From Sporosalibacterium faouarense (GTDB lineage Bacteria > Bacillota > Clostridia > Tissierellales > VENL01): 64,000 bases of DNA. This document shows positions 1-64,000 of the stretch, piece after piece. The stretch spans positions 186,001 to 250,000 of the forward strand of contig NZ_JAETGO010000034.1 in NCBI RefSeq assembly GCF_016765695.1, given 5' to 3'. Every line of letters starts with the position of its first letter. Within the stretch, counting starts at the first letter, position 1. Both the position numbers and the translations under genes were made by a program. Below the pieces are notes generated by a model that was not told the DNA's origin, did no database searches, and saw nothing but the letters and a program-made list of their open reading frames with translations.

Positions 1-1
1 A

Positions 2-175
2 ATACTAGCAGGTTCTTTTATTCATGATAGATTAGCCTTTACCATATCTTCTGAGCTTTTTAGCTTTTTATTTGGTGTAGGTCTTATGATTATTTCTTAT
101 GGAGTAGTTAAAATTTTTGATATTAGTTATAAATCGAAAGGGAATATTAAGTATAGGATTACAAAAGTTTTATAG
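2..175 (+). CDS. C-terminal end of a membrane protein (partial)
   Basis: The first 57 codons visible are the tail of a protein that begins before the window; the frame is open from the second base and ends in TAG. It contains one hydrophobic stretch (about residues 18-40, rich in F, L, I and G) followed by a short basic tail, as at the cytoplasmic end of a multi-pass transporter. A major-facilitator-type permease would fit, but no diagnostic motif is visible, so the family is a guess. About 490 bp without a convincing gene separate it from the feo cluster, so it probably does not belong to that operon. Confidence 0.5.
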   Translation: MLAGSFIHDRLAFTISSELFSFLFGVGLMIISYGVVKIFDISYKSKGNIKYRITKVL

Positions 176-657
176 ATTTAAAGCATAAGTTAATTCTTAT
201 ATGTTTTCTTGACAAATTCAATAAGTTAAATTGTAATTATGACAGCAATAATAATTATCAATAGTATAATAATATTTTAAAATTCAAGCAAATTCCTAGT
301 AGGGCAGCTGGTATTAAGGAAAGAATTAAAAGATAAATCACTAATAGTGATCAAGTGGTAAGTATCTAAAATATAAATGAACTTTTAGGATATATTATCC
401 GTAGAAGTTAAATAGTGGAAACAATATTAAAGTTTGTTCTATAGTAGCATAAAATGATATTCAAAGAAATTTACAGAAAAATCTCTTGTAAATATATATC
501 TTAAGATTAACTTTAATTATGCTAAAAATAAATATATAAAAAGTAAGTATTTATTAAAAATAAAATTTTATTTTTATAAGTACTTTTTTAAAAAACTCAT
601 ATTGATAATGATATGCAATTTCAATACATACTAACTAATAAAATGTAATTTTAAATT
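176..657. other. Intergenic region before feo cluster
   Basis: No open frame with a ribosome site is present. The stretch is very AT-rich and ends in a Fur-box-like element at 603-617. I see no sigma-54 promoter here, unlike before the second feo locus. Confidence 0.5.
603..617. promoter_or_regulatory. Possible Fur box upstream of feoAB
   Basis: TGATAATGATATGCA matches the 7-1-7 Fur consensus TGATAATNATTATCA perfectly in the first half and 4 of 7 in the second. It sits about 50 bp before the first gene of an iron-uptake cluster, which is where a ferric uptake repressor would act. No fur gene is in the window. Confidence 0.45.
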
Positions 658-670
658 GGAGGTGAAAAAA

Positions 671-802
671 ATCAATAACTTTGCAAGTATTTTAATAGGA
701 GTACTAATAATTGGTCCAGCTCTCTGGTTCAGTGGTAAGAAGGTTTTGAAGTTAGTTAAAGGCGAAGGATGTTGTAGTAGTAGCACTAAAAGAGTTAAAT
801 AG
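671..802 (+). CDS. FeoB-associated Cys-rich small membrane protein, apparent ATC start
   Basis: This 43-residue protein has one N-terminal transmembrane segment, a short basic linker (GKKVLKLVK) and a Cys-Cys-Ser-Ser-Ser cluster near the end. That is the layout of the small Cys-rich proteins found beside feoB in Firmicutes, which are thought to assist Fe(II) transport. No ATG lies in the frame. A GGAGG ribosome site at 658-662 is 8 bases before an ATC codon, the ideal distance. The only other candidate, GTG at 662, overlaps the ribosome site itself. I therefore choose ATC, with GTG 662 as the alternative (47 codons). It is followed by feoA and feoB in the same direction. Confidence 0.6.
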   Translation: MNNFASILIGVLIIGPALWFSGKKVLKLVKGEGCCSSSTKRVK

Positions 803-864
803 ACTAAAATAGGAGAATTACTATATAAATAATTTTAAAATTTATGCTTAGGAGGATGAATGTA

Positions 865-1086
865 TTGACTTTAGATTGTGCAAAAAGAGGACAGATTATT
901 GAAATTATTGAAATACCAGACTCTAAAATTAGAGTACAGGCTATTAGACTAGGGATGTTTGAAGGAGCAAAACTTAGTTGTTCTGAAAAAATACCAACTG
1001 GACCAATTATTTTAAAAAATAGACTTCAAGAAATTGCTATAGGAAGAAATTTAGCTAGGAGAATTAAAGTGAAATTGATTTCGTAA
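865..1086 (+). CDS. feoA: FeoA-domain protein
   Basis: This is a small cytoplasmic SH3-like protein that supports FeoB-dependent ferrous iron uptake. The body has the FeoA pattern: TLDCAKRGQ at the start, then RVQAIRLGMFEGAKL (the conserved RLxxLGxxxG turn), PIILKNRLQEIAIGRNLARRI and a short basic end, in all about 73 residues, normal for the family. AGGAGG at 850-855 is 9 bases before TTG 865, so I use TTG. The ATG codons at 844 and 856 overlap or abut that ribosome site. It lies 26 bp before feoB and is surely co-transcribed. Confidence 0.85.
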   Translation: MTLDCAKRGQIIEIIEIPDSKIRVQAIRLGMFEGAKLSCSEKIPTGPIILKNRLQEIAIGRNLARRIKVKLIS

Positions 1087-1112
1087 AGAAAACATAATTA
1101 GGAGGTTTTAGT

Positions 1113-2975
1113 ATGGAATGCTGCCACAATCCAGCAGTTAAAATAGATATACCTAATGAAGCTAAAAAAATAGTATTAGCAGGAAATCCAAATGTAGGAA
1201 AGTCAGTCTTTTTCAATTATTTAACAGGTCTTTATGTAGATGTTTCCAACTTTCCCGGAACAACCATAGATATAAGCACAGGAAAATTTGGTGAAGATGT
1301 TATTATGGACACTCCAGGGGTATACGGAGTATCTTCCTTTAACGATGAAGAAAGTGTTGCTCGTGATATTATTCTTTATGCTGATATAGTCGTTAACGTA
1401 GTAGATGCAGTACATATGGAAAGAGATTTGTTCTTAACACAGCAAATAATTGATATGGGTAAAAAAGTTATAGTTGCACTAAATATGATGGATGATGTAA
1501 AAAGAAATGGAATTACAATAGATATAGATAGGTTATCCAAAGAGTTAGGAGTTGAGGTTATTCCTACAACGGCTATCAAGGGTGAAGGTCTTGATAGGTT
1601 GAAGAATGCTATATATAGGGCTAAGACAGGTAATAGGATAAAGAAAATTGAATCTCTAATTGATAAAGTTATTGATAAAGTAGATACTGAATCTGAAGCA
1701 TTGCTTGTATTAGAAGAAGATGAGAATTTAATTGAAAGACATAGCTTAGTAGAATCATTTTCCCAGCGAGAATCCCTTTACAAATTACGAAGAACTAGGG
1801 TAGATGAAATAGTAAATAATGTCGTTTCTGAAACAAATCAAAATGCTTCTTTTAGAATTAAATTAGGAAGAATGATGATTAAACCGATAACAGGAATTCC
1901 TATACTTTTATTTACTTTATATTTGATGTATCAAGCTATAGGAGTTTTTGTTGCACAAACAGTAGTAGGAATAACAGAAGAAGTTATAATGGGAGAATAT
2001 TATTATAACTTTATTATGAATTCGGTAGGTAACTTTATAAATGAGTCAACATTATTAGGAGAATTACTTATAGGAGAATTTGGACTATTAACAATGGTTC
2101 CTATTTATATGCTTGGACTTTTATTGCCACTAGTAGTAGGATTTTACTTATTCTTATCTATATTAGAAGATTCGGGATACTTACCAAGGATAGCTACTTT
2201 AGTAGATAGAATGCTTACATCTCTAGGGCTTAATGGAAGAGCTGTTATACCCATGATTCTAGGTTTTGGATGTGTTACTATGGCAACAATTACTACAAGA
2301 CTTTTAGGTTCAAAAAGAGAAAAGTTCATTGCTACAATGCTGCTAGGACTTGCTATTCCATGTTCTGCTCAATTGGGAGTTATAATGGGACTTATTGCAC
2401 CACTTGGGTTTAAAGCATTTATGATATATACTTTAACGATATTTATTATATTTGTTTTAACAGGAACTATTCTTAACAAGATAATGCCTGGAGAATCTAC
2501 AGATCTTTTAATAGATTTATCACCACTTAGATTCCCAAGAATAGGAAATGTCTTAAGAAAAACCTATACTAAATCAGTTATGTTCTTAAAGGAAGCTACA
2601 CCTTTATTTATTATCGGTGGACTAGTAATTGCAGTAATGCAATATACAGGTCTACTAGACACTATTGCTAATTCACTTTCACCATTTACAGAGGGAGTAT
2701 TAAAGTTACATCCAAAGGTAGCTGAAGCATTTATAATGGGTATTGTTAGAAGAGACTTTGGAGCAGCAGGATTAAATAACTTAGCAACTCAAGGATTGTT
2801 AACAAATGCACAGGTTGTAGTATCTTTAGTAACAATAACCCTCTTTGTACCATGTATAGCTGCTATTATGGTTATATTTAAAGAAAGAAGTTGGCAAGAA
2901 TCTGCTTTGATATGGATAGGAAGTTTTGTAATTTCATTTGCAACGGCAGCTATTTTGGCTCAAATTATTATTTAG
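1113..2975 (+). CDS. feoB: Ferrous iron transporter FeoB (single-chain)
   Basis: FeoB imports Fe(II) across the cytoplasmic membrane. The N-terminal G domain has G1 GNPNVGKS (residues 24-31), DTPG (66-69) and NMMD (124-127). A helical linker follows to about residue 245, then the membrane part with its two Gate-type repeats, including GFGCVTMATITTRLL and later RRDFGAAGLNNLA. It starts MECC, a Cys pair also present in the split FeoB at 13.4 kb. At 620 residues it is somewhat shorter than the E. coli protein, typical of Clostridia. The ATG has AGGAGG 8 bases upstream. The 13.4 kb locus gives this organism a second, differently built FeoB system. Confidence 0.95.
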   Translation: MECCHNPAVKIDIPNEAKKIVLAGNPNVGKSVFFNYLTGLYVDVSNFPGTTIDISTGKFGEDVIMDTPGVYGVSSFNDEESVARDIILYADIVVNVVDAVHMERDLFLTQQIIDMGKKVIVALNMMDDVKRNGITIDIDRLSKELGVEVIPTTAIKGEGLDRLKNAIYRAKTGNRIKKIESLIDKVIDKVDTESEALLVLEEDENLIERHSLVESFSQRESLYKLRRTRVDEIVNNVVSETNQNASFRIKLGRMMIKPITGIPILLFTLYLMYQAIGVFVAQTVVGITEEVIMGEYYYNFIMNSVGNFINESTLLGELLIGEFGLLTMVPIYMLGLLLPLVVGFYLFLSILEDSGYLPRIATLVDRMLTSLGLNGRAVIPMILGFGCVTMATITTRLLGSKREKFIATMLLGLAIPCSAQLGVIMGLIAPLGFKAFMIYTLTIFIIFVLTGTILNKIMPGESTDLLIDLSPLRFPRIGNVLRKTYTKSVMFLKEATPLFIIGGLVIAVMQYTGLLDTIANSLSPFTEGVLKLHPKVAEAFIMGIVRRDFGAAGLNNLATQGLLTNAQVVVSLVTITLFVPCIAAIMVIFKERSWQESALIWIGSFVISFATAAILAQIII

Positions 2976-3277
2976 ATTTTAAACACTAATTTAACCTGAA
3001 ACTTTAATCCTTTCTAGTTCGATAGTCAAAACATTGCATAAGTCAATTGATTCTGTTCAACGTATTTCGAAGGGTAATTTAAATACTCAAATTAGTGATT
3101 TTTTTAATTATATAATGTTAATTTTGCTTAAAACCAACAAAGGAAATTAACTCAGAATAAAATATTCAACACTGATGAAACTATTACCAAAGGAGATATG
3201 TAAAGAAAGATATTTTGTAATGATGTTCTCTTGTAAAACATAATTAAAAGATATGAAATAATGATTGGAGGTATTTT
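2976..3277. other. Intergenic region with a possible HAMP-like remnant
   Basis: There is no intact gene. Around 3030-3110 one frame reads as a short piece resembling a HAMP linker (SIDSVQRISKGNLNTQISD), which could be the remains of a chemoreceptor or kinase. This is weak and rests on about 20 residues. No sigma-54 site is present. Confidence 0.25.
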
Positions 3278-3574
3278 ATGGAATTTAGTATCTCAACTAA
3301 AGCTTCTAATTACATTAATGAGAAAGGTGGAGAAGTAGTAATTTATAAAGGGAAACGTAGTTTGGGTGGTTGTTCCGGAGCCACTATCCCGACTCCAATG
3401 ATGAAATTAGGAAACCCTGACCGTTCCCATGAAAATTACCAGCTTATCAAGGAGGCAGGGATAACAATTTATCTTGCTAATGAGTTACAAAAATATAAAG
3501 GAACTGCAAAAATTGAACTTGATAAAATTTTATTTTGGAAGTCTCTTTCTTTTGATTACCTAAGGGATAACTAG
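3278..3574 (+). CDS. CC/Se-motif, HesB-like small protein (Cys form)
   Basis: This 98-residue soluble protein resembles the HesB-like or CC/Se-motif proteins of Clostridia: an N-terminal (KASNYINEKGGEVVI) beta strand, a central GGCSGATIPTPMMKLGNP loop with one Cys, and a C-terminal part resembling an A-type Fe-S scaffold. Some relatives carry selenocysteine in this loop; here the codon is an ordinary Cys and no in-frame TGA occurs. The ATG has TGGAGG 7 bases upstream. The last residues run into a transporter remnant, so the original C-terminus may have been altered. Function is unknown beyond possible metal or Fe-S binding. Confidence 0.5.
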   Translation: MEFSISTKASNYINEKGGEVVIYKGKRSLGGCSGATIPTPMMKLGNPDRSHENYQLIKEAGITIYLANELQKYKGTAKIELDKILFWKSLSFDYLRDN

Positions 3575-3838
3575 TGCAATCATAGGCTCTTCATGGGCAA
3601 CTTGGGCACTAATAATGCCTTTAGCAATTAGTTTCGCATTAAATTCTGAAATTAATATTTCGTTAATGGTAGGAACAGTGTGGGCAGGGGGAGATGTAGC
3701 AGATCTTATTTTTCCTTTATCTGCACAAATGGTAGATACTTCATTTGGAGAACATTTCTTGTTGATGAAATTATAAAAGTACAACGTAGAGAAATTGATA
3801 AAATGAAGAAGTTAATAGTAGATCTTGAAGAAGAGTAA
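3570..3838 (+). pseudogene. Fused remnants: NhaC-type antiporter fragment and DUF305-like tail
   Basis: From 3570 a start-less frame reads IIGSSWATWALIMPLAISFA and continues to TAA 3774-3776. It matches, almost residue for residue, the late membrane part of the intact NhaC-type antiporter at 60167-61567 (both have MVGTVWAGG and PLSAQM). A second frame, DEIIKVQRREIDKMKKLI, overlaps its end and runs to TAA 3836-3838. That tail resembles the C-terminus of DUF305 proteins, though this second match is a judgement from a short stretch. The two pieces look like a deletion scar joining two unrelated genes. Neither can make a working product. Confidence 0.6.
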
Positions 3839-3906
3839 TAATTTTAAATTGAAAGTGATGTTTAAAGTTATTAATAATAAGATTTTTAAATAGAGTTTTG
3901 ATAAAG

Positions 3907-3955
3907 AATCATGATTAATGCAGAATGCTCCTGCTTTAATTATGATTTTTTTTGT
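3907..3955 (+). terminator. Rho-independent terminator
   Basis: An imperfect stem (AATCATGATTAATGCAG against CTGCTTTAATTATGATT) with a 7-base loop is followed by a run of eight T. It isolates the remnants upstream from the sigma-54 promoter that follows. Confidence 0.7.
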
Positions 3956-3998
3956 TAAATAGTATAACTCGTAAATAGATGATATATATATTGAATTG

Positions 3999-4015
3999 TT
4001 GGCATGGAAATTGCT
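3999..4015 (+). promoter_or_regulatory. Sigma-54 promoter for the small Cys-rich/lgt operon
   Basis: TTGGCATGGAAATTGCT matches the -24/-12 consensus with GG at 4001 and GC at 4013. The first start codon is 41 bases past the GC. The terminator just upstream means this promoter starts a new transcription unit. Confidence 0.85.
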
Positions 4016-4054
4016 TTAATATTTAATGTAAGTAATTTAGGAGGGTAATAGATA

Positions 4055-4150
4055 ATGAAAAAAGTAAAAGAGTTTGTTATATCAAGCATTCTGTTTACTC
4101 TATTAGTTTATTTCACAGTAGGAATTCATCACTTAGCAGTGCTAATCTAG
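4055..4150 (+). CDS. 31-residue single-pass membrane peptide
   Basis: ATG has a GGAGGG site 9 bases upstream and lies just after a sigma-54 promoter, so translation is likely despite the size. The peptide has a short basic start (KKVKE), one hydrophobic helix (about residues 8-24) and a short end with two adjacent His. No family is recognised. It is the first gene of an operon of tiny membrane proteins, and could be a leader or a regulator of the membrane proteins that follow. It may also be the shortened remnant of a longer protein. Confidence 0.55.
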   Translation: MKKVKEFVISSILFTLLVYFTVGIHHLAVLI

Positions 4151-4193
4151 CAATTAATATAACTATAAATTGTATATAAAAGGAGAGGTTAAA

Positions 4194-4382
4194 ATGCTTA
4201 TAATTTTAAGAGTCTTGTATTTACTATTAATAGGCTATCTAGTTTACACAATGATAAAGAGGGGTGGTTGTTGTGGCCACGGACATAGTCAAAAGGGAAA
4301 TAGCTGTTGCGATGATAATGATAAAAAGAATTCAGAAAAAATGATAAGTGATAATGAGAAGACTAATTCTATCAACATTTAA
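4194..4382 (+). CDS. Small membrane protein with CCGHGH metal-ligand cluster
   Basis: This 62-residue protein has one N-terminal transmembrane helix (about residues 1-20), a basic KRGG hinge, then CCGHGHSQKGNSCC, eight possible metal ligands (Cys and His) in fourteen residues, and a charged Asp/Lys/Glu-rich tail. The start is the ATG preceded by AAAGGAGAGG; an in-frame ATG 24 bases earlier has no ribosome site. The layout resembles small Cys-rich FeoB partners and suggests metal binding at the membrane, but the metal is not evident. It is second in the sigma-54 operon. Confidence 0.7.
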   Translation: MLIILRVLYLLLIGYLVYTMIKRGGCCGHGHSQKGNSCCDDNDKKNSEKMISDNEKTNSINI

Positions 4383-4449
4383 AAAATAGACTATTGTTTG
4401 AAATTCAACAACTACTGTGTTAAAACTCACAACTTAGGAAGGGATAAAA

Positions 4450-4749
4450 ATGAAAAAGAAGATAATTCTCATAGGAATTATAATTTTAATAATAATATAT
4501 ATAATTTTTTATGGTGCAACACATCATTTTTTCTATGGTAGCATTTGTGGAAGTGGATTAAATGGATTAAAATTACTAGTTATGTACTATATACCCCTAA
4601 GTTTGTTATTACTTTTAACATATATATTATTTAAGCAAAATAGAACTTCTACTAAGAGGTGTGAATATTGTAGAACCCATATTAATAGAGACTTAGATAT
4701 ATGTCCATACTGTGGGAATCATAGTGAAGGGAATGCTGAAGGATTATGA
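4450..4749 (+). CDS. Two-helix membrane protein with C-terminal zinc ribbon
   Basis: This 99-residue protein has two transmembrane segments (about residues 4-24 and 43-62) and then a cytoplasmic zinc ribbon, CEYC-x12-CPYC. Zinc ribbons of this kind mediate protein contacts in many small membrane proteins. The family is not recognised. The ATG follows TTAGGAAGGG. Its stop codon overlaps the start of the next gene (ATGA), so the two are translationally coupled and their products probably act together. Confidence 0.7.
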   Translation: MKKKIILIGIIILIIIYIIFYGATHHFFYGSICGSGLNGLKLLVMYYIPLSLLLLLTYILFKQNRTSTKRCEYCRTHINRDLDICPYCGNHSEGNAEGL

Positions 4750-4985
4750 TGTTGATATTAGTAGGTATATTGTTAATATCGGTTTACTCTATATCAAAGG
4801 TCCATACGTATGAACAGTGCAACTGTATTTCTGAAAAAGTTGAGCTAAAGTGTTTTAAATGTGGTGAAGATATAGAAGAAGATTATATTTACTGTCCTCA
4901 TTGCAAGGAAAGACTTAAAAGAGCATGTGAAGGCTGTGGGAGGATGATTAATATTTTCTGGAGACAGTGCCCATATTGTGAGTAA
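4746..4985 (+). CDS. Double zinc-ribbon membrane-anchored protein
   Basis: This 79-residue protein starts with one hydrophobic helix, followed by CNC and then two zinc ribbons, CFKC-x11-CPHC and CEGC-x11-CPYC. The paired ribbons match the double zinc ribbon (DZR) pattern. It overlaps the preceding zinc-ribbon gene by four bases, which points to coupled translation. The function is unknown; as with its neighbour, zinc here is probably structural. Confidence 0.7.
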   Translation: MMLILVGILLISVYSISKVHTYEQCNCISEKVELKCFKCGEDIEEDYIYCPHCKERLKRACEGCGRMINIFWRQCPYCE

Positions 4986-5057
4986 TAGTTTGCTAAAATT
5001 TTAGGATAAGTTAATTTTCAAAATATATTAATAAAATAAATGAAAGGAAGATGAAAT

Positions 5058-5186
5058 ATGAAAAAGTGGTTTGAAAATTTCTTAAAAAAATTAGAAGAGG
5101 CAAATAAGAAGAATTTTGGTTCAGGAAGACTTGATTGCTGCGAAGCTAATCAGAAGAGTAATGATAGTCATAAAACTAAAAAGTAA
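5058..5186 (+). CDS. LDCC-motif putative metal-binding protein
   Basis: This 42-residue peptide has an amphipathic, Lys-rich N-terminal helix (KKWFENFLKKLEEANKK), a Gly-rich turn and the motif RLDCCE near the middle. That matches the small LDCC-motif family of putative metal-binding proteins in Clostridia, which are normally 40-50 residues long. A GGAAG site is 7 bases upstream of ATG. Only the Cys pair suggests metal binding; the role has not been established for the family as far as I know. It sits inside the sigma-54 operon between the zinc-ribbon genes and lgt. Confidence 0.75.
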   Translation: MKKWFENFLKKLEEANKKNFGSGRLDCCEANQKSNDSHKTKK

Positions 5187-5276
5187 GTTTTTATATTAAA
5201 GGATTTTAAATAACATTTTACTTGAGTGTTATCTAATAAACAGATGTTTTAAATAGAGTCAGGGAGGATGAAGATA

Positions 5277-6107
5277 GTGGTAGAGGTATTTAAAATAGGA
5301 CACTATGCAATATATTTATTTGGATTAACAATTGTATTAGGAATGATAGTTGGAATATATATTATGACCAAAGAAGCTAAAAGAAAAGGGTTAAGTGTTG
5401 ACAAATTAACTGATTTAGCAATATACACTATAATTTCTGCCATAGTAGGAGCTAGACTATATTATGTATTTGCTTTTAACGCTAAGTATTATCTTCAAAA
5501 TCCAAAAGATATTTTAGCCTTAAGAGATGGTGGACTCTCTATTCAAGGGGCTTTGATTTTTGGAGTACTATTTGCTCTATGGTACACAAAAAAGAAGAAT
5601 ATTAGCTTTGGTAAAGCAGCTGATGCTTTTGCACCTGGAATTATTATGGGGCAGGCTATAGGTAGAATAGGTTGTGATGTATTTGGAATTCCGATGACAA
5701 AAGCCTATTTCTGGGGAGTAAGTGTTAATAATCAACTACTGCACCCAGCACAAATATATGAGGCTCTTCTTAACTTAGTATTATTTACGTATTTATGGAA
5801 ATCAAGAGATAAGACAAAATATAATGGTCAATTATTCATTAAATATATAATTGGTTTTTCTATAATACGAGGAATAGTAGAATTCTTTAGGATTAATCCA
5901 ATTGTGTTTGGTCCATTTACTATTGCCCATGTTACAAGTTTAGGGATTATAGTTGGTGCCTTAATAATGAATAATATTTTGAAGAAACGTAATCAAAGTG
6001 ACCATGTTAATAAATCAAGTGAGGCTGCTATAACACCCATCACTCACTACGTGGGAATTATTTTAATAGGTGCTATTGGAATTTGGATTTATTATTTTGT
6101 ACATTAA
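5277..6107 (+). CDS. lgt: Prolipoprotein diacylglyceryl transferase (Lgt family)
   Basis: Lgt moves diacylglycerol from phosphatidylglycerol to the lipobox Cys of prelipoproteins in the cytoplasmic membrane. The protein has about seven transmembrane helices. It shows the core signatures DGGLSIQGAL, GQAIGRIGCDVFG, HPAQIYEALLN and RGIVEFFR. The usual GRIGN has Cys in place of Asn, an unusual substitution at a conserved position. GGGAGG is directly followed by ATG 5268, so GTG 5277 at 9 bases is the more likely start. An operon with small membrane proteins suggests lipoprotein traffic is adjusted with the sigma-54 response, or that this is an accessory Lgt. Confidence 0.85.
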   Translation: MVEVFKIGHYAIYLFGLTIVLGMIVGIYIMTKEAKRKGLSVDKLTDLAIYTIISAIVGARLYYVFAFNAKYYLQNPKDILALRDGGLSIQGALIFGVLFALWYTKKKNISFGKAADAFAPGIIMGQAIGRIGCDVFGIPMTKAYFWGVSVNNQLLHPAQIYEALLNLVLFTYLWKSRDKTKYNGQLFIKYIIGFSIIRGIVEFFRINPIVFGPFTIAHVTSLGIIVGALIMNNILKKRNQSDHVNKSSEAAITPITHYVGIILIGAIGIWIYYFVH

Positions 6108-6148
6108 TATAAAGATTAAAATATAAGAAAAGACGAGGAGGAAATTAT

Positions 6149-6436
6149 ATGCAAAATCATAAAAATGATAAATCAAAGGAAATGAATAAGGGCACTGAAA
6201 AGAATGGACATGGACTAAAACATGGATTAATGATGATGCTTTGTTGCTTAATACCAATTTTGATAATTGCAGGTCTACCGTTATTTGGCTTCAAGGGGAG
6301 CACACCTACTTGGTTAATATTTTTGCTTATGCCTTTAATGCATGTAGGAATGATGTTTAGTATGAAAAAAGGCAAACATAAGGATTCTTTCCATGATGAT
6401 AAAACCAAAGAAGTAAAGGTTAAAGTGGAAAAGTAA
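6149..6436 (+). CDS. DUF2933-like small membrane protein
   Basis: This 95-residue protein has a hydrophilic Lys/His-rich start, then HGLMMMLCCLIPILIIAGLPLFG and a second hydrophobic segment ending in PLMHVGMMF, followed by a Lys/His-rich tail. The pattern of an MMLCCLIP helix next to a second helix is that of the DUF2933 proteins often found with metal-resistance genes. ATG has GAGGAGG 8 bases upstream. One base separates it from the next gene. Met, Cys and His in the helices make copper or other soft-metal contact plausible but unproven. Confidence 0.6.
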   Translation: MQNHKNDKSKEMNKGTEKNGHGLKHGLMMMLCCLIPILIIAGLPLFGFKGSTPTWLIFLLMPLMHVGMMFSMKKGKHKDSFHDDKTKEVKVKVEK

Positions 6437-6437
6437 T

Positions 6438-8723
6438 ATGGCGAGGTTAAAAAAAGACCAAATGATATATTTTTCAGTATTTCTAATAACACTTTCCCTA
6501 TTTAGTTATGAAGTTTTATTAACCCGACTATTTTCAGTGATTTTAAGCTTTAACCTAGTTTTTTTAGTAGTTTCCTTCTCAATACTAGGGAGTGGATTAG
6601 GAGGCATATTGGTCTACAGAAAGCTAAATAATGAACATGTAGATATTAGACAGCTTACATTAAAGTATGCCCTTTTTTTACCCATAGCTATAATCGGAAC
6701 TATAATGCTAATATATAAGCTCCCCTATATTAGAATATTTTTCCTATATCCATTTATAGGTGTTATTCCTTTTATATTTGGTGGAGGTTTAATATCTATA
6801 ATATTCAGGGAATTTGCTGAAGGTAGTTATAAGATATACTTTATGGATTTAGTAGGTTCCGCCTTAGGAAGTATTTTAATAATAAAGATCATGAATATAT
6901 ATGGATTTATGTATAGTTTAGTGATTATAACTGGAATCTCTTTATTTGCAGCTGTACTTATATCTATATATTTTAAATCTACTAAGATGATTATAACAAA
7001 GCTTATACTGATTTTAGGTATACTAGGACTAATATACCAACCAACAACTGTATTAAATATTGAAAAAGGATTTACATCTTACATTACAAGTCCAAATACT
7101 TTGATTAGTTACCTAAAAACAACTGATGAGAAGCCTCTGGGTATATCTTACTCAAAATGGAATGCAGTATCTAGAACAGATGTAATTGAAACAACAAATC
7201 AAAATGAAAAAACAGTAGTAACAGATGGCGGTGGATCTGCTCCAATAATAAAATTTAACGGAAATTTAAAGAGTGTTGAATACCTAAAGAATAAAACAGC
7301 TTTCTTGCCCTTTTCAATAGGTGAAAATGATAAATCATTAGTAATTGGGTCCGGAGGTGGCAAGGATATATTACTAGCTCTTTTAGGGGGAAGTAAAGAT
7401 ATAACAGCTGTAGAAATAAACTCATCAACGATTGAGGCAGTAAATTTATATAAAGAATTTAGTGGCGATATATATGGTAGACCTGAAGTGAAGGTATACA
7501 ATAAAGATGGAAGAAATTTCATAGAAAATACAAAAGAAAATTATGACAACATATATCTTGCAATGGTTATGACTAATGCAATTGAGAATACAATGTATTC
7601 ACTATCAGAAACCTATCTATTTACTGAAGAAGCATTTAAGGAGTATTTTAGTAAGTTAACAGCAGATGGGAAATTAAGCTTTATGCCCCATGATGGTTTG
7701 GATATGGCTAGAGTAGTAAATACAGGTATAAAGGTTTTAATGGAAAGTGGAGTTGATCAAAGTGAAATAACAAACTATTTTGTTATAGTCAACGGAACAA
7801 GTAAACAATATCAAAATGACCATGGTCATAGTATTATGATGCCTATGGTAATATTTAAGAAAAATCCATTTTCTGATCACGAATTATCACAGACCTTAGA
7901 TATAGTCAAAAAACAAGGAAAACAAACAATACATTATCCAGGTGGAGAATATGAGTGGTTTAAACAATTAAGTGATAATGAGATTAACTACAAGGAACTT
8001 CTAAGTAAATATGGTGCTAATGTAAGTCCGATTTCTGATAATAAACCATTCTTCTATAATTATTCAAATCTGATTCCAGGAGAGATTGTTTTTTTGGGAA
8101 TCGCTATGGGATTAATTTGGTTGACCGTAAGAAGAAAGTTCTTTAAAGAGAGTCACATAAAGAATGCATCAACCCATTTTATACTTATAGGTATGGCGTT
8201 TATGCTTGTTGAGATACCAATAGTACAGAAGACAAGCCTGTATCTAGGGAATCCAACATTGGCCTTTAGTAGTGTTCTTTTTAGTATACTTCTAAGTAGT
8301 GGTATAGGAAGTCTTATAAGTGGAAAAGAGATAATAAAGAAATACTTGGTAAATTCATCTGTGTATTTATTAGTAGCAGGCTTAAGTATCGTAACAGTTC
8401 TTTTTAGTTTAGACAGAGTATTTATGTTAACGAGTGACCTAGGATTGAATGCTAAGTTTTTCATTTTATTCTTGAATCTATTACCTATGGGAATATTTAT
8501 GGGAATGCCATTCCCTACAGGTATAAATGCTATTAATAAAAGCATAAATGACAAAGTACTAATTCCTCTTATGTGGGGTGCCAATGGCATTTTCTCAGTA
8601 ATAGGTTCAATATTAGCTATAAGTATTTCAATTAAATTTGGATTTGATACAACTATTTTTATAGGAGCTATGCTATATTTATATCTTTATATAAAAAATC
8701 CACTAAAGATACTAGCAAAGTAA
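6438..8723 (+). CDS. Spermidine-synthase-like integral membrane protein
   Basis: The protein (761 residues) has about six N-terminal transmembrane helices, a soluble central domain, and about six more helices at the C-terminus. The centre holds an aminopropyltransferase or SAM-dependent fold: GSGGGKDILLALLGGSKDITAVEIN (a glycine loop followed by an acidic strand end), then YDNIYLAM. Membrane-bound spermidine-synthase-like proteins of this size are widespread in Clostridia and their substrate is unknown. It is the last gene of the sigma-54 operon, one base after the DUF2933-like gene. Its start overlaps the end of that unit, and translation is probably coupled. Confidence 0.7.
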   Translation: MARLKKDQMIYFSVFLITLSLFSYEVLLTRLFSVILSFNLVFLVVSFSILGSGLGGILVYRKLNNEHVDIRQLTLKYALFLPIAIIGTIMLIYKLPYIRIFFLYPFIGVIPFIFGGGLISIIFREFAEGSYKIYFMDLVGSALGSILIIKIMNIYGFMYSLVIITGISLFAAVLISIYFKSTKMIITKLILILGILGLIYQPTTVLNIEKGFTSYITSPNTLISYLKTTDEKPLGISYSKWNAVSRTDVIETTNQNEKTVVTDGGGSAPIIKFNGNLKSVEYLKNKTAFLPFSIGENDKSLVIGSGGGKDILLALLGGSKDITAVEINSSTIEAVNLYKEFSGDIYGRPEVKVYNKDGRNFIENTKENYDNIYLAMVMTNAIENTMYSLSETYLFTEEAFKEYFSKLTADGKLSFMPHDGLDMARVVNTGIKVLMESGVDQSEITNYFVIVNGTSKQYQNDHGHSIMMPMVIFKKNPFSDHELSQTLDIVKKQGKQTIHYPGGEYEWFKQLSDNEINYKELLSKYGANVSPISDNKPFFYNYSNLIPGEIVFLGIAMGLIWLTVRRKFFKESHIKNASTHFILIGMAFMLVEIPIVQKTSLYLGNPTLAFSSVLFSILLSSGIGSLISGKEIIKKYLVNSSVYLLVAGLSIVTVLFSLDRVFMLTSDLGLNAKFFILFLNLLPMGIFMGMPFPTGINAINKSINDKVLIPLMWGANGIFSVIGSILAISISIKFGFDTTIFIGAMLYLYLYIKNPLKILAK

Positions 8724-8814
8724 AAGGATAAATATTAGTAGAAACCTGAATAGTTGTATATATGCCAAATAATGATAAAGATTGTTTTTAAAATGAGATG
8801 TGTGGTGAATAGTT

Positions 8815-9245
8815 CTGAAAGTTCATAAAAGTATTTTTCAAAGTACATTATTAATTAGAGAATTAAATTCTAAACTAAATCAATGGCTAGGAGATAAAAT
8901 TAAAGATAATTATGTGACTGTTCCACAAATTACTCTTCTACAGTTATTATCTAGATATAATAGATTAAAGGTTTGTGAAATAAGTGAGATGATGAGTATT
9001 AAAGATAGTACTACTTCAAGAATCATTGATAGACTTGAAGATGGAAAACTTGTAACAAGATTAAGAAGTAAAGATGATAAGAGAGTAGTTTTTATTGAAC
9101 TAACTAAAGAAGGGTATACAGTTGTTAATAATTTAAAAAAAATATCGATGAATCTTTTAAAGCTAAATTAAACTCAATATCTAAAGAACAAATCACTACT
9201 GTAGTTACAGGTCTTGAGATATTAAATGTAATTCTTGAAAGATAA
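8815..9245 (+). pseudogene. MarR-family regulator, broken by a frameshift
   Basis: The protein reads as a MarR/SlyA winged-helix repressor: a dimerisation helix (STLLIRELNSKLNQWLGD), then VPQITLLQLLSRYNRLKVCEISEMM, the recognition helix STTSRIIDRLEDGKLV and the wing RLRSKDDKRVVFIELTKEG. Near 9147-9152 the frame is lost: the intact frame stops at 9171, while the true C-terminal helix (ITTVVTGLEILNVILER) continues in another frame to 9245. One base deletion explains it. No ATG start exists; CTG 8815 after GGTG is possible, or the start has also decayed. It follows the long sigma-54 operon by about 90 bp. Confidence 0.75.
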
Positions 9246-9478
9246 ATAATACTTAAAGGCATATAAAAAGGTTGTCATAAACTACAGATGGTTGTGGTAA
9301 ATGCTACAGTGAATAAAGTGAATAAATGGATTAGTTAAAGTCTTGTGATAAAAAAAGATAGCAAGGATATATAATGATGAAAATTTACTGATATTTTGTT
9401 AGATATAATTAAGTAATAGCAAGTATTATAAAATAATTAAGCAATAAATTTATCTAAAATTTTTAGTAATCTCCTATG
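9246..9478. other. Intergenic region before Met-rich protein
   Basis: No gene is visible. The AT-rich stretch leads up to the sigma-54 promoter; an activator site would be expected here but no clear inverted repeat stands out. Confidence 0.4.
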
Positions 9479-9495
9479 TTGGCATGATTGTTGCG
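9479..9495 (+). promoter_or_regulatory. Sigma-54 promoter for the Met-rich secreted protein
   Basis: TTGGCATGATTGTTGCG has GG at 9481 and GC at 9493, 51 bases before the GTG start. Only the last base departs from the TTGCW element. Confidence 0.85.
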
Positions 9496-9544
9496 TATTT
9501 AATAATATAAATCTAAAATAAAATTATTATAAGGAGTGATATTA

Positions 9545-9967
9545 GTGAAGAAAAAGAGTATAGCATTAGTAATAACAGGAGTATTAGCTATAGGTTCACT
9601 TACTGGATTTGCTTATGCTCAATCAACAGACTTGTTCAATAAAAACGTTAAATCAGAAAAGCAGGTTATGGATAAAAATATATATAAAGATATGATTAAA
9701 ATAATGAAAGAAAATGGATATAAGGATGCAGCAAAGGCTATAGAAAAGAATGACTATAAAGCCATGGATGATTTCATGAATAATATGACAGATGAAGATT
9801 ATAACAAAATGATAGACTTAATGGAAGAAAATGGTTATGGAACTATGGCGAAGATGATGAGTTCAATAAGTAGAGAAGAAATGCTTCAAATGCATAATTC
9901 AATGGGTGGAGCAGAAGGATGTCATTCAAACACAGACAGTGGAAATGGAATGATGGGAAGTTTTTAA
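9545..9967 (+). CDS. Secreted Met-rich protein
   Basis: This 140-residue protein has a clear signal peptide (basic KKKS, hydrophobic core, cleavage near FAYA-QS). The mature part is helical, charged and strikingly rich in Met (MMSSISREEMLQMHNSMGG and a GNGMMGSF end), with two repeated units of the form MxKxMKENGYKDAAKAIE and MIDLMEENGYGTMAKMM. Met-rich secreted proteins often bind Cu(I), and the copper operon follows, but this function is inferred. GTG 9545 is 8 bases after AAGGAG; an in-frame GTG at 9536 overlaps that site. It is a single gene ending at a palindromic hairpin. Confidence 0.75.
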   Translation: MKKKSIALVITGVLAIGSLTGFAYAQSTDLFNKNVKSEKQVMDKNIYKDMIKIMKENGYKDAAKAIEKNDYKAMDDFMNNMTDEDYNKMIDLMEENGYGTMAKMMSSISREEMLQMHNSMGGAEGCHSNTDSGNGMMGSF

Positions 9968-9987
9968 GTGATCTAATAGGATATCAT

Positions 9988-10017
9988 AACCAATTCCTAA
10001 GTACTTAGGAATTGGTT
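9988..10017. terminator. Perfect palindrome after the Met-rich gene
   Basis: A perfect 30-base inverted repeat centred on GTAC lies 20 bp after the stop codon. It lacks a T-run, so termination is probable but not certain. Confidence 0.55.
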
Positions 10018-10061
10018 GTGAACAAAATATAATATGAAAATTAATTTTTTTTGATTAAAAT

Positions 10062-10078
10062 ATACCTGCATAGGGTAT
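10062..10078. promoter_or_regulatory. CsoR-type operator of the copper operon
   Basis: ATACCTGCATAGGGTAT has the ATACC/GGGTAT half-sites of CsoR operators and overlaps a probable sigma-A promoter (TTGATT at 10051, TATACA at 10076). The same half-sites precede csoR at 41488-41504, with 12 of 17 positions identical on the matching strand. Confidence 0.75.
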
Positions 10079-10114
10079 ACAAAATAAATGGCACTTATAG
10101 GTGGGAAACTATAT

Positions 10115-10378
10115 ATGATTCATATAGATGTTTGTATGGGGTGTAAATCCGAAGGCTGCTGCAAATTGGAAAGTGGTATTGAGTTATATGAATTTATTAA
10201 ATCATACATTTTAGAATTCATAGATTGGGAAGAAGTTGAAATTAACTTAACTACATGTAAATGTGTAGAGATATGTAATGGTCCTATAATAAAAATAAAT
10301 GGACAAGTATATACTAATGTAGATAAAAATAAAGCTTTAGATATAATTAAAAATATAGTTTTGAAGAAGGAGGCATAA
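10115..10378 (+). CDS. Thioredoxin-like [2Fe-2S] ferredoxin domain protein
   Basis: This 87-residue protein resembles the thioredoxin-fold [2Fe-2S] ferredoxins (NuoE-like), with Cys at CMGCKSEGCC and CKCVEICNGP and the end IIKINGQVYTNVDKNKALDII. It could carry a cluster or bind copper. I start at ATG 10115, which follows AGGTGG; ATG 10088 lies closer to the operator and has no ribosome site. It is the first gene of the CsoR-controlled operon, 3 bp before copA. A close paralogue at 61794 is under a sigma-54 promoter instead. Confidence 0.65.
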   Translation: MIHIDVCMGCKSEGCCKLESGIELYEFIKSYILEFIDWEEVEINLTTCKCVEICNGPIIKINGQVYTNVDKNKALDIIKNIVLKKEA

Positions 10379-10381
10379 CAA

Positions 10382-12829
10382 ATGACACAAGAAACACTAA
10401 ATATTAATGGAATGACCTGTGCATCCTGTGCAAAGGCAGTAGAAAAAAGTGTTAGTAAAGTGAAAGGTGTACAAAGTGCCACTGTAAACTTTGCTACTGA
10501 AAAGCTAAGTGTTGAGTTTGATGAATCAGTATCAATAGATGATATAAAGAATGCAGTTAAAGATGCTGGTTATGCTGCAGAAGAGGATGTAGAACTAAGA
10601 GAAGTGATAATACCTATAGGAGGTATGACATGTGCATCCTGTGCAGCAGCTATAGAGAAGGAGGTAAGAAAGCTAAAGGGAATAGAAGAGATAAATGTAA
10701 ATGTAGCTACAGAAAAAGCAAAGGTACAATATAATCCCTATGCAACAAGAATTTCCGAGATAAAGGGAGCAATAAAGAAGGCAGGCTATGAAGCACTCGA
10801 GATAGAAGCGGGAGATGAAATAGACGCGGAAAAGGAAAAAAGACAAAAAGAAATGAAAACACTTTGGAAGAAATTCGTGGTATCAGCAATTTTCTCTGTG
10901 CCACTATTATATATAGCCATGGGACACTTGATAGGTCTATCACTACCAGAAATAATAGAACCATCAGTATATCCCTTTAACTTTGCCCTAGTGCAGCTTC
11001 TGCTTACAATACCAGTAGTAATAGCAGGATATAAGTTTTATACAGTAGGATTTAAGGCCTTAATTCATAGAAACCCCAATATGGATTCACTAATAGCAAT
11101 AGGAACAGGAGCAGCAATACTATATGGTATATATGGGACAGTACAGATATATAATGGACATTTGGAATACTCACAAGACTTATATTTTGAAACAGCTGGA
11201 GTAATAATCACGCTGATACTATTAGGAAAATATCTAGAGTCAGTAACAAAAGGAAAAACATCAGAAGCTATTAAAAAACTAATGGGTCTACAGCCAAAAA
11301 CTGCAGTAGTAATACATGAAGGAAAAGAAATGACAATACCAATAGAAGAAGTTGAAGTAGGAGACATAGTACTAGTAAAGCCAGGGGAGAAAATACCAGT
11401 AGATGGAACCGTAATAGAAGGACATACATCTATTGATGAATCAATGCTAACAGGAGAAAGTATACCAATTGAAAAACATATAGGAGATAAAGTAATAGGA
11501 GCAAGTATTAATAAAAATGGAACAATAAAGTTCAAAGCAACAAAGGTAGGTAAGGATACTGCATTAGCACAGATAATTAAGCTAGTAGAGGATGCCCAGG
11601 GCTCAAAAGCACCTATAGCAAAGCTAGCAGACGTAATATCAGGATACTTTGTACCAGTAGTTATAGCAATAGCAATACTATCAGGAATAGCATGGTATAT
11701 AGCAGGGGCTACAGGAATATTTGCACTTACCATTTTTATAGCAGTACTTGTAATAGCTTGTCCTTGTGCTTTAGGATTAGCTACACCTACAGCAATAATG
11801 GTTGGAACTGGAAAGGGAGCAGAATATGGGGTCCTTATAAAGGGGGGAGTGCCTCTTGAAACAGCCCATCAAATAAAAACAATAGTATTTGATAAAACAG
11901 GAACAATAACAGAAGGGAAACCAAAGGTAACAGATATAGTAACTGAAAAGGGATATACAGCAGATGAGCTACTTGAAATAGCAGGTTCTGCAGAAAAAGG
12001 GTCTGAACATCCACTAGGAGAGGCTATAGTAAAGGGAGCAGAAGAAAAAGGACTAGAATTCAAGAAAATTGATAAGTTCATGGCCATACCAGGTCATGGT
12101 ATAGAAGTAATAATTGAAGGTAAAGATATACTCCTTGGAAATAAAAAACTGATGGATGAAAAGGAAATAGAAATTACCCTACAAAAGGAATCAGACCGAT
12201 TGGCAAATGAAGGCAAAACACCAATGTTTATAGCCATAGATGGAAAGCTTGCAGGGATAGTAGCCGTAGCAGATACAGTAAAAGAAAGCAGTGCAGAGGC
12301 AATAAAAAGATTGCATAACATGGGAATAGAAGTTGCAATGATAACTGGGGATAACAAAAGGACAGCAGATGCAATAGCAAAACAGGTTGGTATAGATATA
12401 GTCTTAGCAGAAGTACTACCAGAGGACAAAGCAAGTGAAGTTAAAAAGCTGCAGGATACAGGAAAGAAAGTGGCAATGGTAGGAGATGGAATAAATGATG
12501 CTCCTGCCTTAGCCCAAGCTGATGTAGGTTTAGCTATTGGATCAGGTACAGATGTAGCGATGGAGTCAGCTGATATAGTACTAATGAAAAGTGACTTAAT
12601 AGATGTAGTTACAGCAATACAGCTAAGTAAAGCTACTATAAGAAATATCAAGCAAAACCTATTTTGGGCATTTGCCTATAATACAGCAGGCATACCAATA
12701 GCAGCAGGCCTTTTATATATCTTTGGAGGACCAAAACTTAATCCAATGTTTGCTGCTGCGGCTATGTCCCTTAGTTCAGTATCAGTTTTAACAAATGCAT
12801 TAAGACTTAAGGGATTTAAACCCCATTAG
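10382..12829 (+). CDS. copA: Copper-exporting P-type ATPase CopA
   Basis: CopA is a P1B-type ATPase that pumps Cu(I) out of the cell. Two N-terminal HMA domains carry GMTCASC (Cys 13/16 and 84/87). Eight transmembrane helices include the CPC transport site (460-462). The catalytic Asp is in DKTGT (504-508), with SEHPLG and GDGINDAP in the ATP-binding domain. At 815 residues it is full length. ATG follows GAAGGAGG. The product works with the CopZ chaperone encoded 93 bp downstream, and copper would relieve CsoR at the operator upstream of the ferredoxin gene. Confidence 0.95.
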
Positions 12830-12922
12830 GGTTTAATATAAATAAGCAAATTGCTAAAAGTTAGTCAAAACATCAATTATGCAATTAGCTGAATTAATAG
12901 AAATTTAAAGGAGGAAATTTAA

Positions 12923-13132
12923 ATGAAAAAAACAATTAAAATTGAAGGAATGACTTGTGGACACTGTGCAGGTAGAGTTAAGAAGGAATTAGAAAATGTA
13001 TGTGGAGTAACATCTGCAGAAGTTAGTGCTTCTGATAAAAAAGCTGTAGTTGAATTGGCTCATGAAGTTGATGATGCAAAATTAAAGGCAGCAGTTGAAG
13101 AAGCAGGATATACTCCTGTAGCTGTAGAATAG
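12923..13132 (+). CDS. copZ: Copper chaperone CopZ
   Basis: This 69-residue HMA-domain protein has the metal-binding GMTCGHC loop (Cys 12 and 15), the ferredoxin-like beta-alpha-beta-beta-alpha-beta layout and the typical YTP end. It carries Cu(I) to the CopA N-terminal domains. ATG has AGGAGG 8 bases upstream. The 93-bp gap to copA has no promoter that I can see, so it is probably the last gene of the copper operon, ending at the hairpin 14 bp after its stop. Confidence 0.92.
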   Translation: MKKTIKIEGMTCGHCAGRVKKELENVCGVTSAEVSASDKKAVVELAHEVDDAKLKAAVEEAGYTPVAVE

Positions 13133-13145
13133 TTCACATTTCAGT

Positions 13146-13180
13146 AAAGACTCCTAAAGAATAGCTTTAGGAGTCTTTAT
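13146..13180 (+). terminator. Terminator of the copper operon
   Basis: A 14-bp stem (AAAGACTCCTAAAG with its complement) around a 5-base loop ends in CTTTATTTAT. It lies 14 bp after copZ. Confidence 0.85.
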
Positions 13181-13318
13181 TTATATTTAAAACAATATAA
13201 ACTTATGTATTAATCTTAAAATATAAAATTTCAATGTATTATATCATACGATTATAGTACAAATTGCTACATAATCAAGAAAAAAATTGTTATTTTTAGG
13301 AATAAAAGAGTGAAATAG

Positions 13319-13335
13319 CTGGCATATAACTTGCA
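13319..13335 (+). promoter_or_regulatory. Sigma-54 promoter for the split feoB operon
   Basis: CTGGCATATAACTTGCA has GG at 13321 and GC at 13333. The 15 bases from GG onward are identical to the promoter of the HlyD/ABC operon (28901-28917). The start codon is 90 bases past the GC. Confidence 0.85.
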
Positions 13336-13386
13336 TTATAATTTATGTAGATAGAAGAATTAATGATAATATTCTTAACATGTATA

Positions 13387-13401
13387 TGATAATGATTATT
13401 A
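13387..13401. promoter_or_regulatory. Fur box downstream of the sigma-54 promoter
   Basis: TGATAATGATTATTA matches the Fur 7-1-7 consensus TGATAATNATTATCA in all but one defined position. It lies about 40-55 bases after the predicted sigma-54 start site and 23 bases before the ATG, so Fur could block elongation or a second promoter. Confidence 0.75.
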
Positions 13402-13423
13402 TTGTAAATAAGGAGGCTGTATT

Positions 13424-14020
13424 ATGGAATGTTGTGAAAACAAAACGCAGTGGTATAAAAAACTTGTTGCAGTCTTACTGGGAACTGGAGATTGTCATGG
13501 AGGCGTAAAGCAAAATACCTATGGACTTAAAAAAATTGCACTAGTTGGAAGTCCAAATGTAGGTAAAAGTGTTTTATTTAATTCATTGACAGGTGCCTAT
13601 GTTACTGTATCTAATTATCCTGGAACTACTGTAGATGTTTCAAGAGGAAAAGGAAAAATAGGGCAGCAGGAATATGAGATTATAGATACTCCAGGAATGT
13701 ATTCTCTTATGTGTATAACTGAAGAAGAGAAGGTAACTAGGGAATTATTATTTAAAGAGAAGCCTGAGGCTATAATCCATGTTATTGATGCTAAAAACAT
13801 ACAAAGAATGCTTCCTCTTACTATTCAATTGGTTGAGGCCGAGATGCCTGTTATTCTAGTCTTAAATATTATGGATGAAGCCGAGAGAATGGGTTTGAGA
13901 ATTGATATAAAAAGATTAGAGTTAGAATTACAAATACCTGTTATCTCTACTATAGCTGCATTAAATAAAGGAATAAACACATTAAAGGAAAGGGTAGATA
14001 AGTATGTCAAAGTCGCTTAA
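13424..14020 (+). CDS. feoB: Stand-alone FeoB GTPase domain (split FeoB, part 1)
   Basis: This is only the FeoB G domain (198 residues). It starts MECCENK, then after a 30-residue lead has G1 GSPNVGKS (42-49), G3 DTPG (88-91), and NIMD for G4. It ends where the linker of single-chain FeoB would begin. The next gene starts 17 bases before its stop, in a different frame, and encodes the missing membrane part. GTPase-only FeoB proteins encoded next to a separate membrane protein are known in Clostridia, so I read this as a true split rather than a frameshift. The overlap suggests coupled translation. ATG has AAGGAGG 9 bases upstream. Confidence 0.85.
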   Translation: MECCENKTQWYKKLVAVLLGTGDCHGGVKQNTYGLKKIALVGSPNVGKSVLFNSLTGAYVTVSNYPGTTVDVSRGKGKIGQQEYEIIDTPGMYSLMCITEEEKVTRELLFKEKPEAIIHVIDAKNIQRMLPLTIQLVEAEMPVILVLNIMDEAERMGLRIDIKRLELELQIPVISTIAALNKGINTLKERVDKYVKVA

Positions 14021-15455
14021 CATTAGCTATGATGATATAATAGAAGATTCGATAGGTAAGATTATTAGTTACCTAAAGGGAAATTATGTCTTATCCAAAA
14101 GAGCAGTTGCTCTTTTATTGCTACAAGAGGATGAAGATGTACTTGAAAAAGTACAGGACACTGAAAAAAGTAATTTTATAAAAATTAGGTTAATTATCCA
14201 AAAAACAAAAGAGAACTATGATAAGCCTTTAAATTACATAATTTCTTTGTCACGTCAAGAACTGGTACAAGAATTAACTGAAAAAGTAGTAAATAAAGAA
14301 GAAGAGAAAAATAGAAATATTTCTGATGTTCTAAGTAGACTTACTATGAATCCTATCACTGGAATACCTATTCTAATATTAGTTTTGTATTTCGGATTAT
14401 ATCAATTCGTAGGGGTATTTGGAGCTGGAACTATTGTGGATTTTTTAGAAGCGAATGTTTTTGAGAACTTTATTAATCCCTGGATAAATGGGCTTGTAAA
14501 CAGCTATATTCCTTGGCAATGGCTAAAGGACCTACTAGCAAATGAATATGGGATAATCACTTTAGGTATAAGGTATGCAATAGCTATTATTTTACCAATA
14601 GTAGGAAGCTTCTTCCTCATATTTTCTATAATTGAAGATAGTGGTTATCTACCAAGACTTGCTATGCTTGTGGATAGAATATTTAAGAAGATTGGCTTAA
14701 GTGGACGAGCTGTAATACCAATGACGCTAGGATTTGGATGTGATACCATGGCTACTATGGTCAGTAGAACCTTAGAGACTAAGAGAGAGAGGGTAATTTC
14801 AACACTATTGCTTGCTTTAGCAATTCCATGCTCTGCACAGCTTGGTGTAATTTTAGCTCTTTTATCTGGTTCGCCAAAAGCTATGATGATTTGGGTTGCT
14901 TTTGTAGCTTTTGTATTTTTGTTTATTGGATATTTGACATCAAAGATTCTGCCAGGAGACCAGCCCAGCTTTTATATGGAGGTACCACCTCTAAGATTAC
15001 CTAAGCTGTCGAATATATTATCTAAAACATACACTAGGATGCAGTGGTATTTAGCAGAAGTAATGCCCTTATTTGTTTTAGCAAGTGTACTAATATGGTT
15101 CGGTAATCTTACTGGACTTTTTGACATAATTATAGATGCTATGGGACCTGTTATGAACTGGATTGGGCTTCCTAATGAAGCAGCAGAATCATTTATATTT
15201 GGATTCTTTAGAAGAGACTTTGGAGCTGCGGGACTTTATGATTTACAAGCATCAGGAGCACTATCTCCAAGACAGCTAGTTGTAGCAGCGGCTACACTGA
15301 CTTTATTTGTTCCCTGTGTTGCACAGTTCACTATGATGATGAAGGAGAGAGGGAAGAAAACTGGAATTGCTATGGCTGCCTTTATTTTCCCATTTGCCTT
15401 TGCAGCAGGCTATGTACTTAACTTAATATTAGTCACCTTTGGGGTGTTATCATGA
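14004..15455 (+). CDS. feoB: FeoB membrane domain (split FeoB, part 2)
   Basis: This 483-residue protein has the FeoB linker (about residues 1-105, from DDIIEDSIGKIISYL) and then the membrane domain with both Gate repeats: GFGCDTMATMVSRTLETKRER, IPCSAQLGVILALL, and later FFRRDFGAAGLYDLQASG. It aligns throughout with the C-terminal two thirds of FeoB at 1113. With the GTPase protein encoded just upstream it would form a two-chain Fe(II) importer. The frame upstream of its ATG has a stop, so a single full-length product by simple readthrough is not possible. Its TGA overlaps the next start (ATGA). Confidence 0.9.
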   Translation: MSKSLNISYDDIIEDSIGKIISYLKGNYVLSKRAVALLLLQEDEDVLEKVQDTEKSNFIKIRLIIQKTKENYDKPLNYIISLSRQELVQELTEKVVNKEEEKNRNISDVLSRLTMNPITGIPILILVLYFGLYQFVGVFGAGTIVDFLEANVFENFINPWINGLVNSYIPWQWLKDLLANEYGIITLGIRYAIAIILPIVGSFFLIFSIIEDSGYLPRLAMLVDRIFKKIGLSGRAVIPMTLGFGCDTMATMVSRTLETKRERVISTLLLALAIPCSAQLGVILALLSGSPKAMMIWVAFVAFVFLFIGYLTSKILPGDQPSFYMEVPPLRLPKLSNILSKTYTRMQWYLAEVMPLFVLASVLIWFGNLTGLFDIIIDAMGPVMNWIGLPNEAAESFIFGFFRRDFGAAGLYDLQASGALSPRQLVVAAATLTLFVPCVAQFTMMMKERGKKTGIAMAAFIFPFAFAAGYVLNLILVTFGVLS

Positions 15456-15631
15456 TAAAATGTAGCTTTTGTGGCTATGAATTTCAAGCAGATGAAAGTA
15501 AAATAGGTTGTTCAGGATGTCCACTTAGTGGTACATGCAATAAATATAAGTGCCCTAATTGTGGTTTTGAGATTCCTAAAGAGCCAAAGATAATTAAGCT
15601 GATTAAAAAGTGGAGGCATAAGAATGAATAA
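15452..15631 (+). CDS. Small zinc-ribbon protein of the feo operon
   Basis: This 59-residue protein has CSFC at the start, CSGCPLSGTC in the middle and CPNC further on, giving six or more Cys arranged like a rubredoxin-type or treble-ribbon metal site, then a basic tail (KLIKKWRHK). It overlaps the FeoB membrane gene by 4 bases and the following feoA by 8, so it is firmly inside the operon. It could replace FeoC as an iron- or redox-sensing accessory; that is inferred from position only. Confidence 0.7.
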   Translation: MIKCSFCGYEFQADESKIGCSGCPLSGTCNKYKCPNCGFEIPKEPKIIKLIKKWRHKNE

Positions 15632-15899
15632 ATCAATTAAAAAAGACATGACTATATCTGCTATTAATATGAAAAAGAATGAAGAAGGAATTATTGCTCA
15701 ACTAAATACTAATAACAAAAATATTTTGAGGAAGTTAATGTCAATGGGCATATTACCTGGGATGAATTTAAGGGTAATACAAACATATCCTTCCTATGTA
15801 TTCCAGGTTGGCTATACTCAGATTGCTGTGGATAAGGAAATTGCTTCTGTTATTTTAGTAAATACTAGTTTACAAATAAAAAATGAAGTAGACTATTAA
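15624..15899 (+). CDS. feoA: FeoA-domain protein of the second feo operon
   Basis: This 91-residue SH3-like protein has the FeoA core: NKNILRKLMSMGILPGMNLRVIQTYPSYVFQVGYTQIAVDKEIASVILV, including the LxxMGxxPG turn and the QIAxDKEIA strand. An extra 20-residue lead precedes it. ATG 15624 has TGGAGG 7 bases upstream, inside the end of the zinc-ribbon gene. It is the last gene of the operon, about 110 bp before a terminator shared with rnfB. Confidence 0.85.
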   Translation: MNKSIKKDMTISAINMKKNEEGIIAQLNTNNKNILRKLMSMGILPGMNLRVIQTYPSYVFQVGYTQIAVDKEIASVILVNTSLQIKNEVDY

Positions 15900-16008
15900 C
15901 TCACAAAATAATAAAAGTTATAGTTTACTACTTTATTATATTAATGATTTAATATGATAATTATTAAAGTTTAATCAAATTTAAGAAGTAGGTAAGTTAA
16001 AGATAAAA

Positions 16009-16038
16009 CAGGGTAGTTCTAAATAGAGAACTACCCTG
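16009..16038. terminator. Bidirectional terminator between feoA and rnfB
   Basis: A 12-bp perfect stem (CAGGGTAGTTCT and complement) around a 6-base loop lies between two convergent genes, with A- and T-rich flanks on both sides. Confidence 0.8.
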
Positions 16039-16080
16039 CATAAATTAAAACAAACTTAGTAATTTTACCATAGACTATAT

Positions 16081-17058
16081 TTATATCATTTCAACAGCAT
16101 CCTTCGGACATTTTTTCTCACAAACACCACAACCAATACATTTTTCTTCAATGACTTCATGAGCTTGTTTTAATTCTCCTTCAATTGCATTTGTAGGACA
16201 GTTTTTAGCACATATAGTACAACCTATACATTTGTCACTAATTATTTATGCTTTTTTCTTTTTAGATTTATCTTCCCATATAGAATTAGTAGGACATTTG
16301 TCAGCACATATACCACAATTAGTACATTTTTCATAGTCTATAGTAGCAATATTATCTTCAACATGGATTGCATCAAAGGGGCATGACCTCTCACACAATT
16401 TACATCCAATACAACCAACTACACAGCTTGATTTCACTTTCTTGCCAAAGTCTTTACTATTACAGTCTACAATAACTCTTTGACTGTAGGGAACCAAATC
16501 AATAACAGACTTTGGACAAACATCTATACATTTTCCACAAGCAGTACATTTATCTGGATTGATTTTAGCAATTCCATCAATAATTTCTATTGCATCAAAA
16601 CTACAAATATCTACACATGTACCAAATCCAAGACAACCATAATCACAGCTCTTGTTTCCAGAGCCTAACTTAGCTGCTGCTCTACAATCCTTTATACCAT
16701 CATATTGATACTTGACACTAGTATGACAGGTTTTGCCTTGACATATAACCCTAGCAATCTTTATTTCATCATCTGTATCTGTATCTATGCCCATAATATC
16801 AGCTACCTTTTCAGCTACTTCAGCTCCACCTACAGGACATCCATTACTAGGAGCATCACCTTTGGCAACAGCTGAAGCAAAATTATCACAACCTGGATAT
16901 CCACACGCTCCACAATTCGCACCTGGTAGTACACTGCTAATTTCTTCTATTCTTGGGTCTACTTCAACTGCAAATTTCTTTGAAGCATATGCCAAACCTA
17001 TGGCAAATAAAGCCCCCATGGTTCCCATACTTACTACAGAAATTATTACGACATTCAT
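16081..17058 (-). pseudogene. rnfB: RnfB, truncated by an in-frame stop
   Basis: RnfB is the Fe-S subunit that receives electrons from ferredoxin in the Rnf complex. The intact part (270 residues, 16246-17058) has an N-terminal membrane helix, the GANCGACGYPGC cluster domain (Cys 50-59 region), an extra Cys-rich domain and two pairs of 4Fe-4S motifs. TAA at 16246-16248 then stops it. The same frame continues without further stops for 54 residues with two more perfect 4Fe-4S motifs (CIGCTICAKNC and CIGCGVCEKKC), to TAA at 16081. The full form would be about 324 residues, the length usual in Clostridia. Either the last two clusters are lost or the gene is failing. The main part could still fold. 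Confidence 0.85.
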
Positions 17059-17084
17059 TAATTAATCACCTCCTAATTACTTAA

Positions 17085-17669
17085 CTACATTGCTATTAAT
17101 CCAGAAAACCCTAGAAACACCATTGAAAGAACACCTGCGATTAATAAAGTAATACCTGCTCCTTCAAGGGGCTCAGGGACATCTGCAAATTCTAATTCTT
17201 CTCTAATACCTGCCATTATGACAAGAGAAAGAGTAAAACCTACACCTGCTCCAAGTCCAAATATAGAACTTTCAATTAAATTATAATCTTTAATTGGTAT
17301 ATATAAAGCTAATCCCAAAATAGCACAATTAGTTGTAATAAGTGGCAAGAATATCCCTAATGCATCATAAAGTGATGGACTGACTTTTTTTAGAACTATT
17401 TCAACCAATTGAACTAAGGATGAAATTACTAATATGAAAGATACATACTGTAGAAATCGTGACAATCCAAAGGGGTCTAATAGATAGTTTTGAATAAACC
17501 ATGCAGCAATTGCAGAAAGTGTCATGACAAAGGTGGTAGCAGCCCCCATACCAGCGGAAACTTCTACCTTTTTAGATACACCTAAAAATGGACATATTCC
17601 CAAAAACCTAACAAGTACAAAGTTATTAACTAGAGCGGTTCCAACAAAAAGTAATATTAATTCTATCAT
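17085..17669 (-). CDS. rnfA: Electron transport complex subunit RnfA
   Basis: RnfA is one of the two inverted six-helix membrane subunits of Rnf, a ferredoxin:NAD+ oxidoreductase that exports Na+ or H+. The 194-residue protein has the family signature VLVRFLGICPFLGVSKK near the start and TTNCAILG around residue 115; each carries a conserved Cys that helps hold the intramembrane Fe-S cluster. About six transmembrane helices fill the rest. It lies 14 bp after rnfE and 26 bp before rnfB. ATG has a GGAAGG-type site (antisense CCTTCC at 17679). Confidence 0.95.
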   Translation of the reverse strand: MIELILLFVGTALVNNFVLVRFLGICPFLGVSKKVEVSAGMGAATTFVMTLSAIAAWFIQNYLLDPFGLSRFLQYVSFILVISSLVQLVEIVLKKVSPSLYDALGIFLPLITTNCAILGLALYIPIKDYNLIESSIFGLGAGVGFTLSLVIMAGIREELEFADVPEPLEGAGITLLIAGVLSMVFLGFSGLIAM

Positions 17670-17683
17670 TCTCTCACCTTCCT

Positions 17684-18295
17684 TTAATGACAGCTTGCTT
17701 CGCTAGTTTTTTTCTTACTAAATGCGTTGAAAATCCCTAATAATATTCCTAATGTTATAAAGGCTCCTGGTGGTAAAATGAATATTATCCAAGGAGTGAA
17801 GTTTACTCCCATAACTTCTATACCAAATATTGAACCCATTCCTAACACTTCTCTAATAATTCCTAATAAAGTCAAAGCCCAAGTAAAGCCAACTCCCATA
17901 CCTAGAGCGTCCATTAAGGCGTATTTTACAGGATTATTTGAGGCAAAGGCTTCTGCACGTCCAAGTATCAAGCAGTTAACAACTATAAGAGGGATAAACA
18001 GCCCTAGAACTTTTTGTATATCAGGGAAAAAGGCTGCCATGAATAAATCTGCTATAGTAACGAACGTAGCTATAACTACGATAAATGAAGGAATTCTGAC
18101 TTTATCAGGTATATAGTTCTTTACAATAGCTATTATTACACTTGAGCATACCAAAACGAATAATGTAGCCAAACCCATTGCTAGACCATTAATAGCAGCA
18201 TTAGTAACAGCTAAGGTAGGACACATTCCCATTAATTGACGAAATACTGCATTTTCCTTCCATAATCCTTTTATAAATTCTTTCCACATCCTCAT
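17684..18295 (-). CDS. rnfE: Electron transport complex subunit RnfE
   Basis: RnfE pairs with RnfA to form the symmetric membrane core. The 203-residue protein has LMGMCPTLAVTNAAINGL near the start and VVNCLILGRAEAFAS in the middle, each with the expected single Cys. About six transmembrane helices follow the usual order. Its first base overlaps the rnfG stop (TAATG), so translation is coupled. The C-terminus ends in a short Lys/Ser-rich tail. Confidence 0.95.
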   Translation of the reverse strand: MRMWKEFIKGLWKENAVFRQLMGMCPTLAVTNAAINGLAMGLATLFVLVCSSVIIAIVKNYIPDKVRIPSFIVVIATFVTIADLFMAAFFPDIQKVLGLFIPLIVVNCLILGRAEAFASNNPVKYALMDALGMGVGFTWALTLLGIIREVLGMGSIFGIEVMGVNFTPWIIFILPPGAFITLGILLGIFNAFSKKKTSEASCH

Positions 18296-18834
18296 TACTT
18301 ACCACCTCTTGTTCTATAAGCATCTAGTGCTTTAGGAATAGAGTTCTTTAAAATATTTGAAACAGCATTTGATGAAATTGTAGCACCAGTTATTGCCTCT
18401 ACATCCTGTTTTGCTATAAAATCATCCTCAATTGATTTTTCGTTAAATTGATCTTTGAACCAATCTTCTTCAATTCTCGCACCAAGTCCTGGAGTTTCAA
18501 GATGACTAAGTACTGTCATTCCAGTTAATTTTTCTTCTGTAGTGTCCATTCCAACCATCATTCTTATATCACCTTGAAAGCCTCCACCTTCAGCAATAAA
18601 TGCTAGGCCTACTTCATTACCATTATCATCATATCCAATGAAGAGTTGGTTATTATTTTCCATAGTTTTATATGATTTTGCTTTAGGAAGTACTTCTAAT
18701 ATAGCTTTTTTCTGATTAGACTGAGCAATTTCATTTATCATAGGTTCAGTCCATTTAAAGGTTAAAGCTAATACAAGACCTGATATTGCACCGACTAGTA
18801 AAAGAACTACTACCATTCTTGATGTGTTATTCAT
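18295..18834 (-). CDS. rnfG: Electron transport complex subunit RnfG
   Basis: RnfG is a periplasm-facing flavoprotein with one N-terminal membrane helix. The FMN is attached to Thr 152 in the TGAT motif (EAITGATISS, 147-156), which is intact here. ETPGLGARIEEDWF precedes it. At 179 residues it is normal length. It overlaps rnfD by one base (TAATG) and rnfE by one base. Confidence 0.93.
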   Translation of the reverse strand: MNNTSRMVVVLLLVGAISGLVLALTFKWTEPMINEIAQSNQKKAILEVLPKAKSYKTMENNNQLFIGYDDNGNEVGLAFIAEGGGFQGDIRMMVGMDTTEEKLTGMTVLSHLETPGLGARIEEDWFKDQFNEKSIEDDFIAKQDVEAITGATISSNAVSNILKNSIPKALDAYRTRGGK

Positions 18835-19754
18835 TACTTTGACACCTCCCCAAATATTTTGCTCCTTGTATATCTGTTAATGAGAGGTGTTAATCCGTTC
18901 ATAAATAATATGGAATAAAGAACGCCTTCAGGATATCCACCGTATACTCTAATAACTACTAGAATTATACCTGCACCAATACCAAATACCCATCTTCCCT
19001 TTTTTGTAATTGGAGTAGTAACCATATCTGTTGCCATAAAGAAAGCCCCTAGCATCAAACCTCCAGACAGAAGATGAAATATAGGATCTTGTCCTATTAA
19101 CAATGTCATAAGAAATATTGTTCCTAGGTAGCTTGCAGGGATTCTCCAGTCAATACATTTTTTATATAATAAATATAGTCCACCTAGTAAAAGGAGAATT
19201 ACTGATGTCTCACCAATAGAACCTCCTACATTACCTATTAGCAAATCAAAATAGTTAGTTTTAATACCTTCCATTTTTAGTAAATTAAGTGGAGTAGCAC
19301 CACTTAATCCATCAACTGGATTAATCCATTCTGTCATTTTTACTGGAAAGGTTATTAGAAGAAAGGCTCTGCCTACTAAGGCAGGGTTAAAAATATTTTG
19401 ACCTAGACCTCCAAAAACCATTTTTCCTAATCCAATAGAAACTACGCCGCCAACTATTGCAATCCAAATTGGAAGAGTTGGGGGTAAGGTGAGTCCAAGT
19501 AAAAGGCCAGTCACTAAACCACTCCCATCTTTAAGTGAAATAGTTCTATTTCTTACCTTTTGAAATATTACTTCCGTTATTAAAGATGAAGTAATAGTGG
19601 TTAATAATATTATTAGAGACTTAAATCCAAAATAGTATATTCCAGCTATCGTTGCTGGCAGAAGTGCTATAACTACTGTTATCATAATCTTTGTTATATT
19701 GTCATTATCTCTAATATGTGGAGAGCTACTAACAACTAATTCTTTATCTAGCAT
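18834..19754 (-). CDS. rnfD: Electron transport complex subunit RnfD
   Basis: RnfD is a polytopic membrane flavoprotein. The 306-residue protein starts VVSSSPHIRDNDNI, has about nine membrane helices, and carries its FMN-attachment motif SGAT at residues 151-154 (DGLSGATPLNLL). It lies 14 bp after rnfC. AGGAGG-like sequence precedes the ATG. Confidence 0.94.
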   Translation of the reverse strand: MLDKELVVSSSPHIRDNDNITKIMITVVIALLPATIAGIYYFGFKSLIILLTTITSSLITEVIFQKVRNRTISLKDGSGLVTGLLLGLTLPPTLPIWIAIVGGVVSIGLGKMVFGGLGQNIFNPALVGRAFLLITFPVKMTEWINPVDGLSGATPLNLLKMEGIKTNYFDLLIGNVGGSIGETSVILLLLGGLYLLYKKCIDWRIPASYLGTIFLMTLLIGQDPIFHLLSGGLMLGAFFMATDMVTTPITKKGRWVFGIGAGIILVVIRVYGGYPEGVLYSILFMNGLTPLINRYTRSKIFGEVSK

Positions 19755-19768
19755 TTATTAAACCTCCT

Positions 19769-21097
19769 TTATTTACTTCGTTTCTTTGCTAAAATTTCAC
19801 CCTTGACCAATCTTATTCTTTGTACTAAAGGTCTCTTTGCAGGACATATAAAAGAACATGACCCACATTCTATACAATAGAGGGCATTATATTCTTCCGC
19901 CTCATCCCATTTTGATTTTTGTGAATAATTTGCTATTTTTATTGGTAATAATCCTACAGGACATACATCTACACATCTAGCACATTTGATACATGGCTGT
20001 TCAATTTCAGAATAAGCATCAAATTGATTTATTACCAAGATACCTGAAGTCCCCTTTATAACTGGCACTTCGGTAGTATATTGTGCAAATCCCATCATTG
20101 GACCACCACTAATAACCTTTCCTGGTACACCTGAATAGCCTCCACATTGCTCAATAACTTCTTTAAATGGTGTTCCGATTTTTACAATCATGTTACTAGG
20201 TTGAACTATTCCATTTCCTGTTACAGTAACTATGCGTTCAATCAATGGCATACCTTTTTGTATGGAATCAGCAATTGCAGAAGCAGTACCTACATTATTA
20301 ACGACAATTCCTACATCCATAGGTAATGCTCCAGGTGGGACCTTCCTACCTGTAATTGCATCAATTAATCTCTTTTCACCACCCTGTGGATACTTTGTCT
20401 TTAAAACTGCATCCTGAATTGATGGTTCATTTGCTATTATTTTTTTTATATTTTTGATAGCATCTGGTTTATTATCTTCGATACCAATAATTCCTTTATT
20501 TACATTTACTGCTTTCATAATTGCCTTAAGTCCAAAAACTACTTTTTGTGGATGCTCCACCATCAATCTGTGGTCAGAAGTTAGATAAGGCTCACATTCT
20601 GCACCATTTAATATTACAGTATCAATTTTTTTCTCTGGTGGAGGAGAAAGCTTTACATGAGTCGGGAAGGTGGCACCTCCCATACCAGTAATACCTGCTT
20701 CTCTTATTATTTCAATGATTTCTTTACTAGTTAGATTATTAATATCACCCATTGGTTTTACTGTGTCACATATTTCATAACTATCATCAGATTCAATAAC
20801 TATTGTTTTGACTTTTGAACCAGTTGGTGTAGGAAAATCTATTATATTTTTTACTGTGCCAGATACACTTGAATGTATAGGGACTGATACAAAAGCTTGT
20901 GAATCTCCAATTTTTTGGCCGATTTTCACCTTGTCCCCAGACTTAACAATGGGGTCGCATGGAGCTCCTATATGCTGTTGTAGTGGAATATACACTATTT
21001 TTGGTGGAAGTGCTTGCGTCAAGCTTATAGATTCAGTCAACTCTTTTGAATAGGGTGGGTGAATCCCACCTTTAAAACTGAAGGTTTTATCTTTCAT
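19769..21097 (-). CDS. rnfC: Electron transport complex subunit RnfC
   Basis: RnfC is the soluble NADH- and FMN-binding subunit. The 442-residue protein begins with the FKGGIHPP motif, has a glycine-rich TGMGGATFPTHVKL nucleotide loop around residue 140, NGAECEPYLTSDHR, and near the C-terminus two 4Fe-4S motifs, CIKCARCVDVCP and CIECGSCSFICP. It is the first gene of rnfCDGEAB. The order and spacing are the canonical clostridial ones. A weak sigma-54-like element lies about 95 bp upstream. Confidence 0.95.
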   Translation of the reverse strand: MKDKTFSFKGGIHPPYSKELTESISLTQALPPKIVYIPLQQHIGAPCDPIVKSGDKVKIGQKIGDSQAFVSVPIHSSVSGTVKNIIDFPTPTGSKVKTIVIESDDSYEICDTVKPMGDINNLTSKEIIEIIREAGITGMGGATFPTHVKLSPPPEKKIDTVILNGAECEPYLTSDHRLMVEHPQKVVFGLKAIMKAVNVNKGIIGIEDNKPDAIKNIKKIIANEPSIQDAVLKTKYPQGGEKRLIDAITGRKVPPGALPMDVGIVVNNVGTASAIADSIQKGMPLIERIVTVTGNGIVQPSNMIVKIGTPFKEVIEQCGGYSGVPGKVISGGPMMGFAQYTTEVPVIKGTSGILVINQFDAYSEIEQPCIKCARCVDVCPVGLLPIKIANYSQKSKWDEAEEYNALYCIECGSCSFICPAKRPLVQRIRLVKGEILAKKRSK

Positions 21098-21188
21098 TTT
21101 TTCACTCCTTTATTTTTAATGAATTAGCATATTGTATACTGCATACAACATATGAGAAAAATATAATAAGTAGCTAATAATATATATA

Positions 21189-21205
21189 CGCATATTTCAT
21201 ACCAA
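21189..21205 (-). promoter_or_regulatory. Weak sigma-54-like element upstream of rnfC
   Basis: On the minus strand the sequence is TTGGTATGAAATATGCG. GG and GC have the required spacing, but the -12 box is ATGC instead of TTGC and the -24 box has T for C. It is about 92 bases before rnfC. It is the poorest match in the window; a sigma-A promoter may serve this operon. Confidence 0.4.
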
Positions 21206-21506
21206 AATAAAAACTGTTATAATATGCTATTTCTCTAAAAAATGAATTAGATAAGTGTAGCAAAAGGCTCATGTAATGTGGCATTGTAAACATCTGCAGA
21301 CTTGCATCTGAAACTTTCCGCTTAAAAGAAGAGAATTAATTATATACTTTTGATAGGTTAATAAGATTAATATTTGGAATATATTCATCTAGAAAGAGAT
21401 AATAAAACTCTAAGTAAATATGTAATCAGAATTTTAAATATTTAAATTTTCGTATTCTTATACTTATTATGTTTGAAAGATATTATATTTCAATATAGAT
21501 TACAAT

Positions 21507-21523
21507 TTGGCATGAGTATTGCT
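21507..21523 (+). promoter_or_regulatory. Sigma-54 promoter for a Spo0E-like peptide
   Basis: TTGGCATGAGTATTGCT is a strong match with GG at 21509 and GC at 21521. The ATG is 52 bases past the GC. Confidence 0.87.
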
Positions 21524-21573
21524 ATGTATAATTAGTATAGATTTTTAGAATTTTTTATAAGGAGGCTTATAAG

Positions 21574-21690
21574 ATGAGTCAAGAACAGAAACAACAATTA
21601 ATTGATAAATTAGATGAGATGATAAAAAATAATGGAGGATATGTGAAGTTCTTTGAAATCTGTAAAGAAGTTGATGAACTAATTAAATAA
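21574..21690 (+). CDS. Short Spo0E-like helical-hairpin peptide
   Basis: This 38-residue peptide (with AAGGAGG 8 bases before ATG) forms two helices: QQLIDKLDEMIKNNGGY and FEICKEVDELIK. The second resembles the Spo0E signature SQELDxLI, with CKEVDELI in place. Spo0E-like proteins remove phosphate from Spo0A-type response regulators. This one is shorter than usual and has Cys and Val at signature positions, so the assignment is tentative. It is alone downstream of its sigma-54 promoter, as is the better Spo0E match at 41788. Confidence 0.5.
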   Translation: MSQEQKQQLIDKLDEMIKNNGGYVKFFEICKEVDELIK

Positions 21691-21930
21691 ATAAAAATTA
21701 ATTACTAACATAGATATTGATTATATCTTATTAATAAGGACTAAATATATAAGTATTTAATTTAATTAAAAGATAACCTATAGCAAGGAAAAATAAATAT
21801 GTAGCTAACAACACAACAGGAGTAGTATATGCTACACTTTTTAAAATATAGTTTTTTAAAAATGTAATATCCCAAAGGATAGAGGTGTTGGATAAGCAGT
21901 AGTGTATAAAAATTACTATTAAAGTAGATT

Positions 21931-21947
21931 GTGGCATAGATATTGCT
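21931..21947 (+). promoter_or_regulatory. Sigma-54 promoter upstream of thiF/moeB pseudogene
   Basis: GTGGCATAGATATTGCT has GG at 21933 and GC at 21945. The next gene on this strand is the broken thiF-like gene, 112 bases past the GC. Confidence 0.8.
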
Positions 21948-22000
21948 TATATATTTAAGTAACATAATGTTGGAGATCCCCCTTCGATATTATGATAATA

Positions 22001-22024
22001 AGCTAGTGAATTAATTCACTAGCT
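22001..22024. repeat. Perfect 24-base palindrome in the thiF leader
   Basis: A 12-bp perfect inverted repeat (AGCTAGTGAATT and its complement, no loop) lies between the sigma-54 promoter and the thiF-like gene. It could be a binding site for a dimeric regulator or an attenuating hairpin; no T-run of terminator strength follows. Confidence 0.6.
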
Positions 22025-22057
22025 CTATTTATATGTAGAATTATGTGGAGGTATATT

Positions 22058-23067
22058 ATGAATAGATATGAAAAACAAATTCTTTTTGCTGAGATAGGTG
22101 AAGAAGGGCAGGAAAGATTAAAAGCATCTAAGGTTATAGTAATAGGATGTGGAGCTCTTGGAACAGTAATATGTAATTCACTGGTACGAGCGGGAGTTGG
22201 TTACATAAAAATAGTAGATAGAGACTATATAGAGATTTCAAATCTTCAGAGGCAAACATTATTTGATGAAAAAGATATAGCTGATCACCTACCGAAATCA
22301 ATTGCTGCTAAGAAGAAACTTGAGCTTATAAACTCAGAAATTATAATTGAAAGCGAAGTAATAGATGTAAACTCTAAAAATATAGAAAAACTCTGTAAAG
22401 ATATGGATTTAATACTAGATGCAACAGATAATTTTATATTAGATATTTGATTAATGATATATCTATAAAGCTAGACATACCTTAGATATATGGTGGAGTA
22501 ATAGGAAGTACAGGAGTGTTAAGTCCTATAATACCAGGTAAAACTCCATGTTTTAGATGCTTTATGCCTGAACCCCCTTCTTCAGGAACCATAGATACCT
22601 GTGATACCATAGGAGTATTAAATGGTATAACAAATATAATTGCATCATATCAGTCAACTGAAGCATTGAAAATACTAACCCAGAAGACTAAAAATTTAAT
22701 CGAGGGATTACTATATATAGATATATGGGATAACAATTTTGAGGTAGTAAATCCAAGTAAAAAAAGTAAATGTAAGGCTTGCTCAGATAAAAACTATGAA
22801 TTTTTAAATAGAAAAGATGAAGATGCAGTTCATCTTTGTGGTAAGAATAGTATACAGATTAATCCTCTAAATAAAGAAGTTTCAGTAGAGCATATAATGA
22901 ACAAGCTTAAGAGTATAGGAGTTAATCCACAGGTTAATAGTTTCTTTATAAGATTTGAAATTGATGATATTATATTTACATTATTCTATGATGGGAGAGC
23001 TATAATAAAGAATGTTACAGAGCTGAATAAAGCTAAATCATTATATGCACAATATATTGGATATTAA
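22058..23067 (+). pseudogene. ThiF/MoeB-type E1-like adenylyltransferase, two lesions
   Basis: The intact N-terminal part has the Rossmann motif VIVIGCGALGTVICNSLVRAGVG, RDYIEISNLQRQTLF and DATDNF, all typical of enzymes that adenylate the ThiS or MoaD C-terminus for sulfur transfer. At about 22440 a single-base deletion shifts the frame (TGA at 22448). The sequence then continues as LINDISIKLDIP, meets TAG at 22485 where Trp is expected, and resumes as IYGGVIGSTGVLSPIIPGKTPCFRC with CKAC later and a C-terminal domain. ATG follows TGGAGG. The promoter upstream is still an excellent sigma-54 site. Confidence 0.85.
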
Positions 23068-23120
23068 TCTAGATATAAGTACAAAAACTGAAGTTTATTA
23101 AATTACTTAATTTTAATAAA

Positions 23121-23150
23121 AAGGTCTAGCCTAAAAGCTAGATCTTTCTT
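23121..23150 (+). terminator. Terminator after thiF pseudogene
   Basis: A stem of about 10 bp (AAGGTCTAGC with AGCTAGATCTT-type complement) is followed by TCTTGTTT, 54 bp after the stop codon. Confidence 0.7.
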
Positions 23151-23247
23151 GTTTGATAGTTATAGGATAATCAAATTTCTTAATATAAATAAATTGATTA
23201 AATTTGGGTAATTTATAAATAAGTAAAATAATGAGAGGAGATATACT

Positions 23248-23637
23248 ATGGAAATAAAATATGAGGTTGATACAAATAAATCATTTGAAGAAGCTGTAGA
23301 AAGCTTAAAGACTAGTCTAAGCAACAATAGCTTTGGAGTGCTATGGGAATTGAATTTCAAAGATAAACTAAAAGAAAAAGGATTTGATTTTGACCACAAC
23401 TTTAAAATATTTGAGGTGTGCAATCCAAGGCAAGCTAAAGAAGTACTTGATAGACATATAGAAGTGGGTTATTTTCTACCCTGTAAGATAGTTATATATG
23501 ACAAAGGAAATACAGTGAAAATTGGTATGGTAAAACCTACACAACTAATAAACATGTTAGGTGATCAGGAATTAACAAGTGTAGCTACTGAAGTAGAGAA
23601 TGAACTTAAAACTGCTATAAATATGGCAGCAAATTAG
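23248..23637 (+). CDS. DUF302 domain protein
   Basis: This 129-residue cytoplasmic protein has the DUF302 core: SFEEAVESLKTSLSNNSFGVLWELNFKDKLKEKG, the F-E-V-C-NP turn with one Cys, HIEVGYFLPCKIVIYDKGNTVKIGMVKP with a second Cys, and a helical end. DUF302 proteins are common near metal and redox genes, and their role is not known. ATG has GAGAGGAG 8 bases upstream. No sigma-54 element is seen, so it probably has its own sigma-A promoter. It is convergent with the YIEGIA pair. Confidence 0.85.
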   Translation: MEIKYEVDTNKSFEEAVESLKTSLSNNSFGVLWELNFKDKLKEKGFDFDHNFKIFEVCNPRQAKEVLDRHIEVGYFLPCKIVIYDKGNTVKIGMVKPTQLINMLGDQELTSVATEVENELKTAINMAAN

Positions 23638-23662
23638 ATTTACAATAAATTTATTTATATGT

Positions 23663-23700
23663 ATAAAGACTCTAGTAGTATATACTACCTAGAGTCTTTA
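23663..23700. terminator. Bidirectional terminator
   Basis: An 11-bp outer stem (AAAGACTCTAG with complement) plus an inner TAGTATATACTA palindrome lies between DUF302 and the convergent small gene, with A/T-rich flanks on both sides. Confidence 0.8.
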
Positions 23701-23707
23701 ATAATGC

Positions 23708-23902
23708 TTATTCTTGAGTAATTATTATAACACCATTTACTAAACCATAAACATTACCTGATAATGTTCTACCGAGCTCAGATGCAATTTTTTCTTGTGC
23801 TTTTTTATCAAGAGCAAGAAAGGTAGGGGCACTTGAATGAACCACTAGTTTTTCATCTAATGTTACAATGGCTAATATGCTTCTGGTTGGACTCTCTTTC
23901 AT
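23708..23902 (-). CDS. Capping-complex subunit for YIEGIA (small protein)
   Basis: This 64-residue cytoplasmic protein starts MKESPTRSILAIVTLDE and has a compact mixed alpha/beta composition ending in VYGLVNGVIIITQE. It is the usual partner gene of YIEGIA family proteins in spore-formers. It lies 12 bp after the YIEGIA gene on the same strand. A GGAG site precedes the ATG (antisense CTCC at 23908). Family identity is from general recall of this gene pair and its position. Confidence 0.7.
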   Translation of the reverse strand: MKESPTRSILAIVTLDEKLVVHSSAPTFLALDKKAQEKIASELGRTLSGNVYGLVNGVIIITQE

Positions 23903-23914
23903 TTAAAATCTCCT

Positions 23915-24820
23915 TTAACTATTCTTGTTATTAGATTTCTTATTAATTTCAAGTAATGGAACATTGTATATGATCTCTTTAATCCTACTAATATCCTTAA
24001 CAATAGGAACGATAACCAAAGCTAAATCTCCATTATCAAAGTTTCGGCGAGTTTCCACATATCTTTCAAGACCCAGTAATCTTGAGCATTCATGAGCGAT
24101 AGCTTTTCTTTGACCACTATGGTTTAAAATTACCATTTCATTTTCTCCAACTGGCTTCATTATTACACCAATACCGTTCTTTAAAATCCTTTCCTTAGTT
24201 GCAGATAAACCAATATTCATTACGTAAATATCACCAACATATAGATTGTTACCATCTCTAAACTCTAGTGGGGCCTCGATTATAGTTATTATATCCCTTA
24301 ATGTATAGCCCTTAGTGTAGTTTTTGAGGAGTACAGTAACAATAAAGCCTAAAATAACGGCAAAAGGAATTATAATTAGATTCTTCTTTGTAAAGGACCT
24401 AATAATGAAGGCAGAAGAAGTAACACTCAAAGACGAAATCATAACAATATAATTTCTTGCTTCAAAGGTTTTAGCGATACCATCAATATAAGATTCTCCT
24501 CTAGGTGAATAACTATCCCTTTCAAGAGAATGGAGAGTATCTTTCTCCATTTTTCTAATATCTCGAAACTGTTGTATTGCTAATGCAAGAAAGGTCACAG
24601 CAACATAGTTTTTTCCAAGTAAAGCTGGATAGGCTACGGAACCCATAGCAGCTGCAATAAACCCTGTAGTTAGATGAATCAGATATCCATTAGGGAATGT
24701 AGGGTATTGTCTTACATCACCTCTGAGCATCCACCACCTACTAATAAACCCAACAAGTATGCCTGTAAAAATAAAAAGCAAAACATGTGATTCTAAAAGA
24801 TGACCTTTATCCATAAACAT
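23915..24820 (-). CDS. YIEGIA family membrane protein
   Basis: This 301-residue protein has about five membrane helices in the first 165 residues and a cytoplasmic C-terminal domain. The name-giving motif appears as YIDGIAKTFEARNY around residue 112, with a conservative Asp for Glu. The family occurs in endospore-forming Firmicutes; its biochemical role is not known to me. It forms a two-gene unit with the capping subunit downstream. No sigma-54 site precedes it, which fits control by a sporulation sigma factor instead. Confidence 0.75.
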   Translation of the reverse strand: MFMDKGHLLESHVLLFIFTGILVGFISRWWMLRGDVRQYPTFPNGYLIHLTTGFIAAAMGSVAYPALLGKNYVAVTFLALAIQQFRDIRKMEKDTLHSLERDSYSPRGESYIDGIAKTFEARNYIVMISSLSVTSSAFIIRSFTKKNLIIIPFAVILGFIVTVLLKNYTKGYTLRDIITIIEAPLEFRDGNNLYVGDIYVMNIGLSATKERILKNGIGVIMKPVGENEMVILNHSGQRKAIAHECSRLLGLERYVETRRNFDNGDLALVIVPIVKDISRIKEIIYNVPLLEINKKSNNKNS

Positions 24821-24982
24821 TCTCCTAGTTAGTATTTATAGTTATTTTTTACTAGACTCAAAGTAATATACAATTTGTGAATCAAATTAAATAAAAAATT
24901 AAGCAATCTAGATATATAAAATATTGTAATAATGATAATAATAAATGAGAAAATAGATCAATAATTATGGAGGTGCATTTTA

Positions 24983-25327
24983 ATGGGTTTGGTAGGAAAT
25001 GTAGGAAATGAGAATATGCAAGCTTGTATCGATGAATGTAAAAAATGTCTTCAGGCTTGCGAAGAGTGTTTAACACTTTGCTTGAATGAAGAAGATGTTA
25101 ACAAAATGGTTACTTGTATTAAGATTCTGAGAGACTGTATTGATATTTGTGATTTAGCAATGAAGTTTATGTCTAGAAATAGTGACCATGCAAAACATGT
25201 ATGTAAAGAATGTGCTGAGATATGCGAGATATGTGCTAAGATTTGTGATGAAATGCAAACTAGTCACTGTACAAAATGTGCAGAAATTTGCCGTCAATGT
25301 GCAGCTGAGTGTAGAAAGATGATATAA
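24983..25327 (+). CDS. csp: Four-helix-bundle copper-storage protein (Csp/DUF326)
   Basis: This 114-residue protein has no signal peptide and is rich in Cys at helical spacing: CIDECKKCLQACEECLTLC, then CVKIL-type and CKECAEICEICAKIC, CTKCAEICRQCAAEC, altogether about 20 Cys. This is the cytosolic Csp pattern: four helices lined inside with Cys that hold many Cu(I) ions. ATG follows TGGAGG. A possible degenerate Fur-like TAATAATGATAATAA lies 40 bp upstream. A second member is encoded at 59575-59922. Confidence 0.9.
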   Translation: MGLVGNVGNENMQACIDECKKCLQACEECLTLCLNEEDVNKMVTCIKILRDCIDICDLAMKFMSRNSDHAKHVCKECAEICEICAKICDEMQTSHCTKCAEICRQCAAECRKMI

Positions 25328-25430
25328 CTAAATATCTCTAAACGATGAGTTATGTACTTAAAGATTGAGTAGTTTTAAATATTTAATCAAAGTTTACAAA
25401 TAAACTAGTAAACAGGCTTTTTAGTAAAAT

Positions 25431-25469
25431 AATAGCAACCCCTATTGAATAGGAGTTGCTATTATTTTT
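25431..25469 (+). terminator. Terminator after csp
   Basis: A stem of about 15 bp with one mismatch (AATAGCAACCCCTAT and complement) around GAAT is followed by ATTTTTA, 104 bp after the stop codon. Confidence 0.85.
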
Positions 25470-25570
25470 AAAACACATATAGTGTTTCAATAAAAAGATA
25501 CATTTTAACCGGTAAGAATCTATTCAATTAATAAAAGGTTAATTTAAATATATAATATTGTAGTTATCGG

Positions 25571-26854
25571 TTATAATTTAAAATCATTTTCTTTCCACTC
25601 AAAACTTCTTTTAACAGCACCAGCTACATTAGTCATATTGATATTTATATTTGATAGATTAACTGTATCTGTAAGGATTGGAACTATTATTTTTCCAGAT
25701 ATATGATGTCCTACTGGAGGTGCATCTGGAACCCACTTAATACTAGAATTGTCTATAAGAGTATTATTAATCTTTATATAGATTTTTTCATCTAAATCAG
25801 TTTCATCTATATCATAACTATGGGTTGTCATATATATATTAAATACGTAGTTATCTTTAGTTAAATCTGTTTTTTCAAAGGGATTAGCAAAAACAACGTC
25901 TATAATTACATCATTCTTATCATCACTTTTCATATATTTAATATTTTGCTCTATATAAATATCTTCGGATTTATATAGATCTTCTGTTAACAAATATGTA
26001 TTGATTACATTATCTGAAGGATTTGCAATATCTCTAGTAGTAACATTATCCTTTAGCAATTTACTTTCGTTAACTAACTCTTTATTATTTATAGACTTTG
26101 GTTTATCATTAATAAATTGCTGAGCTTTCCTAATTGCAATTTGATGTTCAGGGTCTACCCGATTAGTTCCATGAGTTTTGCTTTTAAGAAAATGCACATC
26201 AAAGTGTCCATTCATGTTGTTATCCTTTATAAAGTCAGAACCATGGGGCATACCAGCCATCGAGGCAGGAAGTTTTAAATTGCCTACTTCAACAATTATA
26301 GCTCTTCTATTCCAAGACCATTTATTACCAAATATCTTCTTCATAATTATAGTATCTTCTTTAGCTAATGTCTCAGTATCAGAATGATTTGTACCATATG
26401 TCCTTTTGACGTTGAATGACTTACCCGTAGCTATATCTATTATCTTAAATTCAGTACCTCTAGGGATAATATCTTTTATTTCATTAAACCATGACAACTC
26501 ATTAATTAAGGGAGTACTAGTAAATCCTCTTGATACAGGAGTGTTGATAGTTTTGCTTAAAAGAGTTTGAGATGTTTTTGGTCCAACAATACCATCAGGT
26601 TTTAAACCGAGTGCAGTTTGTGCAGATAATACTGCATTTCTAGTAATATTACCAAAATAACCTGTTGCAGTATAGTTGAAATAACCAAGGTCAGATAATT
26701 TTAGCTGTAATTCTTTTACTGCTTGTCCTCTCATACCTAACTTTAATGTTTCATAATTAGATGTTTGACTTACAGCATGAGCATTTATTAATGTAGTTGA
26801 TGGGAATAGCAGTGCTACACTTATTATACTTGTGATGATTTTCTTCTTCTTCAT
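25571..26854 (-). CDS. Secreted peptidoglycan-binding protein
   Basis: The protein (427 residues) has a signal peptide (KKKKIITSIISVALLFPSTT, cleavage near INAHA). A peptidoglycan-binding domain 1 follows (residues about 40-95: LKLGMRGQAVKELQLKLSDLGYF and FGNITRNAVLSAQTALGLKPDGIVG). Next is a domain with FKIIDIATGKSFNVKRTYGTNHSDTE and HGSDFIKDNNMNGHFDVHF, then a beta-rich C-terminal part. It is likely a spore- or envelope-surface protein. I use the ATG with GGGAGG; a longer start 22 codons upstream overlaps the sigma-54 promoter and lacks a site. Confidence 0.75.
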   Translation of the reverse strand: MKKKKIITSIISVALLFPSTTLINAHAVSQTSNYETLKLGMRGQAVKELQLKLSDLGYFNYTATGYFGNITRNAVLSAQTALGLKPDGIVGPKTSQTLLSKTINTPVSRGFTSTPLINELSWFNEIKDIIPRGTEFKIIDIATGKSFNVKRTYGTNHSDTETLAKEDTIIMKKIFGNKWSWNRRAIIVEVGNLKLPASMAGMPHGSDFIKDNNMNGHFDVHFLKSKTHGTNRVDPEHQIAIRKAQQFINDKPKSINNKELVNESKLLKDNVTTRDIANPSDNVINTYLLTEDLYKSEDIYIEQNIKYMKSDDKNDVIIDVVFANPFEKTDLTKDNYVFNIYMTTHSYDIDETDLDEKIYIKINNTLIDNSSIKWVPDAPPVGHHISGKIIVPILTDTVNLSNININMTNVAGAVKRSFEWKENDFKL

Positions 26855-26903
26855 AAATACCTCCCAAAATAAAATATACATGCAATATACCAAGATATAT
26901 TTA

Positions 26904-26920
26904 AGCAAATTATATGCCAA
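26904..26920 (-). promoter_or_regulatory. Sigma-54 promoter for the peptidoglycan-binding protein
   Basis: On the minus strand TTGGCATATAATTTGCT has canonical spacing, 51 bases from GC to the ATG. It differs at one position from the promoters of split feoB and HlyD. Confidence 0.85.
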
Positions 26921-27056
26921 GTATAAATGATGATATATTGAAGTGTTTCATATTATGGTTGAATTATTTGATACAGAACTTGTATTATATGGCACAAGTA
27001 TTATCTTAATATCCTATTTAAATTAAAATAATATACTGAAAATGATATGAAAATGG

Positions 27057-27073
27057 TTGGTATAGATATTGCT
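27057..27073 (+). promoter_or_regulatory. Sigma-54 promoter (TTGGTATA form)
   Basis: TTGGTATAGATATTGCT has GG at 27059 and GC at 27071, 51 bases before an ATG. The -24 box has T instead of C, as at 61721. Confidence 0.72.
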
Positions 27074-27122
27074 AATGTTATTATATATACAAAATATTAT
27101 AAAAGAAGGAGGTATTATAATA

Positions 27123-27335
27123 ATGAATAATGTTGGGATTTATATTCAAAGTTTCAAATCTTCGAAAAATAATATATCTACAAAAGGACAATATGGAAAG
27201 CATGCACATAACGGACGGCATGAAGGTATGATGAATAAGATGAAAGAGAGCAAACATGATTACTCCTGTAATAGAAAAACTATGGAACTATCAATAAATA
27301 AAAAAACAGGAAATAACATAGATGAAAATATTTAG
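27123..27335 (+). CDS. Unknown small basic protein
   Basis: This 70-residue protein (ATG 9 bases after AAGGAGG) is rich in Lys, His and Asn (KHAHNGRHEGMMNKMKESKHDY) and has one Cys. There is no membrane segment or signal peptide. No family is recognised; His and Met may bind metal. It is first in a probable two-gene unit behind a sigma-54 promoter. In-frame codons upstream of 27123 have no ribosome site. Confidence 0.6.
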   Translation: MNNVGIYIQSFKSSKNNISTKGQYGKHAHNGRHEGMMNKMKESKHDYSCNRKTMELSINKKTGNNIDENI

Positions 27336-27416
27336 TTAATAATTGTAATAACTATAGAAAAGATTTTTCATTTAAACATCAAATAGACTACCAGATAAGA
27401 ATAGAGGTATTAATAC

Positions 27417-28112
27417 ATGAAAAGATCTAAAAAGATACTAATGAATATATTGAAAGCCATTTTGGTTATTTTTCTTCCTATTGCTATATTACTTACTGTG
27501 GTACAATATTATGCATTTAATAAGGACTTCTATTTAAAAGAATACTCCAAGTATGAGGTTTCTGAGTCTACAGGAATTAGTAACGAGGATTTGGGAGAAA
27601 TTACGAATAGATTACTAGATTATTTAAAGCAAAATGAAGAAGATCTGAACATTAGGGTTTTAATTAATGGTAGTATGGAAGAAGTATTTGGAGAAAGAGA
27701 AAAACTCCATATGGTAGATGTTAAAGAGTTATTTATTAAGGGGTATATACTTAAAAATACGAGCATTATTATGAGTATAGTTTCAATACTAGGAATTATT
27801 ATATTCTCTAATAATAAAAGAAAAGACATATTTCAAGTTATATATTGGGCAAGTGGTATTCCACTTATACTAATGCTAACACTATTTATTTTAATAAAGA
27901 CTGATTTCTACAAATATTTCACGTACTTTCATAAGATATTCTTTACTAATGATTTATGGCTCTTAAACCCTAAGACAGATATATTAATTCAATTAGTACC
28001 CTTAGGATTTTTCACAGATATATCAATAAAAATTTTAATTTTATTTAGCTTGATACTGATATTTCTAATTATAATATCCATATACTTTAGCAAGTCTCTA
28101 AGACATAATTGA
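27417..28112 (+). CDS. TIGR01906/DUF1461-type integral membrane protein
   Basis: This 231-residue protein has four transmembrane helices (near residues 10-30, 110-130, 140-160 and 205-225). The long loop after helix 1 contains EYSKYEVSESTGISNEDLGEITNRLLDYL and HMVDVKELF; after helix 3 comes FTYFHKIFFTNDLWLLNPKTDILIQLVPLGFF. These are hallmarks of the TIGR01906 (DUF1461) family. Its function is unknown. AGAGG lies 9 bases before ATG. It ends at a hairpin terminator. Confidence 0.8.
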   Translation: MKRSKKILMNILKAILVIFLPIAILLTVVQYYAFNKDFYLKEYSKYEVSESTGISNEDLGEITNRLLDYLKQNEEDLNIRVLINGSMEEVFGEREKLHMVDVKELFIKGYILKNTSIIMSIVSILGIIIFSNNKRKDIFQVIYWASGIPLILMLTLFILIKTDFYKYFTYFHKIFFTNDLWLLNPKTDILIQLVPLGFFTDISIKILILFSLILIFLIIISIYFSKSLRHN

Positions 28113-28161
28113 ATATATAATAGAAATTATTAATTTCATATATATATATATGTATATCAAG

Positions 28162-28197
28162 GAGTTAGTTCATTGTTTTTACTATGAACTAACTCTT
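28162..28197 (+). terminator. Terminator after DUF1461 gene
   Basis: GAGTTAGTTCA and its exact complement form an 11-bp stem with a 12-base loop, followed by TTATTTTG. Confidence 0.75.
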
Positions 28198-28320
28198 ATT
28201 TTGAAAAAACTTATTACTTTTAAGATGCATTTAATAAAATATGAAACACCAGCCAATTATCAATATTATCTATTATCATTAGTATGCTTTAGAATTCAAA
28301 TGAGACTTAATATGTATTAA

Positions 28321-28349
28321 TGAGCACTCAACAAGGTGCTTGTTTTTTT
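28321..28349 (+). terminator. Possible terminator hairpin
   Basis: GAGCAC and GTGCT form a short stem around TCAACAAG, followed by TGTTTTTTT. It is short but followed by a strong T-run, in a region of gene remnants. Confidence 0.5.
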
Positions 28350-28415
28350 ATGTATATAAAAAAGCTCAAAACTTTAAAGTAGAAATTGAGAAAGTAGCGA
28401 GGGAGGAGTTGGGTA

Positions 28416-28664
28416 ATGAATACCAGTTTGAAAAGGATGATATTATCTATACTAACAATAATACTATTGGAGATCGTATAAAATATAGGTATTTGGCCTG
28501 ACTTCATGTTTCCATCACCGATGATGGTATTTAATACTCTTAAAGATTGTTTAATGGATGGAACATACTCTATTGTATTATTGTATAGTTTAGGACAAGA
28601 TAACAGAGTTTTAGCTATAGTTCATGATTCATGGGAAAGATATCTAAGCATGAAAATGTATTAG
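28416..28664 (+). pseudogene. Remnant of an ABC transporter permease
   Basis: A frame starting MNTSLKRMILSILTIILLEIV is stopped by TAA after 21 codons, then continues NIGIWPDFMFPSPMMVFNTLKDCLMDGT. This resembles the first helix and the WP..LFPSP..V..TL motif of SsuC/TauC-like permeases of nitrate, sulfonate and related ABC systems. The remaining codons do not fit the family and soon end. GGAGGAG precedes the start. A row of GATAAT-like sequence at 28255-28285, Fur-like, lies upstream. The gene is dead. Confidence 0.6.
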
Positions 28665-28900
28665 AATATAAATAAATGCAAAAAGGTCTATAACTGTTAT
28701 TAATAGCTACATAAAGATCAATTTGCATTTATGCCAGAAATGATAGTGAAAGTAATTCTATGGAATAATGTAGCAAATGAAATATTAGGTGTTTGAAATG
28801 CCACGGAAATATATATATTAAAGTACCTTTATTTATTTCCTAAGTAATAAATAATATACTTTCATTATAAATACGGTCTATAAATAAAATATGTAATAAT
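28665..28900. other. Intergenic region before the HlyD operon
   Basis: Decayed sequence without an open frame. It should contain the activator sites for the sigma-54 promoter at 28901, but I could not recognise a motif shared with the other promoters. Confidence 0.4.
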
Positions 28901-28917
28901 TTGGCATATAACTTGCA
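28901..28917 (+). promoter_or_regulatory. Sigma-54 promoter for the HlyD/ABC efflux operon
   Basis: TTGGCATATAACTTGCA has GG at 28903 and GC at 28915. The following genes begin 131 bases later. It is nearly identical to the split feoB promoter. Confidence 0.87.
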
Positions 28918-29047
28918 TTACTTAATCAGAATGTTGATAAATCTCATATATATCTTTGTAATAATAGATATTAATCAATAGTATAGGTTACAAGATTGTA
29001 ATGCTATCGAGGAAAATAAACAGATATAAATAGTCAAAGGAGGTTTT

Positions 29048-30199
29048 ATGATGAAAGATAAAAGAATAATGAAATTTGGTTTCATAATAGCCAGTATTAT
29101 AATTATTGGCTGGGTTACTTATGCAAATGTAATAGCTACTGATAAGAATGAAGATAGTATTGAAGGTAGTGGTATTGTTGAAGGAAATTCTATAGTTGTT
29201 AGCTCACAATTACATGGGCAACTAAAAACAATAGAGATAGAAGAAGGTGAACTTGTAGAAAAAGAACAGTTAATTGCAACCTTAGACTCTGAGATAATAA
29301 AATCTAAGGTTATACAGGCTGAGGCTCAGTTAGAGATTGCAAAAACACAGGTTGAGTCTGCAAAGGCATCAATGGAAGCATTGGCCCTTACTGTTGATCA
29401 GTCAGAATTAGCTGTAGATCTATCTCAAAAAGAAGTAGAAAATAATATAAAGCAGGCTAAGTCAAACTTAGAGGTAGCGAAGTCTAACCTGGTGCAATTA
29501 CAATTTACATACAATGATACGAAGAATGATTATGAAAAATATTTAAATTTATATAATGATGGTGCAGTTTCTAAGAGTCAGTTGGAAAAAGTTAAATTAA
29601 AATTAGATACAGTAAAATCCAAATTAGAAGTAGCACAGAAACAAGTGGAAGGAGCTGTGGCAACATTAAGTTTAGCTAAATCTTCTATATTAAATACAGA
29701 AATATATGAAAAGACTAACCAATCTACTATAAAACAAATGGAGCAGGCAAAAGCACTTTATAGTACAGCAATAGCAAAGAGAAAGCTTGCAGAGGCTAGT
29801 CTTCAAGAAATAAATGCTGTACTTAAAGATACAAGGATCTTAGCCCCTGCAAAGGGAAGAATAACATTAAAAATGGTTAATGAAGGAGAACTTGTAAATG
29901 TAGGTACTCCAATTGTTGAAGTTATAGATTTATCTAATCTTGACTTGATGGTATATATATCAGAACAGCAAATTGGTAGAGTAAAGTTAGAGCAAGAAGC
30001 AAAAGTATATATTGATTCGTTTAATGACAAGGTTTTCAAAGGCAAAGTAAGCTATATATCTGATAAGCCAGAGTTTACACCTAAGAATGTTCATATGAAG
30101 GAAGATAGAGTTAAACTTGTATATGGAGTAAAAATTAAGTTAGAGGATACAGATGGAATTATAAAACCTGGTATGCCAGCAGATGCGATTATTGAGTAA
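29048..30199 (+). CDS. HlyD-family membrane fusion protein
   Basis: This 383-residue adaptor of an efflux system has one N-terminal membrane helix, a biotinyl-lipoyl-like half (VVSSQLHGQLKTIEIEEGELVEKEQLIATLD), a long coiled coil of about 170 residues, the second lipoyl half (ILAPAKGRITLKMVNEGELVNVGTPIVEVIDL) and a beta-barrel. It belongs to the YbhG type. Alternative start ATG 29051 is 7 bases from AGGAGG and equally likely. It starts an operon with an ABC ATPase and two permeases. In a Gram-positive cell it would link the transporter to the cell wall space. Confidence 0.9.
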   Translation: MMKDKRIMKFGFIIASIIIIGWVTYANVIATDKNEDSIEGSGIVEGNSIVVSSQLHGQLKTIEIEEGELVEKEQLIATLDSEIIKSKVIQAEAQLEIAKTQVESAKASMEALALTVDQSELAVDLSQKEVENNIKQAKSNLEVAKSNLVQLQFTYNDTKNDYEKYLNLYNDGAVSKSQLEKVKLKLDTVKSKLEVAQKQVEGAVATLSLAKSSILNTEIYEKTNQSTIKQMEQAKALYSTAIAKRKLAEASLQEINAVLKDTRILAPAKGRITLKMVNEGELVNVGTPIVEVIDLSNLDLMVYISEQQIGRVKLEQEAKVYIDSFNDKVFKGKVSYISDKPEFTPKNVHMKEDRVKLVYGVKIKLEDTDGIIKPGMPADAIIE

Positions 30200-30243
30200 T
30201 TCAATATTCACTTTAGAAATATGAAATTAAGTAGGTGAAATAA

Positions 30244-32190
30244 TTGATTGACTATATTATAGAAACTGAAAATTTGTGTAAACAATATAAAGATGTGTTA
30301 GCAGTTAATAAAATGAATTTATATGTTAATAAAGGTGAACTATTTGGATTAGTAGGTCCTGATGGTGCAGGTAAGACTACTACAATACAAATGCTTTGCA
30401 GTATTCTCAATCCTACATCGGGAACAGCAAAAATTTTAAAACTCGATACTATAAAGGATGCTGAAAAAATCAAAGGTAAAATAGGATATATGTCTGAAGG
30501 ATTTAGTCTCTATGGAAGCTTAACAGTAGATGAAAATATTGAATTTTTTGCTGACCTTTACAAAGTTCCCTTTGAACAGCGGCAAAGCAGAAAGAAAAAA
30601 CTTCTGCATTTTAGTAGATTAACTCCATTTGTTGATAGACCTTCTGAAAAACTATCAGGTGGCATGAAGAAGAAATTAGCATTATGTTGTACACTCATGT
30701 ATTCACCAGAAATCTTATTCTTAGATGAACCAACCTTGGGAGTGGACCCTGTATCTAGAAGGGAATTTTGGAAAATACTTAATGACTTCAGAAAAGAAGG
30801 AATAACAATTTTTGTTACTACACCATATATGGATGAAGCAGAACGTTGCGATAGAGTTGCTTTATTACATCGAGGAGATATTATTAGATGTGATTCACCT
30901 TCAAATTTAAGAAGAGGTTTAAGGGGAGAGATGCTTGATATAAAAGCTTTGCCTCAAAAAAAGGCTTGGAATATATTAAACAATATTGATGAAGTACTAG
31001 AGGCACAAATATTTGGAGAAAGAATTCATGTGTATGTTGATGAATTGAATAGTGCTACAAATCAAATTAATAAAAAGTTCTTCAATGAAGGTATTGAGAC
31101 AATAGATTTAAGGAAAGGGGTACCAAGCCTAGAGGACGTTTTTGTGTCAGCAATACAAAAGAATACTAAGGGAATATATGTAGAAAGCGAAATAGAACTA
31201 ACTAATAAAATAAACAGTCCAAAACAAATTAAATCTAAGAAAATAAATGAAATAGCTATACATACAGATAACTTAGTAAAAAAGTTTGGAGACTTTACAG
31301 CCGTAAATAATCTAACAATGACTGTAAATGCAGGAGAAATATTTGGGTTTCTTGGTCCTAATGGTTCTGGAAAATCTACTACAATAAAGATGCTTACAGG
31401 ACTCTTGATGCCTACCGATGGTAATGCAAAGGTAGGAGGGTATGATGCAAAAAAAGAAGTAGGAAAATTGAAAGCAAAGATTGGGTACATGTCACAGAAA
31501 TTTTCACTATATAATGATTTGACTGTTGAAGAAAATATTAACTTTTACGGAGGAGTATATGGCGTTGAAGGTGATTATCTAAAAAAGAGAAAAAACTGGG
31601 TTTTAAATATGGCAGGCCTTGTAGGAAAAGAAGATACTTTAACTAAGAGCTTATCTGGAGGATGGAAACAAAGATTAGCACTTGGTTGTGCAATCCTCCA
31701 TGAGCCTTCTATTATATTCTTGGATGAACCAACATCAGGTGTTGACCCGGTTGCCAGAAGACATTTTTGGGACCTAATTTATAATTTGTCTAGTGAAGGA
31801 ATTACAGTATTTGTTACAACTCATTATATGGATGAAGCAGAACATTGTCATAATCTTGGTTTCATCTATAATGGAAATCTAATTGCACTAGGCAGTCCAT
31901 CAGACTTAAAGAAAGAAAAATTTAAAGGGGAATTATTAGAAATAGAATGTAATAACCCATTTAGAGCTATGGAAATATTACAAAATGGGAGCAAAAAATA
32001 TCAAGTATCCACCTTTGGAAACAAGCTACATGTAATAGTCGAAGACATTGATAGAGAGATTATTAAAATTGAAGATATTCTAAAGGACAATAGATTTCAA
32101 GTGGATAGATTAGAAGAAGTGCCTATATCTCTAGAAGATTTATTTGTACTTCTTATTGAAGAGGACGATAGAAAAAATAGGATGGTGTAA
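30244..32190 (+). CDS. ABC transporter with two ATPase domains (YbhF type)
   Basis: This 648-residue protein contains two complete nucleotide-binding domains in one chain. NBD1 has GPDGAGKT, LSGGMKKKLAL and LFLDEPTLGVDP; NBD2 has GPNGSGKS, LSGGWKQRLALG and IFLDEPTSGVDP. In NBD1 the switch His is replaced (VTTPYMDEAE, Pro), whereas NBD2 has the normal VTTHYMDEAE, so one of the two ATP sites may be weak. It starts with TTG 6 bases after AGGTG. The overall layout matches YbhF of E. coli, an ABC-2 type drug exporter. It powers the two permeases encoded next. Confidence 0.92.
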   Translation: MIDYIIETENLCKQYKDVLAVNKMNLYVNKGELFGLVGPDGAGKTTTIQMLCSILNPTSGTAKILKLDTIKDAEKIKGKIGYMSEGFSLYGSLTVDENIEFFADLYKVPFEQRQSRKKKLLHFSRLTPFVDRPSEKLSGGMKKKLALCCTLMYSPEILFLDEPTLGVDPVSRREFWKILNDFRKEGITIFVTTPYMDEAERCDRVALLHRGDIIRCDSPSNLRRGLRGEMLDIKALPQKKAWNILNNIDEVLEAQIFGERIHVYVDELNSATNQINKKFFNEGIETIDLRKGVPSLEDVFVSAIQKNTKGIYVESEIELTNKINSPKQIKSKKINEIAIHTDNLVKKFGDFTAVNNLTMTVNAGEIFGFLGPNGSGKSTTIKMLTGLLMPTDGNAKVGGYDAKKEVGKLKAKIGYMSQKFSLYNDLTVEENINFYGGVYGVEGDYLKKRKNWVLNMAGLVGKEDTLTKSLSGGWKQRLALGCAILHEPSIIFLDEPTSGVDPVARRHFWDLIYNLSSEGITVFVTTHYMDEAEHCHNLGFIYNGNLIALGSPSDLKKEKFKGELLEIECNNPFRAMEILQNGSKKYQVSTFGNKLHVIVEDIDREIIKIEDILKDNRFQVDRLEEVPISLEDLFVLLIEEDDRKNRMV

Positions 32191-32194
32191 AAAG

Positions 32195-33331
32195 ATGAAG
32201 GGGTCGAGAACATATTCTATATTCATAAAGGAAATATATGAGATTAAAAGGGATCCTTACACCTTAGGCATTGCTATAATAATGCCACTGATACTTCTGT
32301 TTTTATTTGGATATGCACTTAATTTAGATGTGAAGAATATTTCTACCGCAGTATTAGATCATGACAAAAGCCTTCAAAGTAGAAAATATATAGAAAGGAT
32401 AAAGAGTTCAGGATATTTTGATATTAAATATCATGTAAGCAGCTATAAGGATATAGAAAAATTGTTAGATAAAGGTTATATCAGAAATGGAATAGTGGTT
32501 CCTAGTAACTTTTCAAAACAAATTATTAGAGGATTACCTACTGAGGTAGGAATATTTATTGATGGTACATTTCCACCTACAGCAAAAGTAACAATAGGAT
32601 ATATAGAAGCAATCAATGAAAAATACTCAGGGGATATACTGAAAGAAATACTGAGAAGACAAGGAAGAGATTTTGATAGCATTCAAGCAGTTAAACTTGA
32701 AGAGAGGGTTTGGTATAATCCATCACTTAAGAGTAAGAACTTCATTATACCTGGTCTATTTGCGGTAATACTTATGGCATTTCCTCCCCTTTTATCTACA
32801 CTTGCTATTGTTAGAGAGAAGGAAAAGGGTTCGATTCAGCAGATATTTGTTTCTCCTACGAAACCCTTTGAATTTATTATAGGAAAAACAATTCCCTATG
32901 CACTAATTGCAATAGTAGAAATGGTAATCATTCTTATAGTAGGAGTATATTGGTTTAAAGTACCGTTTAAAGGAAGCTTAATACTTTTTATAATTCTAGG
33001 AACCATATATGTATTTTGCACTGTAAGTATTGGAGTGCTAGTATCAACCATGATGAAGTCACAGATGGCTGCAATGCTCTTAGTACTAGTTATTACAGTT
33101 ATGCCATCTTTATTATTTTCAGGCTTTATATATCCTATATTCAATATGCCTATATTTTTCAAAGTATATACATATCTATTTCCTGCTAGATTTTTTATAG
33201 ATATTTCAAGAGATATATTACTTAAAGGAAATAATATAAAAGAAATGTTTTGGAATATCATTATTCTTTTATTATATACAACTATTATTATTTCCATAGC
33301 TTCTTTGCGATTTAAGAAGAAGGTTGATTAA
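32195..33331 (+). CDS. ABC-2 type permease (YbhS-like)
   Basis: The permease has an N-terminal membrane helix, a large external domain of about 150 residues (NISTAVLDHDKSLQSRKYIERIKSSGYFDI) and five membrane helices. REKEKGSIQQIFVSPTKPFEFIIGK is the ABC-2 coupling segment and VITVMPSLLFSGFIYPI the usual SGFxFP site. It is 378 residues. I use the ATG after GGTGTAAAAAG rather than one 17 codons upstream that runs through the end of the ATPase gene. It pairs with the following permease. Confidence 0.9.
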   Translation: MKGSRTYSIFIKEIYEIKRDPYTLGIAIIMPLILLFLFGYALNLDVKNISTAVLDHDKSLQSRKYIERIKSSGYFDIKYHVSSYKDIEKLLDKGYIRNGIVVPSNFSKQIIRGLPTEVGIFIDGTFPPTAKVTIGYIEAINEKYSGDILKEILRRQGRDFDSIQAVKLEERVWYNPSLKSKNFIIPGLFAVILMAFPPLLSTLAIVREKEKGSIQQIFVSPTKPFEFIIGKTIPYALIAIVEMVIILIVGVYWFKVPFKGSLILFIILGTIYVFCTVSIGVLVSTMMKSQMAAMLLVLVITVMPSLLFSGFIYPIFNMPIFFKVYTYLFPARFFIDISRDILLKGNNIKEMFWNIIILLLYTTIIISIASLRFKKKVD

Positions 33332-33359
33332 GCAATAAAAAATAAAAGGAGACTTAAGA

Positions 33360-34487
33360 ATGAATAGTAGGATAAAGTCTTTAATTAAAAAAGAATTTAT
33401 ACAATTTTTTAGAGATAAAGCTCTTGTAATGTTGGTTATATATATATTTCTTGAGGTAGCGATATGTGGATGGGCTTTATTTATGGAAGTTAAGAACTTA
33501 CCCACTGCAGTATACGACATGGATAAGTCCCAATATAGTAGAAATCTGGTAGAGAACTTTTCTGAGACTGAAAATTTCAATATTAAGTATTATGTCAATG
33601 ATTATAATGAAATTGAAAGACTGTTAGACCGTGGTAGAGCTTCAATAGCTATTGTTATACCTAAAGACTTCTCATTAAATATTATAGAAGGGAGACAGTC
33701 TAAGGTTCAATTACTAGCTGATGGTAGCAATTCCAATACAGCTACACTAGCCATCTCCTATGGGGCAAAAATTATAAGAAAATATTCAAGGAATATTGAA
33801 ATTGAAAGGTTAGGAATATCAAAAAACCAGATTTCATTATTACCATCAGTAAATAGCTTGGTAAATTCATGGTATAATCCTGGTTTAAACTTTACTCACT
33901 TTAACCTAGTATCAATGGTTGCTATAGCTGCTATATTCACTGGAGTTCTGCTAGCCTCAGGAGCTGTTGTTAGAGAAAAGGAAGTAGGAACACTAGAACA
34001 GTTAATGGTAACTCCTATAAAATCATATGAATTAATTATTGCAAAAATACTCCCAATGGGAATTGTAAAAATGTTCGGATTAGCGGTAGGAGTGTTGATA
34101 TCAGTATTTCTATTTGATGTTCCTGTTAGAGGGAGTTTAATATTATTCTTTTTATTATCTACATTACTGTTTTTTACAGCTATGGGTGTAGGAGTTTTAA
34201 TAGCTACTGTCTCTAAAAACATGCAACAGTCATTATTGTTAAGCTTTTTTGTATTGTTTCCTATAATGTTCTTGTCAGGTACTGTAGTTCCTATCAGTAG
34301 TATGCCTGTGTTGCTTCAGTGGTTATCATATCTAAGTCCTTTAAGATATTATATGAACATAGTAGTTGGGATCTTTCTAAAGGGAGTGGGGTTAGATGTG
34401 CTTTGGTCACAAGCGTTGAGTCTTGGAGTAATTGGTTCAGTAATTTTTCTTATAAGTAGTTTAAGATTTAAAAATATTATGAGATAA
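33360..34487 (+). CDS. ABC-2 type permease (YbhR-like)
   Basis: A second permease of the same ABC-2 fold, 375 residues: a first helix after FIQFFRDKALVM, an external domain with NLPTAVYDMDKSQYSRNLVENFSETENFNI, and five more helices including VREKEVGTLEQLMVTPIKSYELIIAK and LFPIMFLSGTVVPISSMP. With its neighbour it would form the heterodimer driven by the double ATPase. ATG has AAAAGGAG 9 bases upstream. A strong terminator follows, closing the four-gene operon. Confidence 0.9.
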   Translation: MNSRIKSLIKKEFIQFFRDKALVMLVIYIFLEVAICGWALFMEVKNLPTAVYDMDKSQYSRNLVENFSETENFNIKYYVNDYNEIERLLDRGRASIAIVIPKDFSLNIIEGRQSKVQLLADGSNSNTATLAISYGAKIIRKYSRNIEIERLGISKNQISLLPSVNSLVNSWYNPGLNFTHFNLVSMVAIAAIFTGVLLASGAVVREKEVGTLEQLMVTPIKSYELIIAKILPMGIVKMFGLAVGVLISVFLFDVPVRGSLILFFLLSTLLFFTAMGVGVLIATVSKNMQQSLLLSFFVLFPIMFLSGTVVPISSMPVLLQWLSYLSPLRYYMNIVVGIFLKGVGLDVLWSQALSLGVIGSVIFLISSLRFKNIMR

Positions 34488-34493
34488 ATGACT

Positions 34494-34540
34494 AAAATAG
34501 TATGAAATGACAAACTGAGTGTATCATTTCATACTATTTT
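34494..34540 (+). terminator. Strong terminator of the ABC operon
   Basis: A perfect 17-bp stem (AAAATAGTATGAAATGA and complement) around a 13-base loop, ending in ATTTT. It separates this operon from the following sigma-54 promoter. Confidence 0.9.
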
Positions 34541-34585
34541 GAATGTGACGTTAGACTATAAGGGTTAGAATTCAATGAATTCTAC

Positions 34586-34602
34586 TTGGCATAAAAATTG
34601 CT
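34586..34602 (+). promoter_or_regulatory. Sigma-54 promoter for the LemA/TPM operon
   Basis: TTGGCATAAAAATTGCT is an excellent match, GG at 34588, GC at 34600. The GTG start lies 102 bases beyond. Confidence 0.87.
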
Positions 34603-34702
34603 TTAATAAATATATAGACCCAGTTTTATATGCTTCACTATGATGCAGCTAGCAATAAACTATTTGCTAGCTGTAAATAGTCTACACAAGGAGGAGAGTA
34701 AT

Positions 34703-35272
34703 GTGAATAAAGCTTTAATAGTAATTATAGCAATAGTTGCGATTATTGGTCTTATGGCCATGTCTGTTATGGGTATTTATAATGGAATGGTAACTATGTC
34801 AGAAAATGTAGATGCTCAGTGGGCTATGATCGAAAGTAAACTTCAAAGGAGATATGACCTTATACCAAACTTAGTGAATTCAGTTAAGGGAGTTATGAAT
34901 CAAGAAAAGGAAGTATTTTCAAATATAGCTGATGCAAGAGCTAAATTAGCTGGTGCAAGCACTTCTTCAGAGAAAGTTGCTGCTTCTAATGAGATTGAGG
35001 GTGCATTAAGCAGATTATTAGTAGTTATGGAAAACTATCCGCAGCTAAGATCTGTAGAGAGTGTAAATAAACTTATGGATGAATTATCAGGAACAGAGAA
35101 TAGAATATCTGTAGAAAGAGATAGATACAATGCTACTGTTAGGGAATATAATAGCTCTATAAAGACATTTCCTAGAAATACATTAGCTGGAATGTTTGGA
35201 TTTGAACCTAAGTTATACTTTGAAGCTACTGAAGGAACTGATATTGCACCACAGGTTGATCTAACAAACTAA
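34703..35272 (+). CDS. LemA-family protein
   Basis: The protein (189 residues) has an N-terminal membrane helix (NKALIVIIAIVAIIGLMAM), then the LemA helical bundle, with NVDAQWAMIESKLQRRYDLIPNLVNSVKG, NRISVERDRYNATVREYNSSIKTFPRN and the end MFGFEPKLYFEA. LemA proteins are membrane-anchored, of unclear role, often found with TPM-domain partners, as here. GTG 34703 is 8 bases from AAGGAGG. The longer frame starting at 34640 has no ribosome site. It heads a two-gene sigma-54 operon. Confidence 0.88.
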   Translation: MNKALIVIIAIVAIIGLMAMSVMGIYNGMVTMSENVDAQWAMIESKLQRRYDLIPNLVNSVKGVMNQEKEVFSNIADARAKLAGASTSSEKVAASNEIEGALSRLLVVMENYPQLRSVESVNKLMDELSGTENRISVERDRYNATVREYNSSIKTFPRNTLAGMFGFEPKLYFEATEGTDIAPQVDLTN

Positions 35273-35342
35273 GCTACTGGCTACTAGATACTAGGAAGGC
35301 TTTTAAAGAACTAGAGGCTAGTAGCTATTTTGAGGTGATTCT

Positions 35343-36119
35343 ATGTTTAAAAATAAAACTTTTATATTATTAACATTAGTATTTATATTGATTTCATCAT
35401 TATTTGCATTTGCTGAGCCAGTGTTACCTGATGCTACAATGGAGTTTTATGTTGCTGATTATGCAGAGGTGTTATCGGAGGATGTAAAAGCTATAATCCA
35501 AGGAACCAATCTTAATTATGAAAGAACCCAGGAGACACCCCAAATAGTGATGGTTACTGTTCCACATATGCAAGGTATGGATGTTGCAGAGTATTCTGTA
35601 GGGCTTTTTGAAAAATGGAAGATAGGAAACGAATTGTATGATAATGGCCTTCTAGTGATTTTAAGTCTTGAAGAAAGGAAAATAAGAATAGAAGTAGGAT
35701 ATGGGCTAGAGGGAGCTATACCCGATGGGAAAGTAGGAGAAATAATAGATTCAGCTATATCAGAGTTATCTAATGAAGAGTATTCTGAAGGATTACTAAA
35801 GATATTCTATCAGCTAGTGGAAGAAGTAAATGAGGAATACGGTTATGATAATGAATCCATAATGGATAAATTTCAAGGATATAAATATACTCCTAAAGCA
35901 AAACCGAATACTACCAATCCAATTTCAAAAACAGGTAAATTAATAATATTAATAATTGTTATGGTATTAATATGGTTTGATAATAAATTTCTTGGAGGCT
36001 TTATACTTAGAACAATAATATGGATGCTTCTCTCTGGCCGAGGCGGTGGAGGCTTCGGTGATGGAAACTTTGGAGGTGGGGGTCGCTCTGGAGGTGGAGG
36101 AGCAGATAGAGGATTTTAA
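35343..36119 (+). CDS. TPM-domain membrane protein (YgcG family)
   Basis: This 258-residue protein has a signal peptide (cleavage near FAFA-EP), a TPM domain (ATMEFYVADYAEVLSED..., LYDNGLLVILSLEERKIRIEVGYGLEGAIPD), a membrane segment around residue 205-230 and a Gly-rich tail ending GGGGADRGF. Such tails are typical of this family (YgcG). The protein is probably involved in envelope maintenance together with LemA; its biochemistry is not settled. A TGAGGTG site precedes the ATG. The operon ends at the terminator at 36247. Confidence 0.88.
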   Translation: MFKNKTFILLTLVFILISSLFAFAEPVLPDATMEFYVADYAEVLSEDVKAIIQGTNLNYERTQETPQIVMVTVPHMQGMDVAEYSVGLFEKWKIGNELYDNGLLVILSLEERKIRIEVGYGLEGAIPDGKVGEIIDSAISELSNEEYSEGLLKIFYQLVEEVNEEYGYDNESIMDKFQGYKYTPKAKPNTTNPISKTGKLIILIIVMVLIWFDNKFLGGFILRTIIWMLLSGRGGGGFGDGNFGGGGRSGGGGADRGF

Positions 36120-36246
36120 TAAATATTAGAGTCCCAAGACAAATTGTAATAGTTTTTGCCTATTAAAATATATAATGTAAATAAATATAGTAATAAGAGC
36201 TAATGTAATGACTAAGGCTTATTTGAAAATTTAGATTAGTTATTTT

Positions 36247-36284
36247 TAAGACTATGAAATACACAACTGTATTTCATAGTCTTT
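36247..36284 (+). terminator. Terminator after TPM gene
   Basis: AAGACTATGAAATA-type stem of about 15 bp (exact complement TATTTCATAGTCTT) with a 9-base loop, followed by TTATTATT. Confidence 0.85.
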
Positions 36285-36436
36285 ATTATTATTCAATATC
36301 TATTAAACGATAAATATTTTGTGATAAAGATGAATAAGAGTATGCTATTGAGAAACATTCTTAATTAAAATATGTTCAATAATATGATAATTGGGTAATA
36401 AAATAATAGACTAAAAAATAATAAGGAGGAGATAAC

Positions 36437-37648
36437 ATCGATTTTTTAAAAATATATGGAGAAGCTACTAAAACTGCAATAGGCTTTTTCTGGAAGGCTG
36501 GGTGGGCATTTGTACTAGGATATTTCATTAGTTCTATGATACAGGCGTTTGTTCCAAAGTCTAGATTAACTAAGTACATGGGAGAGCCTAATATTAAGAG
36601 TATATCTCTTTCTACAATATTTGGGTCCGCATCATCATCCTGTTCCTTTGCTGCTTTAGCTGCAGCAAGAGCATTAGTTCTTAAAGGGGCACATTTTATA
36701 ACAGCAGTAGCATTTATGTTTGCTTCTACTAATCTTGTAATTGAATTAGGCATCCTAATATTTATATTCTTGGGATGGCAATTTTTAGCAGCTGAAATTG
36801 TTGGGGGGTTAGTTCTTATAACTATAAGTAGTATACTGATGAAGATATTTTATCCAGAAGAATGGCTCAAAGCTGCTAGAAAGAAGGTTGAGCAAGATTC
36901 AATTGATGAGAATGAAGACTTTGACTGGAAGAAGAGGATAAAGAGTAAAGCTGGATGGAGATTGGTAGGTAAAAATTTTGTAAGTGAGTGGAAAATGGTA
37001 TGGGAAGAGATATTAATCGGTTTTACAATAGCAGGTTTTGTTGCTGTACTAGTTCCAAAGCAGGTTTGGTCAAGTATATTCTTAATCAATCTTTCTGATT
37101 CATTACCTAGCTGGCTAATAGCTCTTGAAAATGCACTTGTTGGACCATTAGTTGCTGCAATGACTTTTATAGGGTCAATGGGAAATATTCCATTAGCAAC
37201 TGTACTTTACTCAAATGGTATCTTTTTCACAGGTATAATGGCTTTTATTTATTCTGACCTTATGGTACCTCCCTTGGTTGCAGTAAATGTAAAATACTAT
37301 GGTAAAAAAGTAGCATTATATATAGCTGGAATAATGTATATCAGCATTATAATAACAGCTCTTTTACTTAATATGATATTTGGAGTATTAGATATACTTC
37401 CCCAAAGTAGTAAACAAATAGCTGAACTAACCCAATTTAAGATAGATTATACTTTTTGGATGAACCTTCTATTTATAGGGATTGCAGGATGGTTAATGAA
37501 TCTAAATAGAAAATTTCACCAGCATAAAAAGAATGATAAAGAAATGAATCATGATATGAACGGAAATACTACTAGTATAAAAAGAAAAATAGCTTACTTA
37601 TTTATTCTAATCCTTATTGGTGGGTTAGTATCCTACATTATGACTTAG
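36437..37648 (+). CDS. Permease (ArsP_1/DUF318 type), apparent ATC start
   Basis: The permease has two related halves of about four helices. The first half holds STIFGSASSSCSFAALAAARALVLKGA, with the Ser/Cys-rich turn of DUF318/ArsP_1 permeases (export of organoarsenic or metal compounds in characterised members), and the second holds NALVGPLVAAMTFIGSMGNIPLATVLYSNGI. A charged loop connects them. The frame opens well upstream of its first ATG (36536), encoding a plausible first helix (AIGFFWKAGWAFVLGYF). The only suitable start is ATC 36437, 7 bases after GGAGG. Substrate unknown; 404 residues. Confidence 0.8.
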   Translation: MDFLKIYGEATKTAIGFFWKAGWAFVLGYFISSMIQAFVPKSRLTKYMGEPNIKSISLSTIFGSASSSCSFAALAAARALVLKGAHFITAVAFMFASTNLVIELGILIFIFLGWQFLAAEIVGGLVLITISSILMKIFYPEEWLKAARKKVEQDSIDENEDFDWKKRIKSKAGWRLVGKNFVSEWKMVWEEILIGFTIAGFVAVLVPKQVWSSIFLINLSDSLPSWLIALENALVGPLVAAMTFIGSMGNIPLATVLYSNGIFFTGIMAFIYSDLMVPPLVAVNVKYYGKKVALYIAGIMYISIIITALLLNMIFGVLDILPQSSKQIAELTQFKIDYTFWMNLLFIGIAGWLMNLNRKFHQHKKNDKEMNHDMNGNTTSIKRKIAYLFILILIGGLVSYIMT

Positions 37649-37830
37649 AGATAGTAATTAATTATTAATTATTTTATTTAATTTGCCATATAAATGTGTG
37701 TTGTTTTATATTATATCTTCATATTTTCTTCATTACTATCTGATAATATTTTATATAAAGAGATAATATAGTATTAAATATTTAAAAACAATGATTCAAG
37801 ATAAATTTACTAAGAGGAGGATTATTTAAA

Positions 37831-38037
37831 ATGATGGGATTTGGTATGATGGGTGGAGGTTTTCTAGGCCTAATAATTATAGGAGTGGTTGTATATCTAA
37901 TAATAAATAATAGTTCCCAGCACAATAAGAACAACTACAAAAAAAATACAGCTAAAGAAATATTAGATGAAAGATATGCAAAAGGAGAAATATCAGAAGA
38001 AGAATATTTACAAAAGAAAAGGATTTTAAGAGATTAA
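37831..38037 (+). CDS. SHOCT-domain membrane protein
   Basis: This 68-residue protein has one membrane helix after MMGFGMMGGG and a C-terminal SHOCT module (AKEILDERYAKGEISEEEYLQKKRIL). The SHOCT module is a short oligomerisation unit. The Met-rich front resembles the next protein. ATG follows AAGAGGAGG. It is next to another SHOCT gene and near the permease; no sigma-54 promoter is visible. Confidence 0.85.
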   Translation: MMGFGMMGGGFLGLIIIGVVVYLIINNSSQHNKNNYKKNTAKEILDERYAKGEISEEEYLQKKRILRD

Positions 38038-38059
38038 CATGTAAAGAGGAGGAATAGAT

Positions 38060-38314
38060 ATGATGGGTCATATGTTTGGATATGGATACCCAACATCAAT
38101 AAACTGGTGGTGGTTAATAGGATTTTCTGTATTACGATTATTAATATTAATTGGAATAGTAGCTCTAATTATACGAACTATAAATAAAGGTAGACGAGAC
38201 AGAGAAATTAATAATACTTCAAATAGAGCAATAGAAATTTTGAAAGAGAAATATGATTTAGGAGAAATAAGTGAAGAAGAACATCAAAGAAAGATTAATA
38301 TATTACGATCTTAG
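38060..38314 (+). CDS. SHOCT-domain membrane protein
   Basis: This 84-residue protein has a Met/Tyr-rich front (MMGHMFGYGYP), one membrane helix (LIGFSVLRLLILIGIVALIIRTI) and a SHOCT module (AIEILKEKYDLGEISEEEHQRKINIL). It is a paralogue of the gene 22 bp upstream and likely forms a complex with it. AAAGAGGAGG precedes ATG. It ends close to a hairpin shared with spoVD. Confidence 0.85.
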   Translation: MMGHMFGYGYPTSINWWWLIGFSVLRLLILIGIVALIIRTINKGRRDREINNTSNRAIEILKEKYDLGEISEEEHQRKINILRS

Positions 38315-38361
38315 TACATCGATTGAATTTAAAATAAAATAATTATCTACTAAAGAAAAAC

Positions 38362-38412
38362 ATCCTTAATCTTATTATAGTCCAAAATATAGGACTTAAT
38401 AGATTTAAGGAT
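38362..38412. terminator. Convergent terminator hairpin
   Basis: Outer stem ATCCTTAA-type with complement and inner AGTCC/GGACT stem lie between the SHOCT gene and the convergent SpoVD/PBP gene. Confidence 0.65.
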
Positions 38413-38452
38413 ATAAATTTATTATCAGGTAAATTAAAGATTAAATTATAGT

Positions 38453-40216
38453 TTAAAATACTGGTCTAATATCTAAGTATCTAAGAGTATCACGAAGTAT
38501 ATCATGTACTGCTGGTGCTGCAGTTACACTACCAAAGGTATCACCCTGTGGTTCATCAACAATTACTAAGACAGCAAGTTCAGGGTTATTAATTGGGGCT
38601 AAGGCTACAAATGAAGAGTAAACTTTACCATCTGCATATCTTCCATCTATAACTTTGTCAGCAGTTCCAGTCTTGCCACCTACACCATATCCAGGTAATG
38701 CTGCATTTATTCCCGAGCCATCTGTAACTACTGATTCCATTATGACACGTAACTCTTTTGAAGTCTTTTCAGATAATACTTGACGTACTATCTGTGGTTT
38801 ATATCTTTTAATTACTTCACCAGAAGAGTCCACTAATTCCTTAACAATTCTCGGCTTCATAAGCTTTCCATCATTTCCTATCGCTGAAATAGCTGTGATA
38901 AGTTGTAATGGAGTTATTGAAATACCTTGTCCATAGGAGATGGTTGCTAACTCTATAGGACCGATTATTGATTTGTTTTGAATAATAGCACTTGCTTCAC
39001 CAGGAAGGTCTATATCAGTTGCCTCGGTGAATCCAAAACTTTTTATGTATTTGTAATATGTATCTATACCTAGTTCTTGTGCAACCTCAACAAATATAGG
39101 ATTACAGGAATTCTGTACTGCTTCAGCAAATGTTTGATCCCCATGGGGATTATAGTATCTCCAACATTTTAGCTTTTGACCTTCAACCATAATATAACCT
39201 TTATCATAAAAGGGTGTATATGGTTCAACTACACCTTCTTCTAGACCAGCAGCTGCAGTTATTAATTTGAATGTAGACCCTGGTTCATAGGTATCGCTTA
39301 TAATAGGATTTCTCCACATTTTATTCCAAACAATTTGTTTTTCTGTACTATTTAAAGTTTCATAATTCATTTTAATCTCATAATCTATAGGAACTCGTGG
39401 ATTATTGAGATCATAGGCAGATGTAGTAGCCATTGCTAGTATATCTCCTGTTCTAGGGTTCATAACAATGCCCATTACTCTTTTTGCCTTAGTAGCAGAA
39501 AGAGTACGGTCTAAAGATTGTTGTACAAAATGTTGTATGATTTCATCAATTGTAAGTACTATATTTATACCATTGGTCGGCTCATGAAATTTTTTAAATC
39601 CATAGGGAAGTTCTTTACCAGAACCATCTGTAACTTCAATTAGTCTTCCTGGCAAACCACTTAAATACCAATCATATTCTAGCTCAACACCAGCTAAACC
39701 TGTATTATCATCAGTTGTATGGCCAATTATATGGGAAGCAAAGTTTCCAAAGGGATAATATCTTCGAGATGATTCAGTTAACCATATACCATTAAAGTTT
39801 TCTTTTCTTATTTTATCAGAATTTTCTTTGCTAAGCTCTTGTGCTATTTTTACTATATTTATATCTTGATTAAGCAACTTCTTCTTTATATCTTTTTCAT
39901 CAACATCTAGAATTGATGACAGTCGTGATACGATATCATTACCTTTTTTCGAATTAGTAATTTCCTTAGGGTTACCCCATAGTGTATAAGTAGAAACGTT
40001 TATGGCAAGTTCTTTACCATTCCTATCCATAATGGCACCTCGTTTTGCAGGTACTACAGTATCGCGTGTTTGCTGTATTTTAGCTAATTGAACATACTTA
40101 TCTCCTTGTACAATTTGAATCCAGCCAAGTCGAAATATTAAAAATGTGAAGGTGATATTTATGAATAAAAGTAGAACTACTAACCTTTTTTTTATGTGTT
40201 TACTAGATAATTTCAC
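38453..40216 (-). CDS. spoVD: Class B penicillin-binding protein (SpoVD/FtsI type)
   Basis: A D,D-transpeptidase with a membrane helix near residue 25, a PBP dimerisation domain and the transpeptidase domain. The active site has STFK (SxxK), SCN and KTGTAD. The fold is the SpoVD/Pbp2 type; no PASTA repeats are present. GTG 40216 has GGAGGT 7 bases upstream and I prefer it to the longer start at 40237. Length is about 587 residues. It acts in spore cortex or septal peptidoglycan synthesis; in this window it could serve either. Confidence 0.85.
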   Translation of the reverse strand: MKLSSKHIKKRLVVLLLFINITFTFLIFRLGWIQIVQGDKYVQLAKIQQTRDTVVPAKRGAIMDRNGKELAINVSTYTLWGNPKEITNSKKGNDIVSRLSSILDVDEKDIKKKLLNQDINIVKIAQELSKENSDKIRKENFNGIWLTESSRRYYPFGNFASHIIGHTTDDNTGLAGVELEYDWYLSGLPGRLIEVTDGSGKELPYGFKKFHEPTNGINIVLTIDEIIQHFVQQSLDRTLSATKAKRVMGIVMNPRTGDILAMATTSAYDLNNPRVPIDYEIKMNYETLNSTEKQIVWNKMWRNPIISDTYEPGSTFKLITAAAGLEEGVVEPYTPFYDKGYIMVEGQKLKCWRYYNPHGDQTFAEAVQNSCNPIFVEVAQELGIDTYYKYIKSFGFTEATDIDLPGEASAIIQNKSIIGPIELATISYGQGISITPLQLITAISAIGNDGKLMKPRIVKELVDSSGEVIKRYKPQIVRQVLSEKTSKELRVIMESVVTDGSGINAALPGYGVGGKTGTADKVIDGRYADGKVYSSFVALAPINNPELAVLVIVDEPQGDTFGSVTAAPAVHDILRDTLRYLDIRPVF

Positions 40217-40319
40217 TATGTAGACCTCCAAAAGCATATAAATAATTACTTTAAATATTATTTAATAGAGTGTTTTTTATAAATTGCAAGATTTGTTTAT
40301 ATGGTAAATAAACTAATTA

Positions 40320-41033
40320 TTATTCACTTCTTAATATAACGATATCTACTCTTCTATTCTTTTGCTTTCCATCGATAGTATCATTGGGTGCTATGGGTTT
40401 GTATTCACTAAAACCTGCAGCCGATAGTCTACTTGGGGTTAAGCCTGCTTCTTCAATTAAAAATTTTACTACATTAGAGGCTCGTGCTACTGATAAGTCC
40501 CAATTAGTAGGATATTTACTAGTGGTTAAAGTAGGTACAGAGTCTGTATGACCTTCTACTCTAATATTATATTTTTTAAAAGCTTCCTTAACTAGAATAT
40601 CTGATATATCTAATAATACTAGCTTTGATTCGGTCTTGATGTTAGCTTTTCCAGAAGAAAATAATACATTGTCTTGGAACCTTAATATTAATCCACTTTG
40701 GTCTAATTCGACTAATATTTTAGAATCGACATTTTTAACTTTTAGATAATTTTCAAGTACATTTTTTAGTTCTACAAAGCTATTTTCAATTTCTTGATTA
40801 GTAATAGCATCATCATTTCGTGAATCAAAAACTGATGAACCAGACTTTAATATTCCTGGAGAACCTTGAAATGAGTTAACAATAGCTCTAAACTTTTGGG
40901 AATTAACTTCTGATATAGAAAAAAGGAGAATAAAGAAAGTAAGTAATAAGGTAACCATGTCACCATAGGTAGTCATCCAGTTATTTGTAGAAGGGTCTTC
41001 TATATCTAATGTCTTCCTATATTTTCTTGGCAT
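40320..41033 (-). CDS. OmpA/MotB-domain protein
   Basis: This protein has one membrane helix (TYGDMVTLLLTFFILLFSIS), the MotB-like plug signature with a membrane Asp, and a C-terminal OmpA-like peptidoglycan-binding domain (RVEGHTDSVPT...RASNVVKFLIEEAG...). At 237 residues it fits a stator B subunit, but there is no MotA gene next to it. It may belong to a separate envelope or flagellar system, or pair with a MotA elsewhere. ATG (codon 6 of the longest frame) follows GGAGG. A sigma-54 element lies 51 bases upstream. Confidence 0.8.
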   Translation of the reverse strand: MPRKYRKTLDIEDPSTNNWMTTYGDMVTLLLTFFILLFSISEVNSQKFRAIVNSFQGSPGILKSGSSVFDSRNDDAITNQEIENSFVELKNVLENYLKVKNVDSKILVELDQSGLILRFQDNVLFSSGKANIKTESKLVLLDISDILVKEAFKKYNIRVEGHTDSVPTLTTSKYPTNWDLSVARASNVVKFLIEEAGLTPSRLSAAGFSEYKPIAPNDTIDGKQKNRRVDIVILRSE

Positions 41034-41082
41034 TAAATTTACCTCCATTTAATATGATTCATAACTTACTAGTAAACATATA

Positions 41083-41099
41083 TGCAAGAATAGTACCAA
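41083..41099 (-). promoter_or_regulatory. Sigma-54 promoter for the MotB-like gene
   Basis: On the minus strand TTGGTACTATTCTTGCA has GG and GC at the right spacing, 51 bases from the ATG. The -24 box again has T for C. The terminator of csoR lies directly upstream, so this promoter is likely needed to express the gene. Confidence 0.72.
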
Positions 41100-41125
41100 A
41101 TCAAATAGAATTCTATAATCAATAC

Positions 41126-41177
41126 AAAAAGCTAAGAATCTATATAAATAACTACATATATAGATTCTTAGCTTTTT
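41126..41177. terminator. Terminator of csoR
   Basis: A perfect stem of about 20 bp including AAAAAGCTAAGAATCTATAT and its complement, with A-run before and T-run after, so it can end transcription on either strand. Confidence 0.85.
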
Positions 41178-41201
41178 ACTATTATAGAAATTAAAATAAT
41201 A

Positions 41202-41477
41202 TTATTTTATGAATTTTAACATTGTATTTATTAAATTGTTCATGACCTCATCTTCGCTATCATTATTTAGAGAGTCTTTTACACATGTTCTAAGATGATT
41301 TTCTAAAACTAATCCACCTACTTTATTAATTGCAGACCTTACTGCTGCAATTTGAACCAAAACATCATTACAATATCTTTCTTCCTCAATCATTCTTTGA
41401 ATTCCTTTTACTTGACCTTCTATTTTTTTAAGTCTGTCTAGCGTTGATTGTTTCATATTTTCAGATTCAAACATCAT
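41202..41477 (-). CDS. csoR: CsoR-family copper-sensing repressor
   Basis: This 91-residue helical protein has the CsoR ligand set Cys 36, His 61 and Cys 65 (YCNDVLVQIAAVR, ENHLRTC). In this family Cu(I) binds those residues and the repressor leaves the DNA. The longest frame starts at 41507 but would begin inside the operator; ATG 41477 with AGGAG 5 bases upstream is better, and ATG 41474 also possible. An operator directly upstream suggests autoregulation. The copper operon at 10.1 kb carries the same half-sites. Some relatives respond to other metals, but the ligands and target genes point to copper. Confidence 0.88.
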   Translation of the reverse strand: MMFESENMKQSTLDRLKKIEGQVKGIQRMIEEERYCNDVLVQIAAVRSAINKVGGLVLENHLRTCVKDSLNNDSEDEVMNNLINTMLKFIK

Positions 41478-41487
41478 ATCAACTCCT

Positions 41488-41504
41488 ATACCCTTGTATG
41501 GTAT
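41488..41504. promoter_or_regulatory. CsoR operator in front of csoR
   Basis: ATACCCTTGTATGGTAT (read on the plus strand) has the same ATACC/GGGTAT half-sites as the operator at 10062-10078. It is 11 bases before the csoR start, consistent with autorepression. Confidence 0.75.
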
Positions 41505-41575
41505 CAAATTATATTTAATAAATATTTTAATGTCAATATATTATTATTTAATTCTAGAATCTTATTTATGTTTTT

Positions 41576-41627
41576 TATAATATGCTTGATATACTACATG
41601 GCTATGTAGTATATCAAGCATATTATA
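41576..41627. repeat. Perfect 24-bp inverted repeat with a GGCT loop
   Basis: The arms (41576-41599 and 41604-41627) are fully complementary. It sits in the divergent region between csoR and the Spo0E-like/mltG unit, and no gene ends here, so it is not an obvious terminator. It may be an attenuator, a regulator site or an inserted palindromic element. Confidence 0.65.
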
Positions 41628-41703
41628 TTAGATTTTAATAAATAAATGATTAGGACGAATGGTGATATTAGATGAAAGGTATTGTTTAACATAGAAATTT
41701 ATT

Positions 41704-41720
41704 ATGGCATAAAATTTGCT
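41704..41720 (+). promoter_or_regulatory. Sigma-54 promoter for Spo0E-like/mltG
   Basis: ATGGCATAAAATTTGCT has GG at 41706 and GC at 41718. The Spo0E-like start is 69 bases past the GC. Confidence 0.85.
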
Positions 41721-41787
41721 TTATTTAATATTTAATACTATTTAGTGTTAGGCAAGTTTTTCAAATTATATACTAGGAGGATAAATA

Positions 41788-41946
41788 ATGAATAGTGAAC
41801 TAATTACTTACTTAAATTCTAAGTTAGAAATAGCAATTGAAAATAAAGATGACTTTACAACATTATTACTATTATCAAGAGATATTGACGAAGTAATTAA
41901 AGGTATAACTATCCAAAAGAATCATGAATTAGAATGGATGGAATAG
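41788..41946 (+). CDS. Spo0E-like aspartyl-phosphate phosphatase
   Basis: This 52-residue protein has the Spo0E hairpin: ELITYLNSKLEIAIENKDDFTTLLLLSRDIDEVIKGITIQ, where LSRDIDEVI takes the place of the SQELD signature. Such proteins dephosphorylate Spo0A-type regulators and restrain sporulation. ATG has AGGAGG 7 bases upstream. The mltG start codon follows its stop directly, so the two are co-transcribed from a sigma-54 promoter. Confidence 0.7.
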   Translation: MNSELITYLNSKLEIAIENKDDFTTLLLLSRDIDEVIKGITIQKNHELEWME

Positions 41947-42945
41947 ATGAAAAAAATACTTATTAAAAGCGTTATATTAATACTAATATTAATTTCGGCA
42001 CTTAACATTTATAATAAATTTGCTTATACAAATAATACGGAAGAAGTTTTTGTTAATATTGAGTCAGGTTCAAGTTTATCAAGTATATCAGAACAATTAA
42101 AAGAAAATGGAATTATAAACTCAAGAAAGTATTTCATTTTGTATACAAAACTAAAGGGGCTAGAGAATAAAATCCAAGCTGGCAAATTTAGAGTTCCAGC
42201 CAATATAGAGATGAATTTACTTTTAGATAAGCTTCAAAATCCAGAGCAGGAATATATAAAACTTACAATACCAGAAGGATATACTGTTTATCAAATTGCA
42301 AGTTTATTAGAGGATAATAATCTAGTACGAAAGGATAAGTTTGTGAAAATAGCAAAAAAGGGTTCAGATGAATTGCAAATAGAAAATAATTCAGAAGGAA
42401 TTATCTATAGCTTAGAGGGTTATATTTATCCTGACACTTACTATATACCCAAAGGGTTTCAAGAGAAAGAAATTGTAAAGATGACATTAGAAAGATTAGA
42501 TGAATTATTTACTGAGGAATATAAGGAACAAGCTGAATCACTTGAAATGAGTATTCAAGAGGTTATAACTATTGCTTCACTAATAGAGAAAGAAGCGGCA
42601 AACGACCATGAAAGAAAGACTATTTCTGGTGTGATTTATAATAGATTAAAAAGTAATATGCCTCTTCAAATAGATGCAGCAGTCATTTATGGAATAACAA
42701 AGGGTGAGAGTCATATCAATAGACTATTATATAAGGATCTTGAATTTGATTCGTTATATAATACCTATAAATATAAAGGGCTACCACCAGGACCAATAGG
42801 TTCTCCTGGGTTAGCATCTATAGAAGCAGCTTTAAATCCTGAGGCCCATGATTATTTATATTATGTATTAAATAAAAATGGTACAAAGCATATATTTAGC
42901 AAAACATATAAGGAACACCTTAATAATAAAAACTCTAATAATTAA
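41947..42945 (+). CDS. mltG: Endolytic transglycosylase MltG
   Basis: MltG cuts nascent glycan strands in the cell envelope. The 332-residue protein has one N-terminal membrane helix (LIKSVILILILISALNIY), a LysM-like segment (VNIESGSSLSSISEQLKENGII) and the YceG catalytic domain with ASLIEKEAAN (the Glu of IEKEA, near residue 214-216), LQIDAAVIYG, and YNTYKYKGLPPGPIGSPGLASIEAALNP. Only 0 bp separates it from the Spo0E-like gene. As part of a sigma-54 unit it suggests adjustment of cell-wall turnover. Confidence 0.92.
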   Translation: MKKILIKSVILILILISALNIYNKFAYTNNTEEVFVNIESGSSLSSISEQLKENGIINSRKYFILYTKLKGLENKIQAGKFRVPANIEMNLLLDKLQNPEQEYIKLTIPEGYTVYQIASLLEDNNLVRKDKFVKIAKKGSDELQIENNSEGIIYSLEGYIYPDTYYIPKGFQEKEIVKMTLERLDELFTEEYKEQAESLEMSIQEVITIASLIEKEAANDHERKTISGVIYNRLKSNMPLQIDAAVIYGITKGESHINRLLYKDLEFDSLYNTYKYKGLPPGPIGSPGLASIEAALNPEAHDYLYYVLNKNGTKHIFSKTYKEHLNNKNSNN

Positions 42946-43021
42946 CAATAAAGACTTAAAACGACGTGTAACTAGATAGAATAAGTATCAAGATATTATT
43001 TGAGATATCGGAGGTTATTTA

Positions 43022-43642
43022 ATGAATAAAGAAACTGAAAAAATCAAAAAAAGATATGATAGAGTTTCAAAAATTTATGATATTCTTGAACAACCTATGG
43101 AAGCTATGGCATTAAAGAAGTGGAGGCTAGAGGTTGCTAAAGAGTTAAAAGGGAAAGTTTTAGAAGTAGGTGTAGGAACAGGTAAAAATATACCCTATTA
43201 TCCTGATGATGCTATCATAACAGGAATTGATTTTAGTTATAGAATGCTTGCTAAAGCAATAGTAAAGACAAAGAAACTCAATAAGAATGTAGAGTTAATT
43301 CAGATGGATGCACAAAATATGAGCTTCGATGATAATACATTTGACATAGTGTTTACAACATGTGTATTTTGCTCTGTACCCGACCCTATAAAAGGACTAG
43401 AGGAGATAAGGCGTGTATGTAGACCTAACGGAAAAATAATAATGATTGAACATGTAAGAAGTGATAACAAAGTACTAGGTCTAGTTATGGATTTGTTTAA
43501 TCCACTAACTGTAAACCTATATGGTGCAAATATTAATAGGCGAACAGTAGAGAATGTTAAGAGGGCAGGTTTTACAAATGTTGAAGTAACTAATTTAACT
43601 AGTGATATTGTAAAGAAAATAGTGATATATAATGTGAAATGA
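43022..43642 (+). CDS. Class I SAM-dependent methyltransferase
   Basis: This 206-residue enzyme has the SAM-binding motif VLEVGVGTGKNIPYYPDD, GIDFSYRMLAKA, then QMDAQNMSFDDNTFDIVFTTCVFCSVPDPIKGLEEIRRVCRPNGKIIMIEH. The order matches UbiE/phospholipid N-methyltransferase-like enzymes, so a lipid or quinone substrate is possible. ATG has GGAGG upstream at 8-9 bases. It is 76 bp after mltG and could share its transcript or have its own promoter. Confidence 0.85.
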   Translation: MNKETEKIKKRYDRVSKIYDILEQPMEAMALKKWRLEVAKELKGKVLEVGVGTGKNIPYYPDDAIITGIDFSYRMLAKAIVKTKKLNKNVELIQMDAQNMSFDDNTFDIVFTTCVFCSVPDPIKGLEEIRRVCRPNGKIIMIEHVRSDNKVLGLVMDLFNPLTVNLYGANINRRTVENVKRAGFTNVEVTNLTSDIVKKIVIYNVK

Positions 43643-43977
43643 ATTTGTCCATATGACATATAAACTAGAAGAAAACTATATATTAAGTTGTATCTAATAT
43701 ATACTGCTCTTATAACAATAGAGAATAATGTTAACTCCATAATATGATATTAAATGAATACTATTCTGAATAGAAATGAATATAGTTAGATGTGTTAAGA
43801 GGCTGTCTTTTTACAAGGCAGTTTTTTTATGCATATTAGTAAAGAATTTTAGAAGATTATATTTTAAATAAAATGTCAGATAAAACTTATAGATGTATTA
43901 AATAGAACAGAAATGTAAAATATGATACATTTTCATAACAATATCAAGAAAGTTTATTTGAATATAGTAGAAATTCA
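43643..43977. other. Intergenic region before the LysM-M23 gene
   Basis: Contains a terminator-like hairpin at 43802-43829 (CTGTC/GGCAG stem and a T-run) and an AATGTA/TACATT palindrome at 43915-43935. The palindrome is about 50 bases before the sigma-54 promoter, where an activator could bind. Confidence 0.5.
43802..43829 (+). terminator. Terminator after the methyltransferase
   Basis: A short GGCTGTC/GGCAGTT-type stem around TTTTTACAA is followed by seven T. Confidence 0.65.
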
Positions 43978-43994
43978 ATGGCATGAATATTGCG
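43978..43994 (+). promoter_or_regulatory. Sigma-54 promoter for the LysM-G5-M23 protein
   Basis: ATGGCATGAATATTGCG has GG at 43980 and GC at 43992, 109 bases before the GTG start. Confidence 0.83.
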
Positions 43995-44101
43995 TATATT
44001 TTAATCAGTCACTTTAAAGAATTAATGGGAAGGGGGATATTAATAATATCAATTTAATGGACTAAATTGTAATTACATATATTATGTAAGGGGGAAACAA
44101 A

Positions 44102-45439
44102 GTGAGAAAACTTATCAAGCCAAATTATAAAGCGTTTATAATTGCTTGTATTGCTATAGTAGCAATACTTTTTGCTACCTATTCATTTAACATAGGATAT
44201 GCTATTAAGATAGATAATCAAGTTGTTGGGATAGTAAACAATAAAAATGATGTTGCTAATTTAAAAAAAGATATTAATGAAAAGTTAGAAGCTAAACTAG
44301 ATAGGAATGTTGACATACCACAAAATATAACTTATGAAAGAGTATTTAAAATAGGAGAAGAAATATTATCAAAAGATAAAATGATAACAAAGATAGAGGA
44401 AAGTATTGACTTTAGTATAGAGGCTTACATATTAACTATAGATGGAAAAGACTTTGCTGTATTAGGTAATAAAGAACAAATAGAAGACTTACTAAATAAT
44501 ATTAAACTTAAATATATTAATAAAGAAGTTATCGATATAAATGAAATAGGATTTGTTGAAGATATTGAGATTAAAAAAGCATATGTTAATTCTAATATGA
44601 TACAAAATATAGAAGAAGTCAAAAGCCGAATAGAAATACCATTAAAGCAAGTCAAAACATATGAAATTAAAAAAGGTGATACTATCTGGGATATAGCTAT
44701 GAAACATGAAATAGATACACGTGAAATAGAAAGATTAAATCCAAATATCAACATTGATAATATACAAATTGGACAAGCTATAAATCTAACTTTTCCTAGA
44801 TCAGTACTTAATGTTAGAATCATCAAGGAGCACCAATACGAAGAAAAAATACCTTATGAAACAACTTATGAGGAAAGTAGTGAACTATATGAAGATGATG
44901 TTAAAGTTAAAATAAGAGGAAAAGAAGGGAAAAAAGAAGTCATATCTGAAATAGTTTATATCAATGGAATAGAAGAAAATAGACAGATTATTAATGAAAA
45001 GATACTAGAAGAACCTAAAACAGAGGTATTCTTAAAGGGTACAAAAGAAAGGCCAGAAACTTTAGCCTATGGTAATTTTATGCCACCAAGCAGAGGAAAA
45101 TTAACCTCAAGATTTGGGCCAAGATGGGGAAGAACACATACTGGAATAGATATAGGGGTACCAATAGGAACGCCAAATAAAGCAGCAGATGGAGGAAAGG
45201 TTATATTTGCAGGTTGGAAAGGAAGCTATGGGGAGTTAGTTATTATTGATCACGAAAATGGTTATCAAACTTACTATGGCCATAATAGTGTTATAAAGGT
45301 AAAAGAAGGTGAACTAGTTTATAGGGGACAAGTTATTGCATTATCTGGTGCAACTGGAAGAGTTACAGGACCTAACTTGCATTTTGAGGTTAGAAAAAAT
45401 GGTCAACCCGTAGATCCTCTTAAGTTTATTAAGTATTAG
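44102..45439 (+). CDS. LysM-G5-M23 cell-wall protein
   Basis: The protein (445 residues) has an N-terminal membrane helix (AFIIACIAIVAILFATYSF), a helical part, a LysM domain (TYEIKKGDTIWDIAMKHEIDTREIERLNPNI), a G5-type domain and a C-terminal M23 peptidase domain. Zinc ligands His 346, Asp 350 (HTGID) and His 427 are present, as is His 394 (YYGHN). The first His of the HxH motif is Asn 425 (GPNLHFE). That residue is catalytic in lysostaphin-like enzymes, so activity may be low or absent. GTG 44102 follows GGGGGAAACAAA. It is a single gene under a sigma-54 promoter. Confidence 0.85.
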   Translation: MRKLIKPNYKAFIIACIAIVAILFATYSFNIGYAIKIDNQVVGIVNNKNDVANLKKDINEKLEAKLDRNVDIPQNITYERVFKIGEEILSKDKMITKIEESIDFSIEAYILTIDGKDFAVLGNKEQIEDLLNNIKLKYINKEVIDINEIGFVEDIEIKKAYVNSNMIQNIEEVKSRIEIPLKQVKTYEIKKGDTIWDIAMKHEIDTREIERLNPNINIDNIQIGQAINLTFPRSVLNVRIIKEHQYEEKIPYETTYEESSELYEDDVKVKIRGKEGKKEVISEIVYINGIEENRQIINEKILEEPKTEVFLKGTKERPETLAYGNFMPPSRGKLTSRFGPRWGRTHTGIDIGVPIGTPNKAADGGKVIFAGWKGSYGELVIIDHENGYQTYYGHNSVIKVKEGELVYRGQVIALSGATGRVTGPNLHFEVRKNGQPVDPLKFIKY

Positions 45440-45612
45440 AATTTTATCTCACGTCCCTATTATTTTGAAGTCAGATATTACTGGTAATTAAAGTGAAGTG
45501 TATATTTGGTCAATAGATTTTATTGTGTTTTAAATAACACAAGTAGTGTAGAATATAACTCATTTATACAAATCAAAACTAAAAGTAAATACCTATAAAC
45601 ACTGAAAATATA

Positions 45613-45629
45613 ATGGCACGATTATTGCT
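45613..45629 (+). promoter_or_regulatory. Sigma-54 promoter, best consensus match
   Basis: ATGGCACGATTATTGCT reproduces the TGGCACG-N4-TTGCW consensus exactly. GG is at 45615 and GC at 45627, 38 bases before ATG. Confidence 0.92.
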
Positions 45630-45665
45630 TTATAAATTAAGTATAAATTTTTAGGAGGTGCGAGA

Positions 45666-45833
45666 ATGGGTTGTTGCGGTGGTGGACACAAACATTATCA
45701 GAAAATGGATGAGCAAGAAAAACTTCGAATGCAGAAAAACAAGGAGCAATCTGAGGATGTAAAAGCTCCGAATTTAATGCCAATACTTGCTTTTGTATTA
45801 GTTGCAGGCGTAGCATTTTATTTCCTTAGGTAA
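45666..45833 (+). CDS. Small membrane protein with MGCCGGGH start
   Basis: This 55-residue protein begins MGCCGGGHKHY, a cluster of Cys and His, followed by a charged helix and one C-terminal membrane helix (MPILAFVLVAGVAFYFL). The strong GGAGGTG site and the best sigma-54 promoter in the window make translation very likely. The Cys/Gly/His start resembles metal-binding heads of other small proteins here, such as the one at 4194. No family is recognised. It is followed by a strong terminator, so most transcripts end after it. Confidence 0.72.
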   Translation: MGCCGGGHKHYQKMDEQEKLRMQKNKEQSEDVKAPNLMPILAFVLVAGVAFYFLR

Positions 45834-45859
45834 AAGAATAGGACTCATCCTATTCTTTT
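45832..45859 (+). terminator. Terminator after the CCGGGH gene
   Basis: A perfect 12-bp stem (AAAAGAATAGGA and complement) around CTCA, overlapping the stop codon and ending in TTTT. Confidence 0.85.
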
Positions 45860-45942
45860 CAATACCTAGTTTAAATAAGGAAATAGACTATATCGGGAAA
45901 TTATTAGATTAAAGTAATTATATAGATGATAAGGTGGATAGT

Positions 45943-46548
45943 ATGAAAAAAATAGTAATTATTATACTAAGTATATTAGTAATATCAATAGGTGCATATA
46001 TATTCTTTGAAAGTGATGTTGGAATATCCTCAGATAATCAAGATTTCATAATAGAGAACGATAAAAGCGTTGAAAAAGAAGATTATAGTAATAAGAAAGA
46101 AATAGTAGAGACACCTCAAGAAAATAAAGATATAAAAGAAATACCAGAAGATGAATTGGAAAAGTATATAAGATATAGTAGTCAAGGACCTATAGATATA
46201 GGAATTTTGTATAAGAATGTAATTGAACCTAATGATGAATATTTAATATTTGAAATGATGCTTAACAATCATTCTATTGATGTAAGTAATATTGATTATT
46301 CTAAGTTTGTAAGTCTCAGAAATGATAAAGGATTAGTAATTAAAGAAGGTTTTGAATGGGACGTCTTCGAAGGTAGCGGACACCATGTATTTGGAAGCTT
46401 AAAAATACCAAAGCAATATGAAGGTGAAAATATTATTGATGATACAACTGAGTATATTGAATTAGAGCTAAAAGGCTTTGAAGATACTATAAAAAGTGAA
46501 AAAAGTAAATTCCTTTGGAAAAAAGAAGTTCTAAGACCTTTTAAATAA
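45943..46548 (+). CDS. Unknown membrane-anchored protein
   Basis: The protein (201 residues) has an N-terminal signal or anchor helix (KKIVIIILSILVISIGAYIFF), an acidic linker (EKEDYSNKKEIVETPQENKDIKEIPEDELEKYI), and a beta-rich domain with NHSIDVSNIDYSKFVSLRNDKGLVIKEGFEWDVFEGSGHHVFGSLKIP. Its C-terminal part looks like an Ig-like or DUF4352-type fold but I cannot name the family. ATG 45943 has AAGGTGG 6 bases upstream. It runs with the beta-propeller and ICMT-like genes that follow. Confidence 0.6.
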   Translation: MKKIVIIILSILVISIGAYIFFESDVGISSDNQDFIIENDKSVEKEDYSNKKEIVETPQENKDIKEIPEDELEKYIRYSSQGPIDIGILYKNVIEPNDEYLIFEMMLNNHSIDVSNIDYSKFVSLRNDKGLVIKEGFEWDVFEGSGHHVFGSLKIPKQYEGENIIDDTTEYIELELKGFEDTIKSEKSKFLWKKEVLRPFK

Positions 46549-46562
46549 CAAAAGGATAGGTG

Positions 46563-47585
46563 ATGATAATGATGAGAAAAAGAAAGTTAATAATATCAGG
46601 GCTTTTAGTAGTTCTAATATTAAGTGGATTATATATATACAAAACTGGTAATGTTACAACAGATGCAAGTAAGAACAATTATTTAGCATATATACCTAAT
46701 GTAGATGATGGTACTGTGTCTATTATAGACACTTCAAATCAGACTATAGTGGATGAGATTAAAGTAGGTGAGTCCGTATCCCATGGAATAGCAATAACTC
46801 CAGATAATCTAAAATTATATACAGGAGATTTAGATGATGGTAAAGTTTTTGTATATGATATAAAAGAGAAAAAAGTTATTAAAACTATAGAAACTAACAA
46901 AAGAATACATGGTATTGATATCTCACCTGACGGTAAATATGTACTCTTGGCTAGCGGAGCATTAGAAGTTGATGATAAATATAATTATATTCAATACATT
47001 GATACTGAAATTGATGAAGTTACTAAAACAATAAAATCTGATGCCAAAAGTCCTGCACATATAGATTTCACAAAAGATAGTAAATATGCATATGTTGCAA
47101 ATGTTATGTCAAATGATATTTCTATAATTGATATTAAAAAAGGAGAGATTATTGACTCAATAAAAGTAGGAATTATGCCTAATGAAGTAGAACCTTCTCC
47201 TGATGATAAGTTTGTTTATGTAGCTAATGTGCAGGAAGGAAGTATTTCTGTAGTTGATATGGCAGTAAAAAAAGAAATAGATAAGATTAAAGTAAGTCCA
47301 GGAACCCATGGAGTAGCGGTTACAAGTGATGGTAAGTATGTATGGACTACTAATAGATTTGGTAAAATTGTAGCAATTATTGATGCCAATAAAAGAGAAG
47401 TAATTAAGACTATTGAATTAAAAGGAGAGCCTAATCACGTGTCAATATCTCCAAATGGACAGTATGCATATGTTACTGATTTAGAATCTAACAAACTAAT
47501 TATATTTGATACTAAAACTTATAAAGTGATAAATGAGTTAGAAATAGGCAAGCAACCTCATGAAATAGATTTTGCTAAAATATAG
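46563..47585 (+). CDS. Membrane-anchored beta-propeller (YVTN-type) protein
   Basis: This protein of about 340 residues has one N-terminal membrane helix and then repeats of the YVTN type: NVDDGTVSIIDTSNQTIVDEIKVGESVSHGIAITPD, YIQYIDTEIDEVTKTIKSDAKSPAHIDFTKD, YVANVMSNDISIIDIKKGEIIDSIKVGIMPNEVEPSPD and more, about seven blades. It probably acts as an extracellular binding scaffold. Several starts are possible (GTG 46560, ATG 46563, 46569, 46572) after AGGATAGG; I use 46563. It lies 12 bp or so after the preceding gene. Confidence 0.8.
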   Translation: MIMMRKRKLIISGLLVVLILSGLYIYKTGNVTTDASKNNYLAYIPNVDDGTVSIIDTSNQTIVDEIKVGESVSHGIAITPDNLKLYTGDLDDGKVFVYDIKEKKVIKTIETNKRIHGIDISPDGKYVLLASGALEVDDKYNYIQYIDTEIDEVTKTIKSDAKSPAHIDFTKDSKYAYVANVMSNDISIIDIKKGEIIDSIKVGIMPNEVEPSPDDKFVYVANVQEGSISVVDMAVKKEIDKIKVSPGTHGVAVTSDGKYVWTTNRFGKIVAIIDANKREVIKTIELKGEPNHVSISPNGQYAYVTDLESNKLIIFDTKTYKVINELEIGKQPHEIDFAKI

Positions 47586-47619
47586 TTTTGGTAAAAAATA
47601 AAGAAAGAGGGGGGCATAT

Positions 47620-48297
47620 ATGTCATATTTAGACCAATACGCTTATGGACTTTGGGGTAGAGTATTAGTTAATATAGTATTCCTTGTAGGTTTTACTTAC
47701 TATATATTTAAACCTCAGGCTAAGAGAGAATGGAGATCAATGGGAGCTTATGCTGCATTTGCAGTAGCCTTATTTACAGAAATGTATGGTTTTCCACTTA
47801 CTATATATTTTCTGACATCAGTACTTGGAAATAACTATCCTGTACTTGATCCATTTACCCATGTAAATGGACATTTATGGGTAGTATTAGCAGGTGGATC
47901 AAAGGTTTTGTTTTCAATAATACATCCATTAAGTAATTTAATAATAATGTTAGGACTACTTGTTATACACATGGGTTGGAAAGGGATTCATAGTGGTAAG
48001 GGCGAGTTGGTTACCACTGGGATATATAAATATATAAGACATCCCCAATACACTGGATTTATGTTAATAATAACTGGATTTCTAATTCAATGGCCGACTA
48101 TTATTACACTAATAATGGCACCAATTCTATTTATTATCTATATTAGATTAGCTAAGAAAGAAGAAGAATTAATGATTAAGACCTTTGATGAAGAGTATAT
48201 CAAATTCAAAGAAGAAGTTCCTGCATTTATCCCTAATAGAAGGATAAGATTAAAAGATTTCTTTAAAAGAAAATCACAACAAAGTATAGAGGAATAA
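47620..48297 (+). CDS. Isoprenylcysteine-carboxylmethyltransferase-like membrane methyltransferase
   Basis: This 225-residue membrane protein has about five helices and the C-terminal PEMT/ICMT signature: GELVTTGIYKYIRHPQYTGFMLIITGFLIQWPT..., then KKEEELMIKTFDEEYIKFKEEVPAFIPN. This family methylates lipids, quinones or protein ends in the membrane; the bacterial substrate is unclear. AGAGGGGGG lies 8 bases before ATG. It ends the operon at a hairpin and immediately precedes the IS66 insertion. Confidence 0.85.
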   Translation: MSYLDQYAYGLWGRVLVNIVFLVGFTYYIFKPQAKREWRSMGAYAAFAVALFTEMYGFPLTIYFLTSVLGNNYPVLDPFTHVNGHLWVVLAGGSKVLFSIIHPLSNLIIMLGLLVIHMGWKGIHSGKGELVTTGIYKYIRHPQYTGFMLIITGFLIQWPTIITLIMAPILFIIYIRLAKKEEELMIKTFDEEYIKFKEEVPAFIPNRRIRLKDFFKRKSQQSIEE

Positions 48298-48302
48298 TTA
48301 TA

Positions 48303-48342
48303 ACAGCTTAGCTATTAGAGAATTAACTAGATGCTAAGCTGT
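48303..48342 (+). terminator. Terminator after ICMT-like gene
   Basis: ACAGCTTAGC and its exact complement form a 10-bp stem; a 20-base loop and ATTTATTA follow, 6 bp after the stop codon. Confidence 0.75.
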
Positions 48343-48490
48343 ATTTATTAAATAGGACTAATAAACGTAAGCGTACAATAATAGATGGATTCCCTAATGA
48401 ACATTCAAATGAGACAATAAAAAAATAGTAACACTTTGAAAGTAATTACACGTGTTACAAACACTTTAAAAGTCTCAGGAGGAATGTCAT

Positions 48491-48853
48491 ATGGATATGA
48501 GAGAGGTAAATCATCAAGTAAGAATTCAAGAATGGCGACAAATAATCTCAGAGTGCAGAAACAGTGGAAAGCCCGTAAGAGAGTGGTGTGCAGAAAACTC
48601 CATCAAGGCAAGTAGATATTACTACTGGTTAAGGGTAATCCGCAATGAATCATTAGTACTCATGCAAAGAGATTCTCAAATAGCACAATCATCCTTTGCT
48701 GCAGTCATGGTAAAAGAAACAGAGGCACTATCAGTAAAAAGTAATGACACATGTGCAGTAGTAAAAGGGAGAAATTTTTCTGTAGAAATAAAAAATGGAG
48801 CCAATATCGAAACCTTAGAAAACACCCTACGGGTATTAAACAATCTATGTTAA
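48491..48853 (+). CDS. tnpA: IS66 TnpA accessory protein
   Basis: This 120-residue protein has the IS66 TnpA helix-turn-helix (RIQEWRQIISECRNSGKPVREWCAENSIKASRYYYWLR). It is accessory to transposition and has no catalytic site. ATG follows AGGAGG (GTCTCAGGAGGAATGTCAT). It overlaps tnpB by 7 bases. Confidence 0.9.
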   Translation: MDMREVNHQVRIQEWRQIISECRNSGKPVREWCAENSIKASRYYYWLRVIRNESLVLMQRDSQIAQSSFAAVMVKETEALSVKSNDTCAVVKGRNFSVEIKNGANIETLENTLRVLNNLC

Positions 48854-49203
48854 CAGAGTTGAGTGGATTCGTTCATGTTTATGTAGCATGTGGTCACACA
48901 GACATGAGAAAATCAATAGACGGCTTAGCAGCCATTGTCACTCAAAATTTCAAGCTAGACCCCTTTGATAAAAGTCTGTTCCTATTCTGCGGAAGAAGGC
49001 GGGACAGAATAAAGGGTCTTCTTTGGGAAGGGGATGGATTTCTCCTTCTATACAAGCGTTTAGAAGGAGGGAGCTTCAACTGGCCCAAAAATCCACAGGA
49101 AGTAATAAAGTTAACGCCCCAGCAATATCGATGGCTTATGGAGGGACTATCAATTCACCAGAAAAACACCATCCCAAAGCTTGATAAAAAAAGATTAATT
49201 TAA
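48847..49203 (+). CDS. tnpB: IS66 TnpB accessory protein
   Basis: This 118-residue protein has the IS66 Orf2 signature: HVYVACGHTDMRKSIDGLAAIV, FCGRRRDRIKGLLWEGDGFLLLYKRLEGG and the TPQQYRWLMEGL end. I start at ATG 48847, inside the end of tnpA, the usual coupling; an upstream in-frame start is not needed. It assists TnpC. Confidence 0.9.
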   Translation: MLTELSGFVHVYVACGHTDMRKSIDGLAAIVTQNFKLDPFDKSLFLFCGRRRDRIKGLLWEGDGFLLLYKRLEGGSFNWPKNPQEVIKLTPQQYRWLMEGLSIHQKNTIPKLDKKRLI

Positions 49204-49315
49204 GTGCTCAAAAGCGTTGAAAAACAGCGTATTTTGAGTTCTTTTTTATAGCTTTCAAAGACAAAAAATGGTATAATTAAAGGAGATAAAAACACTGAAA
49301 GAAGGCTGAATTTAG

Positions 49316-50893
49316 GTGACTGAAAGCTCAATAATAAAAACACTTCAAAATACAATTGAATCACAAAATAAGATAATAGAAGACTTAAGAAAAGAGCTTC
49401 AGAGAGCCAATGAGAATGTAGAATTGCTACTAAAGAAGCTTTACGGCAGAAAGACTGAAAAAACATCTGTAATTGATGGTCAACTTGTAATTGAAGAAGT
49501 TGCCATGGGATTATTTAATGAAGCAGAAGCAAACGAAGACCCAACAGTACTAGAGCCCGTACCCTTTGAAGAACCCATAAAAAGAACCCGTGCAGGGTAT
49601 AAGAGAAAAAAAGCCTTTAAAGACCTTCCTCAGCAGGATCAAGTATTCAAGCTAGAAGAATCTCAACGAAACTGTCCCTCCTGCGGAGCAGGACTATCGG
49701 AAGCAGGGAAAAAATTCTTGCGCTCTGAAATCAAGTATATCCCAGCAGAAATCAGTATAGTAAACATATATCAGGAGACCTACGAATGCAGAAGTTGTAA
49801 AAAAGAAGGTCGCCCATCTATATTTAATCCATACACTCCTGAACCAGTATTACAACACTCCTATGCAACGGCATCAAGTGTAGCCTGGTCAATGTATCAA
49901 AAATTCGTACAGGCAGTTCCCCTATATAGGCAGGAAAAAGATTGGAAGCAAATGGGCTTTCCAATAAGCAGGTCAACTCTCTCAAATTGGATACTAAAGA
50001 CATCAGAAGAATGGTTAGAGCCCGTAGTAAAGAGGCTTCATGAAGAACTTCTAAAAGAAAAGTATCTTCATTCAGATGAGACTCCTGTACAAGTATTAAA
50101 TGAGCCTGGGAAGAAGAATACCACAAAGTCATACATGTGGGTATATGCCACATCTAAGGGGGCAAATAACCCAATAAGAATTTTCCAGTATGAAACCGGA
50201 AGAGCCGGTGATAATGCAAGGGAATTTCTTAAAGGATTTGATGGATATCTTCATACAGATGCATATTCAGGATATGGAAAAGTCAAAGACATCAAGCACT
50301 GCTTATGTTGGGCTCATGTCCGAAGGTATTTTGTGGACGCAAGTCCAAAAGATATGAAGAGTCTAGAGGCAACCCTTGCAGCAACAGGAATTGCATACTG
50401 CAATCAGCTATTTGATTGGGAGAGAAAATTTAAAGAACTTACTCCTAAAGAGCGAAAAGAGCAGCGTCTAAAAAATGAAAAACCAGTATTAGATGCCTTT
50501 TGGTCGTGGGCAGAAAAAACAAAAAAAGAAGTACTCCCAAAATCTAAGATAGGAGTAGCTCTTCAATATGCAATCAATCACAAAGAAAAGCTAGAAACCT
50601 ATCTAGAAGATGGAAGCTGTGTAATATCAAACAACATAGCGGAAAACAGCATCAAACCATTCACAGTTGGAAGAAAGAATTGGGAGTTTTGCGGTAGCCC
50701 GCAAGGGGCAAAAGCTAGTGCCTGTGTCTATTCCCTGGTTGAAACAGCAAAGGCAAATGGGCTAAATCCTTATAAGTATTTAGAATTTATGTTATCAAGG
50801 CTACCAGGGTCAAATTTTAAAACCAATCCAAAAGTTCTGGACTTAATGCTTCCTTGGGATTCATTAGTTCAAAAGATATGTAAAGATAACTAA
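49316..50893 (+). CDS. tnpC: IS66 TnpC transposase
   Basis: This is the DDE transposase, 525 residues. It has an N-terminal leucine-rich coiled coil (IIKTLQNTIESQNKIIEDLRKELQRANENVELLLKKLYG), a zinc-finger (CPSCGAG, CRSC), and the catalytic domain: LHSDETPVQVL, HTDAYSGYG and later SNNIAENSIKPFTVGRKNW with the Glu. GTG 49316 follows AGG. The reading frame is intact. Confidence 0.92.
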   Translation: MTESSIIKTLQNTIESQNKIIEDLRKELQRANENVELLLKKLYGRKTEKTSVIDGQLVIEEVAMGLFNEAEANEDPTVLEPVPFEEPIKRTRAGYKRKKAFKDLPQQDQVFKLEESQRNCPSCGAGLSEAGKKFLRSEIKYIPAEISIVNIYQETYECRSCKKEGRPSIFNPYTPEPVLQHSYATASSVAWSMYQKFVQAVPLYRQEKDWKQMGFPISRSTLSNWILKTSEEWLEPVVKRLHEELLKEKYLHSDETPVQVLNEPGKKNTTKSYMWVYATSKGANNPIRIFQYETGRAGDNAREFLKGFDGYLHTDAYSGYGKVKDIKHCLCWAHVRRYFVDASPKDMKSLEATLAATGIAYCNQLFDWERKFKELTPKERKEQRLKNEKPVLDAFWSWAEKTKKEVLPKSKIGVALQYAINHKEKLETYLEDGSCVISNNIAENSIKPFTVGRKNWEFCGSPQGAKASACVYSLVETAKANGLNPYKYLEFMLSRLPGSNFKTNPKVLDLMLPWDSLVQKICKDN

Positions 50894-51020
50894 GGGGATG
50901 ACGATGTCATCCCCTATGATTTTTCAACCCATATTTTATTATACGCTTACTAATAAACTATTGTAAGTATATTAATTTATCGATTTCAAATAATAGGATA
51001 AAACCATAATAGTATGTGAG

Positions 51021-52421
51021 ATGATTAATATGGAAATGAACTTCAATATGAATATGCAACAACAGCAAAAGCAGAAATTAATAATGACTACAGAAATGAG
51101 ACAAGCATTAAAAATTTTACAACTAAATTCTAATGAGTTAAATGCACTCATTCAAGAGGAGTTAATGAATAACCCTGTATTAGAGATTAATAGCAGAAAT
51201 GATGATATAAAAGATTCAAGAAAAGAAGAAGAGTTAAGTAGTTGGAAAAAAAGCTTATTAGAGGGTAGTTATCAAAAAAGTTATAATAGTCATGGTAAGG
51301 AATGGCAGGATGAGGATAAAAAAGATTTTAACAACTATATATCAATTACTCAAACTCTTAAGGAACATTTACTATTTCAACTTAATATGCAAAACCTATC
51401 TGAGTTAGAAAAAGACATTGCAGAGTATGTTATTGAAAATATAGATGAGAATGGATATCTAAATTATGGTAATCCAGAGATTGTAGAAAAGTTTGGAGTA
51501 TCGATAGATGAAATTAATAAAATTGTGGATATAATACAAAGTTTTGACCCAGTAGGAGTAGGAGCTAGAGACTTAAAGGAATGTTTGTTAATACAACTTA
51601 AAGAAAAAGAATATGAAAATCCAGTTGTATTGAATATAGTAAATAACTATTTGGCTGATTTGAAGAACAACAAACTTAATTATATTGCAACTAAATTGAA
51701 TGTATCAGTAAAAGTAGTGCAAAATTCTCTAGATATTATTAGAACCTTAGAGCCTAAACCTGGAAGATTATTTAGCAACTCAAAGGATACTCAATATATT
51801 AATCCAGATATAAATATTATTAAAAGGGATGGAGAATACATAGTAATAATGAATGATATCTCTGCTCCGAGATTAAATATAAGTAGATATTATAAAGCTC
51901 TTAATAGCAAAGAAGATTTAGATGAGGAAACCAAAACTTACATTAATAATAAGATAAATTCAGCAATAAGATTGATATCAAATATAGAACAAAGAAGAAA
52001 TACTATATATAGCATAGTAACAGAGATCCTTAAATATCAAAGTGGATTTTTCGAAAAAGGCAAATTATATCTCAAACCTATGACATTAAAAGATATTGCA
52101 TTAGTGTTAGATATCAATGAATCAACAGTAAGTAGGGCAATTAATGATAAATATGCTGAAACGCCTATGGGAACTTTTGCATTAAGATTTTTCTTTCAAG
52201 GAGGAAAAACCAAGAGAGCAGGAGAGGAAATTTCAACACAATCAATAAAGTTAATTTTAAAAGATATAATAGCTAAAGAAAATCCAACAAAGCCTTTAAG
52301 TGACCAAGATTTAAGTAATATGTTTAAAAATAGAGGTATTGATATATCAAGAAGAACTATAGCTAAATATAGAAATGAACTTAATATACCTTCTTCTACA
52401 CAACGAAGAAGATATGAATAA
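51021..52421 (+). CDS. rpoN: RNA polymerase sigma-54 factor RpoN
   Basis: The 466-residue sigma-54 has region I (MQQQQKQKLIMTTEMRQALKILQLNSNELNALIQEEL), an acidic region II, a core-binding domain, the helix-turn-helix (MTLKDIALVLDINESTVSRAINDKYAETPMGTFALRFFFQGG) that contacts the -12 element and the RpoN box near the end (SRRTIAKYRN, canonical ARRTVAKYRE) that contacts -24. It recognises the promoters listed here. ATG 51030 is an alternative start. The IS66 element is inserted just upstream and could have disrupted or replaced its original promoter. Confidence 0.97.
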   Translation: MINMEMNFNMNMQQQQKQKLIMTTEMRQALKILQLNSNELNALIQEELMNNPVLEINSRNDDIKDSRKEEELSSWKKSLLEGSYQKSYNSHGKEWQDEDKKDFNNYISITQTLKEHLLFQLNMQNLSELEKDIAEYVIENIDENGYLNYGNPEIVEKFGVSIDEINKIVDIIQSFDPVGVGARDLKECLLIQLKEKEYENPVVLNIVNNYLADLKNNKLNYIATKLNVSVKVVQNSLDIIRTLEPKPGRLFSNSKDTQYINPDINIIKRDGEYIVIMNDISAPRLNISRYYKALNSKEDLDEETKTYINNKINSAIRLISNIEQRRNTIYSIVTEILKYQSGFFEKGKLYLKPMTLKDIALVLDINESTVSRAINDKYAETPMGTFALRFFFQGGKTKRAGEEISTQSIKLILKDIIAKENPTKPLSDQDLSNMFKNRGIDISRRTIAKYRNELNIPSSTQRRRYE

Positions 52422-52813
52422 GATTATTAAATAGATTGTAGCAAATAAAACGTAAAAAGTAAGTACTATTTAGTATAAATAGTGATTTTTTTGGCTCTTT
52501 GTCAATAGTTGAGTGGGATAAGTTTTAATCCCGCTCGATTATTACAATAGAGCCTATTTTAAACTCATTATAGCCCTAATCATGAAAATAGAAATAATAC
52601 TTATAATTATTAGATAAAGAACACTCAAATAATAATCAGACTATGCAGTAAAACAAGAAAAGTTTATGACCTGTATTTTGCTATAAGTATTATTATATTA
52701 ATTGATTTTTAACTTATAAAATTAATAATGATATAATAATTAAATAGTAAATATATTTAATCTATAGTCAATGAATTATCAAAGGCAAGGAATAATCATA
52801 TAAGGAAGTGTTT
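52422..52813. other. Intergenic region between rpoN and the kinase gene
   Basis: AT-rich with no open frame. At 52495-52550 GGCTCTTTGTCAATAGTTGAGTGGG and a GGGAT...ATCCC-like hairpin resemble the end of a transposable element (ISL3-like ends begin similarly), perhaps a relic. No sigma-54 site was seen for the kinase gene. Confidence 0.35.
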
Positions 52814-54208
52814 TTGGTGGACCAAAGAAAAAAAGACTTATTATTTATTGGAATTAGTATTACAATTATAACTTTTCTTCATTATTTTACAATCTCTACG
52901 AAATGGGATATTCACGAATTTTATAGAAGACTTTATTATATTCCTATTATACTTTCGGCATTTAAGTTTAGACTAAAGGGTGGTATCATTACTCCTATGA
53001 TAATTGGTATTATCTATGCTCCACACCTATTTATATATTTTGGTAAAATAGATATAGCTATATTAAATCAATTTTTAGAAATTATAATGTTTATAATTGT
53101 TGGTGTAATAACAGGATTTTTAGTAGAGTCTGATTTTAATAAAAAGAAATTATTAGAACTTCAAATTAAAAGGGTAACTAATCTAGAGAACTATACAAGA
53201 AATATTTTGGATAGTATTACAAATGTTGTAATAGCAACTGACAATGACTTTAATATTCAATCTATAAATCAAGAAGGTAGTAAACTATTTGGAGTATCAG
53301 TTAATAATATTAATAAGAAGTTAAGTAGTATATTTATTGAATATCAAAGAATTGAAGAATTGATTACCAATGTCATGGAAAATAAGACTTATCCAGAAAG
53401 TATTGAAACTAGTTGTAGAACAAGCAATGATAAAGTAATAGACGTGAAACTATTAATATATCCCTTACGAAATATTGTTAATAAAACTGAAGGGATAGTA
53501 ATAGTTTTAGAAGATATAACAGAACTTAGAAAACTAGAAAATCAAGTAAGAAGAGCTGAGAAATTATCTGCTGTGGGGGAACTTGCTTCAGGTGTAGCTC
53601 ATGAGATTAGAAATCCTATGGGAATAATTAAGACCATATCTCAAACTATCCATAAAGAGATGAAAGATCAAGAGATGAAAGAAGGAATAGAGATAATAAT
53701 TCATGAAATAGATAGAGCAAATAAGGTTATTAAAGAACTACTAGACTTTGCTAAACCATCAATACAACAAGTCAAACTATATAGTATAGACAAACTAATA
53801 AAAGAAATACTTCTAATTACTACAAAATTTGCCCAACAGTATCATGTAGATATTAAATATACATCTATAGAAGATGTTAAAATCCTACTAGATTCAGAGA
53901 AACTAAAGCAAGGATTTATCAATATAGTATTTAATGCAATTCAAGCAATGCCAGATGGGGGACATGTAAATATTAACTTTAGAGTTAAGGAAAAATGGGC
54001 TGAAATTATTTTCAAAGATAATGGGACAGGGATACCACAGGATAAATTAGAAAAGGTTTTTGAACCGTTCTATACTACAAAGAAACAGGGAACGGGATTA
54101 GGACTAGCAATAACTCATAGAATTATTGAAGAGCATAAAGGATATATGGAGATTGAAAGTCAGTTAGGAAAAGGAACAAAAATAATTATTAATTTACCCA
54201 TTAGATAG
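52814..54208 (+). CDS. Membrane sensor histidine kinase
   Basis: The kinase has about four N-terminal membrane helices (with the YYIPIILSAFKFRLKGG sensor motif), a PAS domain (residues about 130-240), then HisKA with GELASGVAHEIRNPMGIIKTI (His near 263) and HATPase with FINIVFNAIQAM, DNGTGIP and GTGLGLAI. It likely phosphorylates the NtrC-type regulator encoded 13 bp downstream. TTG 52814 is 7 bases from AAGGA; GTG 52808 and GTG 52817 are alternatives. The signal is not known; few external loops are present, so it may sense a membrane or lipid state. Confidence 0.85.
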   Translation: MVDQRKKDLLFIGISITIITFLHYFTISTKWDIHEFYRRLYYIPIILSAFKFRLKGGIITPMIIGIIYAPHLFIYFGKIDIAILNQFLEIIMFIIVGVITGFLVESDFNKKKLLELQIKRVTNLENYTRNILDSITNVVIATDNDFNIQSINQEGSKLFGVSVNNINKKLSSIFIEYQRIEELITNVMENKTYPESIETSCRTSNDKVIDVKLLIYPLRNIVNKTEGIVIVLEDITELRKLENQVRRAEKLSAVGELASGVAHEIRNPMGIIKTISQTIHKEMKDQEMKEGIEIIIHEIDRANKVIKELLDFAKPSIQQVKLYSIDKLIKEILLITTKFAQQYHVDIKYTSIEDVKILLDSEKLKQGFINIVFNAIQAMPDGGHVNINFRVKEKWAEIIFKDNGTGIPQDKLEKVFEPFYTTKKQGTGLGLAITHRIIEEHKGYMEIESQLGKGTKIIINLPIR

Positions 54209-54221
54209 GGAGGGACAACTA

Positions 54222-55583
54222 ATGACTAAGAATATTTTAATAGCAGACGATGAAAAGAATATGATTTGGGCTATAAAAAGAGCTTTAAAAGATGAAAATT
54301 ATTCAATATTTTCAGCTGCAGATGGAGAGGAAGCAGTTAAACAAGTAAAGTCAAAGAACTTACAACTAGTACTATTAGACCTAAGAATGCCAAAAATGGA
54401 TGGAATGGAAGCCTTAAAAGAAATTAAAAAAATAAATGCTGACTTACCAGTAATTATGATAACTGCCCATGGAACTATGGAGTCTGCTGTAGAAGCTATG
54501 AAAATTGGAGCTTTAGATTATATTTCTAAACCCTTTGATGTAGATGAATTAAAGATTCAAATTAGAAAAGCTATAGATGTTGGAGATATGTCAAGACAAA
54601 TAGAGTTTTTAACTGAAGAACTACAAAATGCTACTGGTAAAATTATTATTGGTGATAGCCATAAAATGAAGGAAATCCTTGAAATGGTCAATAGGGTTTC
54701 AAAAAGCAATGCAACTATCTTAATAACTGGAGAAAGTGGCACAGGAAAAGAACTTATTGCTAATGCAATACATTATAGCAGTGACAGAAGTAATAAACCA
54801 TATATTAAGGTTAACTGTGGTGCACTTCCAGAGGGTTTATTAGAAAGTGAACTTTTTGGCCATGAAAAGGGTGCATTCACTGGAGCTATAGAAAGAAAAA
54901 TTGGTAGGTTCGAAAGAGCCGACGAAGGGACTATTTTCTTAGATGAAATAGGAGAGATTAGTCTAGCAATGCAGGTAAAACTTCTAAGAGTCCTTCAAGA
55001 AAAAGAAATAGAGAGGGTAGGAGGGACTGAAACAATAAAAATTGATACAAGGGTCATTGCTGCAACAAATAAAGATTTGCTAGAAATGGTTGAAAAGGGT
55101 GAATTTAGAGAAGATTTATATTATAGACTAAATGTGATTCCTATTGAACTTCCACCCCTTAGAGAAAGAAAAGAGGATATAGTAAGTTTAGTAGATTACT
55201 TTCTTGATAAATACTGTAAAGAGATAGGTAGAAACAAAATGGAAATTAGTAAGAATGCTTTAGATTATTTGATTGATTACAAATGGAAGGGTAATATAAG
55301 AGAACTTGAAAATATAATTGAAAGACTAGTTATACTTAATCAAAAGGGAAAAATTGAAAAGACAGATTTACCTAAAGATATACTATACCAGGAACAAGCT
55401 AATACAGACTTTACATTACCTACAGAGGGGATAAATCTAGAGGAAGTTGAACAAAGTCTTATAAGACAGGCACTTGAATCAACTGATTATAATCAGAGCA
55501 AAGCAGCAAAGTTATTAGGAATAACAAGACATACACTTATATATAGAATGGATAAATACAAGATTGATAGTAATAAAGAATAA
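54222..55583 (+). CDS. NtrC-family sigma-54-dependent response regulator
   Basis: This is the enhancer-binding protein that would activate the sigma-54 promoters. The 453-residue protein has a receiver domain with Asp 53 (LLDLRMP), an AAA+ domain with Walker A GESGTGKE, the sigma-54-contacting GAFTGA loop (near residues 217-222) and Walker B TIFLDEIGE, and a C-terminal Fis-type helix-turn-helix (NQSKAAKLLGITRHTLIYRMDKYKI). It is most similar in layout to ZraR/AtoC/HydG. It follows the kinase by 13 bp, so the two form a two-component pair, and rpoN is close upstream. Confidence 0.95.
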   Translation: MTKNILIADDEKNMIWAIKRALKDENYSIFSAADGEEAVKQVKSKNLQLVLLDLRMPKMDGMEALKEIKKINADLPVIMITAHGTMESAVEAMKIGALDYISKPFDVDELKIQIRKAIDVGDMSRQIEFLTEELQNATGKIIIGDSHKMKEILEMVNRVSKSNATILITGESGTGKELIANAIHYSSDRSNKPYIKVNCGALPEGLLESELFGHEKGAFTGAIERKIGRFERADEGTIFLDEIGEISLAMQVKLLRVLQEKEIERVGGTETIKIDTRVIAATNKDLLEMVEKGEFREDLYYRLNVIPIELPPLRERKEDIVSLVDYFLDKYCKEIGRNKMEISKNALDYLIDYKWKGNIRELENIIERLVILNQKGKIEKTDLPKDILYQEQANTDFTLPTEGINLEEVEQSLIRQALESTDYNQSKAAKLLGITRHTLIYRMDKYKIDSNKE

Positions 55584-55717
55584 GGTAAGTGATTGAACCC
55601 CCCCTCGGCTAAAAATATAATTTATGGATATAAGAAATATTGATATTCTAACTTATTTATGTTCATATCAGTTATAATAGTTTATGGTAAAAGAATGAAA
55701 AAGGGGAGATACAATAT

Positions 55718-55975
55718 ATGAAGTCATTTATCCGTAACACAGTTATTGTAGCAATAGTAGCATTTATACTGCAATTTATATGGGAGTATGTACAATGTGG
55801 AACATTTTATACGATGGATGATTTAACTGGACACACAAGACTTATGATGAGTGCAACTATTGGGGACATGAATATGAGTATAATATTATACTGGTTATTG
55901 ATATTCATTAATAAAGATATAGGTAGTGTAAAAAGAATTCTGTGCTTTGGTAAAATAAGTAACTCCTTTATGTAA
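55718..55975 (+). pseudogene. Truncated small membrane protein
   Basis: The gene starts with ATG after AAGGGGAG and encodes two membrane helices with WEYVQCGTFYTMDDLTGHTRLMMSATIGDMNMSIILYWLL. This looks like the first half of a roughly 130-150 residue membrane protein. The sequence changes after IFINKDIGSVKRIL and soon stops next to a decayed IS256 piece, so the C-terminal helices are missing. The family is not recognised by name. Confidence 0.55.
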
Positions 55976-56014
55976 ATGATTAACAAATAAAACAAACCAG
56001 AGAGGAGTTTTACT

Positions 56015-56680
56015 TTGAGTACATTACCAAAGGAAGTTTGAAGTGAAATGATTACCGAAGGTAATCTAAAAACATCAGCAGATTTATATTCATACCTTGA
56101 AGACTTGTTCAAGTAGGCCCTTTAAGAAATGTTACAATCGAAGCTTGGGATTGACTTAAGCTATGAAAAAGGAAACAGAAAAAGTAAGAGTACTAATAAG
56201 CGTAGAAATGGTTATAGTGAAAAGATTGTTAAAGCAAAGTTTGGAGAAAAGTAAATAGTAGTTCCCAGTGATCAAAATGGAGAATTTGAACCTGTAGTAG
56301 TTCCAAAGAATAAAAGAGAAATTCAGGTACTGAATATAAGGTCATATCTATGTATGCAAGTAGTATAACAACCAGAGATATACATGCCCAAATTAAGGCA
56401 TATACAAGAAATGTCGAGCTAAAATGGTAAGTAAGATTACAGATAAGATTATACAGTTATAAAAGAGTGGAAAAATAAAAGCCTTGAATCCATATATCCC
56501 TTTGTTTTTACCGTAAGAGGTCAAGTGTGTCCTGAAGTACCAAGAAATTGGTACGTGCTTTAAAAGAGATGAGAGTAGGTCTTTCGAAATCGATATCCAG
56601 ATATTGGTTTCAGACCACCTTTGGGTGCTGTAGTTAAAAGCTATGGTACTGAGCACAAAGAGAAAAGGTTGTTAAAACAG
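56015..56680 (+). pseudogene. Decayed IS256-family transposase
   Basis: The first frame reads STLPKEV, SEMITEGNLKTSADLYSYLEDLFK, EMLQSKLGIDLSYEKGNRKSKSTNKRRNGYSEKIVKAKFGEK and VVPSDQNGEFEPVVVPKN, which matches the N-terminal part of IS256 (Mutator) transposases, with several in-frame stops. The later part (to about 56680) has frameshifts and only traces of similarity. A better-preserved relative is on the opposite strand at 58954-59472. Confidence 0.7.
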
Positions 56681-56689
56681 TCAGGTAAG

Positions 56690-57638
56690 TGTCATGGAGT
56701 TAAACGAAAGTGAAGTGTTCGATAAAGCATCGTAAATACTAAAATAATGTCACGACCATTTGCTTTGATCACAGATGGGATAAGTTCAGAAGAAATCTGG
56801 CTACTGGCTGGACGGCTGTCGGTGTAAAGACTCTAGGAACATGACATAGGCTCTCTTAAGGAACAGGAGAATCCTGTATAGTAATGTAAAGTGAAAATCC
56901 AAGCGATAGAATGACAAGAATGACAGTAGCGATGAACTTTACAGGTGCGGAAGAACTCGTAGTAGTGATGAAGTCTTTGTAATGAAGATAGAGCGAAGGG
57001 GTTTTATCATTCATAACTCGCAAATTTAACAACCAGAAATGGGAGGATTATATGGACGAGGGAAAGTCGTTTCAAATTTCACAAGAATTAGTTTTAGCAG
57101 CATACAAACGTGTAAAAGCCAATAAAGGTGCAGGAGGAGTAGATGGAGCTTATTTCGATGACTATGAGAAGGAAATGAAAAATAACTTATATAAGTTATG
57201 GAATCGCATGTCATCAGGTAGCTACTTTCCAAAAGCTGTAAAAGGCGTTGAAATACCCAAGAAGAATGGAAAGAAAAGATTATTGGGAATACCAACAATT
57301 GAAGACAGAGTTGCACAAATGGTAACTCGAATGGTCTTCGAGCCAAATGTAGAAAAGATTTTTCTTGATGATTCTTATGGATATAGACCAAACCGTTCAG
57401 CAATAGATGAAATACGAGTAACGAGAGAACGATGTTGGAAATATGGTTGAATCTTAGAATTTGATATTGTTGGATTGTTTGATAATATAAGTCATGATCT
57501 CTTAATGAGGGCAGTTAAAGCTCATATCAAAGAAAAGTGGGGAATACTTTATATTGAAAGGTTTCCAAAGGCGTCAATGGTAATGCCTGATGGAAGTATT
57601 CAGGAAAGAATGGCTGGAACACCCCAAGGAGGTTTATG
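56690..57638 (+). mobile_element. Group II intron fragment 1 (truncated, with broken RT)
   Basis: A structured, gene-free segment of about 360 bases (56690-57050) resembles the 5' domains of a bacterial group II intron and precedes an intron-encoded reverse transcriptase (57052-57638). The RT has QELVLAAYKRVKANKGAGGVDGAYFDDYEKEM, PKKNGKKRLLGIPTIEDRVAQM and DSYGYRPNRSAIDEI, is broken by TGA at 57448 (where Trp is expected), continues ILEFDIVGLFDNISHDLLMRAV, and ends at GTPQGG. The catalytic YADD, maturase and 3' domain are missing. The exact 5' boundary is uncertain. Confidence 0.75.
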
Positions 57639-57653
57639 CTAAGCTTTGCATAA
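57611..57653. repeat. Inverted repeat at the intron-intron junction
   Basis: CCCAAGGAGGTTTATGC on the plus strand is followed, after about 8 bases centred on AAGCTT, by its exact complement. It encodes the PQGGLC/SQGGLC part of both RT genes, read from each side, so the joined introns meet in a near-perfect palindrome. Confidence 0.8.
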
Positions 57654-58953
57654 ACCTCCTTGGGAAGTACCAGCTTCAGTTGGAAACCATTCACCTTTGT
57701 AAACTAATCCTGCTTTAAGCCATTGATTTAATACCTTTTTATCAATAAGGATATTATTCATCAACCACTTGTGGCTGATGTTATCGAAACAGCCTTTGAT
57801 ATCTCCTTCAAGAATCCACTCTGGAGAATTTTGTTTTGATAGAAGCTTAAAAGCAGTGCTCAATTGCGTCATGTGTTGCTCTTTGCAATCTAAACCCATA
57901 TGAGCAGTTATCTGCTGTAGTTTCCGCTATGGGTTCTAAAGCCATAAGGTATAATGATTGCATTGCTCTATCAATCATTGTGGGAATTCCAAGAGGACGT
58001 TTTTCTGACTTGTTTTTCTTTGGTATGTAGATTCGTCTTAATGGTTGAGAGTGGTAATCTTTTCTTGAAAGTTCGAATATTGCCTGGTACTTTTCTTGCT
58101 AAGTGTTCCAGATTAATTTATCAACGCCTGGCGTTGTACCCCCAGTGTTCTCCGTAACTCTTTTAACCGCTAAAGCTTTTGCTGAAAAAGATTTAGTTAA
58201 TATCCATTGTAATGATTTAGCCTTGTTATATTTTTCTGCTTTCCAAGCCTTTACAATACGTACCTGCAGTCTTCTAACCTGCTTAAAACATTGTGACCAA
58301 TTAATATTTTCCCAGTATGTTTCATGGTTGGCTGGCACACACATTGATAATTCAATGTCCATTTGCTTTCCCTCCTTTGAAGATTCTGCAGGCTCTCTTG
58401 TAATGAGAAACCTAATGGAAGTCTGCCCGCTTTCACGTGGAGTAATGTTTCAACTCCTATTTCTTCCGTTACAGAAGAACCTTCGATTTTTCCATGTTCC
58501 TTTACCCACATTTTATTGTATAACCCTTACAGGTTACCAACCACTTAGGAAAAATATGGGCTTACCACGTTCCGATTAAACAACATTAGGGGTTAGACTC
58601 TACCTATCCACCGGTAGAATTTTATCCGTGCATCTTTACACTACAAAAAGATGACCTGCTACGTACCATTTTGGTCCAAGCTTTTCAGCACCTTTAGCTT
58701 GCTCGCGATAACGATGTTTACCAGTAGTTCACATATGTTAGTCATACCATAAAGCCATGCGTCCTAACCACCTTGGTGCTAGTAGTAATATCATCCCTTT
58801 ACCGTTCTGATATTGTTTTTACAGGACTACATTTTCCATAGCAGCTTTACACAACTCTATTGCTAGTATTGCATATGCTATTGGGCTACTGCTGACGGAA
58901 CAGCAGGTTCAATCACATTGTTGAACAATTGTTTAAACGACTTCGTGTCGAAC
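57639..58953 (-). mobile_element. Group II intron fragment 2 (opposite strand, truncated RT)
   Basis: On the minus strand the 5' end reads GTTCGACACGAAGTCG at 58953, close to the GUGCGAC start of bacterial group II introns. About 590 bases of 5' RNA domain follow. The RT starts near 58362 (MDIELSMCVPANHETYWENI... RVTENTGGTTPGVD), continues broken through RRIYIPKKNKSEKRPLG-like sequence and SPEWILEGDIKGCFDNISHKWLM, and ends at GTSQGG, the same point as fragment 1. This RT is of a different lineage from fragment 1. Catalytic residues and the intron 3' end are missing. The intron lies inside an IS256 transposase gene. Confidence 0.75.
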
Positions 58954-59472
58954 GTAATGAATTGCATCCATGAAGATAAAGGGGTATATAGATGCTATGG
59001 GTCTATTTTGCCATTCTTGGATTTGTGGAATGATTTTATCTTTGATTTTACTAACCATTTCAGCTGATAGCTCTACTCCATATATATCTTTAACCTGGTC
59101 ATGGATATCTCTTGTAGACATACCCCTTGAATAGAGGAATATTACCTTTTCTTCAATACCTTATATATCTCTTATATTCTTTGGTACTACTACTGGCTCA
59201 AACTCACCATTTCTGTCCCTAGGAACTTCAATCTCCATGTCTCCAAACTTGGTTTTAACCGTCTTGTCAGTATACCCATTTCTTCGATTATCAGTTTCCT
59301 TATTCTTACGGTCACCCTTAGAAAATCCTAATTCAACATCCAACTCAGCTTCTAGAATTTCCTGAAGTGCATCTTTAAATAAATCTCTTAGAAAAGCGTG
59401 TAGATCATCAGTTGTTTTAAGATTACCCTCATTAATTATTTGCCTTATAAATCCCTTTGGTACTGCACTCAT
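58954..59472 (-). pseudogene. IS256-family transposase interrupted by a group II intron
   Basis: The N-terminal part has PKGFIRQIINEGNLKTTDDLHAFLRDLFKDALQEILEAELDVELGFSKGDRKN and the FEPVVVPKN motif typical of Mutator/IS256 transposases. TAA at 59161-59163 stops it in frame; the same frame goes on with GIEEKVIFLYSRGMSTRDIHDQVKDIYG and PFIFMDAIHY, where the group II intron begins. The catalytic domain beyond is missing. The likely IS256 end lies near 59548-59571. Confidence 0.8.
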
Positions 59473-59574
59473 AAAAAAGCTCCATTCTAACAAGAATTAT
59501 TTGTTCTAATTCTTGCCAGAAAGGAGTTAGTTTTTTCACTTAAGCACAGATTTATTTACACTACCATCCAAAGA

Positions 59575-59922
59575 TTACATAGCAACCATTTTTCTGCACT
59601 CTTCAGCACACATACGGCAAATTTCAGCACATTTTTGACAATGATCATCTTTAAACATGGCACATTCAGTTGCACATTTTTCACAGATTTGAGCACATAG
59701 CTGACAATGCTCTTTTGAAAATTGCCCACTCATGGACATCGTGGCAACTGACATTTGGCACATCATAGCACACTCTACTAATATGCTTACACAATTTTTT
59801 CTTGCATTTAAATCAGGTTCATTCAGACATGCGTTAAAGCACTCATAGCATGCTTGAGCACACTTTGTACAAGCATCAATACATGCTTGCATCATATCGG
59901 TTTTATTGGTTACTACACCCAT
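59575..59922 (-). CDS. csp: Four-helix-bundle copper-storage protein (Csp/DUF326), second copy
   Basis: This 115-residue protein starts with MGVVTNKTDMMQACIDACTKCAQACYECFNACL and has Cys at helical spacing through four helices (CQLCAQICEKCATEC, CQKCAEICRMCAEEC), around 20 Cys. It has no signal peptide and is a cytosolic Csp. It is diverged from the copy at 24983. It lies next to the IS256 remnant. Confidence 0.9.
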   Translation of the reverse strand: MGVVTNKTDMMQACIDACTKCAQACYECFNACLNEPDLNARKNCVSILVECAMMCQMSVATMSMSGQFSKEHCQLCAQICEKCATECAMFKDDHCQKCAEICRMCAEECRKMVAM

Positions 59923-60166
59923 CTTAACACCCCTTTCTTTCTAAAGTTTTCTTGCAAATTTAGTATGTCTTATGGTAAAGTCTTCTATGCTCACATTATA
60001 AAAAAAAAATTATACATGCAGCATTCTGTGACTTAGTTATGTATTACTTTCACCGTCGATATTTTTAATAGCAACTGTTTCAATGACTATGGGTATTTTG
60101 AGTTTAGATTTAGGTCATATTATTATAGATGACATTAAATTAAATAAACAATGGAGGGGTATTCAT
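59923..60166. other. Intergenic region between csp and the antiporter
   Basis: AT-rich and contains an A-run at 60000-60008. Divergent promoters should be here; I found no sigma-54 element. Confidence 0.4.
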
Positions 60167-61567
60167 ATGGTTTGGTTATCTTTAATCCCACCACTAATTA
60201 CCATAGTTATTACCTTTAAAACTAAGAAATTAATACCTGCACTATTTGTTGGAGTTGTAGTAGGGGCTTTTATTAATACCCGGTCATTATTAGGAGGTAT
60301 TACAGAGATAGGTAGCTATATCATAGATGCTGTAGCAGATAAGGATAGTGCTTATACCTTAGGCTTCCTCATTAGCTTTGGGGCCTTGGCTGAATTGATT
60401 GAAATGGCGGGGGGGATTGCAGGCTTTAGTGATAAGGTAAGCAAATGGATCAAGAGCGAAAAAGGGGTACTTGGATGGGCTTGGTTTTTAAGTATATTTA
60501 CTTTTTTTGATAGTTCCTTTCATACAATTGCAGTAGGAACAATGCTAAATCCAGTATTACAAAAGGTAAAGGGCTCAAAAGAGAAATTTGCTTTTGTGCT
60601 ATCGGTGACAAGTTTACAGCTTATTTTATTAATCCCTATTGCAACAGCATACCTAGGATATATGGTAACACTGGTCACCAATAATATAAGGGGGACCGCA
60701 ATCACTGAAAGTGCCTATATGATTGTTGTAAAAAGTGTCATATGGAATTTTTTCTCATGGTCTATGTTACTACTAGCTGCATTAGTGACTGTGTTGGGAT
60801 TAGGCTTTGGAAGAATAAAAATAGGAAAGTCTACAGAAGAAGAGGAAGAATTTACAAAAGCTCATATTGAGAGAGAAGAAAAAACTACTGAGCAAATCTC
60901 AGAGTATCCTAATAAAAGCAGAAATCTTTTGATACCAGTTATAATCTTATTATTGAGTACTATTTTCTTTTTTTGGTGGACAGGAAGAGGAAAAGCAGAT
61001 ACCTTTTTTGGAGCCTTAAGTGCTGCAAACTTTAATGCTTCGATATTTGCAGGTGTATTGTTGACTTTACTCATTACCAGTATCTATTTCATGCTACAAA
61101 AAATTAGTCTGGCAGAAATTGAGGCTCATATTATCATAGGTGCAGGAAAGGTTATGGGTTTGGTGATGATCCTTGTATTAAGCTGGGCTCTTACACTTGT
61201 AACTGAAGAACTGGGGTTTAATAGTCTCATTACTGAAGGGATGATTAAAAATATCCCTAATTTCTTAATACCATCGGTAGTATTTCTGATTGCAGGAATA
61301 CTAGCATACACCATTGGTTCTTCGTGGGCCACCTGGGCATTGGTTATGCCGTTAGCCGTCACCTTTGCAGTTAATTCAGGAATTAATGTTGCAATTATGG
61401 TAGGGACAGTATGGGCGGGTGGAGCAGTAGCAGACGTAGTCTCTCCACTATCAGCACAAATGTCTGATACATCCTTCGGGAATCATTTGATTACATCTCT
61501 TCCCTATGTAATAGCGGGAGCATTACTATCACTAGCTGGATATTTGCTGATAGGGCTTACTTTGTAA
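60167..61567 (+). CDS. NhaC-type Na+/H+ antiporter
   Basis: The antiporter has about 11 membrane helices. Motifs include VVVGAFINTRSLLGG, SFFDSSFHTIAVGTML-like FTFFDSSFHTI, and near the end GSSWATWALVMPLAVTFAVN, MVGTVWAGGAVADVVSPLSAQMSDTSFGNHL. It belongs to the NhaC family. I use ATG 60167 with GGAGG (AATGGAGGGGTATTCAT); an upstream start at 60083 has no ribosome site. Length about 466 residues. A fragment of a closely related gene survives at 3570. Confidence 0.85.
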   Translation: MVWLSLIPPLITIVITFKTKKLIPALFVGVVVGAFINTRSLLGGITEIGSYIIDAVADKDSAYTLGFLISFGALAELIEMAGGIAGFSDKVSKWIKSEKGVLGWAWFLSIFTFFDSSFHTIAVGTMLNPVLQKVKGSKEKFAFVLSVTSLQLILLIPIATAYLGYMVTLVTNNIRGTAITESAYMIVVKSVIWNFFSWSMLLLAALVTVLGLGFGRIKIGKSTEEEEEFTKAHIEREEKTTEQISEYPNKSRNLLIPVIILLLSTIFFFWWTGRGKADTFFGALSAANFNASIFAGVLLTLLITSIYFMLQKISLAEIEAHIIIGAGKVMGLVMILVLSWALTLVTEELGFNSLITEGMIKNIPNFLIPSVVFLIAGILAYTIGSSWATWALVMPLAVTFAVNSGINVAIMVGTVWAGGAVADVVSPLSAQMSDTSFGNHLITSLPYVIAGALLSLAGYLLIGLTL

Positions 61568-61649
61568 AATGAAATGATAGGAGAAAGACTTAACGAGAAT
61601 GTACAGATACAACACTAGATAAATGATATATAAAATTGTGAGGAGAGGG

Positions 61650-61686
61650 TAGTTTCTTATTTTTAAGAGAAACTACTATTTTTTTA
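61650..61686 (+). terminator. Terminator after the antiporter
   Basis: TAGTTTCT and its complement form a stem with a short extra A/T pairing, followed by a T-run (ATTTTTTTA). Confidence 0.8.
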
Positions 61687-61720
61687 GTGTCAAATAGGTA
61701 GTAAATTATTTGAATTTAAC

Positions 61721-61737
61721 TTGGTATAATACTTGCA
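61721..61737 (+). promoter_or_regulatory. Sigma-54 promoter for the second ferredoxin
   Basis: TTGGTATAATACTTGCA has GG at 61723 and GC at 61735, 58 bases before the ATG. TATAAT is also present, but no -35 box fits at the right distance. Confidence 0.72.
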
Positions 61738-61793
61738 TTAATTTAGGTGTATAGGTAGAACTGAATTTTAAAATGAATAGAGGGGAAATACAA

Positions 61794-62072
61794 ATGATAA
61801 AAGTGGAGGTATGTAGCCATTGTAAAACACAGACATGTGGGATAGATAAAGGAATTAATATTTATGAAGAGTTTAAAATCTATGAGGAGTTATTAAAGGA
61901 AAAGAGTATAGAGTTTGAAGTAAAGGAATGTAGGTGTCTAGGGAAGTGTAGGGGCCCTGTAGTGAAAGTGAATGGAAAAGTTTATACACAAACCAATGCA
62001 GAGAAGGTAGAAGAAATTTTAAATTGGTTAATCTGGAAAGAAGAGAGTAATATAGTAGAAAATATGGGATAG
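61794..62072 (+). CDS. Thioredoxin-like [2Fe-2S] ferredoxin domain protein, paralogue
   Basis: This 92-residue protein is a paralogue of the one at 10115: CSHCKTQTC in the first segment, CRCLGKCRGPVVKVNGKVYTQTNAEKVEEIL in the second. The Cys set fits a thioredoxin-fold [2Fe-2S] ferredoxin. ATG 61794 has GAGGGG 8 bases upstream; the start at 61773 is without a site. The promoter is sigma-54, whereas its paralogue is under CsoR. It may transfer electrons to the next gene's product or serve metal stress. Confidence 0.65.
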   Translation: MIKVEVCSHCKTQTCGIDKGINIYEEFKIYEELLKEKSIEFEVKECRCLGKCRGPVVKVNGKVYTQTNAEKVEEILNWLIWKEESNIVENMG

Positions 62073-62122
62073 AAAGCAAGGTAGAAGAGAAACCCTTTAA
62101 ATAATAACATTAATAAGTGTTG

Positions 62123-62149
62123 CAAATACTACAAATCTTGTAGTATTTG
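62123..62149. repeat. Hairpin between ferredoxin and TVP38-like genes
   Basis: CAAATACTAC and its exact complement surround a 7-base loop, with no T-run. It could be an attenuator or RNA-stability element. Confidence 0.5.
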
Positions 62150-62200
62150 GTGTATAAGATTTGGTAAAGAAAGGATATTGTGTAAAGGAGGGACATCATC

Positions 62201-62746
62201 ATGGGTCTAATATACTTTTTAATTGCCTTTATTCAACCAATAGTACTATTTACACCAGAAATGGTGACTATCACAGGCGGCAGCTTAGCCTTAGGGCCTT
62301 TTAAAGGTTTTATAATAGGCTATCTTGGTATATTAAGTGGGAGTATAACCATGTATTTTATAGTAAGATATGCTCAACAAATAATAGTAAAGAGACTAGG
62401 TAAAGAAGAATTATTTGATAAATATACTAGACTGGTTGAGAAAAATGGAGAGATTATTATTGGATTATTATTCATTTTGCCTGTACTACCAGATAATATC
62501 ATATGTGCTGGAGCAGGAGCTAGTAAGGTATCATTTAAAAACTTTGTATTTATAGCAGCAGTGGCCAAGCTAATGACCACATTTGTATATGCCTACTCTA
62601 TGGAACTAGCTAATATTCTCCCCATAACAGAGCTACAGCTATTTGTGGGACAGTTGGTGATAGTAACCATCGTAGTTTTGATAAGCTACTTAGTTAAGAA
62701 GAGAAGGCTAAAAGTAGCTAATAGATTATTGATTGAGTCTACTTAA
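62201..62746 (+). CDS. TVP38/VTT-domain membrane protein
   Basis: The protein (181 residues) has five or so membrane helices and the VTT (SNARE-associated/DedA-like) pattern: QPIVLFTPEMVTITGGSLALGPFKGFIIGYLGILSGSITMYFIVRYAQQ, then KNGEIIIGLLFILPVLPDNIICAGAGASKVSFKNFVFIA. Family members are thought to move lipids or maintain membrane potential. AAAGGAGG lies 10 bases before ATG. It follows the ferredoxin by about 130 bp with a hairpin between them. Confidence 0.8.
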   Translation: MGLIYFLIAFIQPIVLFTPEMVTITGGSLALGPFKGFIIGYLGILSGSITMYFIVRYAQQIIVKRLGKEELFDKYTRLVEKNGEIIIGLLFILPVLPDNIICAGAGASKVSFKNFVFIAAVAKLMTTFVYAYSMELANILPITELQLFVGQLVIVTIVVLISYLVKKRRLKVANRLLIEST

Positions 62747-63009
62747 TTTTGTTTCAATATAGGTAGAAAGAAATGAGATTCTTTTAAAAGGAACTTTAAA
62801 CTAAATGTTGAAAATACGACGATCCCTGTGGTATTTACTATATACTAAGTTTTTATATCATAAAACAAATGAAAGTCCAGCTAAGAAATGTCAATATTAA
62901 AATAAAAGATATTTGATATTTTTACTGAAGCTTCACTGAACTAAAAAGGGTAACTTTAATAAGCTCTTTGACAACTGTCAAAAAACGAAGATATTCGTAC
63001 AGCCTTACA
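62747..63009. other. Intergenic region before the IS110-type element
   Basis: No open frame. Near 62950 GCTCTTTGACAACTG may be part of the IS110 end. Confidence 0.3.
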
Positions 63010-64000
63010 TTATGCAGCGATGTCGCATTTCGCTTTTAAGTAATTCTTTTGGTGATCTTCTGGAGTGATAATTTCGAATTCTTTTTCATCACGCAAAATA
63101 GCAAATACAATGTTGCAAACTTTGTGCATAACAGCACCAAGGGCCACCATTTTAGGTTTACTCTGGCATTTTAGAAGATAATAGTCACGAAGCACAGGAT
63201 TCTTGGCAGAACCATCTTTGTTCTTACTGATACTGATCAAAGCCATGGTGTGAATCACTCTTCGTGCAATCCTAGAGCCTCGTTTTGACATACTAACCTT
63301 GGTGCCATTAAACTTGCCAGATTGCTTTACTGCTGGATCTAGACCGAAATATGCAAAAAGTTGCTTTGGTGAACGAAAAGCAGAAAAATCTCCAATTTCA
63401 CCCATAAGGCTTACAGCAGAAAGGAATCCTGCACCTTTAAAGGATTCAATCAGATATACCTGTTTTACAAGGTTAGTATCTTCATTAGCATCCACAAGCT
63501 CATGCATATCTGAAAGTATGGTTGAGACCTCCTCATCATACTGACGAATGAATCGGATGTACAACAGAATACGTTTAAAATTACTGCTAACAGCGTGACC
63601 AAAAGCTTTTGCATCATATGCAGCTTGAATAATAGCATTATACTTGTTCTAGGCATAAGTAATACCAAAACGTGCAGTAGAGCGTATGGAAGCGATGATT
63701 TCATCCTTGGGAGCACTTAAAAACTTATCTGGAGAAGTATATTTTTCCAGTAATGTCATTGCTGTATTTGTAGTTATTTTCGAAAAAACTTTTAAATACT
63801 GAGGAAATATCATACGTAGTTCGCCTTGAAGCTTATTGACATAAGCAGAGCGGTTATCCATAAGGTCATAATATTCTCTTGAAAGATTTCTTAAATCAAG
63901 AGCAAGATCCGATGGCATAAGAGAAACCTTCAAATCAGGCTTTAAACCTATTAGAGCAGCTTTTTTTGAATCAAATTTGTCATTATGCACTTTTCTAATG
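63010..64000 (-). pseudogene. IS110-family transposase, interrupted by TAG and cut by the window end
   Basis: The C-terminal half has the IS110 Tnp domain (IESFKGAGFLSAVSLMGEIGDFSAFRSPKQLFAYFGLDPAVKQSGKFNG and SKRGSRIARRVIHTMAL, with the conserved Ser). TAG at 63649-63651 breaks the frame in one place; codons before and after stay in frame (SIRSTARFGITYA then NKYNAIIQAAYDAKAFG). The N-terminal DEDD domain continues beyond 64000. The in-frame amber suggests a decaying copy, though the rest is well preserved. Confidence 0.8.

Follow-up and report, generated by a model that had tools for sequence, protein, structure and literature searches.

A predicted sigma-54 operon of metal-ligand-rich membrane peptides, a C-type Lgt-like protein and a SpeE-fold transporter, probably part of a copper regulon in Sporosalibacterium faouarense

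A copper-induced lgt2/lit2 module of Listeria and Enterococcus was reportedly described by Armbruster et al. in 2019. The module is located on mobile elements in these organisms (PMC8275575). In Alteromonas, Vibrio and others, DUF2933 and an isoprenylcysteine-type methyltransferase (ICMT) are encoded beside CopA (PMC8478169), and the sigma-54 regulons of Clostridiales have been reconstructed in a study whose main text does not contain the word copper (PMC6615313). Our literature search for sigma-54 and copper in Clostridia yielded no paper describing such a regulon, and the searches for Lgt with spermidine synthase and copper, and for LDCC, yielded no paper.

The DNA analyzed here is a stretch of 64,000 nucleotides from S. 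faouarense (the window). The initial annotation had described one promoter followed by at least eight genes, and all eight were found on the plus strand, in one direction, downstream of an exact -24/-12 sigma-54 promoter, TTGGCATGGAAATTGCT (Table 1). We called a sigma-54 promoter where the -24 GG and -12 GC elements stand at 5-bp core spacing and above chance, as they do at this site. The genes of the two zinc-ribbon membrane proteins overlap by 4 bp. A separate promoter for each gene was ruled out, because sigma-70-like matches in the operon were no more frequent than in shuffled sequence and no second sigma-54 site with zero or one mismatch was found inside it; the sole terminator-like match in the operon falls inside lgt. 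The start of lgt is more likely GTG 5277 than the listed one, since GGGAGG lies 9 nt upstream and the new N-terminus aligns with relatives. By sequence, the eight genes form one co-directional unit behind one sigma-54 promoter, and their co-transcription is predicted. We consider that this operon serves, with fair probability, as the envelope arm of a sigma-54 regulon that responds to copper. Besides the features in Table 1, the window holds FeoAB-like, ArsP and ABC-export genes.

Table 1. Features of the operon and of the surrounding island (positions in the window)
Feature	Position	Strand	Remark
Sigma-54 (-24/-12) promoter	3999..4015	+	exact match, 0 mismatches
31-aa single-TM peptide	4055..4150	+	AGGAGG ribosome-binding site
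62-aa single-TM protein, GGCCGHGH and CC motifs	4194..4382	+	
Two weak copies of the 18-bp palindrome in tandem	4394-4411 and 4415-4432		21 bp apart; 10.5 and 7.0 bits
99-aa membrane protein, C-terminal zinc ribbon	4450..4749	+	Zn_ribbon_15 4e-5, below cut-off
79-aa single-TM protein with double zinc ribbon, translationally coupled	4746..4985	+	PF12773 DZR 2.8e-10
LDCC-motif mini metal-binding protein	5058..5186	+	NF040898 1.6e-15
C-type Lgt-like membrane protein	5268..6107	+	PF01790 9.5e-58
DUF2933-like membrane protein	6149..6436	+	PF11666 13.6 bits, below cut-off 21
Predicted MFS-like transporter with inserted SpeE-fold SAM-binding domain, 761 aa	6438..8723	+	PF01564 1.6e-5
CopA, Cu+ P1B-1 ATPase	10382..12829	+	sigma-54-like site 9479 and palindrome 9292 upstream
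Lit (lipoprotein intramolecular transacylase)	27417..28112	+	PF07314 1.2e-44
Sigma-54 site, 204-aa protein, YncE/YVTN propeller, ICMT/PEMT-like methyltransferase	45614..48297	+	
Second rpoN (sigma-54) of the genome	51021..52421	+	PF04963, PF04552, PF00309
Membrane sensor histidine kinase	52808..54208	+	ORF reading; homologous to kinases beside other clusters
NtrC-type response regulator / sigma-54 activator	54222..55583	+	PF00158 3.2e-76, PF00072, PF02954

The small proteins were compared with their counterparts in relatives. The 31-aa peptide has no counterpart in the relatives examined and no family match in Pfam or NCBIfam. Relatives of the 62-aa CCGHGH protein carry a GGCCGGxHxH motif, often with an added YHS domain, as at locus L025, and the double zinc ribbon shares 37% identity with that of G614, a genome from another family of the order. 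The LDCC protein belongs to NF040898 (56.6 bits against the NCBIfam cut-off of 30), a family already named by NCBIfam. The DUF2933-like protein does not reach the Pfam gathering score for PF11666, its positional orthologues in C85, G614 and G025 score 31–41 bits for that family, and it is 39% identical to the G614 orthologue, which passes.

The product of lgt belongs to the Pfam LGT family (PF01790, 195.8 bits against a cut-off of 24.9), and its structural model matches E. coli Lgt (5azb) with a Z score of 21.0 and 2.9 Å over 239 residues, the next best match having a Z of 7.5. The earlier reading that a Cys replaces the Asn of the GRIGN motif is correct. The GR[IV]GC-DVFG signature and an additional C-terminal helix are hallmarks of what we call C-type Lgt, a separate clade of 13 members (support 96/97). 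In the window protein, Tyr26, His103 and Asn146 (E. coli numbering) are changed to Phe, Gln and Cys, and four residues are missing after the Cys; Arg143 is retained, as are several other conserved residues. Tyr26 and Asn146 are lost in C-type Lgt, and the loss of His103 was noted for the window copy, so the protein was filed under an Lgt-like C-type clade, with no claim to a known Lgt activity; it may even lack lipoprotein transferase function altogether. A plain duplicate of the housekeeping lgt was ruled out, as two canonical copies lie elsewhere in the genome (C80 and C83:132283) and the C-type forms its own clade.

The SpeE-like protein was modelled with a pLDDT of 84 and shows a SpeE-fold insert at residues about 220–540. 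Its fold matches are the MFS proteins SV2A (Z 29) and FLVCR2 (Z 24) and spermidine synthases (Z 19), so the model indicates an MFS-like transporter carrying an inserted SpeE-fold domain (MFS-SpeE). Among the 10 members compared, the SAM/dcSAM motifs are invariant (G304, G306-308, D310, E326, D357-R359), and the catalytic Asp loop of the DSSDP type after strand beta4 is replaced in all 10 by LAMVMTNA, LGKVFSNV and similar sequences. The score of 23 bits is far below the NCBIfam speE cut-off of 250. The initial annotation had proposed a membrane aminopropyltransferase-like protein; the SpeE fold and the membrane location stand, and an aminopropyltransferase function was rejected because the Asp loop is missing. 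A contig search with this protein alone as the query returned only one distant deltaproteobacterial locus.

C-type Lgt tracks the SpeE-like gene in 6 of 7 genomes (p = 4e-11, a value that ignores shared ancestry and includes some loci found through one of the two genes), and the two genes share a cluster in the window, in C85 and in G614. The co-occurrence counts in favor of the copper regulon proposed here. This near-strict co-occurrence, the altered active sites of both proteins and the SAM-binding residues retained in the SpeE-like one would also fit a pathway of their own, in which MFS-SpeE produces and exports a SAM-derived small molecule or modified lipid and C-type Lgt puts a lipid on a non-lipoprotein thiol. 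We regard such a pathway as unlikely, as several loci carry one of the two genes without the other nearby, and Lit, the natural partner of a lipoprotein Lgt, directly follows C-type Lgt in G245.

The copper-responsive regulon that we favor extends well beyond the operon. Exact TGGCAYN5TTGCW sites occur 9 times in the window against 0.14 expected, and 30 times in the whole genome against 1 for a reversed control pattern. Tandem 18-bp palindromes about 21 bp apart form 10 pairs in the window and none in 60 shuffles; they lie upstream of most other promoters of the island, and in G614 a matrix trained on the window sites scored a site at 21.5 bits, 48 bp upstream of the promoter there. Within 600 bp upstream of the operon promoter no palindrome was found, and the intergenic pair 4394/4415, about 380–430 bp downstream of it, is a possible activator site. 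Lit and CopA both stand behind the island's sigma-54-like and palindrome signals; for Lit, the -24/-12-like site, at 27057, has one mismatch, and the palindromes form a pair at 26959/26980. The two CASC domains, CPC, YN and MSLSS of this CopA are P1B-1 signatures. The genome has two rpoN copies, and the activator encoded after the island copy, 62% identical to that of G614, is presumed to bind the palindromes. The operon appears to be one unit of a larger sigma-54 regulon filling much of the island, a regulon absent from the initial annotation of the operon.

ZraSR provides sigma-54 envelope-stress regulation for zinc and antibiotics. A general regulon of this kind, with copper genes only part of the output and the operon repairing the cell surface, would agree with units under the same promoters and palindromes that encode LemA, MltG-like, peptidoglycan-binding and M23/G5-like proteins, an ABC exporter and Lit, and with the proposal that sigma-54 controls the bacterial exterior (PMC3162934). 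However, LDCC, DUF2933, C-type Lgt and SpeE-like genes follow copper genes even in lineages without sigma-54 sites, for example at CsoR or CopY loci, which makes general envelope stress a rather doubtful explanation.

The copper assignment comes from relatives, in which synteny was found and scattering of the genes was not seen. In G614, one sigma-54 promoter drives the full set (LDCC, zinc-ribbon, lipoprotein-like, YncE propeller, DUF2933, SpeE-like, Lgt-like and ICMT genes), including the 204-aa protein, YncE propeller and ICMT unit listed separately in Table 1, and the operon adjoins genes for a kinase, a sigma-54 activator, CopZ and CopA. The loci of relatives carry CsoR, CopA and LDCC genes alongside, and the CsoR proteins beside SpeE-like or C-type Lgt genes keep their Cys-His-Cys ligands. 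Genes for LDCC, CopA and the 204-aa protein accompany 10, 9 and 7 of 14 C-type Lgt loci, against 0, 1 and 0 of 16 canonical-Lgt control loci; no copper genes were seen at the C-type loci L097 and L045. Among annotated plasmids, that of E. faecium has CopY/CopA/MCO together with TIGR01906, lgt and DUF2933, that of A. pseudofirmus has a YncE-spermine synthase near CopC, and those of Fusobacteria have LDCC-CopA-CsoR-lgt. As the relatives' gene sets sit beside these copper pumps and sensors, the metal is most likely Cu(I) and the operon most likely part of a sigma-54 copper-stress regulon; the membrane-associated metal system suggested by the initial annotation is supported by the kept synteny and most probably concerns copper. 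The signal might instead be a broader metal or envelope stress, in view of the FeoAB-like, ArsP and ABC-export genes. That the operon serves iron or a different soft metal or metalloid (Hg, Cd, Ag, As), to which a weak MerF-like match of the DUF2933-like protein (0.013, NCBIfam) and the ArsP permease and FeoAB genes might point, is improbable, as the neighbors across genomes are CopA, CopZ, CsoR (Cys-His-Cys), CopY, CopC and multicopper oxidase, and merA/merB, arsC and cadA were not noticed on reading the neighbors, without a profile search.

In the copper regulon we propose, the local histidine kinase would sense excess Cu(I) at the membrane and phosphorylate the NtrC-type activator, which would bind the tandem palindromes and open the island's sigma-54 promoters. 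The CCGHGH, LDCC and zinc-ribbon peptides and the DUF2933 protein would bind metal or buffer it at the cytoplasmic membrane, beside CopA and CopZ. C-type Lgt with the co-regulated Lit would alter lipoprotein N-termini under copper stress, a role like the one proposed for the lgt2/lit2 pair that copper induces in Listeria and Enterococcus. MFS-SpeE would bind SAM without being an aminopropyltransferase, and its most likely role would be to modify a small molecule or lipid and/or carry it across the membrane. A bolder version, which we put forward only tentatively and think unlikely, has two new membrane enzymes working together in a dedicated sigma-54 copper regulon of Clostridia, with C-type Lgt lipidating a target that is not an ordinary prolipoprotein and MFS-SpeE both making and moving a SAM-derived compound or lipid that shields the membrane from Cu(I). 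Our reading would tie the puzzle of spare lipoprotein-modifying enzymes in copper islands to a defined clade of altered Lgt and the enzyme that partners it. It also suggests that Clostridia have a copper response under sigma-54 control, for which it predicts an activator, a binding site and the genes involved.

The system had been called not described as such, which is only partly right, because a link to copper loci is already known for the lgt2/lit2, DUF2933, ICMT and LDCC genes. For control by sigma-54, the C-type Lgt clade and the MFS-SpeE partner, no such link appeared in the searchable literature. The lgt2/lit2 module resembles the island in that a single copper locus holds an additional Lgt together with Lit, DUF2933 and copper ATPase genes. 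However, Lgt2 of E. faecium is canonical in type (GRWGNFMNQEAYG) and lies outside the C-type clade, its locus has a CopY-type regulator instead of sigma-54 control, and no SpeE-like, LDCC or zinc-ribbon genes were seen there. The DUF2933-ICMT-CopA clusters share DUF2933 and ICMT with the island, and no Lgt or spermidine-synthase gene is mentioned for them (PMC8478169). Polyamine aminopropyltransferase (SpeE), whether on its own or fused to membrane domains, has the SpeE fold and SAM-binding motifs in common with the window protein, whereas the domain of the window protein sits inside an MFS-like transporter and is without the DSSDP-type catalytic loop. ZraSR-type sigma-54 metal two-component systems likewise use a membrane kinase and an NtrC-type activator to drive -24/-12 promoters; the system in the window differs from these and from the Clostridiales sigma-54 regulons in having its own second rpoN, placed within a copper island.

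The initial annotation had described an operon of small Cys-rich and zinc-ribbon membrane proteins with lgt and a spermidine-synthase-like (SpeE-like) protein behind a sigma-54 promoter, and all eight of its genes were found, separated by gaps of 1-81 bp or a 4-bp overlap. Family searches confirmed the LDCC protein (NF040898), Lgt (PF01790) and the double zinc ribbon (PF12773); the spermine-synthase domain (PF01564) matched weakly, yet above the cut-off. Sigma-70-like matches within the operon showed no excess over shuffles, and its sole terminator-like match lies inside the lgt gene. Its anatomy, synteny, shared signals and folds can be read directly from the sequence. The operon is best interpreted as the branch of a sigma-54-dependent copper regulon that serves the cell envelope, with a predicted signal, predicted metal binding and two putative enzyme activities (C-type Lgt and SpeE-like).

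Features of the window discussed in the text
Feature	Position	Remarks
HesB/CC-type protein gene	3278-3574	small; just 5' of the operon; a similar gene (relative G119, L041:1983-2258) adjoins DUF2933
Antiporter-like gene remnant	3560-3840	directly upstream of the operon promoter; suggests insertion or decay there
Sigma-54 promoter TTGGCATGGAAATTGCT	3999-4015	exact -24/-12 element
Operon	4055-8723	eight genes, + strand
Weak palindrome pair	4394/4415	10.5 and 7.0 bits, spaced by 21 bp, in the gap that separates the second and third genes
Four-helix-bundle Cys-rich proteins	24983-25327, 59575-59922	DUF326, copper-storage-like; second read by eye
Tandem palindrome pair	26959/26980 (region 26920-28112)	common to two divergent sigma-54-like promoters, one for a peptidoglycan-binding protein, the other for an 88-aa protein and Lit
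Mobile-element pieces	48491-50893, 56571-59493, 63010-63990	IS66-like, group II intron, transposase, IS110-like, around the island; region appears mobile or recently rearranged
Second rpoN	51021-52421	within the copper island
Activator-type palindrome	52436-52453	14.5 bits; before kinase-activator genes, no clear -24/-12 match
NtrC-type activator	54222-55583	membrane kinase gene also in the window
Activator-type palindrome	62117-62155	17.8 bits, paired; before a DedA-like gene, no clear -24/-12 match

The operon is one part of a sigma-54 regulon. Exact TGGCAYN5TTGCW sites number 9 in the window against 0.14 expected and 30 in the whole genome (4.12 Mb) against 1 for the reversed pattern, so that 1.6% of the genome length holds nearly a third of them. 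The genome has two rpoN copies; the one outside the window (contig C88, about 46036-47418) has housekeeping surroundings, immediately upstream of gap and pgk genes. The genome encodes about 16 clear sigma-54 activators, the NtrC-type activator of the window among them. When the 220 bp preceding the sigma-54 sites were searched for motifs, a palindrome emerged with a consensus of about TTGTATTATATAATACAA (log-likelihood 55-69 against 20-34 in shuffles, at four motif widths). The palindromes are arranged in tandem pairs with a spacing of about 21 bp, in most cases 50-115 bp ahead of the -24 box, and 10 such pairs occur in the window against 0 in 60 shuffled windows. In G614, a genome of another family of the order, a matrix trained only on the window sites picks GTGTAGCATATGCTACAC (21.5 bits), which lies 48 bp ahead of the sigma-54 promoter that drives the homologous operon; the matrix also finds strong sites in the relative G025. 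This pattern is as expected of activator binding sites, which the palindromes are predicted to be. The signals precede genes for CopA/CopZ, a FeoB-like protein, Lit, an HlyD/ABC exporter, LemA, an MltG-like protein and the propeller/ICMT operon. A weakness of the regulon reading is that no palindrome lies in the 600 bp upstream of the operon's own promoter; the pair at 4394/4415 is its only candidate.

Gene order is conserved in relatives, and scattering of the genes, which would have spoken against the initial annotation, was not what we found. A paralogous cluster on another contig of the genome (C85) encodes a kinase, activator, LDCC, zinc ribbon, 228-aa protein, DUF2933 (35.5 bits, PF11666), SpeE-like, C-type Lgt, CopA and CopZ; it has three sigma-54 sites. 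In G614, a single sigma-54 promoter is followed by LDCC, zinc ribbon, a 215-aa protein, YncE propeller, DUF2933, SpeE-like, C-type Lgt, NusG-II protein, CCGG peptide and ICMT, flanked by kinase, activator, CopZ and CopA; those pairs of products that were compared are 37-62% identical over aligned parts. Since both gene sets stand there behind one promoter, the window's operons at 4000 and 45614 are joined as one in G614. G025 carries sigma-54-LDCC and sigma-54-zinc ribbon-DUF2933-SpeE beside CopA and CopZ, and G245 carries sigma-54-LDCC-DUF2933-CCGG-zinc ribbon, kinase, activator and sigma-54-Lgt-Lit, with CopA upstream. In G180, G119, G120 and G213, these genes again stand together with CsoR, CopA, CcdA, RseC-like or YHS proteins, and their operon heads showed no sigma-54 sites of the searched form.

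The copper link is drawn from neighboring genes. Loci with C-type Lgt, an Lgt-like clade with GR(I/V)GC-DVFG, contain LDCC in 10/14, CopA in 9/14 and a 204-aa protein in 7/14, against 0/16, 1/16 and 0/16 for canonical-Lgt loci of the same class, taken as controls. Cys-His-Cys is retained in CsoR genes adjoining SpeE-like or Lgt-like genes. CopA of the island shows CPC, two CASC domains and YN/MSLSS, the last being signatures of Cu+ ATPases. Annotated plasmids agree with this assignment: Alkalihalophilus pseudofirmus (YncE-spermine synthase, four-helix copper protein, CopC), Paenibacillus lautus (CopY-like regulator, lgt, spermine synthase), Metabacillus (DUF2933, CopZ, CopA, lgt), Cytobacillus (four-helix copper protein, DUF2933, lgt), Fusobacteria (LDCC, CopA, CsoR, lgt) and E. 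faecium (CopY, CopA, multicopper oxidase, TIGR01906, lgt, two DUF2933).

In the AlphaFold2 model of the SpeE-like protein (pLDDT 84), a spermidine-synthase-like domain (Z about 19) is inserted into a membrane part that resembles MFS proteins (SV2A, Z 29; FLVCR2, Z 24). Aminopropyltransferases carry their catalytic Asp residues on the loop after strand beta4, and this loop is replaced and poorly ordered, so a polyamine synthase role is probably wrong. Because the SAM-binding residues are invariant across 10 relatives and the MFS-like part is present, the protein probably links transport to SAM-dependent modification or sensing. Several genomes of the order (loci L018, L023, L024, L026) carry another form of the gene, seemingly older, beside an RseC-like gene and in most cases with CsoR; in 3/4 it lies near hisS/aspS.

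The operon Lgt shares the fold of E. coli Lgt (Z 21.0; 7.5 for the next best match), with an additional C-terminal helix and a 4-residue deletion directly after the Cys of GRIGC-DVFG. Tyr26, His103 and Asn146 (E. coli numbering), conserved residues of Lgt, are Phe, Gln and Cys; some C-type members keep His at 103. Scores against the profile fall into two groups, the C-type proteins at 272-439 bits and the others at 224 or less, and the 13 C-type proteins form one clade (support 96/97). C-type Lgt was found in 7 of the 391 genomes of the class and the SpeE-like protein in 8; 6 genomes have both (hypergeometric 4e-11, ancestry ignored). In the island, the gene for Lit, the enzyme converting diacylated lipoproteins to the lyso form, follows a sigma-54-like site; in G245 it lies directly 3' of C-type Lgt.

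Extra lgt, Lit, DUF2933, ICMT and LDCC proteins in copper loci are already known or named; none of the searchable papers describes sigma-54 control, the C-type Lgt clade or its MFS-SpeE partner. E. faecium Lgt2 groups with canonical enzymes, on a long branch, whereas the window Lgt belongs to the C-type clade. Because copper-induced lgt2/lit2 on mobile elements are established in Listeria, according to work cited in PMC8275575, C-type Lgt and Lit would, by analogy, most likely be a pair like lgt2/lit2.
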